This document shows, one piece after another, positions 1-54,998 of a stretch of DNA of 54,998 nucleotides (its first letter is position 1; each line of letters begins with the position of its first letter). The DNA is taken from the NCBI GenBank assembly GCA_902762855.1, contig CACWPR010000004.1:1-54998 (forward strand), in the 5' to 3' direction. The stretch comes from Ruminococcus flavefaciens (GTDB lineage: Bacteria > Bacillota > Clostridia > Oscillospirales > Ruminococcaceae). Under the pieces are notes generated by a model. That model made no database searches and was not told where the DNA came from. It was given only the letters and a program-made list of their open reading frames with translations. The position numbers and the translations under genes were made by a program.

Positions 1-696
1 GAAGTCATACCATGAGATATAGCCACCCTCGTTTGTAGCGTGATAGTAGCCGTACTTTTCAGTTTCAGCCATATCCACCAGCAGTCTTGAAAGGTCAAGT
101 GTATAAGTCGGAGTACCTATCTGGTCACATACTACACGAACTTCGTCGTGAGTCTTACCAACGTTTATCATAGTCTTGATGAAATTCTTGCCGTTCACTC
201 CGAATACCCATGCGATACGCACGATGAAGTACTTATCCAGTGTATTGGCAACTGCAAGCTCACCGTCCAGCTTGGTCTGTCCGTAGACATTCTGTGGAGC
301 ATAATCCTTGCAGTCCGGCTGCCACGGCTCAGTTCCCTGACCGTCAAAAACGTAGTCAGTGGAAATATATATCATCTTGCAGTCCATCTTTTTGCAGACA
401 TTGGCGATATTCTGTGTACCGTCAACGTTTATTGCCTTCACCTTGGGCTTGTTCTCCTCGTCCTCAGCAGCATCGACTGCCGTCCACGCAGCACAGTGTA
501 CAACAACATCCGGTCTGATTTCGGATATTGTCTTTTCAACTGCTTCTGTATTTGTTATATCAAGCTGTACATAGGGATATTCTGTCGGTACTGACTCCAG
601 AATATCGGAGCCGACTGCCTCGTATCCACGCTTTGCGAGCTCGTCCATTACGTCGTGGCCGAGCTGTCCGCCTACACCTGTTACAAACGCTTTCAT
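1..696 (-). CDS. rfbD: dTDP-4-dehydrorhamnose reductase, C-terminus cut by window edge
   Basis: Last enzyme of dTDP-L-rhamnose synthesis; it reduces dTDP-4-dehydro-L-rhamnose with NAD(P)H in the cytoplasm. The 232 codons present read through to base 1 without a stop, so the C-terminus is missing. The N-terminus MKAFVTGVGGQLG is a Rossmann GxxGxxG motif, and CAAWTAVDAAEDE and the catalytic NVYGQTK (YxxxK) are typical of RmlD. The ATG (694-696) overlaps the TGA of rfbB by one base (TGATG), which indicates translational coupling. It is the last visible gene of the rfbA-rfbC-rfbB-rfbD operon. Confidence 0.93.
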   Translation of the reverse strand, partial: MKAFVTGVGGQLGHDVMDELAKRGYEAVGSDILESVPTEYPYVQLDITNTEAVEKTISEIRPDVVVHCAAWTAVDAAEDEENKPKVKAINVDGTQNIANVCKKMDCKMIYISTDYVFDGQGTEPWQPDCKDYAPQNVYGQTKLDGELAVANTLDKYFIVRIAWVFGVNGKNFIKTMINVGKTHDEVRVVCDQIGTPTYTLDLSRLLVDMAETEKYGYYHATNEGGYISWYDF

Positions 697-1724
697 CAGA
701 CTGTACCTCTGTTTCCGTACATCTTTTCGTAGTAATTCTGGTACTCGCCGGAAATGATAGTCTCCCACCACTCACGGTTCTCCAGATACCACTTTATTGT
801 CTTTTTGATGCCGTCCTGGAACTTTGTCTCAGGCAGCCAGCCAAGTTCATTATGTATCTTTGTGGGGTCGATAGCATAACGCATATCGTGACCCTTTCTG
901 TCCTCAACGTGAGTGATAAGGCTCTCAGGTTTGCCAAGCTCCTTGCATATGAGCTTTACGATGTCGATGTTCTTCATCTCATTATGTCCGCCAACGTTGT
1001 AGACTTCGCCGACCTTGCCCTTGTGGATGATAAGGTCGATAGCACGGCAGTGGTCCTCAACATAGAGCCAGTCACGGACGTTAAGTCCCTCACCGTAAAC
1101 CGGAAGAGGCTTGTCTGCCAGTGCGTTGGCTATCATAAGAGGTATCAGCTTCTCAGGGAAGTGATAGGGTCCGTAGTTGTTTGAACATCTTGATATTGTC
1201 ACAGGCAGGCCGTAAGTTCTGTGATACGCCATAACAAGGAGGTCTGCGCCAGCCTTTGAGCTTGAATACGGACTGCTTGTGTGAATGGGAGTTTCCTCAG
1301 TGAAGAAAAGGTCAGGTCTGTCCAGGGGAAGGTCTCCGTAGACCTCGTCCGTGGAAACCTGATGATAACGCTGGATACCATACTTGCGGCAAGCGTCCAT
1401 GAGCACCTGTGTGCCAAGGATATTGGTCTGGAGGAATATCTCCGGGTTTTCGATAGAACGGTCAACGTGGGACTCAGCCGCAAAGTTTACAACGATGTCA
1501 GGCTTCTCCTCCTCAAACAGCTTGTAGATAGCCTCTCTGTCACAGATGTCTATCTTCACGAAACGGAAATTGGGGTTCTCCATTACAGGCGCAAGTGTGG
1601 ACAGGTTGCCTGCATAGGTCAGCTTGTCCAGGCAAACTATGCGGTAGTCCGGATATGTGTCAAGCATATGGAATACGAAATTTGAACCAATAAATCCGGC
1701 TCCGCCGGTTACGAATATAGTCAT
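696..1724 (-). CDS. rfbB: dTDP-glucose 4,6-dehydratase
   Basis: Converts dTDP-glucose to dTDP-4-dehydro-6-deoxyglucose, the second step of dTDP-rhamnose synthesis. At 342 aa it has the normal family length. The N-terminal TGGAGFIGSNF is the NAD-binding glycine motif, STDEVYGDL carries the catalytic Thr/Asp/Glu group, and YSSSKAGAD is the YxxxK motif of extended short-chain dehydrogenases. The gene starts 11 bases after the rfbC stop and overlaps the rfbD start. Confidence 0.96.
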   Translation of the reverse strand: MTIFVTGGAGFIGSNFVFHMLDTYPDYRIVCLDKLTYAGNLSTLAPVMENPNFRFVKIDICDREAIYKLFEEEKPDIVVNFAAESHVDRSIENPEIFLQTNILGTQVLMDACRKYGIQRYHQVSTDEVYGDLPLDRPDLFFTEETPIHTSSPYSSSKAGADLLVMAYHRTYGLPVTISRCSNNYGPYHFPEKLIPLMIANALADKPLPVYGEGLNVRDWLYVEDHCRAIDLIIHKGKVGEVYNVGGHNEMKNIDIVKLICKELGKPESLITHVEDRKGHDMRYAIDPTKIHNELGWLPETKFQDGIKKTIKWYLENREWWETIISGEYQNYYEKMYGNRGTV

Positions 1725-1735
1725 TTTGTTCCTCC

Positions 1736-2287
1736 TCAGAACTCTGTTTTTAAATCAGCAAGTGAAGGGTGCACCTTGTCTTTTTCACTGAGAATCAGCT
1801 CTCCGACCTCTGGCCATTCAATGCCGATAGCAGGGTCATTCCACATGATACCGCCCTCATCTTCCGGGTGATAAAGGTCATCACACTTGTAGGCAAACTC
1901 CGCATAGTCGCTCATTACAACGAATCCGTGAGCGAATCCACGTGGTATCATGAACTGGCGCTTGTTCTCTTCAGAGAGGATGACGCCGACCCACTGTCCG
2001 TATGTGGGACTGTTCTTGCGAAGGTCAACTGCAACGTCAAAGACTTCACCTTTGAGCACACGAACCAGCTTAGCCTGAGGATGTGTTTTCTGGAAATGAA
2101 GCCCACGGAGAACTCCCTTTCTTGAACTTGACTGGTTGTCCTGAACAAAGTTATAGTCCAGACCTGCTTCCTTAAAGTCGGATTCCTTATAGGTCTCCAT
2201 GAAATAACCTCGGTTGTCACCATATGTCTTTACGTCGATTATGTAAACACCTTTTATCCTGGTCTCGTTAAATGTAAAATTGCTCAT
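1736..2287 (-). CDS. rfbC: dTDP-4-dehydrorhamnose 3,5-epimerase
   Basis: Third enzyme of dTDP-rhamnose synthesis, a cupin-fold 3,5-epimerase. I choose the ATG at 2287 (MSNFTFNET, 183 aa) because AAGGAGTG lies just upstream. A GTG nine bases further out lies inside that ribosome binding site and is unlikely to be the start. RGYFMETYKESDF, LRGLHFQ and PRGFAHGFVV are family hallmarks. It lies 12 bases after rfbA. Confidence 0.95.
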   Translation of the reverse strand: MSNFTFNETRIKGVYIIDVKTYGDNRGYFMETYKESDFKEAGLDYNFVQDNQSSSRKGVLRGLHFQKTHPQAKLVRVLKGEVFDVAVDLRKNSPTYGQWVGVILSEENKRQFMIPRGFAHGFVVMSDYAEFAYKCDDLYHPEDEGGIMWNDPAIGIEWPEVGELILSEKDKVHPSLADLKTEF

Positions 2288-2299
2288 TTTACGCACTCC

Positions 2300-3187
2300 T
2301 TAGTACTTTATCCTGCCCTCGGCCACTTTTTTCAGATGTGCGCCGTAAGGAGACTTTCCGTATTTTTCTGCGGACTTCATCAGACCGTTACGGTCTATCC
2401 AGCCGTTGATGAAGGCTATCTCCTCCGGAGCGGAAATTTCGATTCCCTGCCGATTTTGTATCATCTGAACGAAGTTTGTTGCCTCGGCAAGGCTGTCCAT
2501 TGTGCCTGTGTCGAGCCATGCAAAGCCACGTCCGAGAAGCTGGACATCGAGGAGTGACTCATCAAGGTACATCTCATTTAGAGTAGTTATCTCCAGCTCT
2601 CCACGGGCAGAGGGCTTGACCTTTTCTGCTCTTTCTGCAACTCCTGACGGATAGAAATAAAGTCCTGTGACCGCATAGCTGCTCTTCGGCTGTACAGGCT
2701 TTTCTTCAATTGAAATCGCCTGCCCATTGTCGTTGAATTCAACTACACCGAAGCGTTCCGGGTCAGGGACGTAATAGCCAAAAATTGTTGCCCTTTTGTT
2801 ATCTTCTGCATCCTTTACTGCTGCACGGAGCAGACTTCCGAAACCATTGCCGTAGAAAATATTATCTCCCAGCACCATTGCACAGGCATCGTTACCTACG
2901 AACTCCTTGCCCAGGATAAATGCCTGAGCGAGCCCGTCCGGAGAGGGCTGGACCTTGTATTTGAGATTTATTCCGTACTCTGAACCGTCACCAAGGAGCC
3001 TTTCAAAATTCGGGAGGTCAGTGGGCGTGGATATTATAAGTATATCTCTTATACCTGCCAGCATCAGCGTGGACATAGGATAGAATATCATTGGTTTGTC
3101 GTACACAGGAAGCAGCTGCTTCGATGTGACCATTGTCAATGGGTAAAGTCTTGTACCGGAACCTCCGGCGAGAATTATTCCTTTCAT
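2300..3187 (-). CDS. rfbA: glucose-1-phosphate thymidylyltransferase
   Basis: First enzyme of the pathway: it makes dTDP-glucose from dTTP and glucose-1-phosphate. At 295 aa it has the usual length. [11 protein letters not shown] is the nucleotidyltransferase signature, followed by [15 protein letters not shown] and GDNIFYG. The AGGAG ribosome binding site is correctly placed. It is the first gene of the operon, and a promoter lies at 3243-3271. Confidence 0.97.
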
Positions 3188-3242
3188 TGATAGATCTCCT
3201 GATATTTCTTGTTTTCGAATTCTGTATGCTTCTAACTACACT

Positions 3243-3271
3243 ATTATACCATTATCCGGAAAAAAATGCAA
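3243..3271 (-). promoter_or_regulatory. sigma-A-type promoter of the rfbACBD operon
   Basis: TTGCAT (3266-3271) and TATAAT (3243-3248) on the minus strand with a 17-base spacer, about 55 bases before the rfbA start. Confidence 0.75.
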
Positions 3272-3325
3272 CCACGTCCGCTGGTATTTGAGAATTATAT
3301 AGCCCAATGGTCATAAACTAATAAT

Positions 3326-3351
3326 ACAGCCCTCATAAGAGGGCTGTTTTT
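3326..3351. terminator. intrinsic terminator hairpin
   Basis: ACAGCCCTC-ATAA-GAGGGCTGT followed by TTTTT on the plus strand. On the minus strand it lies just after the 56-aa gene and is followed by a weaker T-rich stretch (ATTATTAG), so it may end that gene too. Confidence 0.7.
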
Positions 3352-3521
3352 CATTCTGCGAGAAGGCGGCTGCGGTGCTTTGGATTGCGCTTGTAAGCTC
3401 TTTTGCTGTCGGGAACTACTCGTGTTACTGGACTTACCCCGTTCCAGTCGCGGCGCTTTTCAGCGTTGAGCTTTTTCTGCTCCTTTTTGCTGAGCTTGTC
3501 AAAAGATGTGAATTTTTCCAT
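3351..3521 (-). CDS. conserved small basic protein, function unknown (56 aa)
   Basis: A 56-aa Lys/Arg-rich protein beginning MEKFTSFDKLSKKEQKKLN and containing NGVSPVTRVVPDSKRAYKRN. Its ATG overlaps the TAA of the decayed GNAT gene upstream (TAATG), and GGGAGGGCGG serves as the ribosome binding site. Small Firmicutes proteins with a SFDKLSKKE start and a VTR.V..SK..Y.R end are familiar to me as uncharacterised conserved proteins. The fold is probably helical and nucleic-acid binding is plausible from charge alone; no function is assigned. Confidence 0.75.
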   Translation of the reverse strand: MEKFTSFDKLSKKEQKKLNAEKRRDWNGVSPVTRVVPDSKRAYKRNPKHRSRLLAE

Positions 3522-3983
3522 TAATTGCCGCCCTCCCGATAGTGCGTACTGATGCCGAACAGCCGCTCTGTACCTCCGTAAATCGTTTCAATATCGTCTA
3601 TGTATCTGAATTCGAATTTTTCATACAGACCGGTTTCGCTGCTCATATAAGATAGACCTTGTCATATCCCAGCGAGCCTGCGTATTCTACTGCCTTTCTT
3701 ATCATTTTTTCCGAGACCTGTTTCCTCTGTGTTCTTCGTCAACGAAAACAAATCCGATGAACGGAGTAAACGGATACTCGGGCGACAGCTCGTCCTTCTC
3801 GGTAAGAGTGCAAAATCCGGCAATTCTGCCGTTTTTGCAAACTGCAAACACTTTCTCCCAGTCCTTGAACTCATTCCGGCGCATAAGCCGTGCAAGCTCT
3901 TTTCCGGCACGCCACGAACAGTTTTCTGCGTAGGATATAACTGCATTTCTCAGCTTGTCGTCAACGATAGTTATATCCATCAT
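3521..3983 (-). pseudogene. GNAT-family N-acetyltransferase, broken by several frameshifts
   Basis: The first frame (3983 to 3702) encodes the N-terminal half of a GNAT acetyltransferase ending FVDEEHRGNRSRKK. The expected continuation, AVEYAGSLGYDKVYLI, is in a second frame (ATG at 3705 to TGA at 3643). The C-terminal part, TGLYEKFEFRYID then YGGTERLFGISTHYREGGN, is in a third frame ending at TAA 3521-3523. The three pieces together give the normal length of about 154 residues. At least two, probably three, indels are needed (around 3716-3722, the A6 run 3705-3710, and about 3645). The start overlaps the rtcB stop (ATGA), so it was once coupled to rtcB. Confidence 0.8.
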
Positions 3984-5185
3984 TCCTCACCTGCCTTGAA
4001 GTTGTAGACGGGCTTGATGACCTCGTTTATCTCGACCGTATCGCCGATATTGTCAACTATGTCCTCTATGGACTTATACGCCATAGGGCACTCATCAAAA
4101 GTTGCAGCATTTACGGACGTAGTATAGATACCGTTCATCTGCTTTTTGAACTCGGAAACTGTGAAAGTTTTCTTTGCAGCTGAACGTGACATAAGTCTGC
4201 CGGCACCGTGAGGTGCTGAACAGTTCCAGTCAGGATTTCCCTTGTCTGTGCAGATAAGGCTACCGTCACGCATATTGATAGGTATGAGCAGCTTTTCTCC
4301 GGCATTTGCCGAAACAGCGCCCTTTCTGAGTATCATAGTCTCATTGTCGATGTAGTTGTGGATAGTCGTGAACTGCTCCTCAACGTGGAGGTGCATACCC
4401 TTGATGATCTCGTCCATCATCGCCTGACGGTTGAACATCGCAAACTGCTGAACTATCTTCATATCGTGGATATACTGCTCAAACAGCTCACCCTCGCAGT
4501 ACGCAAGGTGCTTTGGAACATCGGTGAATTTAGTGTTTTTCAGCCTCGTTATCTCGGACTGTATCTGCTTGTCCCTGCCCTCAGACTTCATACGCTCTAT
4601 TATTGCGTCGATGTCCTTCTTGGAGCTTCCGTTGAGGCGCTTGTATGCCTCCTCCTGATAGTATTTTGCAGTCTCAACGCCGAGGTGACGCGAGTCGGAG
4701 TGGATAACGATGTAGATGCTTCCGTCCTCGCCCTTGTCAGCTTCAATGAAGTGGTTTCCGCCGCCGAGAGTGCCTATGCTGCGCTCCGCACGGACGGGGT
4801 TGATGTGCTCATAGCAGAAAAGCTCTGTCAGGTCTATCCTGTCGTTGTAACGATGAGCCTTATCGCGGATAGCAAAGCCCGAGGGAATCTTCTCATAAAT
4901 GAGCTTGTCGAGCTTTTGCAGTTCAATATGCCTTTCCTTGAGGCGGACTGTCTCCATTCCGCAGCCGATGTCAACGCCGACAAGATTAGGCACGACCTTA
5001 TCCGTGATAGTCATAGTTGTGCCGATAGTGCAGCCTGCTCCGGCGTGGACATCAGGCATTATACGGATAGACGCTCCCACGCTCATAGGCTGGCTGCAAA
5101 GCTCGATTATCTGCGATATTGCGCTCTCGTCAATGATGTCGGTGAAGACCTTTGCTGAGTTGTATTTTCCTCTTAATTCGATCAT
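3980..5185 (-). CDS. rtcB: RtcB family RNA ligase
   Basis: RtcB joins RNA 2',3'-cyclic-phosphate or 3'-phosphate ends to 5'-OH ends with GTP and manganese, in RNA repair or tRNA healing. The 401-aa protein begins MIELRGKYNSAKVF; the ATG at 5185 follows AAAGGAAC. Hallmarks visible: MPDVHAGAGCTIG, VGVDIGCGM (metal-binding Cys), GTLGGGNHFIE, HSDSRHLG, and SAPHGAGRLMSRSAAK with the guanylylated His. An upstream in-frame extension to 5287 runs through the leader terminator and is not used. The leader contains a promoter, a 30-aa ORF and a terminator, so expression may be attenuated. Confidence 0.93.
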   Translation of the reverse strand: MIELRGKYNSAKVFTDIIDESAISQIIELCSQPMSVGASIRIMPDVHAGAGCTIGTTMTITDKVVPNLVGVDIGCGMETVRLKERHIELQKLDKLIYEKIPSGFAIRDKAHRYNDRIDLTELFCYEHINPVRAERSIGTLGGGNHFIEADKGEDGSIYIVIHSDSRHLGVETAKYYQEEAYKRLNGSSKKDIDAIIERMKSEGRDKQIQSEITRLKNTKFTDVPKHLAYCEGELFEQYIHDMKIVQQFAMFNRQAMMDEIIKGMHLHVEEQFTTIHNYIDNETMILRKGAVSANAGEKLLIPINMRDGSLICTDKGNPDWNCSAPHGAGRLMSRSAAKKTFTVSEFKKQMNGIYTTSVNAATFDECPMAYKSIEDIVDNIGDTVEINEVIKPVYNFKAGEE

Positions 5186-5207
5186 ATCTGTTCCTTTCCG
5201 AGCGCCC

Positions 5208-5240
5208 GATAAAACAAAAAAGCACTCCCGCAGGAGTGCT
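5208..5240 (-). terminator. intrinsic terminator inside the rtcB leader (candidate attenuator)
   Basis: On the minus strand AGCACTCCTG-CG-GGAGTGCT (5221-5240) is followed by TTTTTTGTTTT, a textbook terminator. It lies between the strong promoter at 5385-5413 and the rtcB start at 5185, and 19 bases after the stop of the 30-aa leader ORF. Read-through is needed to reach rtcB. Confidence 0.8.
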
Positions 5241-5259
5241 TGAAAATGCGTACAAAATG

Positions 5260-5352
5260 TCAGCACATGGCTGAACATATCGGGCAAGCTCCATGCTTAT
5301 TGATAATAGTATTTGGTTTTGCTGTCTGGAAGAATTTGTTGTAACTGGTCAT
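5260..5352 (-). CDS. 30-aa Cys-rich leader ORF upstream of rtcB
   Basis: ATG at 5352, preceded by AAGGCGGTGA, gives a 30-residue peptide beginning MTSYNKFFQTAKP and ending NKHGACPICSAMC. The last eleven residues hold one His and three Cys (H20, C23, C26, C30), a metal- or redox-responsive looking cluster. It starts about 30 bases after the -10 box and stops 19 bases before a terminator. It may be a regulatory leader peptide or a very small protein with its own terminator. I do not recognise a family. Confidence 0.55.
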   Translation of the reverse strand: MTSYNKFFQTAKPNTIINKHGACPICSAMC

Positions 5353-5384
5353 TGAGCTCACCGCCTTTCTCAGAATATGATGTC

Positions 5385-5413
5385 ATTATACATTGCCTTC
5401 AATGCTTTGTCAA
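5385..5413 (-). promoter_or_regulatory. strong sigma-A promoter for the rtcB leader
   Basis: TTGACA (5408-5413) and TATAAT (5385-5390), both perfect consensus, 17-base spacer, minus strand. Confidence 0.85.
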
Positions 5414-5576
5414 GGCTTTTCTGTATTTTTAATCGTTTTGTAATCTATTGAGGTATGCACAGTCAAACTTTTTTATCTTAGCTTCAATTCTTTTCATGAT
5501 TTAATTATATAGGCATAACTGACATCACAGTAATAATAATCTTATGAAGTGCAATATTTTCGCTCGATCACTGCAC

Positions 5577-7130
5577 TCAGCAGACTTCATATGTCAGTTC
5601 AAAGATATCTCCGCGTATGATATAAAGATCGTTTTCTTCATTTGCAGGATGTGCCAGATAATCTCCGATGTTGCCGTACATATAATGCTCCTGATCCCAG
5701 AGAGAATAGAGCTTGGTAAAATTATTCAGCTTCACGGCAAGTATTTCGCTGTTTCCGGACGCCTTGCACCCGTGCAGATACTCCACGAGCTGTCTGCCCG
5801 TTTTTTTCTGACCTATCCGTGCGGAAGGCGGATAATAATATGCAGAAACATCAGGTATTTCCTCGCAGCCGACATATTTTTTCTCGAATTTCTCACGCGT
5901 TATGGGATAAACCTCTCCGATAACACCGATCATCAGATAGATATCCGGATCCGGCGTCACAGTCATATCGCCCTCCAGCATACGAATGTGGATATCCTCT
6001 CCGTCCGGCGAGAGCACTGCTGTTTGAACATAGCCCAGAACGGTCTCCTTCTTCCGGAAGCGTTCTGCACCGGAAAAATCAGGATGCTCCCTGCCTGCGA
6101 AAATGACATCAGGCTTTGTAAAGAAATCGCGGATGCGGTCGGCAACAAAATCCATTATATCCTTCGGCAGCGAGCTCTGATAGTCGATGCAGCCGCCTGC
6201 CTTGTTATCATGTCCGCCGCCTCCGCCGTATCCATAGGTAATAAACGCGGCAAGATCAGGCGCCTTGACAGAATCTGTACAGGTGCGGACAGAGATCTTG
6301 TACCCGGTATGATAAGGACAGCAGACAACGCAGTCAGAAACCATATCCACCTGTATCAGCGTATCGGAGATGATGCCGAGGAGATTCGGGTCGCAGTTGT
6401 CCGCAATGGTATAGGCGCTCTGCTGGTGCGGAAGAGAGGGATCATCAGAAACTGCGGAACTGTCGGGATGCGGATAGTATTTGCAATTACTGAGAGCCTT
6501 GCCGATAATGCTGAGCTCCTCCTCTGTCAGATTGGTATTCACAAGCAGACGGATCAGCGCTTTGTCATAGTTTGCGGTATCGCGAAGCTCACGGTCCATC
6601 GGCTCGCTGATCTCCGAAAGTCCGACCGTATCCATATACAAGCCATAATAGAGTGCCGTTGCAACGTTCTGTTCCTCGTTGATGTCATAGCCAATCTCCT
6701 TGAACAGTTCATAGATGACAGCCGCACAGCTTCCGTAATTCTCCTTGATTACCGAATGTTCCGGTGGAGTCTTTCCCTTCGGAATGCGGTGGTGGTCGAT
6801 GACGATGACGTTTTCCGCCGCAAAGCTGCCGACATTTCCCTCACCGTGAAAGCAGTCAACTGTGATCAGAAGCTGAGGCAGAACGCCGTTTTCGTTCAGA
6901 TTTTCGATATGGCTGACCTGAATGCCGAGCTTGTTCAGCATAATGAGCATATTGGGCTTGCTGATCTCGCGTTCTCCGGCATAAAACAAGCGCGGCTTTT
7001 TTCCGTTTCTTTCCAGATAGCGGCAAAGCGCAAATCCGGAAGCGATCGCGTCGGCATCGGGATTGTGATGCACCTGAACGACAATATCATCATAGCCGAG
7101 CAGATGCTTCAGCAGCGGTTCGTATTTCAT
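5577..7130 (-). CDS. DHH-family phosphoesterase with extra C-terminal region
   Basis: A 517-aa protein whose first 320 residues are a DHH/DHHA1 phosphoesterase of the NrnA/RecJ-like superfamily (oligoribonuclease, pAp or cyclic-dinucleotide hydrolase type). Visible metal-site motifs are HHNPDADAIASG (residues 21-32), TVDCFHGEG (about 87-95), IDHHR (about 111-115) and MDTVGLSE; the DHHA1 motif GYGGGGGHDNKAGG is near residues 296-310. Residues from about 330 to 517 are not part of the usual enzyme. They contain two similar stretches (GEVYPITREKFEKKYVG and GDYLAHP...DLYIIRGDIFELTYEV) that resemble PGDYG-type modules. Substrate cannot be told from sequence. No signal peptide, so cytoplasmic. Confidence 0.82.
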   Translation of the reverse strand: MKYEPLLKHLLGYDDIVVQVHHNPDADAIASGFALCRYLERNGKKPRLFYAGEREISKPNMLIMLNKLGIQVSHIENLNENGVLPQLLITVDCFHGEGNVGSFAAENVIVIDHHRIPKGKTPPEHSVIKENYGSCAAVIYELFKEIGYDINEEQNVATALYYGLYMDTVGLSEISEPMDRELRDTANYDKALIRLLVNTNLTEEELSIIGKALSNCKYYPHPDSSAVSDDPSLPHQQSAYTIADNCDPNLLGIISDTLIQVDMVSDCVVCCPYHTGYKISVRTCTDSVKAPDLAAFITYGYGGGGGHDNKAGGCIDYQSSLPKDIMDFVADRIRDFFTKPDVIFAGREHPDFSGAERFRKKETVLGYVQTAVLSPDGEDIHIRMLEGDMTVTPDPDIYLMIGVIGEVYPITREKFEKKYVGCEEIPDVSAYYYPPSARIGQKKTGRQLVEYLHGCKASGNSEILAVKLNNFTKLYSLWDQEHYMYGNIGDYLAHPANEENDLYIIRGDIFELTYEVC

Positions 7131-7228
7131 AAGGCACTATACTCCTTTTCAGATTTAGCATACTCTGGATCCATTATACCATATTCACGCTGCTTTGACA
7201 AGTAATGTATGTACACCGGTGATACATT

Positions 7229-7414
7229 CTATTCGCCGTACGCACCCCGTATCCTCTCCGAAATACTGCGGAATGCAAGACCTGCCTGTGATAAACTGTC
7301 CAATGCTGTCAGTGACGGGTCGCCCTCACGGATACGCATAGTGCGTCTTATCTCCTTAGGGATGACCACACGTCCGAGGTCGTCTATACGTCTTACAATG
7401 CCAGTGGCTTTCAT
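7229..7414 (-). CDS. AbrB/SpoVT-type transcription regulator, truncated
   Basis: A 61-aa protein. Residues 1-33 (MKATGIVRRIDDLGRVVIPK ... RIREGDP) are the swapped-hairpin AbrB/SpoVT DNA-binding domain, nearly invariant in clostridia. After REGDP family members normally continue LEI..D..G.V.FKKYS, completing the barrel. Here the sequence changes to an unrelated 28-residue tail (SLTALDSLSQAGLAFRSISE), which looks like a deletion or frameshift fusion. GGGAGG serves as ribosome binding site and forms the end of a conserved hairpin (7420-7454). It may still dimerise, but the last strand of the domain is missing. Confidence 0.7.
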   Translation of the reverse strand: MKATGIVRRIDDLGRVVIPKEIRRTMRIREGDPSLTALDSLSQAGLAFRSISERIRGAYGE

Positions 7415-7419
7415 AATAA

Positions 7420-7454
7420 TAACCTCCCAAAATCATTTTGACTTTGTGAGGTTA
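7420..7454. repeat. hairpin repeat, copy 1 (over the AbrB-like gene's ribosome binding site)
   Basis: Arms TAACCTC.../...GAGGTTA around a loop that contains AATCATTTTGACTTT. Bases 7423-7452 match 28 of 30 bases of 8461-8490. On the minus strand the second arm supplies the GGGAGG of the AbrB-like gene, so folding could mask translation. Confidence 0.7.
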
Positions 7455-7604
7455 GTATTTCCGGGTATTATTTGATTATGCGTTAAAGTTTCTATAGTTA
7501 TCTATAGCATCTCAATTATACACAGTTCTTCTTCCGAGAAATAAATCATATTAAAATCTCCTTATCAATATAGATATGCAACGTAATATTAAACTCCTCA
7601 ATTA

Positions 7605-8354
7605 TTAACAAATATCAACTCTATAAATAATATGATCGCCATCATATATATCTGTTTGATTACTATAATTTAATTTATCAAGATCTTCTTGATTAATTAT
7701 TACTGTTCTAAATCTGCATTTATATATATCAGCATAGTTTTTATAATATTTTGCAAACTCATTCAATTTATCTTCTGAACAGGTGTCATCACATACAAAT
7801 AGATCAACAACTGATTGAACATTTCCTTTTATGTTTTCTTCATTAATAACATCCCCATATTGTAAATCTGTCTGAACTGGATGTACAAAAACTTTAAAAT
7901 TATCTTTACCCAAATAGCTTTCTAAGTATTTTGATATAGTTTTCTCAGTTTCTTCTCTTACAGCAACAAGCATATAATCATCACTGTAATTACCCTCACG
8001 GTCATAATTCACAGTGACTATGTTCCTGTCGTCTTCCTTATCTAACCCGACAGGAACAAATGTTGTATCCTCTGTGTTCATAAGTCCTGCCTGCGTATGT
8101 GATATATATTCAAACTCGACTCCGGGATACTTTTCTTCAAGGTATACAAATGCACTCTCAATTGCCTTGATGCCTCCGCTCTGCCTTGCATTGAGTTTAT
8201 CCATATCCGTAGGAAGACTGTTTTCCTCAAGTATCTCTATCTGCCTGCTTGTCAGTACATCAGGGTCGCTTTGGAGATATTCTCTTTTTTCGCATGATGC
8301 TGCCGTTGAGGCCGCTATAATTGCTGCGGTCAGAAGTGTGAATATTTTTTTCAT
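7605..8354 (-). CDS. putative lipoprotein of unknown function
   Basis: A 249-aa secreted protein. It starts MKKIFTLLTAAIIAASTAASCEK, a signal peptide with a lipobox-like AASC, so lipid anchoring to the membrane is likely. The start at 8354 is chosen because GGAGG lies eight bases upstream; an ATG six bases earlier is possible. The mature part is acidic and ends in Cys (YRVDIC). I recognise no domain. The 3' half of the gene (about 7605-7990) is clearly more AT-rich than the 5' half, which suggests a mosaic origin. A promoter lies at 8378-8406. Confidence 0.7.
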   Translation of the reverse strand: MKKIFTLLTAAIIAASTAASCEKREYLQSDPDVLTSRQIEILEENSLPTDMDKLNARQSGGIKAIESAFVYLEEKYPGVEFEYISHTQAGLMNTEDTTFVPVGLDKEDDRNIVTVNYDREGNYSDDYMLVAVREETEKTISKYLESYLGKDNFKVFVHPVQTDLQYGDVINEENIKGNVQSVVDLFVCDDTCSEDKLNEFAKYYKNYADIYKCRFRTVIINQEDLDKLNYSNQTDIYDGDHIIYRVDIC

Positions 8355-8377
8355 TTTCATCTCCTCCTCATGACTTT

Positions 8378-8406
8378 ATTTTATCACATTATCACTAAGG
8401 ATTCAA
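8378..8406 (-). promoter_or_regulatory. promoter of the putative lipoprotein gene
   Basis: TTGAAT (8401-8406) and TAAAAT (8378-8383), 17-base spacer, minus strand. Confidence 0.65.
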
Positions 8407-8456
8407 GATAAAATGTTGTATTTTACGCTAATTAAACCACAGCATCTTCAATAAGA

Positions 8457-8493
8457 CAGACCTCCCAGAATCATTTTGACTTTGGGAGGTCTG
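8457..8493. repeat. hairpin repeat, copy 2 (after the XRE-desulforedoxin gene)
   Basis: Perfect 10-base arms CAGACCTCCC / GGGAGGTCTG around the same loop as copy 1 at 7420-7454. It sits ten bases after the stop of the XRE gene and could act as a 3' end, but no T-run follows on the minus strand. Confidence 0.7.
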
Positions 8494-8502
8494 TCATCAA
8501 TG

Positions 8503-9105
8503 TTATTTCTGCTTTTGGGGAGTCAGTTTCTGATGCAGCAGTCCGCATTTGCTGCAATACCACACAAGTCTGCCCGTGCGGTACATCGGCAGAGTGATAT
8601 TCACACTCCATTCCGGATATTGCTTGAACATCATCACGCTGCTGTCATTCACATATGCTGCGAACGAAATATAATGCTCTTTAGTCATTTCGTGACTGGA
8701 GGTTATATACCATTCGCCTCCGATGTCCTCAGCTCTGAGCTGTTCATCTTCCTCGGCCGCTCTCGCTTCAAGAGGCATCAGCTTGTTTCCGCAGCAAGTG
8801 ACCGCAGCCTCGCTGGTTGAAGTTATAATGTTGCCGCAATCCTTACAAACATAAAATCTCAGCTTTTTCATATTGCCCTTCTCCATTTCTTTTTTCTCAA
8901 TTTCTCCAAGCAGTAAAACTTGTATGTCCGTTTCAAAGACCTCAGATAATGCTGTGAGCAGTGAAAGATCAGGGCAGCCGTTTCCGCACTCCCATTTCGA
9001 TACCGCTTTATCGCTGACATTGATACGCTCCGCAAGCTGCTTCTGAGTAAGCCCATGTTCTATTCTGAACCGTCTTATCAGCTTTCCGATTTTCACATGA
9101 TCCAT
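8503..9105 (-). CDS. XRE-family regulator fused to a desulforedoxin-like metal site
   Basis: A 200-aa protein. Residues 1-65 are an XRE/Cro helix-turn-helix (LIRRFRIEHGLTQKQLAERI, then VSDKAVSKWECG). Residues about 82-108, FYVCKDCGNII ... TCCGNKL, match the CxxC...CC iron site of desulforedoxin and desulfoferrodoxin. A second pair, YCSKCG, is close to the C-terminus. This suggests a DNA-binding sensor of redox state or iron, by inference. ATG preceded by AGGAGTGATAGT; promoter at 9150-9178; not in an operon. Confidence 0.82.
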   Translation of the reverse strand: MDHVKIGKLIRRFRIEHGLTQKQLAERINVSDKAVSKWECGNGCPDLSLLTALSEVFETDIQVLLLGEIEKKEMEKGNMKKLRFYVCKDCGNIITSTSEAAVTCCGNKLMPLEARAAEEDEQLRAEDIGGEWYITSSHEMTKEHYISFAAYVNDSSVMMFKQYPEWSVNITLPMYRTGRLVWYCSKCGLLHQKLTPQKQK

Positions 9106-9149
9106 ACTATCACTCCTAATCTTTTACCTCCCCTGCTGCCGATGACCTC

Positions 9150-9178
9150 ATTATACCAGATGCGATGTCGGCAGTCAA
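9150..9178 (-). promoter_or_regulatory. promoter of the XRE-desulforedoxin gene
   Basis: TTGACT (9173-9178) and TATAAT (9150-9155), 17-base spacer, minus strand. Confidence 0.75.
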
Positions 9179-9235
9179 TCCACGCTCCGTAGAATGCCTC
9201 ATTCCGCTGCTAAAGCGAAGAAATTGTTGACGTTC

Positions 9236-9287
9236 AAAAAGGCCCCATACTATGTAAGACCTATCGTTTCACATAGCCGGAGCCTTT
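9236..9287 (-). terminator. terminator after glf
   Basis: Long imperfect hairpin AAAGGCTCCGGCTATGT ... ACATAGTATGGGGCCTTT followed by TTT on the minus strand, 16 bases after the glf stop. Confidence 0.7.
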
Positions 9288-9302
9288 CTGCATTTCGGAG
9301 CA

Positions 9303-10424
9303 TTATGATATTTCTTTTTTACACATTTCCAAAGCCGCTGCAATGACCGCATCCATGTCATAATACTTATACTCGCCAAGTCGTCCGCCAAAGATGACCT
9401 TGCTCTCATTTGCGGCCAGCGCCTTGTACTTTGCATAGAGCGCACTGTTTTTCTCGTCATTAACAGGATAATAGGGTTCATCGCCAAGTTTCCACTCGGA
9501 GCTGAACTCACGGCTGATGACAGTCTTCGGCAGGTCATTGCCCTGTGCATCCTTGCCGAATTCAAACCACTTGTGCTCAATGATACGAGTCCACGGTGTC
9601 TCACAGTCTGTGTAGTTCACGGCAGCATTGCCCTGGAAGTTCGGAATATCAAGAAGCTCGTTCTCAAAACGTACACTGCGGTATTCAAGGGTGCCGAGCT
9701 TGAAATCAAAGTATGCGTCGATCGGACCGGTGTAGATGACCTTTTCTGCAATCGCATCCAGTTCTTCCTTATGCTCAAAATAATCCGTGTTCAGACGCAC
9801 CTCGATGCCTTCCAGCATATTGGCGACCATCTGCGTATAGCCGCCCACGGGAATGCCCTGATAGAGTGCGTTGAAGTAGTTGTTGTCAAAGGTCAGACGC
9901 ACAGGCAGCCGCTTTATGATAAATGCAGGAAGTTCCTTGCAGTCACGTCCCCACTGCTTTTCGGTGTAACCCTTGATGAGCTTTTCATAGATGTCACGTC
10001 CTACCAAAGAGATCGCCTGTTCTTCAAGGTTCTTAGGTTCGCCGGTTATCTCCCTGCGCTGCTCTGCAATTTTTGCAGCCGCTTCCTCCGGTGTTACGAC
10101 TCCCCACATCTTGTTAAAGGTATACATATTGAACGGGAGCGAATACAGCTCACCTTTGTAGTTTGCAACAGGTGAATTGGTGAAGCGGTTGAATGCTGCA
10201 AACTGCGTGATGTAGTTCCAGACCTCTGTATGGTTGGTATGGAAGATGTGTGCACCGTATTTGTGAACATGGATGCCTTCAACGTTCTCCGTGTACACAT
10301 TACCCCCAATGTTCGGGCGCTTGTCGATAACAAAAACGGACTTGCCGTTTTTTTTCGCTTCATGGGCAAAAACTGCTCCGTAAAGGCCGGAGCCGACGAT
10401 CAAATAGTCGTACACATCATCCAT
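9303..10424 (-). CDS. glf: UDP-galactopyranose mutase
   Basis: FAD enzyme that interconverts UDP-galactopyranose and UDP-galactofuranose, supplying galactofuranose for surface glycans. At 373 aa it has normal length. YLIVGSGLYGAVFAHEA is the FAD-binding GxGxxG, followed by GGNVYTE, VHKYGAHIFHTN, the active-site KGYTEKQWG and FGGRLGEYKYYDMD. It stands alone between its own promoter (10460-10489) and a terminator (9236-9287). Confidence 0.96.
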   Translation of the reverse strand: MDDVYDYLIVGSGLYGAVFAHEAKKNGKSVFVIDKRPNIGGNVYTENVEGIHVHKYGAHIFHTNHTEVWNYITQFAAFNRFTNSPVANYKGELYSLPFNMYTFNKMWGVVTPEEAAAKIAEQRREITGEPKNLEEQAISLVGRDIYEKLIKGYTEKQWGRDCKELPAFIIKRLPVRLTFDNNYFNALYQGIPVGGYTQMVANMLEGIEVRLNTDYFEHKEELDAIAEKVIYTGPIDAYFDFKLGTLEYRSVRFENELLDIPNFQGNAAVNYTDCETPWTRIIEHKWFEFGKDAQGNDLPKTVISREFSSEWKLGDEPYYPVNDEKNSALYAKYKALAANESKVIFGGRLGEYKYYDMDAVIAAALEMCKKEIS

Positions 10425-10459
10425 CCCCTTTCATTATCAGACTTTTCCGCTTACATAAT

Positions 10460-10489
10460 ATTATAATATACATCCCAGGCCATTGTCAA
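10460..10489 (-). promoter_or_regulatory. promoter of glf
   Basis: TTGACA (10484-10489) and TATAAT (10460-10465), 18-base spacer, minus strand. Confidence 0.75.
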
Positions 10490-10558
10490 GTATACATAAA
10501 ACCATTCCTGTTTACGCTGAGGAGAAAATATATCACTTCCATCATCTGAAAATACAAA

Positions 10559-10596
10559 ACAGCCCTGTCCTCAGATATACCTCCGGTCAGGGCTGT
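10559..10596. terminator. bidirectional terminator at the end of the lanthipeptide operon
   Basis: ACAGCCCTG / CAGGGCTGT arms with a 20-base loop, T-run on the plus side and TTTTGTATTTT on the minus side, 31 bases after the last immunity gene. Confidence 0.8.
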
Positions 10597-10627
10597 TTTT
10601 ACATCATATTTACCTGCAATACTCTGC

Positions 10628-11335
10628 TCAGATATATGCAGCTATACGCTTGCGTGCAATAAGAGTACCTGCTGCATACAAAAGCACTGATACGCCTATC
10701 GCTGCTGCTATCCTGTACAGTACATTATCGTTATTCATAGACAATATATACGGATAACACAAGGGGTCATATTTTTCCATATCCGAGCTTGAAATAAATA
10801 TCGTGGATATGATAAACAAAAGTCCGCTGAATATGACCGGAAGTGTGCCGTTCAGAAGAATAGCCGTAAAATACATCAGTACACACATCGGCAGGAAACA
10901 GATATATGCCGATGCAAGCGGAAGCAGTACTGTCTCTGTGACAGGACCCGGTGCAAGGTCTCTGATGAAATATATGCCGCCTATAGTCAGCGGAATGAAC
11001 ATAATGAGGACTGCTGCAAAGATAAGGATTATCTTTGCAAAATGCACGCTGCCCGAAGAGATGCCGCTCGTCATTACTATCCTCCAGCCGCCGCAGCTCT
11101 CCTCACGAGAGGTAAAAAGCATATTCAGCAGCATTATCCCCATTGGCACCAGGAACAGCAGAAATATCTGGCACAGGGTCACATAGGTCAGTCCCTTCTC
11201 TACCTTATCCATATTTTTTTCCAGCTTTGAACAGCCTATCGCTATGCCCGATACTGCTGCAGATGCAGTTATCATCAGCATGATGCTAAGCGAGATAAAC
11301 CGGTTCTTTATCAGCTCAGGATATATCATTTTCAT
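10628..11335 (-). CDS. lantibiotic immunity ABC transporter permease (LanG-like)
   Basis: A 235-aa ABC-2 type permease with about six predicted membrane segments (ISLSIMLMITASAAVSGIAI; YVTLCQIFLLFLVPMGIML; IILIFAAVLIMFIPL and others) and the conserved LLFTSREESCGGWRIVMTSG cytoplasmic segment seen in MutG/EpiG-like permeases. Last gene of the lan operon, 11 bases after the other permease. With it and the ATPase it should form a LanFEG complex that expels the lantibiotic from the producer's membrane. The G versus E label is by position only. Confidence 0.82.
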   Translation of the reverse strand: MKMIYPELIKNRFISLSIMLMITASAAVSGIAIGCSKLEKNMDKVEKGLTYVTLCQIFLLFLVPMGIMLLNMLFTSREESCGGWRIVMTSGISSGSVHFAKIILIFAAVLIMFIPLTIGGIYFIRDLAPGPVTETVLLPLASAYICFLPMCVLMYFTAILLNGTLPVIFSGLLFIISTIFISSSDMEKYDPLCYPYILSMNNDNVLYRIAAAIGVSVLLYAAGTLIARKRIAAYI

Positions 11336-11346
11336 ATTCTATTCTC

Positions 11347-12096
11347 CTATGACCGGATGTCGCAGTTCCTTCTCAGCAGCCTTCCGGATATGAATAGAAG
11401 TACTGCTGCCGCTGCAATTGAAAATACAGCTATCACCGCAGCCTCCGTCCATGTGGAAAGCGAATTGTGTGATACATATACCGACGGCACATAATAATTG
11501 AACCTATAATTGAAGCCCTTGCCGTAATACACCATTATGTCGGTCATCATAAATATTATAGATGCCGGCAGTACTAATGAGAGCTTTTTGGTAAACGCTA
11601 CAAGGAATATATAAAAGGACGCATACATACACACAGAGAAAAACTGTATCAGGAATCCCTTTATAAAAAGTCCCGGCTCCCAGGGGTCGCTGACTCCTGT
11701 TATAATGCCTGCTGCTGTGAGTGTTGCATAGTCACTTACGAGCAGTACGAACAGGTCAAATGCAACTGCTGTAAATTTCCTTATGACTATCTTCCTTCTG
11801 TATCCCGATGTTGCTACGAGCATCCAGCTATTGTTCTTCATCTCGGAATTAAAGGACTCATACACCAGAGCTCCGGCAATGATATGGCATATCTCGGAAA
11901 AATACAGGATCGTCTGCTCCTTGAATATGAGCTGCCACCTGCTTATGCCGTATACATCTATTCTTGGCAGAAGATATGACTCGTACCTGTATTTGAGACT
12001 TATACAGAGCATTATATTTACTGCTATCGGAAAAAGAATGCATAAGAGAAGTGTGGTCTTTTTTTGCTTGGTAAGCTCCAGTGTCTCAGTTCTCAT
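11347..12096 (-). CDS. lantibiotic immunity ABC transporter permease (LanE-like)
   Basis: A 249-aa ABC-2 permease with about six membrane segments and the same EMKNNSWMLVATSGYRRK cytoplasmic motif as its partner. I prefer the ATG at 12096 (MRTETLELTKQ). A GTG at 12105 is only three bases from GGGAGG, so it is less likely. The coding region overlaps the end of the ATPase gene, so the two are coupled. Confidence 0.82.
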   Translation of the reverse strand: MRTETLELTKQKKTTLLLCILFPIAVNIMLCISLKYRYESYLLPRIDVYGISRWQLIFKEQTILYFSEICHIIAGALVYESFNSEMKNNSWMLVATSGYRRKIVIRKFTAVAFDLFVLLVSDYATLTAAGIITGVSDPWEPGLFIKGFLIQFFSVCMYASFYIFLVAFTKKLSLVLPASIIFMMTDIMVYYGKGFNYRFNYYVPSVYVSHNSLSTWTEAAVIAVFSIAAAAVLLFISGRLLRRNCDIRS

Positions 12097-12814
12097 ATGC
12101 CGCACCTGCCTCCCTTATACACTTCATGTATGACTCCTCCATGGAATCTGCCTGATATTCCTCAAGGAAACGGTCCAGGTCATTGTCATACAGTATCCTT
12201 CCACGGTCTATCAGTACTACCTGATCTGCGATCTTGTCAAGTTCGCTGAGGATATGGCTGGATATGAGGAATGTCGCATTCTTCTTTCTGCGTATCTCGT
12301 TTATTATTTCCCTCACCTCGATGATGCCCTCAGGGTCAAGTCCGTTAAGAGGCTCATCCCATACCAGAAATTCCGGATCACCGATAAGTGACATGGCTAT
12401 CGCAAGCCTCTGCTTCATGCCAAGCGAAAAATCCCGTGCCTTTTTTCGCCCGGTCTTATCCAGATGTACCAGCTTCAGAAGGCTGCGTATCTCCTCCTCG
12501 TCATAGCTGCCCTTCTTCATCTCAGAGACTACCTTCATATTGGTATATGCATCAAGATGTCCGTAGAATGCTGCTGAGCCCACGATAGCTCCCATTGAAG
12601 AATGGGAGCCTTTGTCTTTTACGTTTATCGAGATCTTTCCTGAGTCCGGACTGATTATTCCGAATATCAGCTTTATTATCGTGGTCTTGCCTGCTCCGTT
12701 AGGACCGATGAAGCCGCATATCGAATTTTTTCGTATGCCGAACGTTGCCTTGTTGATGACCTTTGCTCCGCCGAGCTTTTTCGACACCTTATTGAAACTA
12801 ACTATATTCTCCAT
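12086..12814 (-). CDS. lantibiotic immunity ABC transporter ATPase (LanF-like)
   Basis: A 242-aa ABC ATPase: Walker A GPNGAGKTTIIK, signature FSLGMKQRLAIA, Walker B FLVWDEPLNGLDPEG with the E-loop typical of bacteriocin-immunity (BcrA/LanF) ATPases, and an H-loop LISSHILSEL. The start is the ATG at 12814 behind CGGAGGG; a TTG further upstream lacks a ribosome binding site. Between lanT and the two permeases, so it energises self-protection. Confidence 0.88.
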   Translation of the reverse strand: MENIVSFNKVSKKLGGAKVINKATFGIRKNSICGFIGPNGAGKTTIIKLIFGIISPDSGKISINVKDKGSHSSMGAIVGSAAFYGHLDAYTNMKVVSEMKKGSYDEEEIRSLLKLVHLDKTGRKKARDFSLGMKQRLAIAMSLIGDPEFLVWDEPLNGLDPEGIIEVREIINEIRRKKNATFLISSHILSELDKIADQVVLIDRGRILYDNDLDRFLEEYQADSMEESYMKCIREAGAAYEN

Positions 12815-12831
12815 AATGACCCTCCGTTTTT

Positions 12832-14967
12832 TCAATTCGACTCGTTGTTCATATAGAGCTCGTAGTACTCGCCTTTCTTTTCCATAAGCTCCTCATGTCT
12901 GCCCTCTTCAACTATCCTTCCGTCAGCAACTACGAATATCTTGTCTGCGTCTATGATAGTCGAAAGTCTGTGAGCTATCATTATCTGTGTACATCCTATC
13001 CTGCGTATATAATCTGTGATATTCTTCTCGTTCACTGAATCAAGAGCACTCGTTGCCTCATCCATTACTATTATCTTAGGCTTGTGGATGAGCGCCTTTG
13101 CAAGAGCTATCCTCTGACGCTGTCCGCCGGAGAGGTTGAGTCCCATTTCTGAGACCATTGTATTAAAGCCCATCGGCATGGCCTTTATCTCGTTGTAGAT
13201 ATTTACTGCTCGACAGGCCTCTTCCACCTCTTCTTCTGTGACACTGTCATCGTTCATTACTATGTTATCGTGTATAGACCTGCTGAGCAGATATACATCC
13301 TGCGGAACTACTCCGATATTTCTGCTGAATGATGTTTTCTTTATGGTATTCATATCCACTCCGTCAAAGAATACCATTCCGTCACCGACTTCATAAAGTC
13401 CGGATATTATCTTTCCGATAGAGCTCTTTCCGGCTCCTGACCTTCCAACAAACGCCACTCTCTGACCGGGCTCAACAGAAAAGGATAGTCCTTTGAGTAT
13501 GGGCTTGGAGTTTCTTGAATAGGAGAACTCCAGGTCTCTTATCTCTATACCGCCCTTCATGTCAAGGTCATTGGTACGCTCGTATGATGCCTCCTCCTTT
13601 TCACACCATATATCATTCACTCTGTTAAGGTATGCATTCGCAAGCACAAACTGCGTATAGGAGCTGAAAATGGATATTTCAGATGCGAAAAGTGTGGCTG
13701 CAAGACTCTGGAAGGCTACGACCTCGCCTACTGTTATCTCTCCCTTGAAGTATTTGAAGATTCCGAGTATCATTATCGCTATAGGCGCAAACATCTGGAA
13801 TGTTCCCGTAATAGACGAATAGATATTGCTGAGGGAGTACCTCTGCTTGTATTTTGCTATGAGCCTGTCAAGATGCTCTCCCCAGTTCTCATAGACCTGT
13901 TCTTCAAGTCCGGAGGTCTTTACTGATGATATGGTGATGAGGCATTCATTCTCCACTGCCTGGAGCTCTGACTGCTCAGTGACCTCGTTGTTGATGCTCT
14001 TGGCTATCGGCTCCTTTGTTATCGCAAGGAACAATACATTCAGCACACTGAGCCCTAAAACGCACAGCGTCAGAAACAGTGATTTTCTGAACATGAATAC
14101 CATTATGAATATCATCGTTCCTATATCGACTACTCCGCTGACTACCTGAGTCGTGAACAGCTCACGGAATCCGCTGAGGCTTGACATACGGTAGAGTATA
14201 TCACCGGAGCTCCTCAGCTCAAAGAACTTATACGGAAGTCTGAGCAGATGCCGGAATGTGGAACGCTCTATCTTGCGGCAGAAGAATATGTTGCATATCA
14301 TGATGTTCATACTCCGCATCAGAGTTGCTGCAAGATACAGTACCCCCAGCATGGCTATCGCCTTTACTGCCGGAAGTATGGACGCACTTCCTGTGGAGAT
14401 TATCGCCTTGTCTATAACGTCAGACGTCTTGTCAGGGACCTTTATAACGATAAGGTAGCTCAGTACTGCAAAAAGGAGAGCCAGAAACAGATTCAGCTTG
14501 TTATCGCTCATGGTCTTTATGACCATTTTCCACGGCGACTCCGCTTTGCTCTTTCCGGGTACGAAATCCTCCTCCGGTGAGGGAACGAGTATCGCATTGC
14601 TGAAATGCTCCTCTGCTTCCTCGTAACTGAGCTTCTGATAGCCTCTTGCCGGGTCCATGATGTACACCGTGCTGTCTGTGACCTTTTCTACGACTACAAA
14701 ATGCTTATTGTCCCAGAATGCTATGCAGGGTGGGACTACTCCTTTGAGTGCAGCTATGCTCTTGGCTGAATATGTCTTTACTGCCACCTTCCTGCTCTCG
14801 AATAGTATTCTCAGATTTGCCAGACTGTATCCGTCACGGCCGCATTCTATATCATTGCGGAGATCTATGAGTTTTTCCTTGCTGCCGAAATATTGCAGTA
14901 TCGCAAGGGTACAGCAAAGTCCGCACTCCGTCTGATTCATCTGTTCAATATAAGGTACTCTTTTCAT
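12832..14967 (-). CDS. lanT: lantibiotic ABC transporter with C39 leader peptidase (LanT)
   Basis: A 711-aa bifunctional exporter. Residues 1-130 are a C39 peptidase: QTECGLCC with Cys15, NKHFVVV with His89 and IMDPARG with Asp105 give the catalytic triad. Six membrane helices follow (about 160-440). The ABC domain has Walker A GRSGAGKSS (about 510), signature LNLSGGQRQR (about 613) and Walker B IIVMDEATSALD. It should cut both precursors after their GG site and export the cores. Its stop precedes the LanF ATG by 17 bases. Confidence 0.94.
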   Translation of the reverse strand: MKRVPYIEQMNQTECGLCCTLAILQYFGSKEKLIDLRNDIECGRDGYSLANLRILFESRKVAVKTYSAKSIAALKGVVPPCIAFWDNKHFVVVEKVTDSTVYIMDPARGYQKLSYEEAEEHFSNAILVPSPEEDFVPGKSKAESPWKMVIKTMSDNKLNLFLALLFAVLSYLIVIKVPDKTSDVIDKAIISTGSASILPAVKAIAMLGVLYLAATLMRSMNIMICNIFFCRKIERSTFRHLLRLPYKFFELRSSGDILYRMSSLSGFRELFTTQVVSGVVDIGTMIFIMVFMFRKSLFLTLCVLGLSVLNVLFLAITKEPIAKSINNEVTEQSELQAVENECLITISSVKTSGLEEQVYENWGEHLDRLIAKYKQRYSLSNIYSSITGTFQMFAPIAIMILGIFKYFKGEITVGEVVAFQSLAATLFASEISIFSSYTQFVLANAYLNRVNDIWCEKEEASYERTNDLDMKGGIEIRDLEFSYSRNSKPILKGLSFSVEPGQRVAFVGRSGAGKSSIGKIISGLYEVGDGMVFFDGVDMNTIKKTSFSRNIGVVPQDVYLLSRSIHDNIVMNDDSVTEEEVEEACRAVNIYNEIKAMPMGFNTMVSEMGLNLSGGQRQRIALAKALIHKPKIIVMDEATSALDSVNEKNITDYIRRIGCTQIMIAHRLSTIIDADKIFVVADGRIVEEGRHEELMEKKGEYYELYMNNESN

Positions 14968-14997
14968 AGTTCTCCTTGCTTCCTTTTTTGAGCGGTA

Positions 14998-17799
14998 TCA
15001 TACCTCAAGAGTCAGTACTGACGGACACTCAATGCCATTATACCGCATTATAGAATATGCCATACCGGTCATGCCCAGCATGAATGAAAACATATCATGG
15101 GCATTGGCTATGCCGCACTTTATACCGTTCTCAGCTATTTCAGCACCGGTAGTGCTATATATCTCAGCAGTCAGTTTTTCTGTACGCTCCCTGTACTCCG
15201 GCAGCTTTCTGCCTATCTCGCTGAGACAGTCAAGTATGCCGTATCTGCCGTGGCAGAGACTGTGATCACCGGAATTTCTCCAGGATGACTCCAGCTTATC
15301 AATGCACTTCTCAATGTCGCTGAGATACTTGCTTTCCCCTGCTGCAAGATAGCCTTCAAGCCGTGCAAGTGCGATGCCTGCGGCGCCATGACACCAGTAT
15401 ATCTGCTCGGTATCTGCATCAGGATACCGCAGGTCCTTCCAGTTGTTCCTTTCAGGGTCATAGCTGCGGTTTTCAATTTCAAACATCTTTTCCATGAACC
15501 TGTAGTATTTTTTATCCCCGGTCATATCATAGCAGATGGCCGCTGCCATCATGAGGCCGGAGTATCCGTGTGCAAGTCCGTTCATCTCTATGCTGCCGGA
15601 CCTTTCCATGCATATATCCATATACTCCGCTGCAAGCTCTCTGAGCAGCTCATCTTTTTCGTATCTGTATATCCTTCCGAGAAGAACTGCCATTCCAGCA
15701 AGACCTCCGCAGTAATCTATACTTGCATCATCATCAGGGACTATACCCCTTATGTGCTCAAGCACTCTTTTGTAGTCCCCATAGTACTTTTTCAGCCCTG
15801 TTATCCGGTACATGGAATAATAGATGTAAAGCATCGAACCTATACCGTTGAAGGCTGAGAGCGTATCATTGGCAGGAGCAAGTTCAAAGGCGCTGATGCC
15901 TCCTTCTGCATATTCAAGGTATCCCTTGTTTCCTGAAGCAGCCGCAAGTCTGGCAAGGAAAAGTACGCTTCCTCCGCCGTCGTATACGTTCGACAGCATA
16001 GGGCCAACCCTGACTGAGTCTCCTATGATGTGACTGAGCCATATGCACATTTCGTGCTCGTCATCCCAGCGGCCCTCGTGGCAGAAGTAATCGGCTGCGC
16101 TGTATACTCCTTCCATGCCGCCCTCTCTTAGATGAGGTGTGTATGTCTCCATTCCCTCCAGGGCGACTTCGCTGCTGCGGTCCCAGCTATCGTCAAACAT
16201 CGTGGACATGGCAAGCCTTATTATCCTCTGCTGAGATACAAGGTCATCCTCTGTGATGCAGGATATCCTCTTCCTGACTATGCTCAGGATGTCCTCGTCA
16301 AAAAAGTTCTCTATACTGCCGAATATGGAGCACAGCTCCTTTGAACCTGCCGGCTGATAGAAATATGGTATATCTCCGCCTAAAATGCTCTCTGTCTCCA
16401 TGTCTGCGAGCCTGCTGAACTTTTCACAGCCCTTATATGCTGATGACTTCAGCTTGCCTATAAGTGCTGACTGCTTTTCAAAGCTGCCAAGATAGTCCGG
16501 ATGATTTGACGCATCCATGAATTTCGCATAGACATATGTGGGCCTGAGGACCTGCCTTATACGGACATCTGTGCCTCTGAGCAGAGAAAGTATCATCTTC
16601 TCATAGCCGGCCCTGTCAGACAGGATGTACCTTATCATCCCGGTAAATCCGCTGAGTATCTGCGGCATGAATCTGTAGGCATTCTCCTCCTCTGCGGCCT
16701 CTTCGGTATAGTACTCCTTTTCAAGGCATATATCATCGGAGAATTCATTTTTCAGCCTGTAGCCTGCTATCTTCTGTGAAGCCTGCTTTTTTCCGGATGA
16801 AAGAGGACTTATGTCAATGTCAAAAATATTATGTGAAAGATTCATCGGCAGCAGCATAGTGTCAAGCACCGTGTCCTTCATCGCCCTTGTCATGGCAGCA
16901 GAATATCTGTCTGCTTTTACCTGGGAAAGAGTATAGCTGCTGTTCGATATCATCGTCTCGGTATCTATGATAACGGGATATTCTCTGCAGGATATGATGT
17001 TCTCCTTATGGAGGTCTCCCATTGCCAGTGAATAGGCTATTGCCATTATCTCTCCGTAACGGCAGTAGTACTTCTTCTTTTCATCCTCTGTTCCCGGCTT
17101 TACTGCACAGGCAAACTCCTGCCAGCCATAGTCTCCCATGTCATCTGAACGCATAGTCCTGAGGTCATAGGTGAGCTTCGGTGAGAGCTCTTCAAAGAGT
17201 TTTGAAAAGAATATATCGTTTGCAAGTGAATGTGGCTTATATATTATCTTAACGCCGCCTGCTTCAAGCATTATGGCCTTTTTTCCATGATTATGTGAAT
17301 CGGTATCCCCTGAAAAGCTCATGTGCTCCAGTTTCTTCGTGTCGAACCCGTAGCCGTCGAGCAGGAGCTCCCTGTCACGCTCCAGAGCGCTGAATACGTC
17401 CTCGCAGAGCGTAAGTGTATTCAGCGTGAGCGTCCTTATCTTTTCTGTGAGCACAGGGTATTTCTCTGAAAATCCCAGGAAATATGCCCTGTCATCAAAC
17501 TGTGAGCAGAACTGCTCATAATGTTCCTCCGGACTAAGTCCGCTTGCTTCTTCCTTGCTCAGGTGAAGCTCATAGATGAGCGTCCGGAGAGATACTGTAT
17601 GTACCATAGTGTAGTAAAGAGAGGTGCTCTCATTTACTATGTCATCTGCATTGTTTATACCGTATCTCAGGCAAAGCTCAGACATCCTATTCTGGTAATA
17701 GGCCGCATAGCGGCCTATATAGTTTATGAATGATATTTTTACATCGTGTTCTTCTGTCGGGATGTTTATTACATTTGTGAGAAAGTCGATATTGTTCAT
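14998..17799 (-). CDS. lanM: class II lanthipeptide synthetase LanM (933 aa)
   Basis: Bifunctional dehydratase-cyclase that installs lanthionine rings. The N-terminal dehydratase half has FSGDTDSHNHGKK, IIYKPHSL, GDLHKENII and PVIIDTETM, the kinase-like active site. The C-terminal LanC-like cyclase has CGGLAGMAVLLG, GLAHGYSG, YWCHGAAG and SLCHGRYG; the Cys and the Cys-His of the last two are the zinc ligands. The ATG at 17799 follows AAGGAGG; a further upstream ATG would translate through an inverted-repeat arm and is rejected. As it follows the beta precursor it may act on that peptide, but pairing is inference. Confidence 0.94.
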   Translation of the reverse strand: MNNIDFLTNVINIPTEEHDVKISFINYIGRYAAYYQNRMSELCLRYGINNADDIVNESTSLYYTMVHTVSLRTLIYELHLSKEEASGLSPEEHYEQFCSQFDDRAYFLGFSEKYPVLTEKIRTLTLNTLTLCEDVFSALERDRELLLDGYGFDTKKLEHMSFSGDTDSHNHGKKAIMLEAGGVKIIYKPHSLANDIFFSKLFEELSPKLTYDLRTMRSDDMGDYGWQEFACAVKPGTEDEKKKYYCRYGEIMAIAYSLAMGDLHKENIISCREYPVIIDTETMISNSSYTLSQVKADRYSAAMTRAMKDTVLDTMLLPMNLSHNIFDIDISPLSSGKKQASQKIAGYRLKNEFSDDICLEKEYYTEEAAEEENAYRFMPQILSGFTGMIRYILSDRAGYEKMILSLLRGTDVRIRQVLRPTYVYAKFMDASNHPDYLGSFEKQSALIGKLKSSAYKGCEKFSRLADMETESILGGDIPYFYQPAGSKELCSIFGSIENFFDEDILSIVRKRISCITEDDLVSQQRIIRLAMSTMFDDSWDRSSEVALEGMETYTPHLREGGMEGVYSAADYFCHEGRWDDEHEMCIWLSHIIGDSVRVGPMLSNVYDGGGSVLFLARLAAASGNKGYLEYAEGGISAFELAPANDTLSAFNGIGSMLYIYYSMYRITGLKKYYGDYKRVLEHIRGIVPDDDASIDYCGGLAGMAVLLGRIYRYEKDELLRELAAEYMDICMERSGSIEMNGLAHGYSGLMMAAAICYDMTGDKKYYRFMEKMFEIENRSYDPERNNWKDLRYPDADTEQIYWCHGAAGIALARLEGYLAAGESKYLSDIEKCIDKLESSWRNSGDHSLCHGRYGILDCLSEIGRKLPEYRERTEKLTAEIYSTTGAEIAENGIKCGIANAHDMFSFMLGMTGMAYSIMRYNGIECPSVLTLEV

Positions 17800-17814
17800 C
17801 TGAATGCCTCCTTG

Positions 17815-17841
17815 GAAGATGCCCTTAATATATCGCATATG
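17815..17841 (-). repeat. left arm of a 27-bp inverted repeat flanking the precursor genes
   Basis: On the minus strand this reads CATATGCGATATATTAA, GGG, CATCTTC. The right arm at 18477-18503 reads the same on the plus strand with two differences (AGA for GGG). It ends 3 bases before the AAGGAGG of lanM (933 aa). Confidence 0.85.
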
Positions 17842-17876
17842 CATTATTTGATTTTTTTCTTTTGATCACCGTTTAA

Positions 17877-17980
17877 AGCCGTTAGCTTTTAGCATTAGCC
17901 GCCAGCTCAGTCCTGCGTGACAGCCATGCTTCGGCAAGCCGTTATCCGTGCTAACAGCTAACAGCTAATAGCTAACGGCT
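17877..17980. repeat. inverted repeat with GCTAACA-type heptamer repeats between beta precursor and lanM
   Basis: Perfect 11-base arms AGCCGTTAGCT (17877-17887) and AGCTAACGGCT (17970-17980). The right side is a run of 7-base units from 17950: GCTAACA, GCTAACA, GCTAATA, GCTAACG. There is no T-run, so it is probably an mRNA stabiliser, processing site or partial attenuator that sets precursor-to-enzyme ratio. Confidence 0.7.
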
Positions 17981-18019
17981 CCCTTCTGCGGCAGATCGTG
18001 GTCGTGTTATTGTATCAGA

Positions 18020-18193
18020 TTACTTGTTGCAGCTCTTTGTGCAAGCAGATGTAGGGCAGCCACCCCACATATAGGATGCAACGATAGTAGCAGTTATGAT
18101 TACTGTGGGTGTACCGCCGCCGTTTACGTTCTCGCCTGCGAGAGCCTCAAGCTCCATCTCGTCAACCTTACCTGTGATCTTATCCATTTTCAT
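18020..18193 (-). CDS. lanA2: two-component lantibiotic beta precursor (LanA2), 57 aa
   Basis: Leader MKMDKITGKVDEMELEALAG then ENVNGGG, cut after the double glycine by LanT. The 30-residue core starts TPTVIITATIVASYMWGG and ends CPTSACTKSCNK. The CPTxxCTxxC tail is the signature of beta peptides of two-component lantibiotics (haloduracin beta, lichenicidin beta, flavecins). Three Cys and nine Thr/Ser allow three rings plus dehydrated residues in the hydrophobic N-terminal part. AAGGAG precedes the start. It lies between the alpha gene and lanM. A GGG rather than GG leaves room for one-residue variation in cleavage. Confidence 0.92.
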   Translation of the reverse strand: MKMDKITGKVDEMELEALAGENVNGGGTPTVIITATIVASYMWGGCPTSACTKSCNK

Positions 18194-18270
18194 AATTAAT
18201 TTCTCCTTTTTAAATATTATTTTTTAGTATTGTTTTATTATTGTTTATAAGCTGTTATATGCAGTTTTTA

Positions 18271-18453
18271 TCAGTTGCAGTTGTTCTGGCACTCGATAGT
18301 TGCTGTGCAAACGCCGCCCTTGTTGCCCATGATGTTGCTGAACCAGCTCAGCTTCATCCAGTCAGGGTATCCGCCTACGAAGTTTGCGCTTGCCTCATCG
18401 ATAGCCTCAAGAAGATTTGTGTTGATGTCCTTTTCGATCATTGGGTTTTTCAT
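18271..18453 (-). CDS. lanA1: two-component lantibiotic alpha precursor (LanA1), 60 aa
   Basis: Leader MKNPMIEKDINTNLLEAIDE then ASANFVGG, with a GG cleavage site. The core begins YPDWMKLSWFSNIM and ends GNKGGVCTATIECQNNCN. GNKGxxCTxTxECxxxCN is the mersacidin/haloduracin-alpha signature, whose CTxTxEC ring binds lipid II. There are three Cys; the N-terminal Cys that makes the disulfide loop in haloduracin alpha is absent, so the first ring probably uses Ser8 or Ser11 of the core. Ribosome binding site GGAGG. First of the two precursor genes, 70 bases after lanM (1017 aa). Confidence 0.93.
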   Translation of the reverse strand: MKNPMIEKDINTNLLEAIDEASANFVGGYPDWMKLSWFSNIMGNKGGVCTATIECQNNCN

Positions 18454-18476
18454 AATTAATTTCCTCCATTTTTTTA

Positions 18477-18503
18477 CATATGCGATATATTAAAGACATC
18501 TTC
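18477..18503 (+). repeat. right arm of the 27-bp inverted repeat flanking the precursor genes
   Basis: CATATGCGATATATTAA, AGA, CATCTTC on the plus strand; 25 of 27 bases match the left arm (17815-17841) in inverted orientation. The 635 bases between the arms hold exactly the two precursor genes and the heptamer hairpin. Confidence 0.85.
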
Positions 18504-18522
18504 ATCAAGAACAAATGCATAT

Positions 18523-21500
18523 CTATTCAAGCCAGAGAAATTGTGGTATTTCAAAATCTGTATAATGTGAAAGCAATGAGTAGCCCCATCCGGACAGTCC
18601 TATCATCAGTCCGTAGCTGTTGCAGCTCTTCAGCTCCTTTTTGTTCCAGTTTCTGGAAAGGGTATTTGTATACAGCTCCTCAAAGGTGTTGAAAACGCTG
18701 TTCCGCAGCATGACATTGTTCAGTACTCTTCCTGCCAGGTCTATGACAGCAAGGTTTCCAAGGTCTCCGTGACAGTAGGTGGGACTTTTTCCGAAGCCGT
18801 TCTTCCGCACTGTCTGTACTGCTGAGAATATCTCGTCCTTTATCATGCTGTCACGATAGCCATATCTGAACAACAGCAGCTTGCTGAGAAGTATCCCTGC
18901 TGAGCCATGACACCAGAGATGTGTCACCTTCCGGTCCTTATCTCCTCTGTGCCAGCCGGCACCGTCCGCTGTCATGCATGAGCGCTCAAACCTCAGAGAG
19001 TCTTCGGTGAGCTTTGAACAGCTTTCGCTGCCTGTTATCTTTCCTGCCCGGTAAAGATATGGATGTATCCCGGCATTGCCGTGTGCAAAGCCTGTATATC
19101 TTACCCCGCTCGGCTGCTCCCATACCGCAGCACCTCCGCTGCGGACTGCTGATGCTGAAAGACTTTCCGCAAGCCTTCTGATGACAAGCTCTGTCATTCT
19201 CTTGCTGCTGCCGGTCTGCCTTTCTCTCATGCTAAGGGCAACTGCCAGTGCTCCTGATGCTCCGGATATAAGGTCGTGATACCTGTCAGACTCGCTGTGC
19301 CCGCCGCATACTTCCAGCGCTTTTTCCGCTGTTTCCTGCCACTTTACGTTTCCGGTAAGTGAGGCTATATGTCCGGCGGAATATGCAAGTCCTGAGACTC
19401 CTGTGAAGGCGCCTATGGACAGCTCACTTTCACCGTAAAGCGGCTCGTAGTCAGCCACAACAGTCCTGAGAGCCATTTCTGCATATTCAAGATATTCCCT
19501 GCGCCCGGTCAGCTTCCAGAGCTCTGCAAGGAAAAGTGCTATTCCGCAGTTTCCGTTATAGAGCTCGCTTCCAAGCACCGACGGCACCCAAACATCTTCT
19601 TCAAAGCCTTCGACTGTCACACATATCCAGGATGCATCCTTCTGTCCGCTGTCACTTTTGCCTTCAATGGCGTTCTCTATCATCAGCTTTCCGATGTCCT
19701 CAGCCGTCCTGAGCCACCTTTCGGTATCTATACTATGGTCAAGGATGCTTATTCCCGTGACTTCACTAAGGTCCTTCCTTGTGATAAAGGAGTACCTTAT
19801 GAACTCAAGCTGCTTTTCAAGGTCTGCGCTGCCAAAGAACCGGACCTTTGCTGAGATATTTCCGAGAACAGGCTCGATGACTGCTTTCTCCGCTACCGGA
19901 CTCCCGCTTTTGTAAAGCCGGCTGTCTCCTATCCTGAATGTGAAGTAGGGTACATCTCCGTGAAGAAGGTCCTCGTATTCACTGAGCGTTATCTCAGGTC
20001 GCTTTCTGTACTCGTTTATGAATATACGGTGCAGTATCAGGCGCCGTTCAAATTCCTTACGGGCAAAGTCCTGGTTCAGCGCTATATTCAGAAGCTGCAT
20101 ATAGCTGAATGTGGGTCTGATTATGACTCTTCCCTCAATGCCTTCGAACAGCTCGCTCACCTTGCTGATGTACTTTTCCTTGTTGTCCATTATCCAGGAA
20201 TAAACATTCCTGAAGCCTTTGCATATCTCGTTGGAATACTTCTGAGCGTCAGCCATACCTCCGTTGAAGGAAGGATTGTTTTTTTCAGGCCTCATCACTC
20301 CGTATCTTCTCTCGATATGTATCTCATCACTGTTTTCATCAGTGACAAAATCTGTTTTTATCGTGGACTTCTGTTCCTGGAATGCACTCAATCCGCCAAT
20401 GTCGAGCTTTCCGTTAACATAGACCGGAAGCATTCCCACTGTCACGACTGACGATGCATATTTCTCCATTGCGATACGTCTTGAACTGTTCCGTCCTGCG
20501 TTCTCTTCTACGATAAGGTCAGGCTGGAGCAGAGTTTCAAGATCTATCAGCACCGGATATTCTCCGCAGGATATGATGTTCTCGAAATGCATATCCGAAC
20601 CGTTCAGAGAATAAAGTATCCCCAGCAGCTCGCCGCTTCTTTCATAGAACCTTCGGACTTCATCCTCGTCAGCACATTCACGGTATTCAACAAAGGCCGA
20701 AAAGCCGTGGTCCTCTCCGGAAATTATTTCCGGTGTGATGTGGTCATGCACCTCTTCGCTTTCCTCTGAAAGCCAGTCAAGCAGTTCTCTGAACCGGAGG
20801 TCTATCTTCATCTGATGAGGCTTGTACAGGAAATGTCCGCCGCTCCGGACCATTATCTCAGCAACGCTCCTGCCATGATTGTGCGTATCGCCGCTGCCGG
20901 TCTTTACCGCCGTTATCCTGTCTGAAAATACGTCTATCCCGAATCTCCGGCATATCTCTTCACTGCTGCGCTCTGTCCTTTCAAGCACCTCCGCCAGCAT
21001 CCCGGACTCTTCATCGAGCTTCATGTATGTCAGCTTTACTATGTTCTGGTACTCCTCATAGAAACGGACCACGTTCTCCCTTTCGGTGCAGTATCTTTTG
21101 ATGAAGAACTCCTGACGGCTCTTTAGCTCCGGGTCATCAAGACTTCCGCTGCTGCTGAGATAATTGTATTCGTACACTATAGACCTGAACATTATCCCTG
21201 ACGCTTTGCTGAACATCAGTCCTGCTGCGTTATTCAGGAAGCTCTCTTTTACTATTATCCTGCTGTTCCTGCACTTTTCTGCAAGGGACTTGAGCACTTT
21301 GTTAAGGACCGGCATTATCACCGGTGAATACAATCTGTATCTGCCTTCAAGGGAATTTTCAAGTTTCCGGCAGGAAGTGCAGTAATCAAAGTCTGCGTAT
21401 TCTTCCGCCTCAAAATCTCCCTTGTCATTGTATCGGCTGTAGCTCTCTTCAAGCTCATCAAGGTCTATGCTTCCGTCTGAGGAGATAAGCTCTTCAAGTT

Positions 21501-21576
21501 CCCCGCGCCCGACTTCCGGATAGAATCTCTTCCAGTAGTCCAATATATTATCTTTTGTAAAAACTGAACTTTTCAT
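18523..21576 (-). CDS. lanM: class II lanthipeptide synthetase LanM (1017 aa)
   Basis: Second LanM of the cluster, only distantly similar to the 933-aa one. Dehydratase motifs: TGSGDTHNHGRS, FLYKPHQMKIDLRF, GSDMHFENII, PVLIDLETLLQP. Cyclase motifs: GVSGLAYSAG, GFAHGNAG, LWCHGSAG and YCHGDLG, keeping the zinc-binding Cys, Cys and His. ATG preceded by GAGGAG. First full-size gene after the lan promoter and directly before the alpha precursor, so it probably modifies the alpha peptide (inference). Two LanMs for two peptides is the haloduracin arrangement. Confidence 0.94.
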   Translation of the reverse strand: MKSSVFTKDNILDYWKRFYPEVGRGELEELISSDGSIDLDELEESYSRYNDKGDFEAEEYADFDYCTSCRKLENSLEGRYRLYSPVIMPVLNKVLKSLAEKCRNSRIIVKESFLNNAAGLMFSKASGIMFRSIVYEYNYLSSSGSLDDPELKSRQEFFIKRYCTERENVVRFYEEYQNIVKLTYMKLDEESGMLAEVLERTERSSEEICRRFGIDVFSDRITAVKTGSGDTHNHGRSVAEIMVRSGGHFLYKPHQMKIDLRFRELLDWLSEESEEVHDHITPEIISGEDHGFSAFVEYRECADEDEVRRFYERSGELLGILYSLNGSDMHFENIISCGEYPVLIDLETLLQPDLIVEENAGRNSSRRIAMEKYASSVVTVGMLPVYVNGKLDIGGLSAFQEQKSTIKTDFVTDENSDEIHIERRYGVMRPEKNNPSFNGGMADAQKYSNEICKGFRNVYSWIMDNKEKYISKVSELFEGIEGRVIIRPTFSYMQLLNIALNQDFARKEFERRLILHRIFINEYRKRPEITLSEYEDLLHGDVPYFTFRIGDSRLYKSGSPVAEKAVIEPVLGNISAKVRFFGSADLEKQLEFIRYSFITRKDLSEVTGISILDHSIDTERWLRTAEDIGKLMIENAIEGKSDSGQKDASWICVTVEGFEEDVWVPSVLGSELYNGNCGIALFLAELWKLTGRREYLEYAEMALRTVVADYEPLYGESELSIGAFTGVSGLAYSAGHIASLTGNVKWQETAEKALEVCGGHSESDRYHDLISGASGALAVALSMRERQTGSSKRMTELVIRRLAESLSASAVRSGGAAVWEQPSGVRYTGFAHGNAGIHPYLYRAGKITGSESCSKLTEDSLRFERSCMTADGAGWHRGDKDRKVTHLWCHGSAGILLSKLLLFRYGYRDSMIKDEIFSAVQTVRKNGFGKSPTYCHGDLGNLAVIDLAGRVLNNVMLRNSVFNTFEELYTNTLSRNWNKKELKSCNSYGLMIGLSGWGYSLLSHYTDFEIPQFLWLE

Positions 21577-21609
21577 ATTTGCTCCTCTTTTTTACTGATA
21601 CTTGACCGC

Positions 21610-21654
21610 TCAGTCCCAGAGCCAACCAAAAAGATTTATGATGCATAATGCCAT
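21610..21654 (-). CDS. 14-aa hydrophobic ORF at the head of the lan operon
   Basis: ATG at 21654, preceded by AGGAAG at good distance, encodes MALCIINLFGWLWD and stops 33 bases before the 1017-aa LanM. It is the first ORF after the lan promoter (21732-21760). The peptide is hydrophobic with Trp-Leu-Trp near its end. It may be a leaderless signal peptide for the AgrC-like kinase upstream, a translational leader, or chance. No homologue is known to me. Confidence 0.45.
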   Translation of the reverse strand: MALCIINLFGWLWD

Positions 21655-21731
21655 TTTATTCACTTCCTTTTCCTTTATTGTGAAAGACTTGTTTTTGCTG
21701 TTTTTTCTTCACGTCTTCCGTTTACAATGTG

Positions 21732-21760
21732 AGTATACCACCCACTGAGGAAGTTTTCAA
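21732..21760 (-). promoter_or_regulatory. lan operon promoter
   Basis: TTGAAA (21755-21760) and TATACT (21732-21737), 17-base spacer, minus strand, about 75 bases before the 14-codon ORF. Confidence 0.75.
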
Positions 21761-21767
21761 TTTTTTT

Positions 21768-21792
21768 CCGGTTTCAGGTCGGTGAAATCCGG
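21768..21792. promoter_or_regulatory. inverted repeat just upstream of the lan -35 box (candidate LytTR operator)
   Basis: CCGGTTTCA, six bases, TGAAATCCGG: an imperfect palindrome ending seven bases before the -35 box. CCGGAAAA/CCGGATTT units also recur about 21 and 27 bases apart here, and 21-22 base periodicity is usual for LytTR regulator sites. The location fits an activator site. Confidence 0.5.
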
Positions 21793-21831
21793 CAAACGGT
21801 ATTTTTACATCTTTTCCGGCTTTTTTGCGGC

Positions 21832-21862
21832 AAAAAAAGGGACCCTTTAAAAGGGTCCCTTC
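21832..21862 (-). terminator. terminator of the two-component system operon
   Basis: AAGGGACCCTT-TTAA-AGGGTCCCTT followed by TTTTT on the minus strand, 40 bases after the kinase stop. It separates the regulatory genes from the lan promoter. Confidence 0.85.
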
Positions 21863-21901
21863 ACTCTGTATAATAAGAATATCACTTTTATGTTCATATT
21901 G

Positions 21902-23206
21902 TCAGCTCCTGTCCGGTACTGCGTCCGGCAGGATTATCTCTACCTTAAATCTGCGCTCATCATAGGTAAATTCCGCTGTTCCTCCGTTTCCGGAGACGCA
22001 CTGCTTTACATTCATTATGCCAAGTCCGTGATTTTCACTGTCCTTCTTGCTGGTGATGAACCGGCCGCTCTTCTCTCTGACATCTTCACTCTTTGTGTTG
22101 ACTACAGTGATAACAAGGCTTCCGGCAAATTGTCCTATGGATACATCCACGGTCTTTTCTTCCTTGCATTTTGATGCGGCCGCCATTGCATTTTCAAGTA
22201 TGTTTGAAAAGATTATACATATGTCCATATCGTTCATATTCATTTTTCCTGGAACTACACCTTCCCAGGAAAGAGAAACATCTGCATATTTCTCCTTGAT
22301 GTCATTGACTATGGCATTTACCAGTATATTTCCGGTGCTGTACTTCTGTCTTGCCGCTGCAAGCGTAGCTGACATGGACGAAAGATAATCCTTCGCCTCA
22401 TTGTATTTCCCGGACTCTAACAGCGCCCTCATGCATAGTACATGATTATTCATATCATGCCGGAAGTGCCGCAGGCTCTCGTCATTTTTAAGGAGCTGCT
22501 GATAGTAGCCCTCCTTCGACTTCATAAGCCTGTGATTTATCTCTGCGGTCTGTTTGTAGTGGTTCATCGAGCTGTTGCTGTATATGAGGAGCACTCCCAA
22601 CAAAAGGAAAAACACACTGAACAGTGCTGTACATATCGCTATGATGCGATTGTTGCGCAGGCTCGATGAAAAGCCGGACGTAATGAACGGTGAGACAACT
22701 ATAAGCGATATTGCCTGCCCGATTATAAATATAAGTATATACGAGGTATCCGGCTTTTCAAATATGCTCTCTTTCTCACAGTGCTTGCTGCGGTAGAATT
22801 TCTCCATTGCAACTGATATGAGCATAAGTACCATGAGGTTCGCTGAATTCATCAGTGAAAAGGCCATCGGGTCCTCGCTGAGCTGCTCATTGCTTATATG
22901 CAGTATTCGGCTCATTATTATACATATAAGGTCGTCCAGACAGCATATTCCGAAATAGACAAAGGTACTCAGCAGCAGTCTGCGGTGCCCCTCTGTCAAA
23001 AGTGAACATATCGGTATCACCGCCAGTACAAGCAGAGACATCCTGTAGCTGCTGTCGTGTATGCTCATTATCACAAGGTATATCGTACAGGCACATAAAA
23101 GTATCAATGCCGGCAAAGAATATTTGACCCTGCGATTTATTATCCCCTTCATGGCAAGGATAAGCTTAAAAAACTCTACATAAAAATTCGCAATATTTAT
23201 CAGCAT
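21902..23206 (-). CDS. AgrC-type sensor histidine kinase (GHKL)
   Basis: A 434-aa membrane kinase. The first 215 residues form about six membrane helices (for example YSLPALILLCACTIYLVIMS and LLLGVLLIYSNSS). The dimerisation/phosphoacceptor part holds FRHDMNNHVLCMRALLESGK (His in RHDMNNH). The GHKL ATPase has the N-box IIFSNILENAMAAAS and G-box HGLGIMNVKQCV. This is the HPK10 class that senses peptides (AgrC, ComD). It starts eight bases after the response regulator gene and probably senses the lantibiotic or a peptide signal. Confidence 0.88.
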   Translation of the reverse strand: MLINIANFYVEFFKLILAMKGIINRRVKYSLPALILLCACTIYLVIMSIHDSSYRMSLLVLAVIPICSLLTEGHRRLLLSTFVYFGICCLDDLICIIMSRILHISNEQLSEDPMAFSLMNSANLMVLMLISVAMEKFYRSKHCEKESIFEKPDTSYILIFIIGQAISLIVVSPFITSGFSSSLRNNRIIAICTALFSVFFLLLGVLLIYSNSSMNHYKQTAEINHRLMKSKEGYYQQLLKNDESLRHFRHDMNNHVLCMRALLESGKYNEAKDYLSSMSATLAAARQKYSTGNILVNAIVNDIKEKYADVSLSWEGVVPGKMNMNDMDICIIFSNILENAMAAASKCKEEKTVDVSIGQFAGSLVITVVNTKSEDVREKSGRFITSKKDSENHGLGIMNVKQCVSGNGGTAEFTYDERRFKVEIILPDAVPDRS

Positions 23207-23214
23207 ATTTTCCT

Positions 23215-23931
23215 CTATCGTATCTGGGCATTATTCTTTATATAATTGAAATACTCATCCTTTGCTGCTGTTATGTTCCTTCTTGAAACAGGCAGCTCCA
23301 TGTCAAAGCTGTCAATGAGTACATTTCCGTTTTCTATTTTCTTAACGTGCCTCAATGATACAAGATATGAACGGTGTATCCTGAAAAATCCTTTATCCTT
23401 TAATTTTTCCTCGAACCACTTTAACTGATAGGAGCTTTCATAGAAGTGCTTCTCGCTGTCATATATGTATGTGCCGTCACCGAAAGCCTCCATATACACA
23501 ATGTTTTTGAGCTGTATCTTGGCTATCTTTCCCTTCTGACTTATTACAATATGCTCTGTATTCAGCATTTCCATTTCTGTTTTTTGCAGCGTCTCCACAA
23601 GCTCGGCATATACTACAGGCTTTTTCAGGAATCTGAATGCTTTTACCGTGAATGCCTCAAATACAAATTCGTCATGACTTGTGGTGAAAACTATCCTTAC
23701 ATCCTCGTCCCTGTCCCTGAGCTCCTTTGCTGCCGACATTCCGTCTGTCCCCGGCATATCAATGTCAAGGAATATGATGTCGAATTTCTCATTTGAGCGA
23801 AGAAGGTCTCCGCCGTTATTGAATTCATAGATGTTCATGTCAACGCTGTAATCGTTGAGCAGAGATTTCAGATAGTCACAATGATACTTCTGATCGTCAC
23901 ATACCGCAACCTTTATATTGATCCCTGTCAT
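23215..23931 (-). CDS. LytTR-family response regulator (AgrA-like)
   Basis: A 238-aa regulator. The receiver domain (6-120) has VAVCDDQ, the phosphorylated Asp in DIIFLDIDMPGTDG, and FTTSHDEFVFEAF and KPV. The C-terminal LytTR DNA-binding domain (140-232) has VYMEAFGDGTYIYDSEKHFY, FFRIHRSYLVSLRHV and ELPVSRR. It should activate the lan promoter on phosphorylation by the adjacent kinase. First gene of its own operon, promoter at 24080-24108. Confidence 0.9.
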   Translation of the reverse strand: MTGINIKVAVCDDQKYHCDYLKSLLNDYSVDMNIYEFNNGGDLLRSNEKFDIIFLDIDMPGTDGMSAAKELRDRDEDVRIVFTTSHDEFVFEAFTVKAFRFLKKPVVYAELVETLQKTEMEMLNTEHIVISQKGKIAKIQLKNIVYMEAFGDGTYIYDSEKHFYESSYQLKWFEEKLKDKGFFRIHRSYLVSLRHVKKIENGNVLIDSFDMELPVSRRNITAAKDEYFNYIKNNAQIR

Positions 23932-24026
23932 ATTTCCCCCTATTTCTGAATGCTTTTGTAAATCTGTTGATCTGTCATATATACTGTTTCTTCATCATGT
24001 ATCGGTAACGTATCATAAGTTTTTCC

Positions 24027-24053
24027 GGAGGATCAGATACTATCGTATCCTCC
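24027..24053. other. hairpin in the leader of the response regulator mRNA
   Basis: GGAGGAT / ATCCTCC arms with an inner GATAC-TATC-GTATC stem, within the first 60 transcribed bases of the regulator operon. No T-run follows. Confidence 0.5.
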
Positions 24054-24079
24054 CGATAAAGTATTATAATGCACAGTAT

Positions 24080-24108
24080 ATTATACCATAGTTCAGTGTA
24101 TTTGTCTA
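24080..24108 (-). promoter_or_regulatory. promoter of the two-component system operon
   Basis: TAGACA (24103-24108) and TATAAT (24080-24085), 17-base spacer, minus strand; leader about 145 bases. Confidence 0.75.
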
Positions 24109-24120
24109 CCATATTTTATA

Positions 24121-24155
24121 TAAAAAGTAAAAAGCAGCATCGTTTTGATGCTGCT
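24121..24155 (-). terminator. terminator after the sugar transferase gene
   Basis: AGCAGCATC-AAAAC-GATGCTGCT (24133-24155) then TTTTTACTTTTTA on the minus strand, six bases after the stop codon. Confidence 0.85.
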
Positions 24156-24161
24156 GATATA

Positions 24162-25049
24162 TCATTTTGCGCCCTTGCGAAGTATTACTGCTGCGGCAGT
24201 CTTGAACATGAGCTTGAGGTCAAGTCCTGCACTGCGGGTCTTTATGTAGCGGACGTCGCCTTCTACCCACTTGTCAAACTCCATGTCACTTCTGCCCTCT
24301 GTCTGACAGATACATGAAAGTCCGCCTTTTACAAGGAGCCTGTCCATCTGCTCAGGTGTATAAAGCACTACCTCTCTCGGAAGCGGCGGTCTCGGTCCTA
24401 TGAAAGACATATCACCCTTAAATACGTTCCAGAACTGCGGAAGTTCGTCGATTGATGTCTTTCTGATGAACTTTCCTATCCTTGTTACACGGGGGTCATC
24501 ATCACTTTTGAACGCAAGTCCATCGGACTGGTTCTCCTTCTGGACCTCAGCAAATCTTGCCTCTGCATCTATACACATCGAGCGGAGCTTGTACATCTTA
24601 AAAGGCTTGCCGTTCTGCGTCAGACGAACCTGCGAAAAGAATGGGTTTCCCTTATCGTCAACGTAGATTATAAGTGCAACTATACCTATCGGTATTGCAA
24701 GGACTGTGAGAGCACAGGCTGATGCCACGATGTCAAAAGTCCTCTTTATAAAACGGTAGAACTTTCCGCCTGCCGGTCTTACTTTAGAATACCTGAGCGT
24801 ATTTGATACTCCCTCGTGAAGAAGGTTCAGTGCCCGCTCGTCAAAATTAAGGATAGGATACTCAGTAACGCCTGACTTTCCGGGCAATGTAGGTTTCGGT
24901 TCCTCGCCCTTTTCAAGCTGATGGAGCAGATCCTGAGTCACATCATTTTCCGAGAGAAGTATTTCATTTGCTCTTTTTATCTCAAACATATCCTTTATCA
25001 CTTCTCCCTCCGAATAATTGTTGAGTACATTCACATCTGTTGCCTGCAT
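24162..25049 (-). CDS. undecaprenyl-phosphate sugar phosphotransferase
   Basis: A 295-aa initiating sugar transferase of the WcaJ/RfbP/EpsL family that loads a sugar-1-phosphate on undecaprenyl phosphate. Residues 1-100 are a variable cytoplasmic part. FIKRTFDIVASACALTVLAI is the membrane re-entrant helix, followed by FFSQVRLTQNGKPFKMYKLR, RIGKFIRKTSIDELPQFWNV with the catalytic Asp-Glu, and SFIGPRPPLPREV. Starts behind GGAGGG. It would begin a polysaccharide repeat unit, but no assembly genes adjoin it. Confidence 0.92.
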   Translation of the reverse strand: MQATDVNVLNNYSEGEVIKDMFEIKRANEILLSENDVTQDLLHQLEKGEEPKPTLPGKSGVTEYPILNFDERALNLLHEGVSNTLRYSKVRPAGGKFYRFIKRTFDIVASACALTVLAIPIGIVALIIYVDDKGNPFFSQVRLTQNGKPFKMYKLRSMCIDAEARFAEVQKENQSDGLAFKSDDDPRVTRIGKFIRKTSIDELPQFWNVFKGDMSFIGPRPPLPREVVLYTPEQMDRLLVKGGLSCICQTEGRSDMEFDKWVEGDVRYIKTRSAGLDLKLMFKTAAAVILRKGAK

Positions 25050-25565
25050 CTTTCCACCCTCCGATACTAAAAGGTTTCGTTTAACAGCTTATGATAAATA
25101 AAAGAAGTTCTAAGTGGTCGGCAGCCTCTGATAGTCCGGTTTATTATTTTTGTCTGCACTGCCTTGATTTCGGATAGATCTTTGCATTATATTGTAACTT
25201 TGCCAATTATTCTATTTTCAATAAATAAATCATCATTTTCTACACACAAAATTTGTATAACAATATTATACCTTTACAAACGAAAAAAATCAAGTAGTAA
25301 AATTATGCAATCGCATTCAGGCATTATTTTTTGTCATTTTTTCACAAAAACCGCCCTGTGGTCCCTGTTAAAACAGCACAAAAATAATACTCTGCATAAT
25401 AAAACTTTAAGTATATCAATCTCCGATTATACACTTTGTATTTAGAATTGTTCTTTCTCTGTAAAGTCCCTATTTTAAGGCCTTTCTCCCAGACATTTGG
25501 CGTGTTGCTTTAAATCCGTAAAGCATAATTTGTCCTCGATATGCGGACATTTTCCTCTTTTATAT
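25050..25565. other. AT-rich intergenic region without a supported gene
   Basis: 516 bases between the sugar transferase and the MITE-like element. Strongly AT-rich from about 25190 to 25450. No coding region with a ribosome binding site and no clear promoter pair was found. Confidence 0.6.
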
Positions 25566-25743
25566 TAAGGCAATACCGCACAAAGATTGTGCTGAAGATG
25601 CGACGTGAGATTTTTCGTCAGATTGTATAGAAATTCCGCAGGCATACTGACGTATGTCAAGGAATTTCTGTGCAAGATGGCGGAAAATATCCAAGCAGAT
25701 TCAGTACAAAGACGTCAGGCGGTCTTTGTGCGGTGTTGCCTTA
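25566..25743. mobile_element. 178-bp MITE-like element with terminal inverted repeats
   Basis: Ends match as inverted repeats: TAAGGCAATACCGCACAAAG at the left and the complement of CTTTGTGCGGTGTTGCCTTA at the right (one mismatch in 20). An inner hairpin AGAAATTCC ... GGAATTTCT flanks GCATACTGACGTATG, so the element folds on itself. No coding capacity. It ends 17 bases before the -35 box of the HTH-ugd gene. Confidence 0.75.
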
Positions 25744-25759
25744 AATATTGCAAAAGCTA

Positions 25760-25788
25760 TTGACATTATCAGATACATGGTATATAAT
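25760..25788 (+). promoter_or_regulatory. promoter of the HTH-ugd gene
   Basis: TTGACA (25760-25765) and TATAAT (25783-25788), both perfect, 17-base spacer. Confidence 0.85.
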
Positions 25789-25812
25789 ATACATACCGCA
25801 TTTTTAGTTGAT

Positions 25813-25831
25813 ATGTCATTTTTAGTGACAT
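25813..25831. promoter_or_regulatory. palindrome in the HTH-ugd leader (candidate autoregulatory operator)
   Basis: ATGTCA, seven bases, TGACAT, located about 20-35 bases after the expected transcription start and before the AGGAGGT. The position suits a roadblock repressor, and the product of this gene carries an HTH domain. Confidence 0.5.
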
Positions 25832-25856
25832 TCAAGAAATATCAGGAGGTATCATC

Positions 25857-27347
25857 ATGAAGCACCTTTCTCTGAAAAAACTTGCTGAGCTCGTCAGCAG
25901 CAAAAGAAAAACATTGGGATTATCCCAGTCCGCTCTTGCAGAGCGTACAGGCATCAACCGTACAATGTTCACACGCCTTGAAAACATGGATTACACTCCT
26001 TCGGTAGACCAGCTACTCGCCCTTTCAGAGGTCCTCGGATTCGACTGCAATGAACTCTTTGAAAGCGATGCCGCTGAAACTGCACCGGTCGAGCGCAAAA
26101 AGATAGCTGTTGCCGGTACCGGCTATGTGGGCCTCTCTCTTGCAGTTCTCCTCTCTCAGCACAATGATGTTACTGCTGTGGACATCATCCCTGAAAAAGT
26201 TGATAAGATCAATAACTGGACAAGTCCTATACAGGATGAATATATCGAGAAGTTCCTCGCTGAGCATGAGGAGAGAAAGCTCTCCCTCACTGCCACTACT
26301 GACGGTGAAGCTGCTTATAGGGATGCCGATTTCATTATCGTTGCCGCTCCCACTAACTACGACCCCAAGACCAATTTCTTTGACTGTTCCGCTGTTGAGT
26401 CAGTCCTTGCACTCATAAAAAAAGTAACGGCAGGCTCCAAAAAACAGCCTACTGTTGTTATAAAGTCCACTATCCCCGTCGGCTACACTGTACAGGTGCG
26501 TGAGAAAATGGGCATGGACAATATCATTTTCAGCCCTGAATTTCTCCGTGAGTCAAAGGCTCTCTATGACAACCTCTACCCCAGCCGTATCATTGTGGGA
26601 TTCGACGAGAAGAATACAGAGGCCGCAAAGACATTCGCCGCACTTCTTCAGCAGGGTGCTGTCAAAACTGACATTCCTGTACTGTTTATGGCAACAACTG
26701 AGGCCGAGGCTACAAAGCTGTTCGTGAACACCTACCTTGCACTCCGTGTAAGCTATTTCAACGAACTTGATACGTACGCTGAGGTCAAGGACCTCAACAC
26801 CGCTAACATCATCAAGGGTGTATGCCTTGACCCCCGTGTGGGCGACTACTACAACAACCCGTCCTTCGGCTACGGCGGTTACTGCCTGCCTAAGGACACA
26901 AAACAGCTCCTCGCAAATTATCAGAACGTTCCTCAGAATATGATGACTGCTATCGTTGAGTCCAACCGCACAAGAAAGGACTTCATTGCTGACCGTGTGC
27001 TCGAAATGGCAGGCGGCTACAGCTATGCCGACAACAACCAGTTCAGCAGCGATATGGAAAAGCAGGTGGTAGTGGGTATTTACCGCCTGACTATGAAGTC
27101 CAACAGTGATAACTTCCGTCAGTCCTCTATACAGGGCGTTATGAAGCGTATCAAGGCTAAGGGCGCAACTATCGTTATCTATGAGCCTACCCTTGAAAAC
27201 GGCAGCACATTCTTCGGCTCTGTAGTCGTGAATGACCTTAAAAAATTCAAGAAGATGTGCGGATGTATCGTTGCAAACCGCTACGACTCTGTACTCGACG
27301 ACGTTTCAGATAAGGTCTACACCAGAGACCTTTTCCAGAGGGACTAA
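25857..27347 (+). CDS. ugd: UDP-glucose 6-dehydrogenase with N-terminal XRE HTH domain
   Basis: A 496-aa fusion. Residues 1-65 are an XRE helix-turn-helix ([20 protein letters not shown] then [12 protein letters not shown]). A short linker ([11 protein letters not shown]) leads to a UDP-glucose/GDP-mannose dehydrogenase from about residue 82: [17 protein letters not shown] binds [14 protein letters not shown] and [11 protein letters not shown] are conserved, and [18 protein letters not shown] carries the catalytic Cys343. The enzyme part resembles the short E. coli Ugd type (about 388 aa) and makes UDP-glucuronate. AGGAGGT precedes the ATG. Both halves look intact, so it may be an enzyme that also regulates transcription. 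Confidence 0.93.
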
Positions 27348-27378
27348 ACACAAGAACGGAGTAGTATAATAAAAATAT

Positions 27379-27413
27379 AGTGCGGACACAGGTGAGCCCC
27401 TGCGTCCGCACTT
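27379..27413. terminator. bidirectional terminator between ugd and the dockerin gene
   Basis: AGTGCGGACACAGG / CCTGCGTCCGCACT, a long stem with a short loop, TTTT on the plus side, serving the convergent genes. Confidence 0.85.
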
Positions 27414-27420
27414 TTCAGTT

Positions 27421-29349
27421 TCAGTCCGCTGACTGCTCTATGAGCATCTTCTTCAACAGGCAAAGATCAAAAGCGTCCAGCTTTTTGTCCTCTGTAAGGT
27501 CAACGTTCCTCCAGTTTTCAAGCTGAATGTCCTTATCAGCAAGGAGCCACTTTTGCAGTGTTACAACGTCGGATATGCTGCGAGCTCCGTCCTCGTTACA
27601 GTCGCCTTTAAGGAAATATGCCCCCTGCGGCGCATAGCCGTCAAATATATAGCCTTCCTCCGGGCTCTTATCTGTATTGCCGTTGCTTATGAGCTCCTTG
27701 ACCTGTTCGCTGGTAAGAGTCAGCATATCAAGGTACTTGCTGTCAATGACTCCCTGGTCTGACATGGCCTTGAAATTGCTGTAGGTGTTGTAATACTCTC
27801 CCCAGTTAACGTTTGCCTTCCAGACATGGTCTGTAGAGTCGTAGCGGTAAAGCACGTTCTTCACCACAGTTTCCTCCACCTCTGCTGATGTATACACGTA
27901 ACTGCTTGAAGCCGAATCCCAGGTCCTCTTGTAGTTGGTTATGACCGGGACTGTGGTCTCTGTAAGAAGAATCGAGCTGGTAGGGTGGTCCTCAAATGAT
28001 GCTCCGGGAATAAAGCTCTTGTTTATATAGCGGCCGTCTACCCAGGTGTCCTTGCAGTAGCCAAGGCTTCCACCCCAGTAAAGGCTGTTTCCTACTCCCC
28101 ATTCATCATAGGAGAATGATGCGTTGGAGTCCTTCTGATAGAGGTATGTATAATATCCTCCCATATCTACCCAGGCCCCGTCTCCCACGGTGTTGTATAT
28201 CTTCTCCCAGGTCAGCTCCCCTTCACGGGGAATGTCATCGTCCATTTCAACGGCGGCATATTCGTCCAGAAGTGCTCTTGCTCCTGCAAGGTCTGTTGTT
28301 TCATCATTGTCACCGAATGTATATATGTGGGTGAGCTTGTCAGGAGTGAGTCCCTGACCCTCTCCGTGACCCTGTCCGCCGTAGGTCTTTGTCTCGCCGT
28401 CATATGTCACAAGTATATGTGCATGGCTGGTGCTGCTCCACTCATAGCTGGAATCTGCGCTCAGCCTTGAGGATACCTTTCCCATCATTCCTGGGAATCC
28501 AAGGGAGTCATACCTGTAGGGATAAAGTGCTGATGCAAAAAGTGACTTGCTGTCACGGCGGCTGTACGGACTGTATATATAAAAGCTCTGGTCAACATGG
28601 AATCCAGTGGTCAGGTTCCAGTCCCTGTCCCCGGACCTGTATACCTCTCCTCGGATAAAGGAGCCGCTGTACAGGCATATCGAGGAAAATCCACTCTGGA
28701 CTGCGTCCATGTTCTCAAAGAAATCTGTGCCGGTGGCATAGGTATTTATGAGGTAGTCGCAGTCATCACATAGCTCCGGAAGCTCAAAGGTCACATCGGA
28801 GTCCTCCCACTTGTAGTAGCCGTCGATATAGTACCAGCCGCCGTCAGAATAACGCTTGTAGGTGCCTACAGGCATTCCGTGGTAGGGAGAATAGCCTGTG
28901 GTCTCCGGGTCGGGTGTACCGTATACCTCGGTGTTGAATTCCGCCTTCGTAATGCTCTTCTGGAATTGCAGCGTCACCTCTCCGCCGTTGGTGGTGAAGC
29001 TCTTGAAGATATAGCCTCCGTTCACACGGTAGATGTCCTCATTTTCGTACTCAACGTCAGCATATACCGTATCGGCATTGTATATCACCGATGTCTCGGA
29101 ATAGGGCGAATCCTTGTCCGAAAACCTGAATGACTCCGGATGCGGATTGTCGGTCTTAACGAAAAAGTACTCATTGAATGGTGCGACCAGCGGATATATC
29201 TCATAGGTATAGTCCAGCGGGTCTATCTCCTTGCATATCGGGTCAGTGGCATATGCCCTCAGAACGGTTTTCTCAGGCATTGGCCAGCTCACAGCTCCGG
29301 CTGCAAGGCACAGTACCAGCGGCACCGCTATGGCCTTGTTCTTCTTCAT
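27421..29349 (-). CDS. secreted dockerin protein of unknown function
   Basis: A 642-aa exported protein: signal peptide KAIAVPLVLCLAAGAVSW, a large Tyr/Asp/Ser-rich region (about 35-580) in which I see no known catalytic motif, and a C-terminal type I dockerin (about 583-640). The dockerin has two calcium-loop repeats, GDCNEDGARSISDVVTLQKW and VDLTEDKKLDAFDLCLLKKM, so the protein should dock on a cohesin scaffold. Promoter TTGACT-17-TAAAAT at 29408-29436. Single gene. Confidence 0.85.
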   Translation of the reverse strand: MKKNKAIAVPLVLCLAAGAVSWPMPEKTVLRAYATDPICKEIDPLDYTYEIYPLVAPFNEYFFVKTDNPHPESFRFSDKDSPYSETSVIYNADTVYADVEYENEDIYRVNGGYIFKSFTTNGGEVTLQFQKSITKAEFNTEVYGTPDPETTGYSPYHGMPVGTYKRYSDGGWYYIDGYYKWEDSDVTFELPELCDDCDYLINTYATGTDFFENMDAVQSGFSSICLYSGSFIRGEVYRSGDRDWNLTTGFHVDQSFYIYSPYSRRDSKSLFASALYPYRYDSLGFPGMMGKVSSRLSADSSYEWSSTSHAHILVTYDGETKTYGGQGHGEGQGLTPDKLTHIYTFGDNDETTDLAGARALLDEYAAVEMDDDIPREGELTWEKIYNTVGDGAWVDMGGYYTYLYQKDSNASFSYDEWGVGNSLYWGGSLGYCKDTWVDGRYINKSFIPGASFEDHPTSSILLTETTVPVITNYKRTWDSASSSYVYTSAEVEETVVKNVLYRYDSTDHVWKANVNWGEYYNTYSNFKAMSDQGVIDSKYLDMLTLTSEQVKELISNGNTDKSPEEGYIFDGYAPQGAYFLKGDCNEDGARSISDVVTLQKWLLADKDIQLENWRNVDLTEDKKLDAFDLCLLKKMLIEQSAD

Positions 29350-29407
29350 CCTTATACCTCCCTTTTGTAAAATAACAGCTCGCAGGCTGTAGTATCATAT
29401 CAACATT

Positions 29408-29436
29408 ATTTTACCACATTTTGTGAAAAAAGTCAA
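29408..29436 (-). promoter_or_regulatory. promoter of the 642-aa dockerin gene
   Basis: TTGACT (29431-29436) and TAAAAT (29408-29413), 17-base spacer, minus strand. Confidence 0.65.
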
Positions 29437-29448
29437 TGAGATATACAA

Positions 29449-29480
29449 AAAAATAACTGCGATGCTTTAATCATCGCAGC
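29449..29480 (-). terminator. terminator after the MATE gene
   Basis: CTGCGATG-ATTAAAG-CATCGCAG (29457-29479) then TTATTTTTTTG on the minus strand. Confidence 0.8.
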
Positions 29481-29492
29481 TTTTAATGGATG

Positions 29493-30851
29493 TTATTTTT
29501 TCATATCCGCTCCGGTAAGCATCTTGTCATGTTTATTGAAATAGAAATATGCGGTGAAACACATCACTATCTGCAATACCGTCGAGCATGGTATGGAAAT
29601 GCCTATGAGGAAAAGCGAGCCTCCGCCGATATGCTGCATAAGAAATGCCACAGGTATCCTTACAAGGAACGCTCCGCAGATGCCCTGGAGCATAACGAAC
29701 TTCGTCTTTTCGATGCCATTGAAATAGCCGATAAAACAGAACAGGAAACAGGTGGTAAGGCAGTCGATAGCATAGGCCTTGAGATAGTCCCAGGCAGCTT
29801 TGACTGTGTCTGACTCCTGAGAGAATATCCCAGCCAGCAGGTCCCCACGGAAGAAGGTCAGCAGGAACATCACCACTCCGAATGCAAAGGAAACTGTTAT
29901 GCCGGTCTTCAGCGCCTTCTGTGCCCTCTGAGGCTTGCCTGCACCGTAATTCTGGGCCACAAATGCAGTCATGGACTGCATGAAGGATATAGGCACCAGC
30001 ATTATGAATACGCACACCTTTTCTGCAACTCCGACTCCTGCCGACGCCATAACTCCAAGGCGGTTAACTATGGCAAGCATAACAAGGAACGAGATGCCCA
30101 CAAGGAAGTCCTGGAGGGCTATCGGCGTTCCAATACGGAATATCACCGATGCATAGGCCTTTTTCAGCTTGATATTGCTCCTGTGGAACTCAAAGGGCAG
30201 TCTGGTATGCCTTATCATAACTAAAGATACAGCTACGCTTATGAACTGTGCTATTACTGTTGCAAGGGCAGCTCCTGAGGCTCCCATGCCGAATCCGGCA
30301 ACGAATACCAGGTCACCTATTATATTGAAGGCACAGGCTATACCTACGGCTATAAGCGGAGTTTTTGAGTCGCCAAGTCCACGGAAGATGCTTCCAAGGA
30401 GATTGTATGCTGTGATTATCAGGAATCCTCCGCCGCATATCCGGATGTAGTCCGCAGTCACCTTGAACGCCTCCTCAGGAGCCTGCATGACACGGGCAAG
30501 GGCTGACGCTCCGGCTACGCTTATCAAAGTGAAAACAAGCCCGGTTATGGCGAATATCACCAGTCCGGTGCCTATGGTCTGGGAGGCCTCCTCCGGACGT
30601 TTCTGGCCTATCCTCTGGCCTACGGCTACTGTTATTCCCATTGAAAAGCTGACTATCAGATTGGTAAGGGTCATAACTATCTGCGAGCCCGTGGATACTG
30701 CCGAAACATCTGATTTTTCTGCAAACTGTCCCACTACCAGAAGGTCTACCGCCCCGTACATCGCCTGCAAAAACATGGCCAGCAGCACCGGCAGCATAAA
30801 TCTCAGCAGCTTTGGAAGTATCGCTCCGCTTGTAAAATCGTTGTTTTTCAT
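29493..30851 (-). CDS. MATE-family efflux transporter
   Basis: A 452-aa, 12-helix multidrug and toxin extrusion protein driven by a cation gradient. ILPKLLRFMLPVLLAMFLQAM then YGAVDLLVVGQFA is the MATE start, with the second-half repeat IALQDFLVGISFLVMLAIVN. The ATG at 30851 follows GGAGGAAAT. A frame-open extension to a GTG at 30941 runs through the leader hairpin and is rejected. Substrate unknown. The leader contains a terminator-like hairpin (30871-30912), so drug-responsive attenuation is possible. Confidence 0.92.
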   Translation of the reverse strand: MKNNDFTSGAILPKLLRFMLPVLLAMFLQAMYGAVDLLVVGQFAEKSDVSAVSTGSQIVMTLTNLIVSFSMGITVAVGQRIGQKRPEEASQTIGTGLVIFAITGLVFTLISVAGASALARVMQAPEEAFKVTADYIRICGGGFLIITAYNLLGSIFRGLGDSKTPLIAVGIACAFNIIGDLVFVAGFGMGASGAALATVIAQFISVAVSLVMIRHTRLPFEFHRSNIKLKKAYASVIFRIGTPIALQDFLVGISFLVMLAIVNRLGVMASAGVGVAEKVCVFIMLVPISFMQSMTAFVAQNYGAGKPQRAQKALKTGITVSFAFGVVMFLLTFFRGDLLAGIFSQESDTVKAAWDYLKAYAIDCLTTCFLFCFIGYFNGIEKTKFVMLQGICGAFLVRIPVAFLMQHIGGGSLFLIGISIPCSTVLQIVMCFTAYFYFNKHDKMLTGADMKK

Positions 30852-30861
30852 ATTTCCTCCA

Positions 30862-30912
30862 TAAAAAATCCCGGATAAAACCGCAGATGTTTCTCTCTGC
30901 GGCCTTATCCGG
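30862..30912 (-). terminator. terminator-like hairpin in the MATE leader (candidate attenuator)
   Basis: CCGGATAA...CCGCAGA / TCTGCGG...TTATCCGG (30871-30912) then GATTTTTTAT on the minus strand, ending 11 bases before the start codon. It lies between the MATE promoter and the coding region, and also follows the pseudouridine synthase gene. Confidence 0.7.
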
Positions 30913-30947
30913 CGATCAATTTCTATAAAATGTTCGCTCACCTGTCT

Positions 30948-30976
30948 ATTATATCACAGTTGATCGACACTGTCAA
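30948..30976 (-). promoter_or_regulatory. promoter of the MATE gene
   Basis: TTGACA (30971-30976) and TATAAT (30948-30953), 17-base spacer. The -35 box overlaps the stop end of the pseudouridine synthase gene. Confidence 0.8.
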
Positions 30977-31572
30977 CGGTCATCACAGAGCATTTCAAGC
31001 TCCGCTTCTGTCAGCGGACGGTACTCCCCAGGAGCAAGACTCTCGTCAAGGCGAAGTCTGCCTATGCTCTCACGGCGAAGGTAGAATATCCTGCACCCTG
31101 CGGTCTCAAGCATCCTCCTGACCTCGTGTTTCTTGCCCTCGTGTATAGTGAGCCTTGCGGAAAATGCAGGTCCTTCCGGATTTTTCATGTACCTCTCACG
31201 GCGGTCCGGCGGCATGAACTTCTCAAGATCCCCTATTCGCCATACCCGCTCCATTTGCAGCTCGGCCGGCCTTGTCACAGTCCCTGACATAGGTACTCCC
31301 CCTTCCAGAAGGATCTTTTTCTCCTCTGTCATTGTACCTATAGCATAGAAGAAATATGTCTTGCTGACGTGCTTTGAAGGCTGCATTATCCGGAAATCCA
31401 GGTCTCCGTCGTCTGTCAGTATAAGCATCCCGCAGGTGTCCTTGTCAAGACGTCCTACCGAATGAAGTACTCCAGCAAGCTCCTCCGGAAAATAGTCCAT
31501 GACCGTCCGGTGTACTGCGTCCGTCCGGGCCGTTACACAGCCCGTGGGTTTGTTGAAGATGTAGTAGTGCAT
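30973..31572 (-). CDS. RsuA-type pseudouridine synthase lacking the S4 domain
   Basis: A 199-aa RNA pseudouridine synthase of the RsuA/RluB/E/F family. MHYYIFNKPTG is the start of the catalytic core, GRLDKDTCGMLILTDDG contains the catalytic Asp, and KTYFF and EGKKHEVRRMLE are conserved. The usual N-terminal S4 RNA-binding domain (about 60 residues) is absent. The target base cannot be told; 16S or 23S rRNA is likely. Confidence 0.88.
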   Translation of the reverse strand: MHYYIFNKPTGCVTARTDAVHRTVMDYFPEELAGVLHSVGRLDKDTCGMLILTDDGDLDFRIMQPSKHVSKTYFFYAIGTMTEEKKILLEGGVPMSGTVTRPAELQMERVWRIGDLEKFMPPDRRERYMKNPEGPAFSARLTIHEGKKHEVRRMLETAGCRIFYLRRESIGRLRLDESLAPGEYRPLTEAELEMLCDDR

Positions 31573-31609
31573 AACAGACCTCTTTTTTTCTCAGGATAAT
31601 AGGCAAGTG

Positions 31610-32089
31610 CTATTCTTCCCTTCTCTTATATGACCAGAACTTGCTGAGGATAAAATTCATTGGTGTTGTTATCATTATGTTTATAAGCGGTGCAATAAAT
31701 GCTGAGACTTTCAATATTTCTATCAATGTATATAGAATGATATTTCCAAGAACGAATGTAAACGAATACGACATCATCGTCTTGGCTATGGTCTTCAGTT
31801 TCTCATCGGTCTTATGGAACACAAAATTGCTGTTCCAGAAATAGGAATTAAGTACACTCAGCACAAATCCTATAGAGTATCCAAGGATATATAGTTCATC
31901 ATTTATTGAGACAACGATATAATAACATCCCAGTGATACTATCGCACTCAGAACTCCGACAAGGCAGAATTTTGCAAACGGCAGCAGCTTGTCTATCAGT
32001 TTCTGATCTGCCTTACCGCCTGTTACTATTTTGAGGAAAAAAATCACTATTCGCTCATAAAGCTCCCACAGCTTATTCAGCAGTTTCAT
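31610..32089 (-). CDS. GtrA-family membrane protein
   Basis: A 159-aa protein with four membrane helices, matching the GtrA family (FAKFCLVGVLSAIVSLGCYY, YSIGFVLSVLNSYFWNSNFVF). GtrA proteins are thought to flip undecaprenyl-phosphate sugars for glycan decoration. It overlaps the end of the GT-C-like gene by 17 bases, so the two are coupled. Confidence 0.88.
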   Translation of the reverse strand: MKLLNKLWELYERIVIFFLKIVTGGKADQKLIDKLLPFAKFCLVGVLSAIVSLGCYYIVVSINDELYILGYSIGFVLSVLNSYFWNSNFVFHKTDEKLKTIAKTMMSYSFTFVLGNIILYTLIEILKVSAFIAPLINIMITTPMNFILSKFWSYKRREE

Positions 32090-33659
32090 CCTTCACCTCA
32101 ACTCTTTCTACACTGATATTATGGGGAAAGACGTAATGATAAACATACCCCTTTGCTCCTGAGCAATGGAATCTATCATCATTTTCCTCAAAAAACTCAG
32201 AGATATTTTCTTCGTTGTTCGGGAATTTTGCGGTAAAAACATAAAAATCATCTGTATACTCAGTGATATTATCAAGCTCGCCGATATTTTCAGGAACATA
32301 AGGAAATACACTCAGATCATTAAGCACCATCCATGTTTTATCATAAACATAATGATGTGCATTCGGGAAATAGTACATCATTATACCTAATGTCCATTCA
32401 TGGGAATGAAGGAAGCTGATGTTGCCGTCAGGATGCTCCTCCTTTATCCTTGCTATCATTGAATCTGCCTGTGAATCCTTCAAATATTTGTAATTATTCT
32501 GATGAGTTGAAACAGAATTGGCGATCATAAGGCCTGCTATCAGCCAAGGTACTATCTTTTTTTCCATTCTGACAGTGAAGGATGACAGAATGATTATTGT
32601 AACTCCGGTAAATATATAATAGTATCTTATGGCAACAAACGGATATACTGTCCTTGTCAGTATCTCAAATATGCCTACCGGAACGATAAGAAGAAGGAGT
32701 ATAAAGCAGCCCTTCATCAATGTTGGTCGCATTTCTTTGCTAAACAGAGGAGATTTCTTTATATCCTCCGCCGTCATATTCCTTTTAAGCTGAAGGCTTC
32801 TAAACAAGAATATCAGGAAGGCAGTCTTTATCAGAAGTGAAATAGTTGTCTCTGCATAAATTGAGATCGCTTTCGGATCATAGTCATAGAAGATGTTATA
32901 TATCAGATACTTTTTCAGATCATCTATTCCTGAATTTGCACCGGTCCAATAATTCTTTTTAACATTTCCAAGCTGTTTGAATACAACTATCAGCCATGGG
33001 ATATATAATGCCGCACAACATACTCCGCTTATAAAGAAACGAATGAACTTTTTCTTATCCTTCTTTATCACGGCAAAAAGCAATACCGTCACATATACTC
33101 CAAGAGCTCCTATCATTGCTACATTATGTGTATACATCGCCAGTACTGAAAAAACTGCATGGCATATATAATATTTCCTTCTCTCATCAAAAAAGGCAAG
33201 ATATGCATATATGGATAATCCTGTCATGAAAAAGTATGCCAGATATGTAGGCCTTATCTCACTGAAAAGATTAGCATTGACATCAGAACATATGAAAAAA
33301 ACTGCTGATACCACTGCCGTTTTAAGTCCGAAGGCCCTGCGTATAGGAAACATTGACAGGAACATCAGTCCGACTATGACTATACTGTTAGTATATCTCA
33401 TCACCTTTAAGGTATGGCCGAACATAACACAGGATGATTTTAACATTACCGCATATAGCGGAGGGCTGTAATCTTCCGGCAGAAGGCGCCATATCTCTGC
33501 CCATGAATGCTGCATCAGCGCATACTGGTATGAACTGTCATATGTGATTATAGAATCGTAGCAGTAAGGAAGATTTACAATGATGCCTACAGCAGACATC
33601 ACCACAAAAAGTATGAAGAATATTTTTTCAGTTCTGAAAAAGCCCTTTGATTCAGCCAT
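32073..33659 (-). CDS. multi-spanning GT-C-type glycosyltransferase
   Basis: A 528-aa membrane protein with ten or more helices. The early loop DSIITYDSSYQYALMQHSW and the EDYSPPLYAVMLK region resemble the acidic first loop of GT39/ArnT-like GT-C enzymes, which take sugars from polyprenyl phosphate. The start is the ATG at 33659 behind GGAGGT, overlapping the GT2 stop by eight bases. Together with the GT2 (polyprenyl-phosphate sugar synthase) and GtrA (flippase) it makes a classic three-gene cell-surface glycosylation set. Confidence 0.8.
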   Translation of the reverse strand: MAESKGFFRTEKIFFILFVVMSAVGIIVNLPYCYDSIITYDSSYQYALMQHSWAEIWRLLPEDYSPPLYAVMLKSSCVMFGHTLKVMRYTNSIVIVGLMFLSMFPIRRAFGLKTAVVSAVFFICSDVNANLFSEIRPTYLAYFFMTGLSIYAYLAFFDERRKYYICHAVFSVLAMYTHNVAMIGALGVYVTVLLFAVIKKDKKKFIRFFISGVCCAALYIPWLIVVFKQLGNVKKNYWTGANSGIDDLKKYLIYNIFYDYDPKAISIYAETTISLLIKTAFLIFLFRSLQLKRNMTAEDIKKSPLFSKEMRPTLMKGCFILLLLIVPVGIFEILTRTVYPFVAIRYYYIFTGVTIIILSSFTVRMEKKIVPWLIAGLMIANSVSTHQNNYKYLKDSQADSMIARIKEEHPDGNISFLHSHEWTLGIMMYYFPNAHHYVYDKTWMVLNDLSVFPYVPENIGELDNITEYTDDFYVFTAKFPNNEENISEFFEENDDRFHCSGAKGYVYHYVFPHNISVERVEVKDETAE

Positions 33660-34369
33660 TTTTCTTACCTCCTGCATAACTTATCCTTATACGCACGAGT
33701 CTGAACAGTGTTTTGAGATAGCTTATCATAAAAGGAATTAGGGTCCTTTTGGATTCACCAAAAAGCCGCTTTTTGAATGTTATCGGTACCTCTGCTATCC
33801 TGAGTCTGCCGTTCTGAAGTTTGAGCTTTAACAATACCTCTTCAAGAATATCATAATTCTGTGACTCCAGGCTCACCTTCTTTAACTGCTCTGTCCTGTA
33901 AAGCCTATAATCTGTGGAAATGTCCTTAGCCTTTATCCCAAGAGCTAACCTGAATGTAAAATTGAGGCAGTGTGACATTATAACAGACGTCATACTGTCA
34001 TTTGTTTTTCCGCCTTTAGTATAGCGTGAACCTATTACAAGGTCTATATCAGGTCTTAATGCCTTACATATCTCCGGTATGTACTTAGGATTATGTGAAC
34101 CATCACTGTCCATGATAAGGAACTTATCATTCTGGGCGCACTCTATGCCTGTGCGGAAAGCTCCACCAAATTTCGGATATTTCTGATTGATGTACCTCAC
34201 GCCGGAGTTTTTGCATACATCTTCTGTATTGTCCAATTTTTGTTCTGTATCTACAACTATTATCTCATATTTTTCTCCGACTTTTTCCATCTGTTTTTTT
34301 CTGAGGCATCAAAACCTTCAGATTTTCTTCTTTATAAGCAAGGAGCACCACGCTTATAGCCGTAACTAT
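33652..34369 (-). pseudogene. GT2 polyprenyl-phosphate glycosyltransferase, N-terminus frameshifted
   Basis: Codons from the ATG at 34290 give most of a GT2 domain (KYEIIVVDTEQ, then FLIMDSDGSHNP, DLVIGSRYTKGG, DISTDYRLYR). The first strand, TAISVVLLAYKEENLKVLMP, is in another frame upstream (34369 to about 34300). The frames meet at an A7 run (34294-34300). The upstream part also lacks a normal start: the codon after GAGGGAATTGG is ATA. The enzyme is either inactive or needs slippage at A7. It is coupled to the downstream GT-C and GtrA genes. Confidence 0.72.
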
Positions 34370-34429
34370 CCAATTCCCTCAAAAGCAGCTATATCCGCAA
34401 AAAACTCCATATACGCATTTCAAGTGTAA

Positions 34430-34458
34430 ATTATATCATACTTTAATGTAAAAGTCAA
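34430..34458 (-). promoter_or_regulatory. promoter of the GT2-GTC-gtrA operon
   Basis: TTGACT (34453-34458) and TATAAT (34430-34435), 17-base spacer, minus strand. Confidence 0.75.
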
Positions 34459-34480
34459 TTCAGATTACATTGAAACGTTT

Positions 34481-34517
34481 CGTTTATTGACAACCTCTCC
34501 GATATAATGCTATAATA
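34481..34517 (+). promoter_or_regulatory. promoter of folC
   Basis: TTGACA and TATAAT with an 18-base spacer on the plus strand, about 60 bases before the folC start; diverges from the glycosyltransferase promoter. Confidence 0.7.
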
Positions 34518-34571
34518 CACATATAAAAATCTGCTCAGGATATGAGCAGGCGGATGAAAGGACGTGTCTCT

Positions 34572-35849
34572 ATGACCGACTCAGAAAGAGCATGGCAGCT
34601 CCTTGAAAATGCCCGTAAGCAGGGCAGTGTGCTCGGACTTTCAAGAGTCCGGGAGCTCCTGCACAGAATGGACGATCCACAGGAAAAGCTCCGGGTGATA
34701 CATATTTCCGGTACAAACGGAAAGGGCAGCTTCGGTGCTATGCTGAGCTCTGTACTGTCTGCCGCCGGATATACTGCCGGCAGTTTCTCCTCCCCAGCCA
34801 TAACCTCTATAACTGACAGCTTCCGCATCGACGGCAGGGAAGTCACGGAAAATGAACTCTCAGAGGTGATTTGCAGTATCTCTCCGATATGGGAAGATAT
34901 GGAGGAAAAGCCTACAGAATTTGAAGTCCTTACCGCAGCTGCCTTTGAACTGTTCTCCCGGCGGAAGTGCAGTATAGTCCTTATGGAGTGCGGAATGGGC
35001 GGCGACCTCGACTCTACAAATGTCATCACCTCTCCACTGCTCTCTGTCATTACCAACGTCCAGCGTGACCATATGGGGTTTCTCGGTAATACTGCCGCTG
35101 AAATAGCCTCCCACAAGGCCGGTATCATCAAAAAGGGCAGGCCTGTGCTCTTCGGCGGAACTGACCCAGATGCTCTCAGAGTCATAAAAGATACCGCTGA
35201 GAAAATGTCCTCGGAGCTCACCGTAACTAACTGGACCGGTCTCTCTGACATCTCTGAGGGCCTTAACGGCTGCACATTCCGATTTGAGGGGCACGGAATG
35301 CTATCTATCCCGCTTATCGGAGCCTATCAGCCTTATAATGCTGCAAATGTCCTTACTGCTGTGGATATTCTCCGCAGTGAGGGACTTGACATCCCGGAAA
35401 GTGCCGTCATCAGCGGACTTGCGACTGTCCGGTGGCATGGCAGATTTGAGGTGCTCCGCAGAGAGCCGCTCGTTATATATGACGGCTCCCACAATCCTGA
35501 CGGCATCCGCTGTGCGGCTGATACTATCGCTGCACTCTTCCCTGACTCACGGCCTCTGCTGCTGGTAGGTGTAATGGCTGACAAGGAGTACTCACTCTAT
35601 GCTGATATGCTCGGTGGTCTGATATGCGGTGCTTACACCGTAATGCCGGACAATCCACGCTCTCTGGACAGCTTCGCTCTCGCTGAGTCCTTTTCTTCAA
35701 AGGGTATCCCGGCTAAGGCTTTTCCGGTGCTTGAGGACGGTGTAAAGGCCGCTTACAGCTATGCAAAGATCAACAAGGTCCCACTGATAGCTCTCGGCTC
35801 CCTTTATATGTACAGGGAATTCACCAGTGCTCTGGATAAGATACAATAA
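34572..35849 (+). CDS. folC: folylpolyglutamate synthase / dihydrofolate synthase
   Basis: A 425-aa Mur-ligase-type ATP enzyme that adds glutamates to folates. Motifs: HISGTNGKGSFGAMLSSVL (P-loop), ECGMGGDLDSTNV, ITNVQRDHMGFLG, SHKAGIIKKGRP, YDGSHNPDG. The ATG at 34572 (MTDSERAWQLL) follows AAAGGACG; two in-frame ATGs upstream (34542, 34554) have poorer sites. Single gene, convergent with spoIVA. Confidence 0.94.
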   Translation: MTDSERAWQLLENARKQGSVLGLSRVRELLHRMDDPQEKLRVIHISGTNGKGSFGAMLSSVLSAAGYTAGSFSSPAITSITDSFRIDGREVTENELSEVICSISPIWEDMEEKPTEFEVLTAAAFELFSRRKCSIVLMECGMGGDLDSTNVITSPLLSVITNVQRDHMGFLGNTAAEIASHKAGIIKKGRPVLFGGTDPDALRVIKDTAEKMSSELTVTNWTGLSDISEGLNGCTFRFEGHGMLSIPLIGAYQPYNAANVLTAVDILRSEGLDIPESAVISGLATVRWHGRFEVLRREPLVIYDGSHNPDGIRCAADTIAALFPDSRPLLLVGVMADKEYSLYADMLGGLICGAYTVMPDNPRSLDSFALAESFSSKGIPAKAFPVLEDGVKAAYSYAKINKVPLIALGSLYMYREFTSALDKIQ

Positions 35850-35852
35850 CAG

Positions 35853-35881
35853 CGGCGCACTTTACGTGCGCCGTTATTTTT
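35853..35881. terminator. terminator between folC and spoIVA
   Basis: CGGCGCAC-TTTAC-GTGCGCCG then TTATTTTTAT on the plus strand; can serve both convergent genes. Confidence 0.8.
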
Positions 35882-37355
35882 ATAATATAAAGCAGATGAG
35901 TCCTGAGCAGCCGTCATTTATGACTCTTTCAAGTGTCTCCTGGAGTTTCATCCTTGCATCAGCAGGCATCTTGTACAGCTTGCTGTGGAGTCCCTCGTTG
36001 ACCAGCTCGTGAAGTGACTTGCCGAAGATGTTCGACTCCCATATCTTCTTCGGGTCATCGTCAAAACCTTCCAACAGGTACATCACAAGCTCCTCCGACT
36101 GCCGTTCAGTGCCTACTATAGGACTTACAGTGGTATTGATATTCGCCTTCATCAGATGTATCGACGGTGCAGACGCTTTCAGCTTTACTCCGTACTTTCC
36201 GCCCTGACGGATTATCTTCGGTTCCTCAAGAGTGAGCTCGTCAAGCTCCGGCATCACTATGCCATAGCCGGTGGCCTCTACCTCTGCAAGGGCAGGCTCT
36301 ATGCGCTGATACTTCCGGCGGATGTCACTGAGCTCCATGAGCAGCGGCATGAGGTCGCTTTCGCTCTCTATCTCTATCCCCGTTGTCTCTCCAAGTATCT
36401 TATAGAAGAGCGAACTGTCCAGCTCGGCATTTATAGTCACTGAGCCCTTTCCAAGGTCTATTGAGGATATCTCCGCTTTCAGTATGTGGGGACAGTCCCC
36501 CATTGCTGCTGCCGCTCCTGCCGCCTCACGGACTATACGTATATCCTTTGCTGCACTGCGGATGCAGTCCAGGATAGCGGTTTTCAGCCAGTGTCCCTTT
36601 TCAAGTGTATTTATCCACCGTGCTGTCCTGATGTTTATCTCTTTTATCGGGAAGGAGAACAGCATCTCCCGGATGATGTCACGGATGTCCTCCTCGTCAA
36701 GGTCAAGGCAGCTCACAGGGATGACCTTTGCATCGTAGCGGTCGGTGAGCTCGTCAGCAAGAGCCTTCGTCTCCGGAGAATCCGGAGTGGTAGTGTTGAG
36801 GATGACCACAAAGGGTTTGCCAAGTTCCTTCAGCTCACGGATGACCCTCTCCTCGCACTCCTCATACTCAGCTCTGGGGATGTCTGATATGGAGCCGTCT
36901 GTTGTGACCACAAGTCCTATGGTGGAATGGTCTGTGATGACCTTCTGGGTGCCTATCTCGGCTGCCATATTAAAGGGTATCTCCTCGTCGAACCATGAAG
37001 TCATGACCATTCTCGGCTGCTCATTCTCGATGTAGCCAAGAGAGCTGGGGACGATGTATCCCACACAGTCAATGAGCCTTACGCTGAATACTGCTCCGTC
37101 TCCAAGGTCTACCTCTACAGCCTCCTCAGGGATGAATTTCGGCTCTGTCGTCATTATGGTCTTGCCTGCTGCTGACTGAGGCAGCTCGTCAAGTGCCCTC
37201 TCACGCTTGAACTCACTGGGGATGTTGGGTATCACCAGTGACTCCATGAACCTCTTTATGAATGTGGACTTGCCGGTCCGGACAGGTCCCACAACGCCTA
37301 TGTATATATCGCCGCCGGTACGCTCTGCGATATTGCTGTAAATATCTCTTACCAT
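35880..37355 (-). CDS. spoIVA: stage IV sporulation protein A
   Basis: A 491-aa spore-coat morphogenetic ATPase that polymerises on the forespore surface. GVVGPVRTGKSTFIKRFME is the Walker A, followed by TTEPKFIPEEAVEV, VRLIDCVGYIVPSSLGY and HSTIGLVVTTDGSI. The C-terminus, CSGLICFIL, carries the end used to anchor SpoIVA to SpoVM. Length matches the family (492 in B. subtilis). It lies 34 bases after sipL, its known partner. Confidence 0.96.
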   Translation of the reverse strand: MVRDIYSNIAERTGGDIYIGVVGPVRTGKSTFIKRFMESLVIPNIPSEFKRERALDELPQSAAGKTIMTTEPKFIPEEAVEVDLGDGAVFSVRLIDCVGYIVPSSLGYIENEQPRMVMTSWFDEEIPFNMAAEIGTQKVITDHSTIGLVVTTDGSISDIPRAEYEECEERVIRELKELGKPFVVILNTTTPDSPETKALADELTDRYDAKVIPVSCLDLDEEDIRDIIREMLFSFPIKEINIRTARWINTLEKGHWLKTAILDCIRSAAKDIRIVREAAGAAAAMGDCPHILKAEISSIDLGKGSVTINAELDSSLFYKILGETTGIEIESESDLMPLLMELSDIRRKYQRIEPALAEVEATGYGIVMPELDELTLEEPKIIRQGGKYGVKLKASAPSIHLMKANINTTVSPIVGTERQSEELVMYLLEGFDDDPKKIWESNIFGKSLHELVNEGLHSKLYKMPADARMKLQETLERVINDGCSGLICFIL

Positions 37356-37389
37356 TGATACTCTCCTTCTGTATGTTTTCCGGGACGCC

Positions 37390-38943
37390 TCAGGTGACTA
37401 TGGGGATGAGCAGCATACCTCCGCTTTCCAGCTTTTCACCGGGAAGTTCATTTTCCTCCATTACTGCCGCTGCACTGGTGCTGTAGCGCTTGGCTATGTC
37501 CCAGACATCCTCGTTCTCTACACCGAAATACAGCTTTATGGAATAGTCTCCGTCACGCTCCTTCTTCACGGAATCGTCTACGGAAAGCTCCGTAAGCGCC
37601 CGGACTGTGCCGCTGCCTGTAACTGATATTCGTGCTCCGATGTCGGCTTTAGCGGTAAGTACTCCCTCAGGTGATATGTTGTAGGACACCTCCCTGACTG
37701 TTATGTCCGCAGATACACTGCTGCCTGAAAGGTCCTCCTCAAGGGGTATCAGTTCTTCAAAGGCCTCATCCTTGTCGGGCATTACTATCATGCCGGAGCT
37801 GTCCTTCGCTGCCATTGACCATGTGAGCATACCGGTTACTGTAAGCCCTGTGCCGTCCTCGGAGATACGGGTGTTTATGTTCTTTGGTGTACACCACATC
37901 GCATAGACAGTCTGTGGGACGGAGTCACCATCTGCCATTTTCACTGAGCTCCGGAAGCTCTCATCGTATATCACAGGTATCTGCTCAGTGCGTATCTCAG
38001 AGGTCTCGGAAGTACAGGGGTATACCGTTGAATAGGCATCTGTGACCAGCATCACTGTTGAGGTCCTCACTCCCCGGCAGCGCAGCATAATCTCAGTCTC
38101 GCATTTCAGCACCCTGTTCTCTCCGGTCTTTCCCGGCGCCGGGACTACCTCACAGCTTATGACCTCCGGGACTATACTGCACTCGAAGCCTTCGTCCATT
38201 TCGTCTATGTCGATTATCTGGCTGTAGGGCAGTGTGAAGCTCATGGGCTCCACTGCTCCCTCGCCGTCACGCTCGCAGGCATAGAGTAGCTCCACATCCA
38301 CATCACCCTTGGCAAGGAGCTTTCCGGAGATGACTTTTTTCTCGCATTCTCCGGGAATGCAGCGTACTCCTATAACACTCAACACCGCCGGCTGAGCCTG
38401 TGAGAGCTCGGTCTCATCACTTATCTGTATGGCCTTATCCGCTGTGACCCTCCCGGATGCGAAACGGACGGGAGTTTTTCTGAGCTGGATGTTCATTCCG
38501 AATGCGTCAGAGATGACCTCCTGCTCCTTTTCACCGGTGACCTTTATCTTCACCGACACGGCACCTCTCATGTCAAGCCTTCTCTTGTTCACTGCCCTGT
38601 AATTCACATGGTCCGTCTTGGGGATGAGCGTGAATTCCGGTGAACCGCAGAAGCTCCCCAGGTCAACACTCCTTGAAAAGCTCTGACTCTGGCTGACACA
38701 TCTTATCACTGAGTCCTCCTCGCCGCAGTAGAGTATCCTTATGTCGCAGCGGAGCTCATAATTCAATTTGTCTCCGCTTACTGAACAGTCTGTTATCACC
38801 GGTGTGACCCTGCACCTTATCAGTCTGAAAATGTCGGGGTAGTAGTCTGGGAGAATGTAATCGAGCTCCACGGTCTGCTCCTGTATGCCCTCGTAGATGC
38901 ACTCTGCTGCGGGGACAGTCTCACGGTTGATCTTAAAATCCAT
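37390..38943 (-). CDS. sipL: SipL-type spore coat assembly protein (DUF3794 repeats plus LysM)
   Basis: A 517-aa protein with two or three DUF3794 beta-rich modules (start at TVELDYILPDYYPDIFRLI; again at PYSQIIDIDEMDEGFECSI) and a C-terminal LysM domain (about 468-515: YFGVENEDVWDIAKRYSTSA). This is the architecture of C. difficile SipL, which binds SpoIVA through its LysM domain. Adjacency to spoIVA supports the call. Not secreted; it acts in the mother cell. Confidence 0.88.
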   Translation of the reverse strand: MDFKINRETVPAAECIYEGIQEQTVELDYILPDYYPDIFRLIRCRVTPVITDCSVSGDKLNYELRCDIRILYCGEEDSVIRCVSQSQSFSRSVDLGSFCGSPEFTLIPKTDHVNYRAVNKRRLDMRGAVSVKIKVTGEKEQEVISDAFGMNIQLRKTPVRFASGRVTADKAIQISDETELSQAQPAVLSVIGVRCIPGECEKKVISGKLLAKGDVDVELLYACERDGEGAVEPMSFTLPYSQIIDIDEMDEGFECSIVPEVISCEVVPAPGKTGENRVLKCETEIMLRCRGVRTSTVMLVTDAYSTVYPCTSETSEIRTEQIPVIYDESFRSSVKMADGDSVPQTVYAMWCTPKNINTRISEDGTGLTVTGMLTWSMAAKDSSGMIVMPDKDEAFEELIPLEEDLSGSSVSADITVREVSYNISPEGVLTAKADIGARISVTGSGTVRALTELSVDDSVKKERDGDYSIKLYFGVENEDVWDIAKRYSTSAAAVMEENELPGEKLESGGMLLIPIVT

Positions 38944-39003
38944 AGTGACCTCCTTGAAATATGCTTTGCTACATCATATTCAGAATGAGGTACAAGTATT
39001 CCG

Positions 39004-39020
39004 CAGGAAAAAATTTCCTG
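39004..39020. other. 17-base palindrome between sipL and sigG
   Basis: CAGGAAAAAATTTCCTG, arms CAGGAAA / TTTCCTG, in the divergent region 66 bases before the sigG start. It may be an operator; no protein can be named. Confidence 0.4.
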
Positions 39021-39085
39021 TGATTATATCCCGCCGCTCCGGCAATAATGTACATAAGAGTTACATCAGAAGGAGCGTACAGCTT

Positions 39086-39859
39086 ATGGCATACAACAAA
39101 GTCGTCATTGCAGGGATAAATACCTCTGAGCTCACCGTCCTGAAGGAAGAGGAAAAAATAGCACTGCTCAAGGAGATAAGAGCCACCGGCAGCCGGGAGG
39201 CCCGTGACAGGCTCATCAAGGGCAACCTCAGACTGGTGCTCAGTGTGATACAGCGCTTCACCGGACGCGGCGAGGAGGTGGATGACCTCTTCCAGATAGG
39301 TGTTGTGGGCCTCATAAAGGCTATCAACAACTTCGACCTCTCAAAGGAGGTACGTTTCTCCACTTACTGCGTACCCATGATAAGCGGAGAGCTCAGGCGT
39401 CACCTCCGGGACTATTCTCCTGTGAAGGTCAGCCGCTCTCTCAGGGACCTGGCATACAAGGCTATTCAGTCCCGTGAGCGGCTCACCGTGAAGCTCCAGC
39501 GTGAACCGGATATGGATGAGATAGCTGCTGATATAGGAGAGAAAAGGGCGGATGTGGTCATAGCTCTGGAGAGCATAAGTGACCCGGTATCTCTCTATGA
39601 ACCCGTTTACTCCGACTCAGAGGACACTGTCTATATCATGGACCAGATAGGCGACAGGAACGACGTGGAGAGCAAAATGGACGAGCTCTCTATCCGGGAC
39701 GCCATAAAGGACCTGGGAGAACGTGAGAAACGTATACTGTACCTCCGCTTCCTCAAAGGCCGCACCCAGACTGAGGTGGCCGGAGAGATAGGCATATCCC
39801 AGGCTCAGGTCTCCCGGCTTGAAAAGGGTGCTATAAACCGCATAAAGGACAGCATCTGA
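39086..39859 (+). CDS. sigG: sporulation sigma factor SigG
   Basis: A 257-aa sigma-70 factor of the SigF/SigG group that drives late forespore genes. MAYNKVVIAGINTSELTVLK is the SigG N-terminus. Region 2 has GNLRLVLSVIQRF then DDLFQIGVVGLIKAINNFDL and FSTYCVPMISGE; region 4 has GRTQTEVAGEIGISQAQVSR. Start behind AGAAGGAG. The gene is next to sipL/spoIVA instead of the usual spoIIGA-sigE-sigG order. Confidence 0.93.
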   Translation: MAYNKVVIAGINTSELTVLKEEEKIALLKEIRATGSREARDRLIKGNLRLVLSVIQRFTGRGEEVDDLFQIGVVGLIKAINNFDLSKEVRFSTYCVPMISGELRRHLRDYSPVKVSRSLRDLAYKAIQSRERLTVKLQREPDMDEIAADIGEKRADVVIALESISDPVSLYEPVYSDSEDTVYIMDQIGDRNDVESKMDELSIRDAIKDLGEREKRILYLRFLKGRTQTEVAGEIGISQAQVSRLEKGAINRIKDSI

Positions 39860-39928
39860 CTCCTCTCCTGCCCATTGGCCATATTGTACAAAATACTGCC
39901 GTTTTCCGGCTTTTCACCTATTTTTCAC

Positions 39929-39957
39929 TTGACATCCTGATGATTTTGGACTACAAT
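39929..39957 (+). promoter_or_regulatory. promoter of the Pro/Thr-rich membrane protein gene
   Basis: TTGACA (39929-39934) and TACAAT (39952-39957), 17-base spacer. Confidence 0.75.
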
Positions 39958-39990
39958 AGTATAGTATTAATCTTTCAGGAGAGTGTTTGC

Positions 39991-40641
39991 ATGAGTAAAA
40001 TAAAAGGTTTTTTCGCAAATCTGAAAAAATCCACTAAGATAACCCTCGTTTCCTGCGGATGCTTCATCGCTATGACCGCAGTCATACTCGGCTTTTTCAT
40101 AATGTTCCCCATTACCCCCTCTGATAAGGTCATTGCCAGCTTCGGCCGTGAGAGCGTGATAAAGAAGGATGCTTCCCAGTCACAGGCAGTCACTACTACT
40201 GTAACTGCTCCCGATTCTATAGAGGCCTCAAAGGGAACTACTTACATGACTACAGCAGTTACCACAATGAGGACTACAAGACGCAGAGAATTCTCTGTGG
40301 ACATCACAACAGGTTCCGGTTTCTACTCCGGCGGAAATATCCTCACCGGTGTTTATGACCCAGACTACCAGTGGACTCCCACTACAACAACTGCTGTTGA
40401 CCCCAACTACGGAAACGGCGGCGGTTCTGATTACCCTGACCCTACCGAGCCCTACACTGGCTACTCCGAGTACCCAGACCCCACTGAACCATATTCTGGC
40501 TATACCGAAAACCCTGAGCCTATCACTCAGGAACCCGTTACTGTCCCAACTCCAGGTCCTATCGACGAACCCGCTACATCTGTTGACCCAGGTCCTGTCG
40601 TTGAACCTGGCCCTGTTGATACCGGCGCAGGTACTGAATAA
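39991..40641 (+). CDS. membrane-anchored Pro/Thr-rich surface protein, function unknown
   Basis: A 216-aa protein. It starts MSKIKGFFANLKKSTK, then one membrane helix (about 19-40, VSCGCFIAMTAVILGFFIMF). The rest is outside the cell and of low complexity: a Thr-rich stretch, then a 12-residue repeat YPDPTEPYTGYS / YPDPTEPYSGYT, then Pro/Glu/Val-rich sequence. It looks like a wall-spanning spacer with no folded domain at the end. Start behind CAGGAGAG; own promoter and terminator. Confidence 0.72.
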   Translation: MSKIKGFFANLKKSTKITLVSCGCFIAMTAVILGFFIMFPITPSDKVIASFGRESVIKKDASQSQAVTTTVTAPDSIEASKGTTYMTTAVTTMRTTRRREFSVDITTGSGFYSGGNILTGVYDPDYQWTPTTTTAVDPNYGNGGGSDYPDPTEPYTGYSEYPDPTEPYSGYTENPEPITQEPVTVPTPGPIDEPATSVDPGPVVEPGPVDTGAGTE

Positions 40642-40650
40642 AATAATAAA

Positions 40651-40679
40651 AGCTGTCCTTTCGGACAGCTTTTTCTTTT
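40651..40679 (+). terminator. terminator after the Pro/Thr-rich protein gene
   Basis: AGCTGTCC-TTTC-GGACAGCT then TTTTCTTTT. Confidence 0.88.
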
Positions 40680-40685
40680 GCCTTA

Positions 40686-43442
40686 TCATCTTTCAAGCCG
40701 TATCTCTAACAGTGCTGCTGAGCCGGGAAGTGAAACTGTCAGTTCACCGGTCTCCGGAAGTCCCTCCGGGAGCTCCGCATTATAGCTGCGGAAATCATCA
40801 AAACTGTCACTCGCCTTTGCCTCTATCGTCAGCTCTGTGCCGGCAGCTTTGACTGTAACCTTCTCGTCCTGCATTACTGATGATATGTCAAGTGTAAGAG
40901 TCCTGTTTCCGGCATAGACTACATCTCTGTAGACTGCCTTGCCGGTCCAGCCTGCGGCACGGACGTACTGTCTCCGGAGCCTGCGTGAGTACTGGATGCT
41001 CACCGAATCTGCGGTGTCAAAGTCCACAGCATCAAAAATGCTCTCACGGAGAGCAAGCCTTTCGCCGGATAGCTCCAGCTCAGTGCTGAGCCTTATGTCT
41101 GCTGATGATGACCCTGCCATTAACTCGTACCGGCCCTCCTCAAGTATCATCCTGCGTCTGCGGACGTCGTATATCTCAAGGATGTGATGTGGGATATTTA
41201 TTGTCACCTGCTTTTTCTCCCCTGCCTTCAGGCTGACTCTTCCGAATCCACACAGCTTTTTCATAGGACGTTCTGCAGCAGAACTCTTCGCTGCAAAATA
41301 TATCTGTACCACCTCATCGCCGTCTGTGCCGGAGGTGTTCTCCACGGTAAGCTCTGCTGTCAGTCCCTCACCGGACTCTCTTACAGTTAATCCGCTGTAG
41401 GCAAACTCCGAATAGGACAGGCCATAGCCAAAGGGATAAAGCGGTGTTCCGGTGAAATACATATATGTAGTACCTGCGGAGGCAATGTCATAGTCCATTA
41501 TGTCAGGAAGGTCATTCTCTGACTTGTACCATGTCATTGACAGACGGCCGGAGGGATTGCTGCGGCCGCTTAGTGTCTCTGCAACGGCAGTTCCAAGGAA
41601 AGCTCCTGCATGAGTGGTATAAACTATGGCCGGGAGCAGTTCATTTTCTCTGACTGCCGAGTACTGGTAGCTGGACACTATCACCATGACAGTGCGTGGG
41701 TTCACGCTGTGTAGATGCTCTGCCATTCCCGGCTGGACATTCAGTGCAAGAGTCTTTCTGTCGCAGCACTCCTTAGCCACCTGTACCGGATAATTTCCGG
41801 TGCAGTATATGACCGTTCCGCAGCTTTCTGCTATCTTGTCCGCACGCTCACGACCGGAGCTGAGAGTGACTATCTCCCAGAGCTGGTCAGACTTAACTGC
41901 CCTTCGGTGGGAGAATCCAAGGCCGTCATTTTCGTCAAGGGTAAGCCGCTGATGTCCCAGAAACTCCTCTATCAGTGTGCCCTCAGGTACACTGCGGAAA
42001 TTGAAGGTCTCGTGGGTGAACCAATCGTAGATAGTACGGTTGTGGAGCATCAGCTTTCCGTCTGTGTTCCGGACGTAGCGTCTGTACTTTACAGAGAAGA
42101 GGTTTATCCAGTTCTCCCCCCAGTCCTGGAGCTCAAACTTCTCTGACTCCCCTATCTCGTCAGCGTCAGCGGCAATGGTACCGTCCTCCTTTGCGGAAAG
42201 GTACTTTCCGTTAGGGCACTTAACAGCAACAACGTCCCAGAGAGTATCAAATATTACCTCATGATCAGGGAACTCCTTCTCTATGCCTGCCTTTACAGAC
42301 ACAGCATCCCGGTATACTCCGGTATACCAGTCTTTCAGGCTCTCGTCAGCAGTGGGGCCGCAGACTGCGAGCTTCCCTTTCACGTCTTTCAGCGGAAGGA
42401 TACCGTCGTTTTTCAGCAGAACGACCTGCTCACGGACTGCCCGGAGGTTCACCTGACGGGAGCTGTCACAATCTACTATATCCATTTTTATGCCGTCAAA
42501 GGGGCTTCCGCCCTCAAGATGTCCAAGCCTTGCTCTTGCATAGAGCACTCCCATGAGCGAGCGGTCTATGTCTGACTCGGTGATAAGTCCGGACTCCAGT
42601 GCTTTCTGCGCTGACCGTCTTACGAGCGAGTCAACGTCGGTCATTATGTCACAGCCAGCCTTAACTGCATCGGCATAGGTCTCGGAGTGCTTTTCACAGA
42701 ACCGGTGAAAGGCTACGTTCTGTCCGAAATCTCCGCCGTCTGTCACTGCGAACCAGAGTCCCCACTGGTCTTTCAGAATGGTGTCCAGCTCTGGATTGCA
42801 GAGTCCGGGGATGCCGTTTATCTCGTTGTATGCAGTCATTACACTCCTTGCTCCACCGTATTTTACGGCATTCATGAAGGCGGCATAATAATACTCATAT
42901 TTCAGTCTTGTGGGAAGATATGCATTGCAGCTCCCACGGTGATGCTCGTTGTTGTTTGCACAGAAGTGCTTCAGTGTGGGGATCGTCTTATAGTATCCAT
43001 CTTTCTCCCCTGCCATTGTACGGGTATAGGCTGCTGTCATCTGTCCTGCAAGGAAAACGTCCTCGCCATAGGCCTCCTCAGTTCTTCCCCAGCGTGGGTC
43101 ACGCTCCATGTCGACGGTGGGTCCCCATACACAGAGTGCGCCCTTTTTATCCTTATTGTAATAGGCTCTGCACTCATTTCCGGCTATTTCACCTATCTCT
43201 TCCATGAGTTCTGTATCAAAGGTACCTGCCAGTCCAACAGGCTGAGGGAATACTGTTGAGTACTGGTCCTCCCCACGTCCTACGAATCCCCTTGCCACTT
43301 CGTGACCTATGAAGAATTCGTCAAGTCCGATGCTTTCTGTTCTGTGCTGGTGAGTAGAGAGAAGTCCAAGCTTTTCGTCAAGGGTGAGCTTTTTCAGCGC
43401 ATCCTTTGCCATGTCATAGAACCTGTCCTTTGGTAAATTCAT
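40686..43442 (-). CDS. GH3 beta-glycosidase with a fascin-like insertion
   Basis: A 918-aa cytoplasmic (no signal peptide) glycoside hydrolase family 3 enzyme, probably a beta-glucosidase or beta-xylosidase. The TIM barrel has WGPTVDMERDPRWGRTEEAYGED, LKHFCANNNEHHRGSCN and the nucleophile Asp near residue 234 in FAVTDGGDF. The sandwich domain begins near VVLLKNDGILPLK, and the C-terminal FnIII-like part is present. Residues about 405-485 (KCPNGKYLSAKEDGTIAAD then RRYVRNTDGKLMLHN) look like a beta-trefoil fascin-like module inserted in the sandwich domain. It likely hydrolyses imported plant oligosaccharides. Confidence 0.93.
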   Translation of the reverse strand: MNLPKDRFYDMAKDALKKLTLDEKLGLLSTHQHRTESIGLDEFFIGHEVARGFVGRGEDQYSTVFPQPVGLAGTFDTELMEEIGEIAGNECRAYYNKDKKGALCVWGPTVDMERDPRWGRTEEAYGEDVFLAGQMTAAYTRTMAGEKDGYYKTIPTLKHFCANNNEHHRGSCNAYLPTRLKYEYYYAAFMNAVKYGGARSVMTAYNEINGIPGLCNPELDTILKDQWGLWFAVTDGGDFGQNVAFHRFCEKHSETYADAVKAGCDIMTDVDSLVRRSAQKALESGLITESDIDRSLMGVLYARARLGHLEGGSPFDGIKMDIVDCDSSRQVNLRAVREQVVLLKNDGILPLKDVKGKLAVCGPTADESLKDWYTGVYRDAVSVKAGIEKEFPDHEVIFDTLWDVVAVKCPNGKYLSAKEDGTIAADADEIGESEKFELQDWGENWINLFSVKYRRYVRNTDGKLMLHNRTIYDWFTHETFNFRSVPEGTLIEEFLGHQRLTLDENDGLGFSHRRAVKSDQLWEIVTLSSGRERADKIAESCGTVIYCTGNYPVQVAKECCDRKTLALNVQPGMAEHLHSVNPRTVMVIVSSYQYSAVRENELLPAIVYTTHAGAFLGTAVAETLSGRSNPSGRLSMTWYKSENDLPDIMDYDIASAGTTYMYFTGTPLYPFGYGLSYSEFAYSGLTVRESGEGLTAELTVENTSGTDGDEVVQIYFAAKSSAAERPMKKLCGFGRVSLKAGEKKQVTINIPHHILEIYDVRRRRMILEEGRYELMAGSSSADIRLSTELELSGERLALRESIFDAVDFDTADSVSIQYSRRLRRQYVRAAGWTGKAVYRDVVYAGNRTLTLDISSVMQDEKVTVKAAGTELTIEAKASDSFDDFRSYNAELPEGLPETGELTVSLPGSAALLEIRLER

Positions 43443-43476
43443 ATTATCAACTCCGTTTCGGCTGCCTATGCCGATG

Positions 43477-43489
43477 ATTATTGAATAAT
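43477..43489. promoter_or_regulatory. palindrome at the GH3 transcription start (candidate operator)
   Basis: ATTATTGAATAAT, a perfect 13-base palindrome just downstream of the GH3 -10 box. Confidence 0.4.
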
Positions 43490-43492
43490 AGT

Positions 43493-43521
43493 ATTATACA
43501 AGCAAACAGGACAGAAGTCAA
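43493..43521 (-). promoter_or_regulatory. promoter of the GH3 gene
   Basis: TTGACT (43516-43521) and TATAAT (43493-43498), 17-base spacer, minus strand. Confidence 0.75.
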
Positions 43522-43539
43522 TAATTATATAAAAAAAGG

Positions 43540-43570
43540 CAAAAAAATAAGCAGCTCCAAAAGAGCTGCT
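43540..43570 (-). terminator. terminator after the ferredoxin gene
   Basis: AGCAGCTC-TTTTG-GAGCTGCT (43550-43570) then TATTTTTTTG on the minus strand. Confidence 0.85.
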
Positions 43571-43588
43571 TACTGTTTCGTTTTTTAA

Positions 43589-43759
43589 TTACTCAGCATT
43601 AGGAGCAGAAACAGGACATACACCTGCACAAGCACCGCACTCAACGCAAGCGTCAGCGTCGATAACGTACTTTCCGTCGCCCTCTGAAATAGCGCCTACA
43701 GGACACTCACCAGCGCAAGCGCCGCAGCTGATGCAATCGTCAGAAATAATATATGCCAT
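43589..43759 (-). CDS. 2[4Fe-4S] ferredoxin (56 aa)
   Basis: A clostridial-type ferredoxin of 56 residues. Two cluster motifs are complete: CISCGACAGECP (8 Cys in all with its partner) and CVECGACAGVCP. It carries low-potential electrons in the cytoplasm, for example for hydrogenase or pyruvate:ferredoxin oxidoreductase. GGAGG precedes the ATG. Monocistronic, with a promoter at 43815-43842 and a terminator at 43540-43570, as expected for a highly expressed electron carrier. Confidence 0.97.
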   Translation of the reverse strand: MAYIISDDCISCGACAGECPVGAISEGDGKYVIDADACVECGACAGVCPVSAPNAE

Positions 43760-43814
43760 ATACAAGCACCTCCATAAAATTATCAGGTCCGCTTTCTGCG
43801 GCCTTGTTATACTT

Positions 43815-43842
43815 ATTGTATCATAATTCCAGAAAAAATCAA
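43815..43842 (-). promoter_or_regulatory. promoter of the ferredoxin gene
   Basis: TTGATT (43837-43842) and TACAAT (43815-43820), 16-base spacer, minus strand. Confidence 0.6.
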
Positions 43843-43879
43843 TAGTTTTTTGTTAGTATGCCCTTACATATACAGCATT

Positions 43880-43914
43880 ATAAATAAAAGAAGGGCGGTA
43901 TTATGCGCCCTTCT
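43880..43914 (-). terminator. terminator after the small membrane protein gene
   Basis: AGAAGGGCG-CATAATA-CGCCCTTCT (43889-43914) then TTTATTTATA on the minus strand. Confidence 0.75.
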
Positions 43915-43929
43915 GTTCATAAAATTTTT

Positions 43930-44220
43930 TCAGTATAACGGCAGTTCGCATCCCGGCAGCTTCACTGCTGAGCCTATCATGACGGCTGTCAGCCCGGCTG
44001 TCATCAATACAATCACCGCAATTACTGTAATATCCCGGCCTCGTTTTTCTTCATGTGCTTTCAGATCATGTCTGGCCTGAATAAATACTGCCAGCATTAT
44101 GAGTATCATCCATAAAGCCGCCCACAGAGTCTTATATGGCCTGAATCTGAGTATTAAAGAAGATATCTGAAATATGACGAACAACACTGCCGCCGCAGCA
44201 TAACCCGGATATTTTCTCAC
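43930..44220 (-). CDS. small membrane protein, function unknown
   Basis: A 96-aa protein with three predicted membrane helices (YAAAAVLFVIFQISSLIL; LWAALWMILIMLAVFI; ITVIAVIVLMTAGLTAVMIG) and a short charged loop ARHDLKAHEEKRGRD. Its start overlaps the stop of the O-antigen-ligase-like gene by four bases, so it is coupled to it. I recognise no family. Confidence 0.65.
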   Translation of the reverse strand: MRKYPGYAAAAVLFVIFQISSLILRFRPYKTLWAALWMILIMLAVFIQARHDLKAHEEKRGRDITVIAVIVLMTAGLTAVMIGSAVKLPGCELPLY

Positions 44221-45836
44221 TTTTTGCCCTTCTTCCCGGAAGAGTTCTTCTTTTTTCCAACGGAGGAAGCTGACTTTGCAGCGGTCTTTTCCTCTGGTTT
44301 TTTGCTCTTTTCCGGTGCCTTGGCTTTGGGAGCGTCCTCAGTCTTACCCGACTTCTCTGCTGTCTTCTGTGACTTTCCGGACTTCGCCTTGCTGCCTGAC
44401 TTTTTCGGAAGATGTATCTTCTCGATATTTGCACATGAGGCTCCTGCTGCTGCCCAGAGCACCGGTGCAAAGCCTACGCTGCTGCAGCAGATGATGAATC
44501 CGAGTGCTCCTCCGAGAGCAACAAAGAACAGTGTTATGCTCTCGTCTGTACGGCGCTTTCTCATGCATCTGTATCCTATAACGACTGTCGAGCCCATTAT
44601 CGCTATCAGTGCAAGCATGGAGATAACTCCTCTTGTCGCGCCGATGTACAGGTACTCGTTATACACCTTATCTATGGTATCGTGATTAAGTGCAAGGATG
44701 TCATCCATGTTTTCCATTTCTACACCATTTGTATTTTTCAAGGTGTATATCTGCGGGTACTCCATCTGCTCAGGGCCTGAACCGGTAAGAGGGTACTTTT
44801 TAAGTATGTTCACGCTCTTCTTGGTTATTCTTGAATAGACCTCTGATACATCCTCGATATTGAGGACTCTTGGGTCATAGTTTCCGCTGGCACCTACTCT
44901 TTTGTATGCGTCACCTGTCCAGATGATATAACCGTCTCTGAACTGGTACTTGAATACTGAATGCACCGCTGTGCTTGTATTGATGCAGAAAAACGCTATT
45001 GCCACTGCTGCCGCCGGAGCTGCTATCGCTGCAAGTCTTATCTTAGGAGCTTTCTTTACAAACACTGCTGCTATAAATGCGATACCGGCAAAAATGAGTC
45101 CTGCTATTGATATGACGTTGAGTGTGTTTATCATTACAAAGCCGAAAATGAATGAGCTCACTATGCAGAATATACGCTTTTTATTGTTGTCTGTAACTGC
45201 CGCTGTCACAAGAGCTGCCGTCATTGAAAGTGTGAGAAGAAAGGCAAGAAATACAGGTGAGTGTGCAAGTCCTGATGCTGCAAAGTCGAAGAATATGGAT
45301 ATGGTGCTGTAATGCGACAGCTTATGTCCTTCGGTGAAGATCTGTATCAAAGCCCACGCTGAATTGAAAAGGCCTGAGCCTATGACACCGTATATTACTG
45401 TATTCAGAGCCTTTTCACGCTTTATTGAAAGTCCGGTGACAAAGAATCCGAAGTAGTACAGCGTTGACAGTACACCCTCGCCTCTCTGAGGAAAGCCTCT
45501 GAAGGCAATGTCCATATCATAGGAGTCAGCAAGTGATACTACGCTCCAGCCTATGAGTACCGCAAATGCAAGGACCGGTATGAGCTGTTCCTTGCGGACG
45601 TACTTCTTCATAATGGCTATCAGCGCCATTATCAGACCGTAAACTCCCACTATTGCCATTCCTATGGAGGCTGCACTGTAGGTGTGAGCCGAGTCCACCT
45701 CCGGAAGGATGGTGAACAGCGGTACTGCAAAGCAGGCTGCAAAAAGTCCGATCGATGCCAGCTTTGAGTAGGTCTCCTCAGTCATATTCAGTATGAAGTT
45801 TGATTTTTCAGATGAATTAAGTAATGTCTTTGCCAT
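44217..45836 (-). CDS. O-antigen-ligase/polymerase-like membrane protein with basic tail
   Basis: A 539-aa protein with about ten membrane helices and a large external loop (about 295-400). The loop segment LTGSGPEQMEYPQIY and the following HDTIDKVYNEYLYIGATRGVIS fit the Wzy_C/WaaL family (conserved GxGP...HNxxL-like pattern), which polymerise or transfer polyprenyl-linked glycans. Residues about 485-539 form a cytoplasmic tail of Lys, Ala, Ser and Glu (KSGSKAKSGKSQKTAEKSGK and similar) of unknown role, perhaps binding membrane lipids. Confidence 0.72.
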   Translation of the reverse strand: MAKTLLNSSEKSNFILNMTEETYSKLASIGLFAACFAVPLFTILPEVDSAHTYSAASIGMAIVGVYGLIMALIAIMKKYVRKEQLIPVLAFAVLIGWSVVSLADSYDMDIAFRGFPQRGEGVLSTLYYFGFFVTGLSIKREKALNTVIYGVIGSGLFNSAWALIQIFTEGHKLSHYSTISIFFDFAASGLAHSPVFLAFLLTLSMTAALVTAAVTDNNKKRIFCIVSSFIFGFVMINTLNVISIAGLIFAGIAFIAAVFVKKAPKIRLAAIAAPAAAVAIAFFCINTSTAVHSVFKYQFRDGYIIWTGDAYKRVGASGNYDPRVLNIEDVSEVYSRITKKSVNILKKYPLTGSGPEQMEYPQIYTLKNTNGVEMENMDDILALNHDTIDKVYNEYLYIGATRGVISMLALIAIMGSTVVIGYRCMRKRRTDESITLFFVALGGALGFIICCSSVGFAPVLWAAAGASCANIEKIHLPKKSGSKAKSGKSQKTAEKSGKTEDAPKAKAPEKSKKPEEKTAAKSASSVGKKKNSSGKKGKK

Positions 45837-45870
45837 GTTCTTGACCTTTCTTTCCCTTGGTTATCCGGAG

Positions 45871-47403
45871 TCAGCTACCTGATACGGTTACTGTCACGGT
45901 GCCGTCCGTGAATTCTCCTACTGTTATTGTTATTCCGGTGTCAACGGTCTGCCCTCCGCTCTGGTCATACCAGTGAAATCCGGAGATATTTCCGTCGATA
46001 ACGTCACCGGTATGGTAGAGGTTATCCTTTTCTGCGTCGTCGATGACTCTTACAAAACGCTTTCCGGCATCATTGTTCGTAGCCTCGTCGTTTCCGCTGG
46101 AGTAGGTGTAGGTGTTGTACCAGTAGTCACCGGTTATTGTTCCCTCAACGTGGAGCACTCTTACTCCGCTGCCTGTCTTGCGCCACCAGTAATACTCCCC
46201 TACATAGCTGTTGTTTGCATCAAGCGTGGAGTACTCCACAAGCATATACTCTGACTGGTAATTGGAGTCAAGCTCCCCACAAGGGATGACAAGACAATTT
46301 CCGCTGTCAGTCTGGGCATTTGTGAGAGTGTAGGTCTGGGTGCCGCCGCTGTAGACCTCTATCTGGTCGGACCTGTACCAGCCAAGCTGGAGCTTCGATA
46401 CTGCTGCGAAGTCGGCAGTTGCGTCGTCCATGAGGGTATAGCCTGCGGAGCCGTGAAGTCCCTCAAAGTCACTGCCGCTGTTGTAGAGGTAGAAGTCCGG
46501 CAGACCCATACAGTGTCCCATTTCGTGAAGGTAGGTACGGTTGAATTCAAGGTAATCAGTTGTGGAGCTTATCTCTGCATTTCCGGTTATAACGTGACCT
46601 ATGGTCGTGCCGTCGTACTTCTTACGGCTATCTCCGCCAAATTGTCCTGCACAGGGCCACCACTCGTCGTCCCCTGCCGCATTCGGCACTGAGAACAGCA
46701 TTGCATCAATAACTCCATCACTGTCTGCGTCAAACTGGGAGAAGTCAACTGTACTGTCCATATTGGCCATTACCTCGTTGACAATGTTCTTCTTCCACAC
46801 ATCGTTTTCATAGTAGGACTTCTCATACTGTGCAGTATATCTGTACACCTCACCGGAGAGTTCCATTCCCCCCTTTGAGGACCGTTCATAGAAGCCAGTC
46901 ATGCTCTCGAAGGGGTAGTTTCTGTCTGAGGAGTTCTGCGGGCCGAAGGCTATCTGAGCTATTTCCTCGTTGGAAGGCTCATTACTGTACTTGCAGTCCG
47001 GGAAGTCAACATAGAATATACAAAGTCTCGCCGGGCCCTGTGACGGAAGTGTGCCATAGAGGTCATATATCGGCGGGTCAATGAAGTCCGCCTCTCCGCT
47101 GTAGACAGCCTCCGGTTCACGGAGTCCCATAACTATCTGTCTCAGCAGAGTAAGGTCAAATGCGTCTATATAGCCGTCTGCATCAAGATCTGCCCACCAG
47201 ATGCCGTCCTCGGAAAGCGTGTCATCTCCAAGAAGAGTTCTCTGGAGCTTTACTACGTCAGCAATGTTTACATTCATGTCAGTATTTACGTCGCCTCTGT
47301 AGCCTATTATCTCAGCCGCCGCAGCGGGAGTTTCTTTCACCGGAACATAAGCTGCTCCGGCAGCAATTGCCAGTGCAGAGGCAGCAGCAAATAATTTTTT
47401 CAT
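45871..47403 (-). CDS. secreted M6-family metalloprotease with N-terminal dockerin
   Basis: A 510-aa exported protease. Signal peptide MKKLFAAASALAIAAGAAYV; type I dockerin at about 35-98 (GDVNTDMNVNIADVVKLQRT then ADLDADGYIDAFDLTLLRQI); M6 immune-inhibitor-A-like catalytic domain with zinc site HEMGHCMGLPD (HExxHxxGxxD, near residue 294). The dockerin is at the N-terminus, which is uncommon. AGGAGGT precedes the ATG. A close paralogue lies directly upstream in transcription order (47487-49073). Confidence 0.9.
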   Translation of the reverse strand: MKKLFAAASALAIAAGAAYVPVKETPAAAAEIIGYRGDVNTDMNVNIADVVKLQRTLLGDDTLSEDGIWWADLDADGYIDAFDLTLLRQIVMGLREPEAVYSGEADFIDPPIYDLYGTLPSQGPARLCIFYVDFPDCKYSNEPSNEEIAQIAFGPQNSSDRNYPFESMTGFYERSSKGGMELSGEVYRYTAQYEKSYYENDVWKKNIVNEVMANMDSTVDFSQFDADSDGVIDAMLFSVPNAAGDDEWWPCAGQFGGDSRKKYDGTTIGHVITGNAEISSTTDYLEFNRTYLHEMGHCMGLPDFYLYNSGSDFEGLHGSAGYTLMDDATADFAAVSKLQLGWYRSDQIEVYSGGTQTYTLTNAQTDSGNCLVIPCGELDSNYQSEYMLVEYSTLDANNSYVGEYYWWRKTGSGVRVLHVEGTITGDYWYNTYTYSSGNDEATNNDAGKRFVRVIDDAEKDNLYHTGDVIDGNISGFHWYDQSGGQTVDTGITITVGEFTDGTVTVTVSGS

Positions 47404-47416
47404 TCTTACCTCCTTT

Positions 47417-47439
47417 CAGAGAGGGAAGCTCCCTCTCTG
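47417..47439. other. intercistronic hairpin abutting the ribosome binding site of the first M6 gene
   Basis: CAGAGAGGGA / TCCCTCTCTG arms with a tight loop, followed on the minus strand directly by AAAGGAGG. No T-run. Probably a processing or translation-control structure between the two protease genes. Confidence 0.55.
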
Positions 47440-47486
47440 GGGAATTATTTAATATCGTTCGGAAAATTATATGTTTGAGCTGTATT

Positions 47487-49073
47487 TCATTTTTTTGATA
47501 TTGTTATTGTGTACTCGTCACCTGTAAGCTCACCTACAGTTATCTGTAAGCCTGTATCTACAGTCTGTCCGCCGTTCTGGTCATACCAGTGGAAGCCGGA
47601 AATGTTTCCGTCTATCACACTGCCGGTGCGGTAAAGGTTATCGGTCTCGGTATCGTCAATAACTCTGAGATAGCGTCTGCCGGTGTCCTTATTTGTGTCC
47701 TCTGCTCCGCTTGCATAGCGGTAGCCGGTCCACCAGCCGTAATTTTTCAGTGTCGTATCGGCATGATATACTCTTATTCCGTTTCCGGACTTCACCCACC
47801 AGTTGGGACTGCTGTTGTTGCCGTCAGTTGTGGTGTACTCTATTATGAAGTACTCTGAGTGGTAGTTGTTCAGGTCGCCGTATGGTATTATCACGCAGTT
47901 GCTTCCGTCCTTCTGAGCATTGCTGAGCTTGAAGGTCTGTGTGCCTGCATTGCTGTCGTAAATCTGTATCTGGCTCTCTGTATACCAGCCAAGCTGGAGC
48001 TTTGAAACTGCTCCGAAATCTGAGGATGCGTCAGTATCCATTAGCTCAAGTCCTGCTGTACCGTGCATACCCTCACTGTCACTTGAAGTGAACAGGTAAT
48101 AATCCGGCAAGCCCATACAGTGTCCCATTTCGTGGAGGTATGTGCTGTTGAAGTTTTTGTAGTCGCTGAGGCTCTCTATCTGGGCATTTCCTGTGATGAT
48201 ATGTCCTACACGCTTTCCGTCGATGTAGTAGCTGTCCTGGTCAACAGGTCCTGCACAGGGCCACCAGTGGTCGTCGCCGGCCTTTGTGGGAACTGTGAAC
48301 AGTGTAGCGTCGATGTAGCCGTCGCCGTCACCGTCGAACTGTGAGAAGTCCACTGAATCATTGAAGGCCTCATAGCATTCCTTCGTTATGAGGAACTTAT
48401 TCTCGTTGTAGTAGGACTGATCATTCTTTGTGGTATACCTGAAAACCTTTCCCTGAAGGTCCATCGCTCCCTTTGAGGAACGTCCGTAGAATGCGCTCAT
48501 GCTGTCAAAGGGATAGTTCTTGTCGGTGGTGTCCTCCGGACCGAAGGCTATCTCCTCTATCTGCGACTCCGTAGGTGCGTAGTCGTACTTGCAGTCAGGG
48601 AAGTCAACATAGAAGATGACAAGATTTGCGTTGTTCTGAGAGGGCAGGAATGCCTTTACATCCTTGGCAGGCGGAGTTATAAAGTCCGCTGACGCTGTGG
48701 TAGTGGTGGTCTCCTGAGTTGTTGTTGTGGTCGTCACTGTTGTAGTCGTAGTAGTCTCGATCTCTTCGCCGTATATGGGCTCGACAGGGCGTATGCCCAT
48801 TACGTACTGGCGAAGAAGTGTCAGGTCGAAGGCATCCACACGGCCGTCAGAGTCCAGGTCTGCGTTGAAAAAGCAGTTTGTTTCCAATGACTGATTGCCT
48901 ACGAGGTGGTTGGCAAGTGTAACGACGTCTGCCAGATTGACATTCATGTCGTGGTTGACATCGCCCATGTAGCCTAAAACTTCACGCTCGGCTCCTGCTC
49001 TTGCAGGTGTTACCCCCATAGCCATGGTGAATGCGGCGGCGAGAGAGACCGCCTTTCGGGTGAATGTTTTCAT
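47487..49073 (-). CDS. secreted M6-family metalloprotease with N-terminal dockerin and Thr-rich linker
   Basis: A 528-aa paralogue of 45871-47403. Signal peptide (KAVSLAAAFTMAMGVTPARA); dockerin at about 33-97 (GDVNHDMNVNLADVVTLANH then ADLDSDGRVDAFDLTLLRQY); a Thr-rich linker (TTTTTVTTTTTTQETTTTT) absent from the paralogue; then the M6 domain with HEMGHCMGLPD (near residue 314). Start behind AAGGAGTG. The pair arose by tandem duplication, with about 70% similar segments by eye. Confidence 0.9.
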   Translation of the reverse strand: MKTFTRKAVSLAAAFTMAMGVTPARAGAEREVLGYMGDVNHDMNVNLADVVTLANHLVGNQSLETNCFFNADLDSDGRVDAFDLTLLRQYVMGIRPVEPIYGEEIETTTTTTVTTTTTTQETTTTTASADFITPPAKDVKAFLPSQNNANLVIFYVDFPDCKYDYAPTESQIEEIAFGPEDTTDKNYPFDSMSAFYGRSSKGAMDLQGKVFRYTTKNDQSYYNENKFLITKECYEAFNDSVDFSQFDGDGDGYIDATLFTVPTKAGDDHWWPCAGPVDQDSYYIDGKRVGHIITGNAQIESLSDYKNFNSTYLHEMGHCMGLPDYYLFTSSDSEGMHGTAGLELMDTDASSDFGAVSKLQLGWYTESQIQIYDSNAGTQTFKLSNAQKDGSNCVIIPYGDLNNYHSEYFIIEYTTTDGNNSSPNWWVKSGNGIRVYHADTTLKNYGWWTGYRYASGAEDTNKDTGRRYLRVIDDTETDNLYRTGSVIDGNISGFHWYDQNGGQTVDTGLQITVGELTGDEYTITISKK

Positions 49074-49229
49074 TGCTTATGCACTCCTTTTTTTCCGCTG
49101 ATGACCTTTGTGCAGATAGTCCCGGCGGATAATATATTTAAAGCTCCGGCCGCCTAAAGCCAGTGCTTTATTGCTGATACTTTCCGAAGAGATGAAAGCA
49201 CCTCTCAGCTCTTCGCACCGCATCAGTAT

Positions 49230-49259
49230 AGAAAAAGCGGACGGTTTTTAACCGTCCGC
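49230..49259 (-). terminator. terminator after rny
   Basis: GCGGACGGTT-AAA-AACCGTCCGC (49237-49259) then TTTTTC on the minus strand, 12 bases after the rny stop. Confidence 0.88.
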
Positions 49260-49270
49260 ATATTTTCCGT

Positions 49271-50848
49271 TTATTTAGCGTAGTCTGTAACTCTGCTCTC
49301 ACGGATGAGATTGACCTTGATCTGACCGGGATAATCCATTTCAGATTCGATCTGCTGAGCGATCTGCCTTGCCACGAGGACCATCTTTTCATCGTTGATG
49401 ACCTCAGGAACGACCATGATCCTGACTTCACGTCCTGCCTGAACTGCAAAGCACTTCTCGACGCCCTCATAGGAGGTGCATATCTCCTCAAGTTTCTGTA
49501 AGCGCTTGATGTAGCTCTCATAATTCTCGCTTCTTGCGGCAGGTCTTGCTGCGGAGATAGCGTCGGCTGCCTGAACGATACAGGCAATGACTGTTCTGGG
49601 CTCAACGTCATTGTGATGAGCCTCAACAGCATGGATGATAATGGGGTTCTCGTTGTACTTCTTACATACGTCAACACCGATCTGTACGTGTGAGCCCTCG
49701 ATCTCGGAGGTAAGTGCCTTACCGATATCGTGGAGCAGACCGGCACGTCTTGCCATATTTGCATCAACTCCCAGCTCAGATGCCAGAACTCCGCAGAGCT
49801 TGGCTACCTCGATAGAGTGGTCGAGGACATTCTGTCTGTAGCTTGTACGGAATTTCAGACGTCCGATGAGCTTTATGAGCTCGTGGTTCATGCCGTGAAC
49901 GTTTGTCTCGATAACGGCACGTTCACCCTCCTGCTTGATGCGGTACTCTACCTCACGCTTTGCCTTGTCCACCATTTCCTCGATACGGGTGGGATGGATA
50001 CGGCCGTCAGCGATGAGTTTTTCAAGAGCTATCCTTGCTACTTCACGTCTGATCTGGTCGAAACATGAGAGAGTGATAGCCTCAGGAGTATCGTCGATTA
50101 TGAGGTCAACTCCGGTGAGAGTTTCAAGTGTGCGTATGTTGCGGCCTTCACGGCCGATGATGCGTCCCTTCATCTCGTCATTAGGGAGAGGTACTACAGA
50201 AACTGCCGCCTCTGATACCTGGTCCGCAGCTACCTTTGCGATAGCGAGGGAGATGTAGCTTCTTGCCTTCTCCTGACACTCGTCCTTGATCTGCTGCTCA
50301 TAGGCTGCTACCTTTACTGCCTTTTCATGAACGAGATCATCTTCGAGCTTGGAGATTATGTATTCTTTTGCCTGATCCTTAGTGAATTCAGAGATCCTTT
50401 CAAGAACGTCCAACTGACCTTTTTTGATAGTCTCAGCCTCTTTGAGTTTCTCATCGGCGGACTTGATCTTCTGGTTGAGGATATCCTCTTTCTTTTCGAG
50501 GTTATCGGTCTTCTTATCGAGATTCTCTTCCTTCTGCTGCATACGTCTTTCCTGACGTGACAGCTCTGCTCTGCGATCCTTGATTTCCTTATCAGCCTCT
50601 GAACGGAGCTTGTGGATCTCATCCTTTGCTTCTATCAGGGCGCTTTTCTTCTTGTTATCTGCATCCTTTTCAGCGTCCTCGATTATGCGCTCTGCCTGCT
50701 GCTCAGCGGAACCTACTATAGACTCTGCCTGCTGCTTACGCTTTTCGACGCCGGCGTCAACACCCTTGCTGTAGGCCAAGAATCCGGCTATTGCAGCTCC
50801 GACGATGAGTGCGAGGATAATGAGTACGATTGCGAGAATCAAGTTCAT
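49271..50848 (-). CDS. rny: ribonuclease Y
   Basis: A 525-aa membrane-tethered endoribonuclease that starts mRNA decay in Firmicutes. One N-terminal membrane helix ([20 protein letters not shown]), a long coiled coil (about 35-190), KH domain ([20 protein letters not shown]), and HD domain with the metal-binding pair HDIGKA near residue 372. Length is close to the usual 520. AAGGAGGT precedes the ATG. Single gene with a leader of about 285 bases. Confidence 0.97.
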
Positions 50849-51139
50849 CAGTGCATTACCTCCTTTTTGTAAAATTGATTAAATAAAGTGTACTATCAAA
50901 CCTTATTACTAAAAGGCGGTAAATGCCGCATTATTTTATTCATTTCATATATTGATCAAGGGCTGCCCTTCCGGACAAACCCGCAAAACATAGCGGACAG
51001 GCGCACCCGTCCATAATTTGTTTCATATATCATATTTATGTACAGAGCCTGTTTTTATATCCCCGGCTCCTGATAATGATGTAAAACAAAGCTGCATATA
51101 CTGCCATAGTAATATTATGCAAATAAATACAACATAATT
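50849..51139 (-). other. long 5' leader of rny
   Basis: About 285 transcribed bases between the promoter at 51140-51168 and the rny start, without a supported ORF. It includes GC-rich stretches that can pair (GGACGGGTGCGCCTGTCCG around 50994-51012). Role unknown. Confidence 0.5.
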
Positions 51140-51168
51140 ATTATAACCTTTTTTGAGCATAATGTCAA
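51140..51168 (-). promoter_or_regulatory. promoter of rny
   Basis: TTGACA (51163-51168) and TATAAT (51140-51145), both perfect, 17-base spacer, minus strand. The 130 bases on to the next promoter hold nothing I can name. Confidence 0.8.
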
Positions 51169-51301
51169 TAGAATTTTGTGAAATCAGACCGTCCCGGAAT
51201 ATTTTTTCTTTTTAACTATACTTTCTCCACGCCATTTATGACCTCTTTGTGATAAAACGGCGAAATATGCAGTCAACCTGTTTTTTCCGCACTGTACCGG
51301 C

Positions 51302-51330
51302 TTGACATCCGCCCGAAAATAGTATATAAT
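51302..51330 (+). promoter_or_regulatory. promoter of the GDSL esterase gene
   Basis: TTGACA (51302-51307) and TATAAT (51325-51330), both perfect, 17-base spacer. Confidence 0.85.
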
Positions 51331-51380
51331 CAGCGTATAGGGACCGCTCATCCGGTCCGGATATTATTGGAGGAATCAAT

Positions 51381-52778
51381 ATGAAAAAGATATTATCCGT
51401 GCTCCTTTCCGCTGTAATAGGTACTGCCGCTGTAGGCTCTATCCCTGCTGTAGCTGAGGACACTACTTCCGCTCCCGCATCCGGCGGAGTGGTCATATTC
51501 GGAGACAGCATTGCTGCTGGCTATGGTCTTGACCCGGCTTCCGAGTACAATTACGGTCAGATAATCGGAGACTACCTCGGATGCGACGTTGAAAACTATG
51601 CTAAGTCCGGTGACACTACCTTCGATATGCTCGAAAAGCTGGACGCTCTCACCGACGAGCAGAAGGCCGCTGTTGCAGACTCCGACTACGTTATCATTTC
51701 TATCGGCGGCAATGACCTCATGCACTATGCGTCCAAGAAGATCCTGGATTTTGCTGCTAAAAACGACCTCCTCAACGAGGGCTTCACATCTGCAAATATT
51801 CCTGAGGACCCAAGCATTACTGATGTCATGGTAATGGTGAACCTCCAGGGAGAAGGAGGCTTCATGGACTATGCCTCCTCAGGTATAACCGCCTACACCA
51901 ACCTCATAAAGCTCCTAAAGACTGATATTGCTGCTAACCTCAGGTTCGACAACAGCAAGTATGACGGTTACATACCCACGACTATAATCCCTAACATCAG
52001 CACGGCTGTCACAGAGATAAAGGCTATAAACCCCGATGCAAGAGTTATCGTCCAGACTATCTACCAGCCTCTCCAGATAGACCCTGACTTCATAGAGGCC
52101 GAGTACGGAATGGACAGCAATTACGCTGATATGCTCGGTGTTATCCGTTCAAATTTCAAGGACATCCTCGACACGTTCCGCACTGAGCTGAAAACTGTTG
52201 AGGGCATCGAAATCGCAGATGTTTACTATCAGTTCACATCCGTCCCCGACGGTGAGGCACAGAACAACTACAACCCCGGATATGCCTATATGTTCACCAA
52301 AATACAGGCTGAAGGCACTGAAAAGGACTTTCACCCCACCCAGAAGGGACACCTGGCAATTGCCGCTACTATCCTCGATACTATCGGAGAGCTCCACGAT
52401 GCTCCTGTTTCAAGCCTGCTGAACCAGGTATACTTTGGTCTTGACTCCTACACTAACGGCTCCAAGTACCCCCTGCTGGCTCTGGACACTTTCAAAAAGG
52501 TAGCAGGAAATATCCTCAACGGCGACATTGACTTCAATGGTGCTATCGACGGAAGTGACGCTACACTGGCTCTCAAAGCCTATGCAGCAGCAGGCGGCGG
52601 CGGTCTCAAGCCTGTGCTCTCAAACATCCAGCATGACTGTGCTGATACTAACCATGACACCGCTGTTGACGGCAGCGATGCTACTAACATCCTCCGCTAC
52701 TATGCAATGAGTTCCTCCGGCTATGACGGTACCTTCGATGAACTCGTTGCTTCCATGACTTCCAGCGGAACCGCCTGA
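51381..52778 (+). CDS. secreted SGNH/GDSL esterase with C-terminal dockerin
   Basis: A 465-aa exported esterase. Signal peptide KKILSVLLSAVIGTAAVGS. SGNH blocks: IFGDSIAAGYG (catalytic Ser43), SIGGNDLMHY (Asn111), and FHPTQKGHLA with the Asp/His pair near 317-319. A C-terminal dockerin-like pair, NGDIDFNGAIDGSDATLALK and ADTNHDTAVDGSDATNILRY (about 375-440), suggests cellulosome attachment. It probably deacetylates plant cell-wall polysaccharides; substrate not determined. TTGGAGGA precedes the ATG. Confidence 0.9.
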   Translation: MKKILSVLLSAVIGTAAVGSIPAVAEDTTSAPASGGVVIFGDSIAAGYGLDPASEYNYGQIIGDYLGCDVENYAKSGDTTFDMLEKLDALTDEQKAAVADSDYVIISIGGNDLMHYASKKILDFAAKNDLLNEGFTSANIPEDPSITDVMVMVNLQGEGGFMDYASSGITAYTNLIKLLKTDIAANLRFDNSKYDGYIPTTIIPNISTAVTEIKAINPDARVIVQTIYQPLQIDPDFIEAEYGMDSNYADMLGVIRSNFKDILDTFRTELKTVEGIEIADVYYQFTSVPDGEAQNNYNPGYAYMFTKIQAEGTEKDFHPTQKGHLAIAATILDTIGELHDAPVSSLLNQVYFGLDSYTNGSKYPLLALDTFKKVAGNILNGDIDFNGAIDGSDATLALKAYAAAGGGGLKPVLSNIQHDCADTNHDTAVDGSDATNILRYYAMSSSGYDGTFDELVASMTSSGTA

Positions 52779-52793
52779 TAAACCTCAAAAAAC

Positions 52794-52823
52794 AGGGAGC
52801 TGATGTATTTCAGCTCCCTTTAT
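52794..52823 (+). terminator. terminator after the GDSL esterase gene
   Basis: AGGGAGCTGA-TGTATT-TCAGCTCCCT then TTATT. Its arms resemble those of the next hairpin at 52847-52871. Confidence 0.8.
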
Positions 52824-52839
52824 TCATGTGTTTATGCCT

Positions 52840-52871
52840 TACAAAAAAGGGAGCTGTATCACAGCTCCCTT
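52840..52871 (-). terminator. terminator after rpoC
   Basis: AAGGGAGCTGT-GAT-ACAGCTCCCTT then TTTTTG on the minus strand, six bases after the rpoC stop. Confidence 0.88.
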
Positions 52872-52877
52872 GATTTT

Positions 52878-54998
52878 TTATACAAGAGGATTTGTAAGCT
52901 GAGGTGTGGGATGCTCTCCGTATGCCTCGTTCTTTACGACCTCTACCTTCTGGTAGCACTCCATACCTGTTCCGGCAGGGATGAGCTTACCGATGATAAC
53001 GTTCTCCTTCAGACCCTGGAGCTTATCGCTCTTGCCTCTGATAGCTGCGTCTGTAAGAGCCTTTGTAGTCTCCTGGAATGACGCTGCTGACATGAAGCTG
53101 TCGGAGTTGGAGGATGCCTTTGTTATACCCTGGAGTACAGGGCTGGTCTGTACGAGCTGGAGGTCTATCTCACCTGCGTCGATACGTGCCTGGATGTCCT
53201 CGTTGATAGCGTCTATCTCCTTGCGGTCAACAAGTGTGCCGGGAAGCAGGTAGCTGCTGCCGGTCTCCTCGACCTTTATCTTGCGGAGCATCTGACGAAC
53301 GATGACCTCGATGTGCTTATCGTTGATATCAACACCCTGTAAGCGGTAAACCTTCTGTACTTCGTTGATGATGTAGTTACGTACAGCCTGTGCTCCAAGG
53401 ATATTGAGTATATCGGCAGGATAGATGTTACCCTCAGTAAGACGTGTGCCCTTTTCTATGGACTCGCCCTCCTGAACTCTTATCTTCAGGTTGTAGGGGA
53501 TCATATAGCTCTCGGACTCACTTGTCTCGTTATTTGTAACAATGATATTTCTTGTGGTCTTGACCTCTTCGATGTGGATAGTACCGGAGATACGTGAGAG
53601 GATAGCTGCGCCCTTAGGACGGCGGCTCTCAAAGAGCTCCTCAACACGGGGAAGACCCTGTGTGATATCTTCCGCATCGGCAGAAGCAACGCCTCCGGTG
53701 TGGAAGGTTCTCATGGTAAGCTGTGTACCAGGCTCACCGATAGACTGTGCAGCGATGATACCAACAGCCTCACCAACGGATACCATGTTGTTGTTTGCAA
53801 GGTTTGCACCGTAGCACTTAGCGCATACACCGGTCCTTGACTTACAGGTCAGAACGGAGCGTATCTTTATTCTCTCAACGCCTGCGTCGATTATCTTCTT
53901 AGCATCTGCATCGTTGATGAGCTTGTTGCGTGATACGATGAGTTCGCCGGACTCGTCTCTCAGGTCCTCAGCAAGGAATCTGCCTATGAGACGCTCTGCG
54001 AAAGGCTCTACGATCTCGTTGCCGTTCTTGATCTCGTATACCTCGATACCCTCTGTAGTTCCGCAATCCTCCTCACGGATGATAACATCCTGAGAAACGT
54101 CAACGAGACGACGGGTAAGGTAACCTGAGTCAGCGGTACGGAGAGCGGTGTCGGCCAGACCCTTACGTGCTCCTCGTGATGCGATGAAGTACTCCAGGAT
54201 GTTAAGACCTTCACGGTAGTTAGCTCTGATCGGGATCTCGATAACGCCGCCGGAGGTGTTGGCGATAAGTCCACGCATACCGGCAAGCTGTCTGATCTGG
54301 GAGATAGAACCACGGGCACCGGAGTCAGCCATCATCCAGATAGGATTGTAGCGGTCGAAGTTTGCCTTCAGTGCAGCAGTAACTCTGTCGTTGGTCTCAG
54401 TCCAGAGAGCGATTATCTTCTTTGACTTCTCCTGAGCAGAAATGTATCCGTACTCGTACTCTGTTGTGATCTCCTCTACCTCTGCATCAGCCTCAGCAAG
54501 GATAGTCTTCTTCTGGGGCGGGATGGATGCGTCGCAGACTGCAACGGTAAGAGCTGCTCTTGTGGAGTATTTGTATCCGAGAGCCTTGATACGGTCAAGA
54601 ACTTCGGAAGTTGTAGTTGTACCATGTATCTTTATGCAGCGCTCGATGATGTCAGAGAGCTGCTTCTTGCCGACCAGGAATGCAACTTCCAGGTCGAACT
54701 GCTTATCGGAATTTGTTCTGTCAACGTAGCCAAGGTTCTGAGGGATGTTCTCGTTGAATATGAGACGTCCTACTGTTGCGTCGATTATCTTGGATACCTT
54801 CTTGTCTCCGATGTCCTTTGTTATCTTTACCTTGATGTTGGCATGGAGGGAAACATCGTGCTCGTTATAGGCCATAAGAGCCTCGTTAACGTCACGGAAT
54901 ACCTTGCCCTCACCGGGTTCGCCGGGCTTATCCATTGTCAGATAGTAGGAACCAAGCACCATATCCTGTGAAGGAACGGCAACAGGCTTACCGTCTGA
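52878..54998 (-). CDS. rpoC: DNA-directed RNA polymerase beta' subunit, N-terminus outside window
   Basis: The last 707 codons of rpoC; the frame is open through base 54998 and no start lies in the window. Visible: [20 protein letters not shown], the second zinc-site [18 protein letters not shown], and the trigger-loop region [20 protein letters not shown] then MRTFHTGG. The C-terminus has [20 protein letters not shown] and [17 protein letters not shown]. Ends NPLV. It should follow rpoB further right. Confidence 0.98.

Follow-up and report, generated by a model that had tools for sequence, protein, structure and literature searches.

A two-peptide class II lanthipeptide locus in Ruminococcus flavefaciens with a candidate regulatory mini-ORF upstream of its first LanM gene

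Introduction

Alpha peptides of the haloduracin and plantaricin W kind carry an N-terminal pair of Cys residues that forms a disulfide loop, and some two-peptide systems have one LanM. Lacticin 3147 (pMRC01, L045) has two, LtnM1 and LtnM2; its cluster also contains one gene for a dehydrogenase and another for an HTH regulator, with no kinase annotated beside it. Vagococcin T is a two-peptide class II lantibiotic that, according to the excerpted text of its description, combines immunity of the LanFE type with a two-component system of peptide quorum type (PMC9431498). In the same excerpt, CTxTxEC is the motif that docks on lipid II, and CPTxxC(T/S)xxC is typical of beta peptides (PMC9431498). 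A LanM locus of R. flavefaciens XPD3002 is mentioned in the available part of PMC13289728. Here we analyze a further locus, in a window of 54,998 nucleotides (contig CACWPR010000004.1) from a draft R. flavefaciens genome of 143 contigs and 92.88% completeness.

Results

A complete locus for a two-peptide lanthipeptide of class II lies on the minus strand of the window at 10628-23931, as identified by family profiles and ORFs. It encodes a LytTR regulator, an AgrC-type kinase, LanM1, alpha, beta, LanM2, a C39-LanT, a LanF-like ATPase and two membrane proteins. All genes named in an earlier note were recovered at the ends given there, with 10628 on the stop side of LanG and 23931 at the start of the regulator. 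The genes are as follows.

23215..23931, minus strand: LytTR-type response regulator, 238 aa (Response_reg 69.5 bits, LytTR 67.2 bits, both above cut-off)
21902..23206, minus strand: AgrC-type sensor kinase, 434 aa (HATPase_c_5 (GHKL) 76.5 bits, above cut-off)
21610..21654, minus strand: mini-ORF, 14 codons plus stop, MALCIINLFGWLWD; candidate signal or regulatory leader peptide
18523..21576, minus strand: LanM1, 1017 aa, putative alpha synthetase (lanti_2_LanM 745.7 bits, cut-off 304)
18271..18453, minus strand: alpha precursor, 60 aa; leader 1-28 ending in GG, core YPDWMKLSWFSNIMGNKGGVCTATIECQNNCN
18020..18193, minus strand: beta precursor, 57 aa; leader 1-26 ending in GG, core GTPTVIITATIVASYMWGGCPTSACTKSCNK
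14998..17844, minus strand: LanM2, 948 aa, putative beta synthetase (lanti_2_LanM 570.1 bits, cut-off 304)
12832..14967, minus strand: LanT, 711 aa, with C39 peptidase, membrane and ATPase domains (Peptidase_C39, ABC_membrane and ABC_tran above cut-off)
12086..12835, minus strand: LanF-like immunity ATPase, 249 aa (ABC_tran above cut-off)
11347..12105, minus strand: LanE-like protein, 252 aa (named by position only)
10628..11335, minus strand: LanG-like protein, 235 aa (weak ABC2_membrane_4, E 0.0016, and MutE, E 0.031, below cut-off)

Both LanMs score above cut-off for the DUF4135 dehydratase and LanC-like cyclase domains as well as for lanti_2_LanM. WCHG and CHG motifs are seen in the LanMs, LanM1 carrying WCHG and YCHG. 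Further, LanT bears a C39 peptidase and both leaders end in Gly-Gly, as in class II systems, and the two-peptide motifs are present as CTATIEC in alpha (CTxTxEC) and CPTSACTKSC in beta (CPTxxC(T/S)xxC tail). Profile matches and the literature search support the earlier reading, in which the locus specifies a class II lantibiotic of two peptides whose cores are distinct. Rfam at gathering thresholds returned nothing in 10000-25200.

The alpha precursor matches Pfam Lantibiotic_a (28.6 bits, cut-off 27) and the NCBIfam plantaricin C family (41.4 bits, cut-off 29). The beta precursor matches NCBIfam LchA2/BrtA2 (64.4 bits, cut-off 26) with no match in Pfam, and the alpha and beta families each have one match in the source genome. 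As previously described, the alpha core starts with YPDWMKLSW directly after Gly-Gly and has no Cys ahead of its GNKG block, and the beta core has YMWGG ahead of CPTSACTKSC. The alpha core therefore lacks the Cys pair of haloduracin- and plantaricin W-like peptides but keeps the A-ring Ser-Cys spacing, which is identical in lacticin 3147, whose alpha core begins with Cys. Lacticin 3147 also shows the alpha and beta motifs. It contains three Cys residues, fewer than flavecin-type alphas, and has a computed charge near zero; both properties count against our best explanation of the locus. The calculated monoisotopic mass of the alpha core is 3623.58 Da, and the beta core comes to 3160.51 Da. In the PDB, alpha drew 35 sequence matches up to E 1, the best of them (E 0.22) and the others being antibody and T-cell receptor chains, which we regard as chance.

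A second species, the metagenome-assembled genome (MAG) Clostridiales bacterium Firm_05, has the same genes in identical order on LVAK01000154.1 (L010) and a second contig, L065, which carries the mini-ORF and kinase pair. The complete L010 sequence recurs unchanged within L023 of genome G029. The two alpha precursors share 58 of 60 residues, the beta precursors are separated by one substitution and two residues inserted in Firm_05, and LanT is 92% identical. The Firm_05 locus differs in its neighbors: one flank carries ABC and SufBD-type genes, the other a different two-component pair. Its LanM1 gene is also split across two contigs. A search of the open literature found no relevant paper on Firm_05. 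Three core fragments were absent from the 5.39 million open papers searched, a collection with few subscription papers, in keeping with the earlier claim of a new lantibiotic. Because this public MAG already carries the same cluster and the features first stressed fall within the spread of aligned relatives, "new" holds only in a narrow sense.

Firm_05 aside, the nearest layouts with both peptides are flavecin-type clusters in two genomes of the same genus, which share a common plan at about 28-42% identity. The first cluster (L041, genome G002) has two LanMs, alpha and beta motifs, and LanT and LanF proteins 42% and 40% identical to those described here, but it has four alpha and seven beta-type genes (one of the seven without CP(T/S)xxC) in the 20 kb compared, with other leaders and best-matching LanMs only 28-29% identical. 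No kinase or regulator relative lies within the 20 kb compared. The second (L042, genome G038) likewise has two LanMs with alpha and beta precursors, but two genes for each and other leaders; a kinase/regulator pair (22% and 35% identical) is nearby but on the other strand. The present locus is thus a compact one-alpha, one-beta lantibiotic, whereas the genus's other two-peptide clusters seen here, the two of flavecin type, are multigene. The XPD3002 locus (L011/L024) encodes a LanM 48% identical to LanM1 and a closely similar precursor leader. It differs in having one LanM in the genome and seven precursors with unrelated cores, none with CTxTxEC or CP(T/S)xxC, and no kinase-pair relative was found within the stretch compared.

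The best solved relative of LanM2 is LicM2 (319.5 bits). In a LanM tree, LanM1 groups with LtnM1 on the alpha side and LanM2 with LtnM2 on the beta side; the branch parting the two pairs has support of 97/99, and forcing LtnM1 onto the LanM2 side gives a p-AU of 0.026. The tree and AU tests thus find one alpha-type and one beta-type LanM, with long Ltn branches to be kept in mind. Indeed, the LtnM1 and LtnM2 branches are very long and the groups for testing were chosen with the tree already in view, so we hold the assignment by tree with moderate confidence. The alpha leader is common to the precursors beside the XPD3002 LanM, which also ties LanM1 to alpha. LanM1 and its XPD3002 relative would thus serve one kind of leader with unrelated cores, a clean leader/enzyme pairing useful for peptide engineering.

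LanT has its motifs in place (QTECGLCC, HFVV, DPARG, GRSGAGKS, LSGGQ, and VMDE). The best NCBIfam model for LanF is a lantibiotic-protection ATPase, at 212 bits, below its cut-off of 310. The LanE-like protein has no family match in Pfam or NCBIfam profile searches; its Firm_05 orthologue is 82% identical and that of the LanG-like protein 68%. Since neither putative permease matches a family above cut-off, the LanFEG designation draws on gene order and LanF. The lack of an above-cut-off family match for the putative permeases also counts against our best explanation.

Four candidate control sites accompany these genes.

24080..24108, minus strand: promoter-like site of the two-component operon, TAGACA-17-TATAAT, 11 of 12 consensus positions
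21837..21861, minus strand: terminator of the two-component operon, a perfect inverted repeat of 12 nt with a T run behind it
21732..21760, minus strand: promoter-like site of the lan operon, TTGAAA-17-TATACT with TG, 10 of 12, consensus match only
17877..17980, minus strand: intercistronic hairpin between beta and LanM2, 17-nt arms, 94% complementary

The inverted repeat and T run (21861-21837) between the kinase and LanM1 genes agree with two adjacent operons, as first proposed. At this position Firm_05 has, by eye, an inverted repeat of different sequence. The promoter-like sites are consensus matches only, of which the region has 44 against 26 expected in shuffles. The two-component site is partly conserved in Firm_05; at the lan site, the -10 site and a block upstream of -35 are conserved. 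A suspected resemblance of the lan promoter block to the sequence preceding the XPD3002 LanM was dropped, as aligning the two directly yielded no more than a 9-base match (E 0.29). The 175-nt beta-LanM2 spacer folds at z -5.6, and in Firm_05 the hairpin arms are kept while the loop differs in part. The hairpin has a single match in the genome and was rejected as a dispersed repeat.

The kinase and regulator domains bear out an AgrAC-type two-component system, and the Firm_05 counterparts are 76% and 86% identical, respectively. Vagococcin T has FsrB/FsrD-like pheromone genes, according to the excerpt (PMC9431498), whereas no AgrB match exceeds the cut-off in the 92.88% complete source genome. 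The one near-miss (22.4 versus 23 bits) falls within an ORF of 646 residues on another contig, and no AgrD-like ORF was seen by eye beside the pair. Of an Agr-type system, these searches recovered the AgrC/AgrA-type pair and neither AgrB nor AgrD.

The mini-ORF, absent from the earlier note, lies between the lan promoter-like site and LanM1, 33 nt before the latter, and is preceded by a Shine-Dalgarno-like AGGAAG. It differs from its Firm_05 counterpart at 10 of 45 bases, 7 of them at third codon positions, with two residues changed (permutation P 7e-5), giving M(AL or VV)CIINLFGWLWD across both genomes. The motif occurs in 2 of 125 genus genomes, namely, the source genome and Firm_05. Searches ahead of the XPD3002 LanM and of the first L041 LanM revealed no FGWLWD-type mini-ORF. 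The viral contigs scanned contained no mini-ORF pattern and no kinase relative, and two mini-ORF fragments were absent from the open literature searched.

One tentative but serious possibility is that the mini-ORF encodes a cis-acting leader peptide, with ribosome transit over its Trp-rich end tuning translation or termination before LanM1. Its place in the 5' leader, 33 nt from LanM1, and two Trp codons close to the stop fit this role, but the residues ahead of the Trp codons are conserved too. In addition, the terminator scan had no site in the LanM1 leader. Folding lends no support to attenuation by this leader, whose stability does not stand out from that of shuffled sequences (z -0.54; 54 of 200 at least as stable).

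It is also possible, though somewhat doubtful, that the mini-ORF encodes a leaderless linear pheromone. After export, the AgrC-type kinase would detect it and, together with the LytTR regulator, drive the peptide's own operon in an autoinduction loop without AgrB. Residues kept despite silent DNA changes, a frame well placed 3' of the promoter-like site and 5' of LanM1, restriction of the motif to the two cluster-bearing genomes of the 125, and the lack of an AgrB above cut-off in the genome (22.4 versus 23 bits for the one near-miss, on another contig) all favor such a signal, as does the peptide quorum-type system beside vagococcin T in the excerpted description (PMC9431498). The peptide, however, is backed by two sequences only, is strongly hydrophobic and has no Gly-Gly site. 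We know of no AgrC-type kinase with a ligand of this sort, which also weighs against a pheromone. The lantibiotic could itself be the inducer, as nisin is. That M(AL or VV)CIINLFGWLWD is the founding leaderless linear pheromone for an AgrC-type kinase without AgrB, autoinducing a two-peptide lantibiotic in Ruminococcus-type bacteria, seems to us unlikely.

Quite improbable is a very small membrane-active accessory, such as an immunity peptide: LanI proteins are far longer than 14 residues. In favor of it are the hydrophobic composition and the small hydrophobic LanI candidate of the vagococcin T cluster in the excerpted text (PMC9431498).

Discussion

The locus very probably makes a two-peptide class II lantibiotic by the following scheme, in which chemistry, target, pore, immunity and regulation are inferred from genes, family membership, motifs, conservation and the LanM tree. 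Dehydration and cyclization would fall to LanM1 for alpha and to LanM2 for beta. LanT would cut both leaders after Gly-Gly and export the cores. The CTATIEC ring of alpha would dock on lipid II, and beta would then join and open a pore, with the producer protected by the LanF-type transporter. The LytTR/AgrC-type pair would switch on the lan operon from the promoter at about 21760-21732, and the hairpin 3' of the beta gene probably damps read-through, which would yield more precursor than enzyme. Translation of the 14-residue peptide between promoter and LanM1 is probable, and its most likely role is in regulation.

That the cluster is instead decayed or silent, without an active product, is very improbable: the genome is a draft, but every reading frame is open with motifs in place, and most precursor changes relative to Firm_05 are silent (10 of 12 changed codons in alpha and 11 of 12 in beta, plus the two-codon insertion in Firm_05). 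In LanM1, 272 of 416 changed codons are silent over 814 comparable codons.

If the mini-ORF is confirmed, it would show that lantibiotic operons contain very short unannotated genes, which could carry the induction signal.

Gene content and precursor peptides

Every gene listed in the earlier note was found on the minus strand at 10628-23931, with all reading frames open. In Pfam and NCBIfam scans of ten proteins, curated cut-offs were exceeded by the alpha precursor, both LanM synthetases (LanM1 and LanM2), the C39 transporter LanT, the kinase, and the regulator; the beta precursor exceeds its cut-off in NCBIfam only. Of the proposed LanFEG-like transporter, LanF is clearly an ABC ATPase, with the lantibiotic-protection subunit as its top NCBIfam match (under that model's cut-off), and the last two proteins (E and G) are placed mainly by position. 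LanM1 and LanM2 both carry the cyclase motifs WCHG and CHG, plus a D(T/S)HNHG motif, and LanT carries QTECGLCC, HFVV, DPARG, GRSGAGKS, LSGGQ, and VMDE. Across the 2.70 Mb of the window's genome (143 contigs, 92.88% complete), each precursor family has one match and LANC_like has two, both inside the locus. Judged by its sequence, this is an intact, conserved two-peptide lantibiotic locus.

Both leaders end in Gly-Gly (residues 1-28 in alpha and 1-26 in beta), leaving cores of residues 29-60 and 27-57. The alpha core contains Ser 8, Ser 11, Cys 21, Thr 22, Thr 24, Cys 27, and Cys 31. It lacks an N-terminal Cys, as previously noted, so that a haloduracin-type disulfide is impossible. The usual alpha ring pattern consists of A, B, and C rings; these can form here, since alpha, lacticin A1, and the alphas of G038 and G002, two genomes with flavecin-type clusters, all retain a Ser ten residues ahead of the CTxTxEC Cys. 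Beta has Ser 14 six residues ahead of Cys 20, and several flavecin-type betas have Thr at the position of Ser 14. The YMWGG of the beta core, once thought distinguishing, is ordinary variation. Three core fragments of alpha and beta were absent from the open literature searched, with subscription papers mostly outside. The claim of a new two-peptide lantibiotic is narrowed: as far as the search reached, the predicted product would be a new compound, of a kind already known. PMC9431498 describes vagococcin T with its motifs and Fsr-like system, and PMC8241843 reports 195 rumen lanthipeptide clusters, predicted to be mostly class II, and urges their study.

Pairing of enzymes and precursors

In a tree of 14 LanMs, a branch with support of 97/99 has on one side LanM2, its orthologue in the metagenome-assembled genome Clostridiales bacterium Firm_05, one G002 LanM, one G038 LanM, and LtnM2 of lacticin 3147. 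On the opposite side, LanM1 stands with LtnM1, the LanM of R. flavefaciens XPD3002, and a Priestia LanM that adjoins a plantaricin C family precursor. Constraining LtnM1 to the LanM2 side is weakly rejected (p-AU 0.026) and placing LanM2 together with the other LanM of flavecin type strongly so (2.7e-7), for groups that were defined once the tree was known. The tree is moderate evidence for which enzyme may serve which peptide, because the Ltn branches are long. LicM2, a beta synthetase, is closer to LanM2 than to LanM1 (319.5 versus 258.8 bits).

The alpha leader, MKNPMIExxIN...EAIDE, recurs, with small changes, in seven precursors encoded next to the LanM of XPD3002, an enzyme with 48% identity to LanM1. 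The cores of these precursors are unrelated, and none of the seven has the alpha or beta motif. The shared leader is a second, independent line on enzyme-peptide pairing. The XPD3002 locus itself (L024:10356-12258) has a lone LanM accompanied by seven precursors that combine one leader with widely differing cores. Two of these cores are near identical, consistent with the six XPD3002 core peptides without known matches noted in PMC13289728.

Distribution of the cluster

A LanM1 scan of species genomes returned 13 loci. The nearest, L010 of Firm_05, holds the same cluster, and a contig of genome G029 includes the entire L010 sequence unchanged. Between the window and Firm_05, alpha is identical at 58 of 60 residues and beta differs by one substitution and a two-residue insertion; identity is 79% for LanM2, 92% for LanT, 91% for LanF, 82% for E, and 68% for G, and on a second Firm_05 contig 76% for the kinase and 86% for the regulator. 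Changed codons are silent in 10/12 cases in alpha, 11/12 in beta, and 272/416 in LanM1 (814 comparable codons).

Among 125 genus genomes, DUF4135 matches six, the beta precursor four, and the alpha precursor three (window, Firm_05, and XPD3002, the last in the leader only); in a sample of 396 genomes of the family, alpha has its one match in the genome of the window. Both the G002 and the G038 cluster contain several genes of each precursor type. A kinase/regulator pair distantly related to the window's (22% and 35% identical) is present in G038, and no relative of the pair was found in the 20 kb fetched from G002. On the Priestia megaterium plasmid pFDU301E (L044:9614-22214), a LytTR/Spo0B-domain pair, accompanied by a peptide annotated as a cyclic lactone autoinducer, lies between two annotated lanthipeptide units, a plasmid example of peptide-sensing control next to LanM genes. 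G123 (L043:8194-11620) has a single LanM with a possible precursor nearby ending NCGAYWTVSYECWFWAC, which may represent another class II lanthipeptide in the genus.

A conserved mini-ORF in the lan leader

The surprise value of the locus lies in a mini-ORF preceded by a Shine-Dalgarno-like AGGAAG.

21654-21610, minus strand: mini-ORF (ATG...TGA, 14 codons) in the lan operon's 5' leader, after the promoter-like site and ahead of LanM1, encoding MALCIINLFGWLWD

The Firm_05 LanM1 contig stops within LanM1, and the mini-ORF was sought by its FGWLWD codon pattern in the 125 genus genomes. Two contain it, the window's and Firm_05, the two with this cluster. The Firm_05 copy, encoding MVVCIINLFGWLWD, lies near the edge of a different contig that also bears the kinase and regulator. 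Between these two sequences, on which the conservation signal is based, 10 of 45 bases differ, seven of them in the third position of a codon (P 0.02 when position alone is considered), and just two residues change, a result reached by 7 of every 100,000 randomly drawn substitution sets. Because the LanM1 leader offers eight candidate starts, the signal takes a roughly eightfold correction, which it survives. Of 396 genomes sampled from the family, among which Firm_05 is not included, one has the NLFGWLW codon pattern, that of the window; an extended pattern occurs in no viral contig scanned. Two fragments of the peptide were likewise absent from the open literature searched, which mostly excludes subscription papers.

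No AgrB scored above cut-off in the window's genome. A near-miss on another contig (22.4 versus 23 bits) lies in a 646-residue ORF, discounted as too long, AgrB proteins being shorter; the family also matched below cut-off in 1 of 14 control genomes. The LanM1 leader RNA is not unusually stable on folding. Taken together, the conservation, AgrB, and leader-RNA results suggest that the mini-ORF probably encodes a translated peptide. It can be read chiefly in two ways, as a leader peptide acting in cis or as a pheromone, with nearly equal likelihood.

Operon signals

Both the regulator and LanM1 are preceded by promoter-like sites; each is weak alone, because the region holds 44 such sites against 26 expected. 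In Firm_05, the -10 region and a block upstream of the -35 of the LanM1 site (21760-21732) are conserved. A suspected resemblance to the DNA ahead of the XPD3002 LanM was not borne out by direct comparison. A 12-nt inverted repeat, with T residues after it, closes the kinase gene, and a second structure lies within the cluster.

17845-18019, minus strand: long, very stable hairpin between beta and LanM2, arms AGCCGTTAGC/GCTAACGGCT

Its fold has a z of -5.6, with 0 of 200 shuffles as stable, and it has one match in the genome. Firm_05 keeps the arms and changes part of the loop. The hairpin may be an mRNA processing or damping element.

Genomic surroundings

The lan cluster sits amid polysaccharide-type genes (9303-25049), in an order that differs in the near relative G098.

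24162-25049: bacterial sugar transferase, flanking the lan cluster
9303-10424: UDP-galactopyranose mutase, on the other flank
2300-3187: nucleotidyl transferase
696-1724: dehydratase

In G098, where the sugar transferase is 92% identical to the window's, it is followed instead by two genes homologous to the nucleotidyl transferase and the dehydratase. Firm_05 has SufBD-type and ABC genes on one side and another two-component pair on the other. The lan cluster therefore occupies different sites, and these differing neighbours suggest its horizontal movement between genomes.
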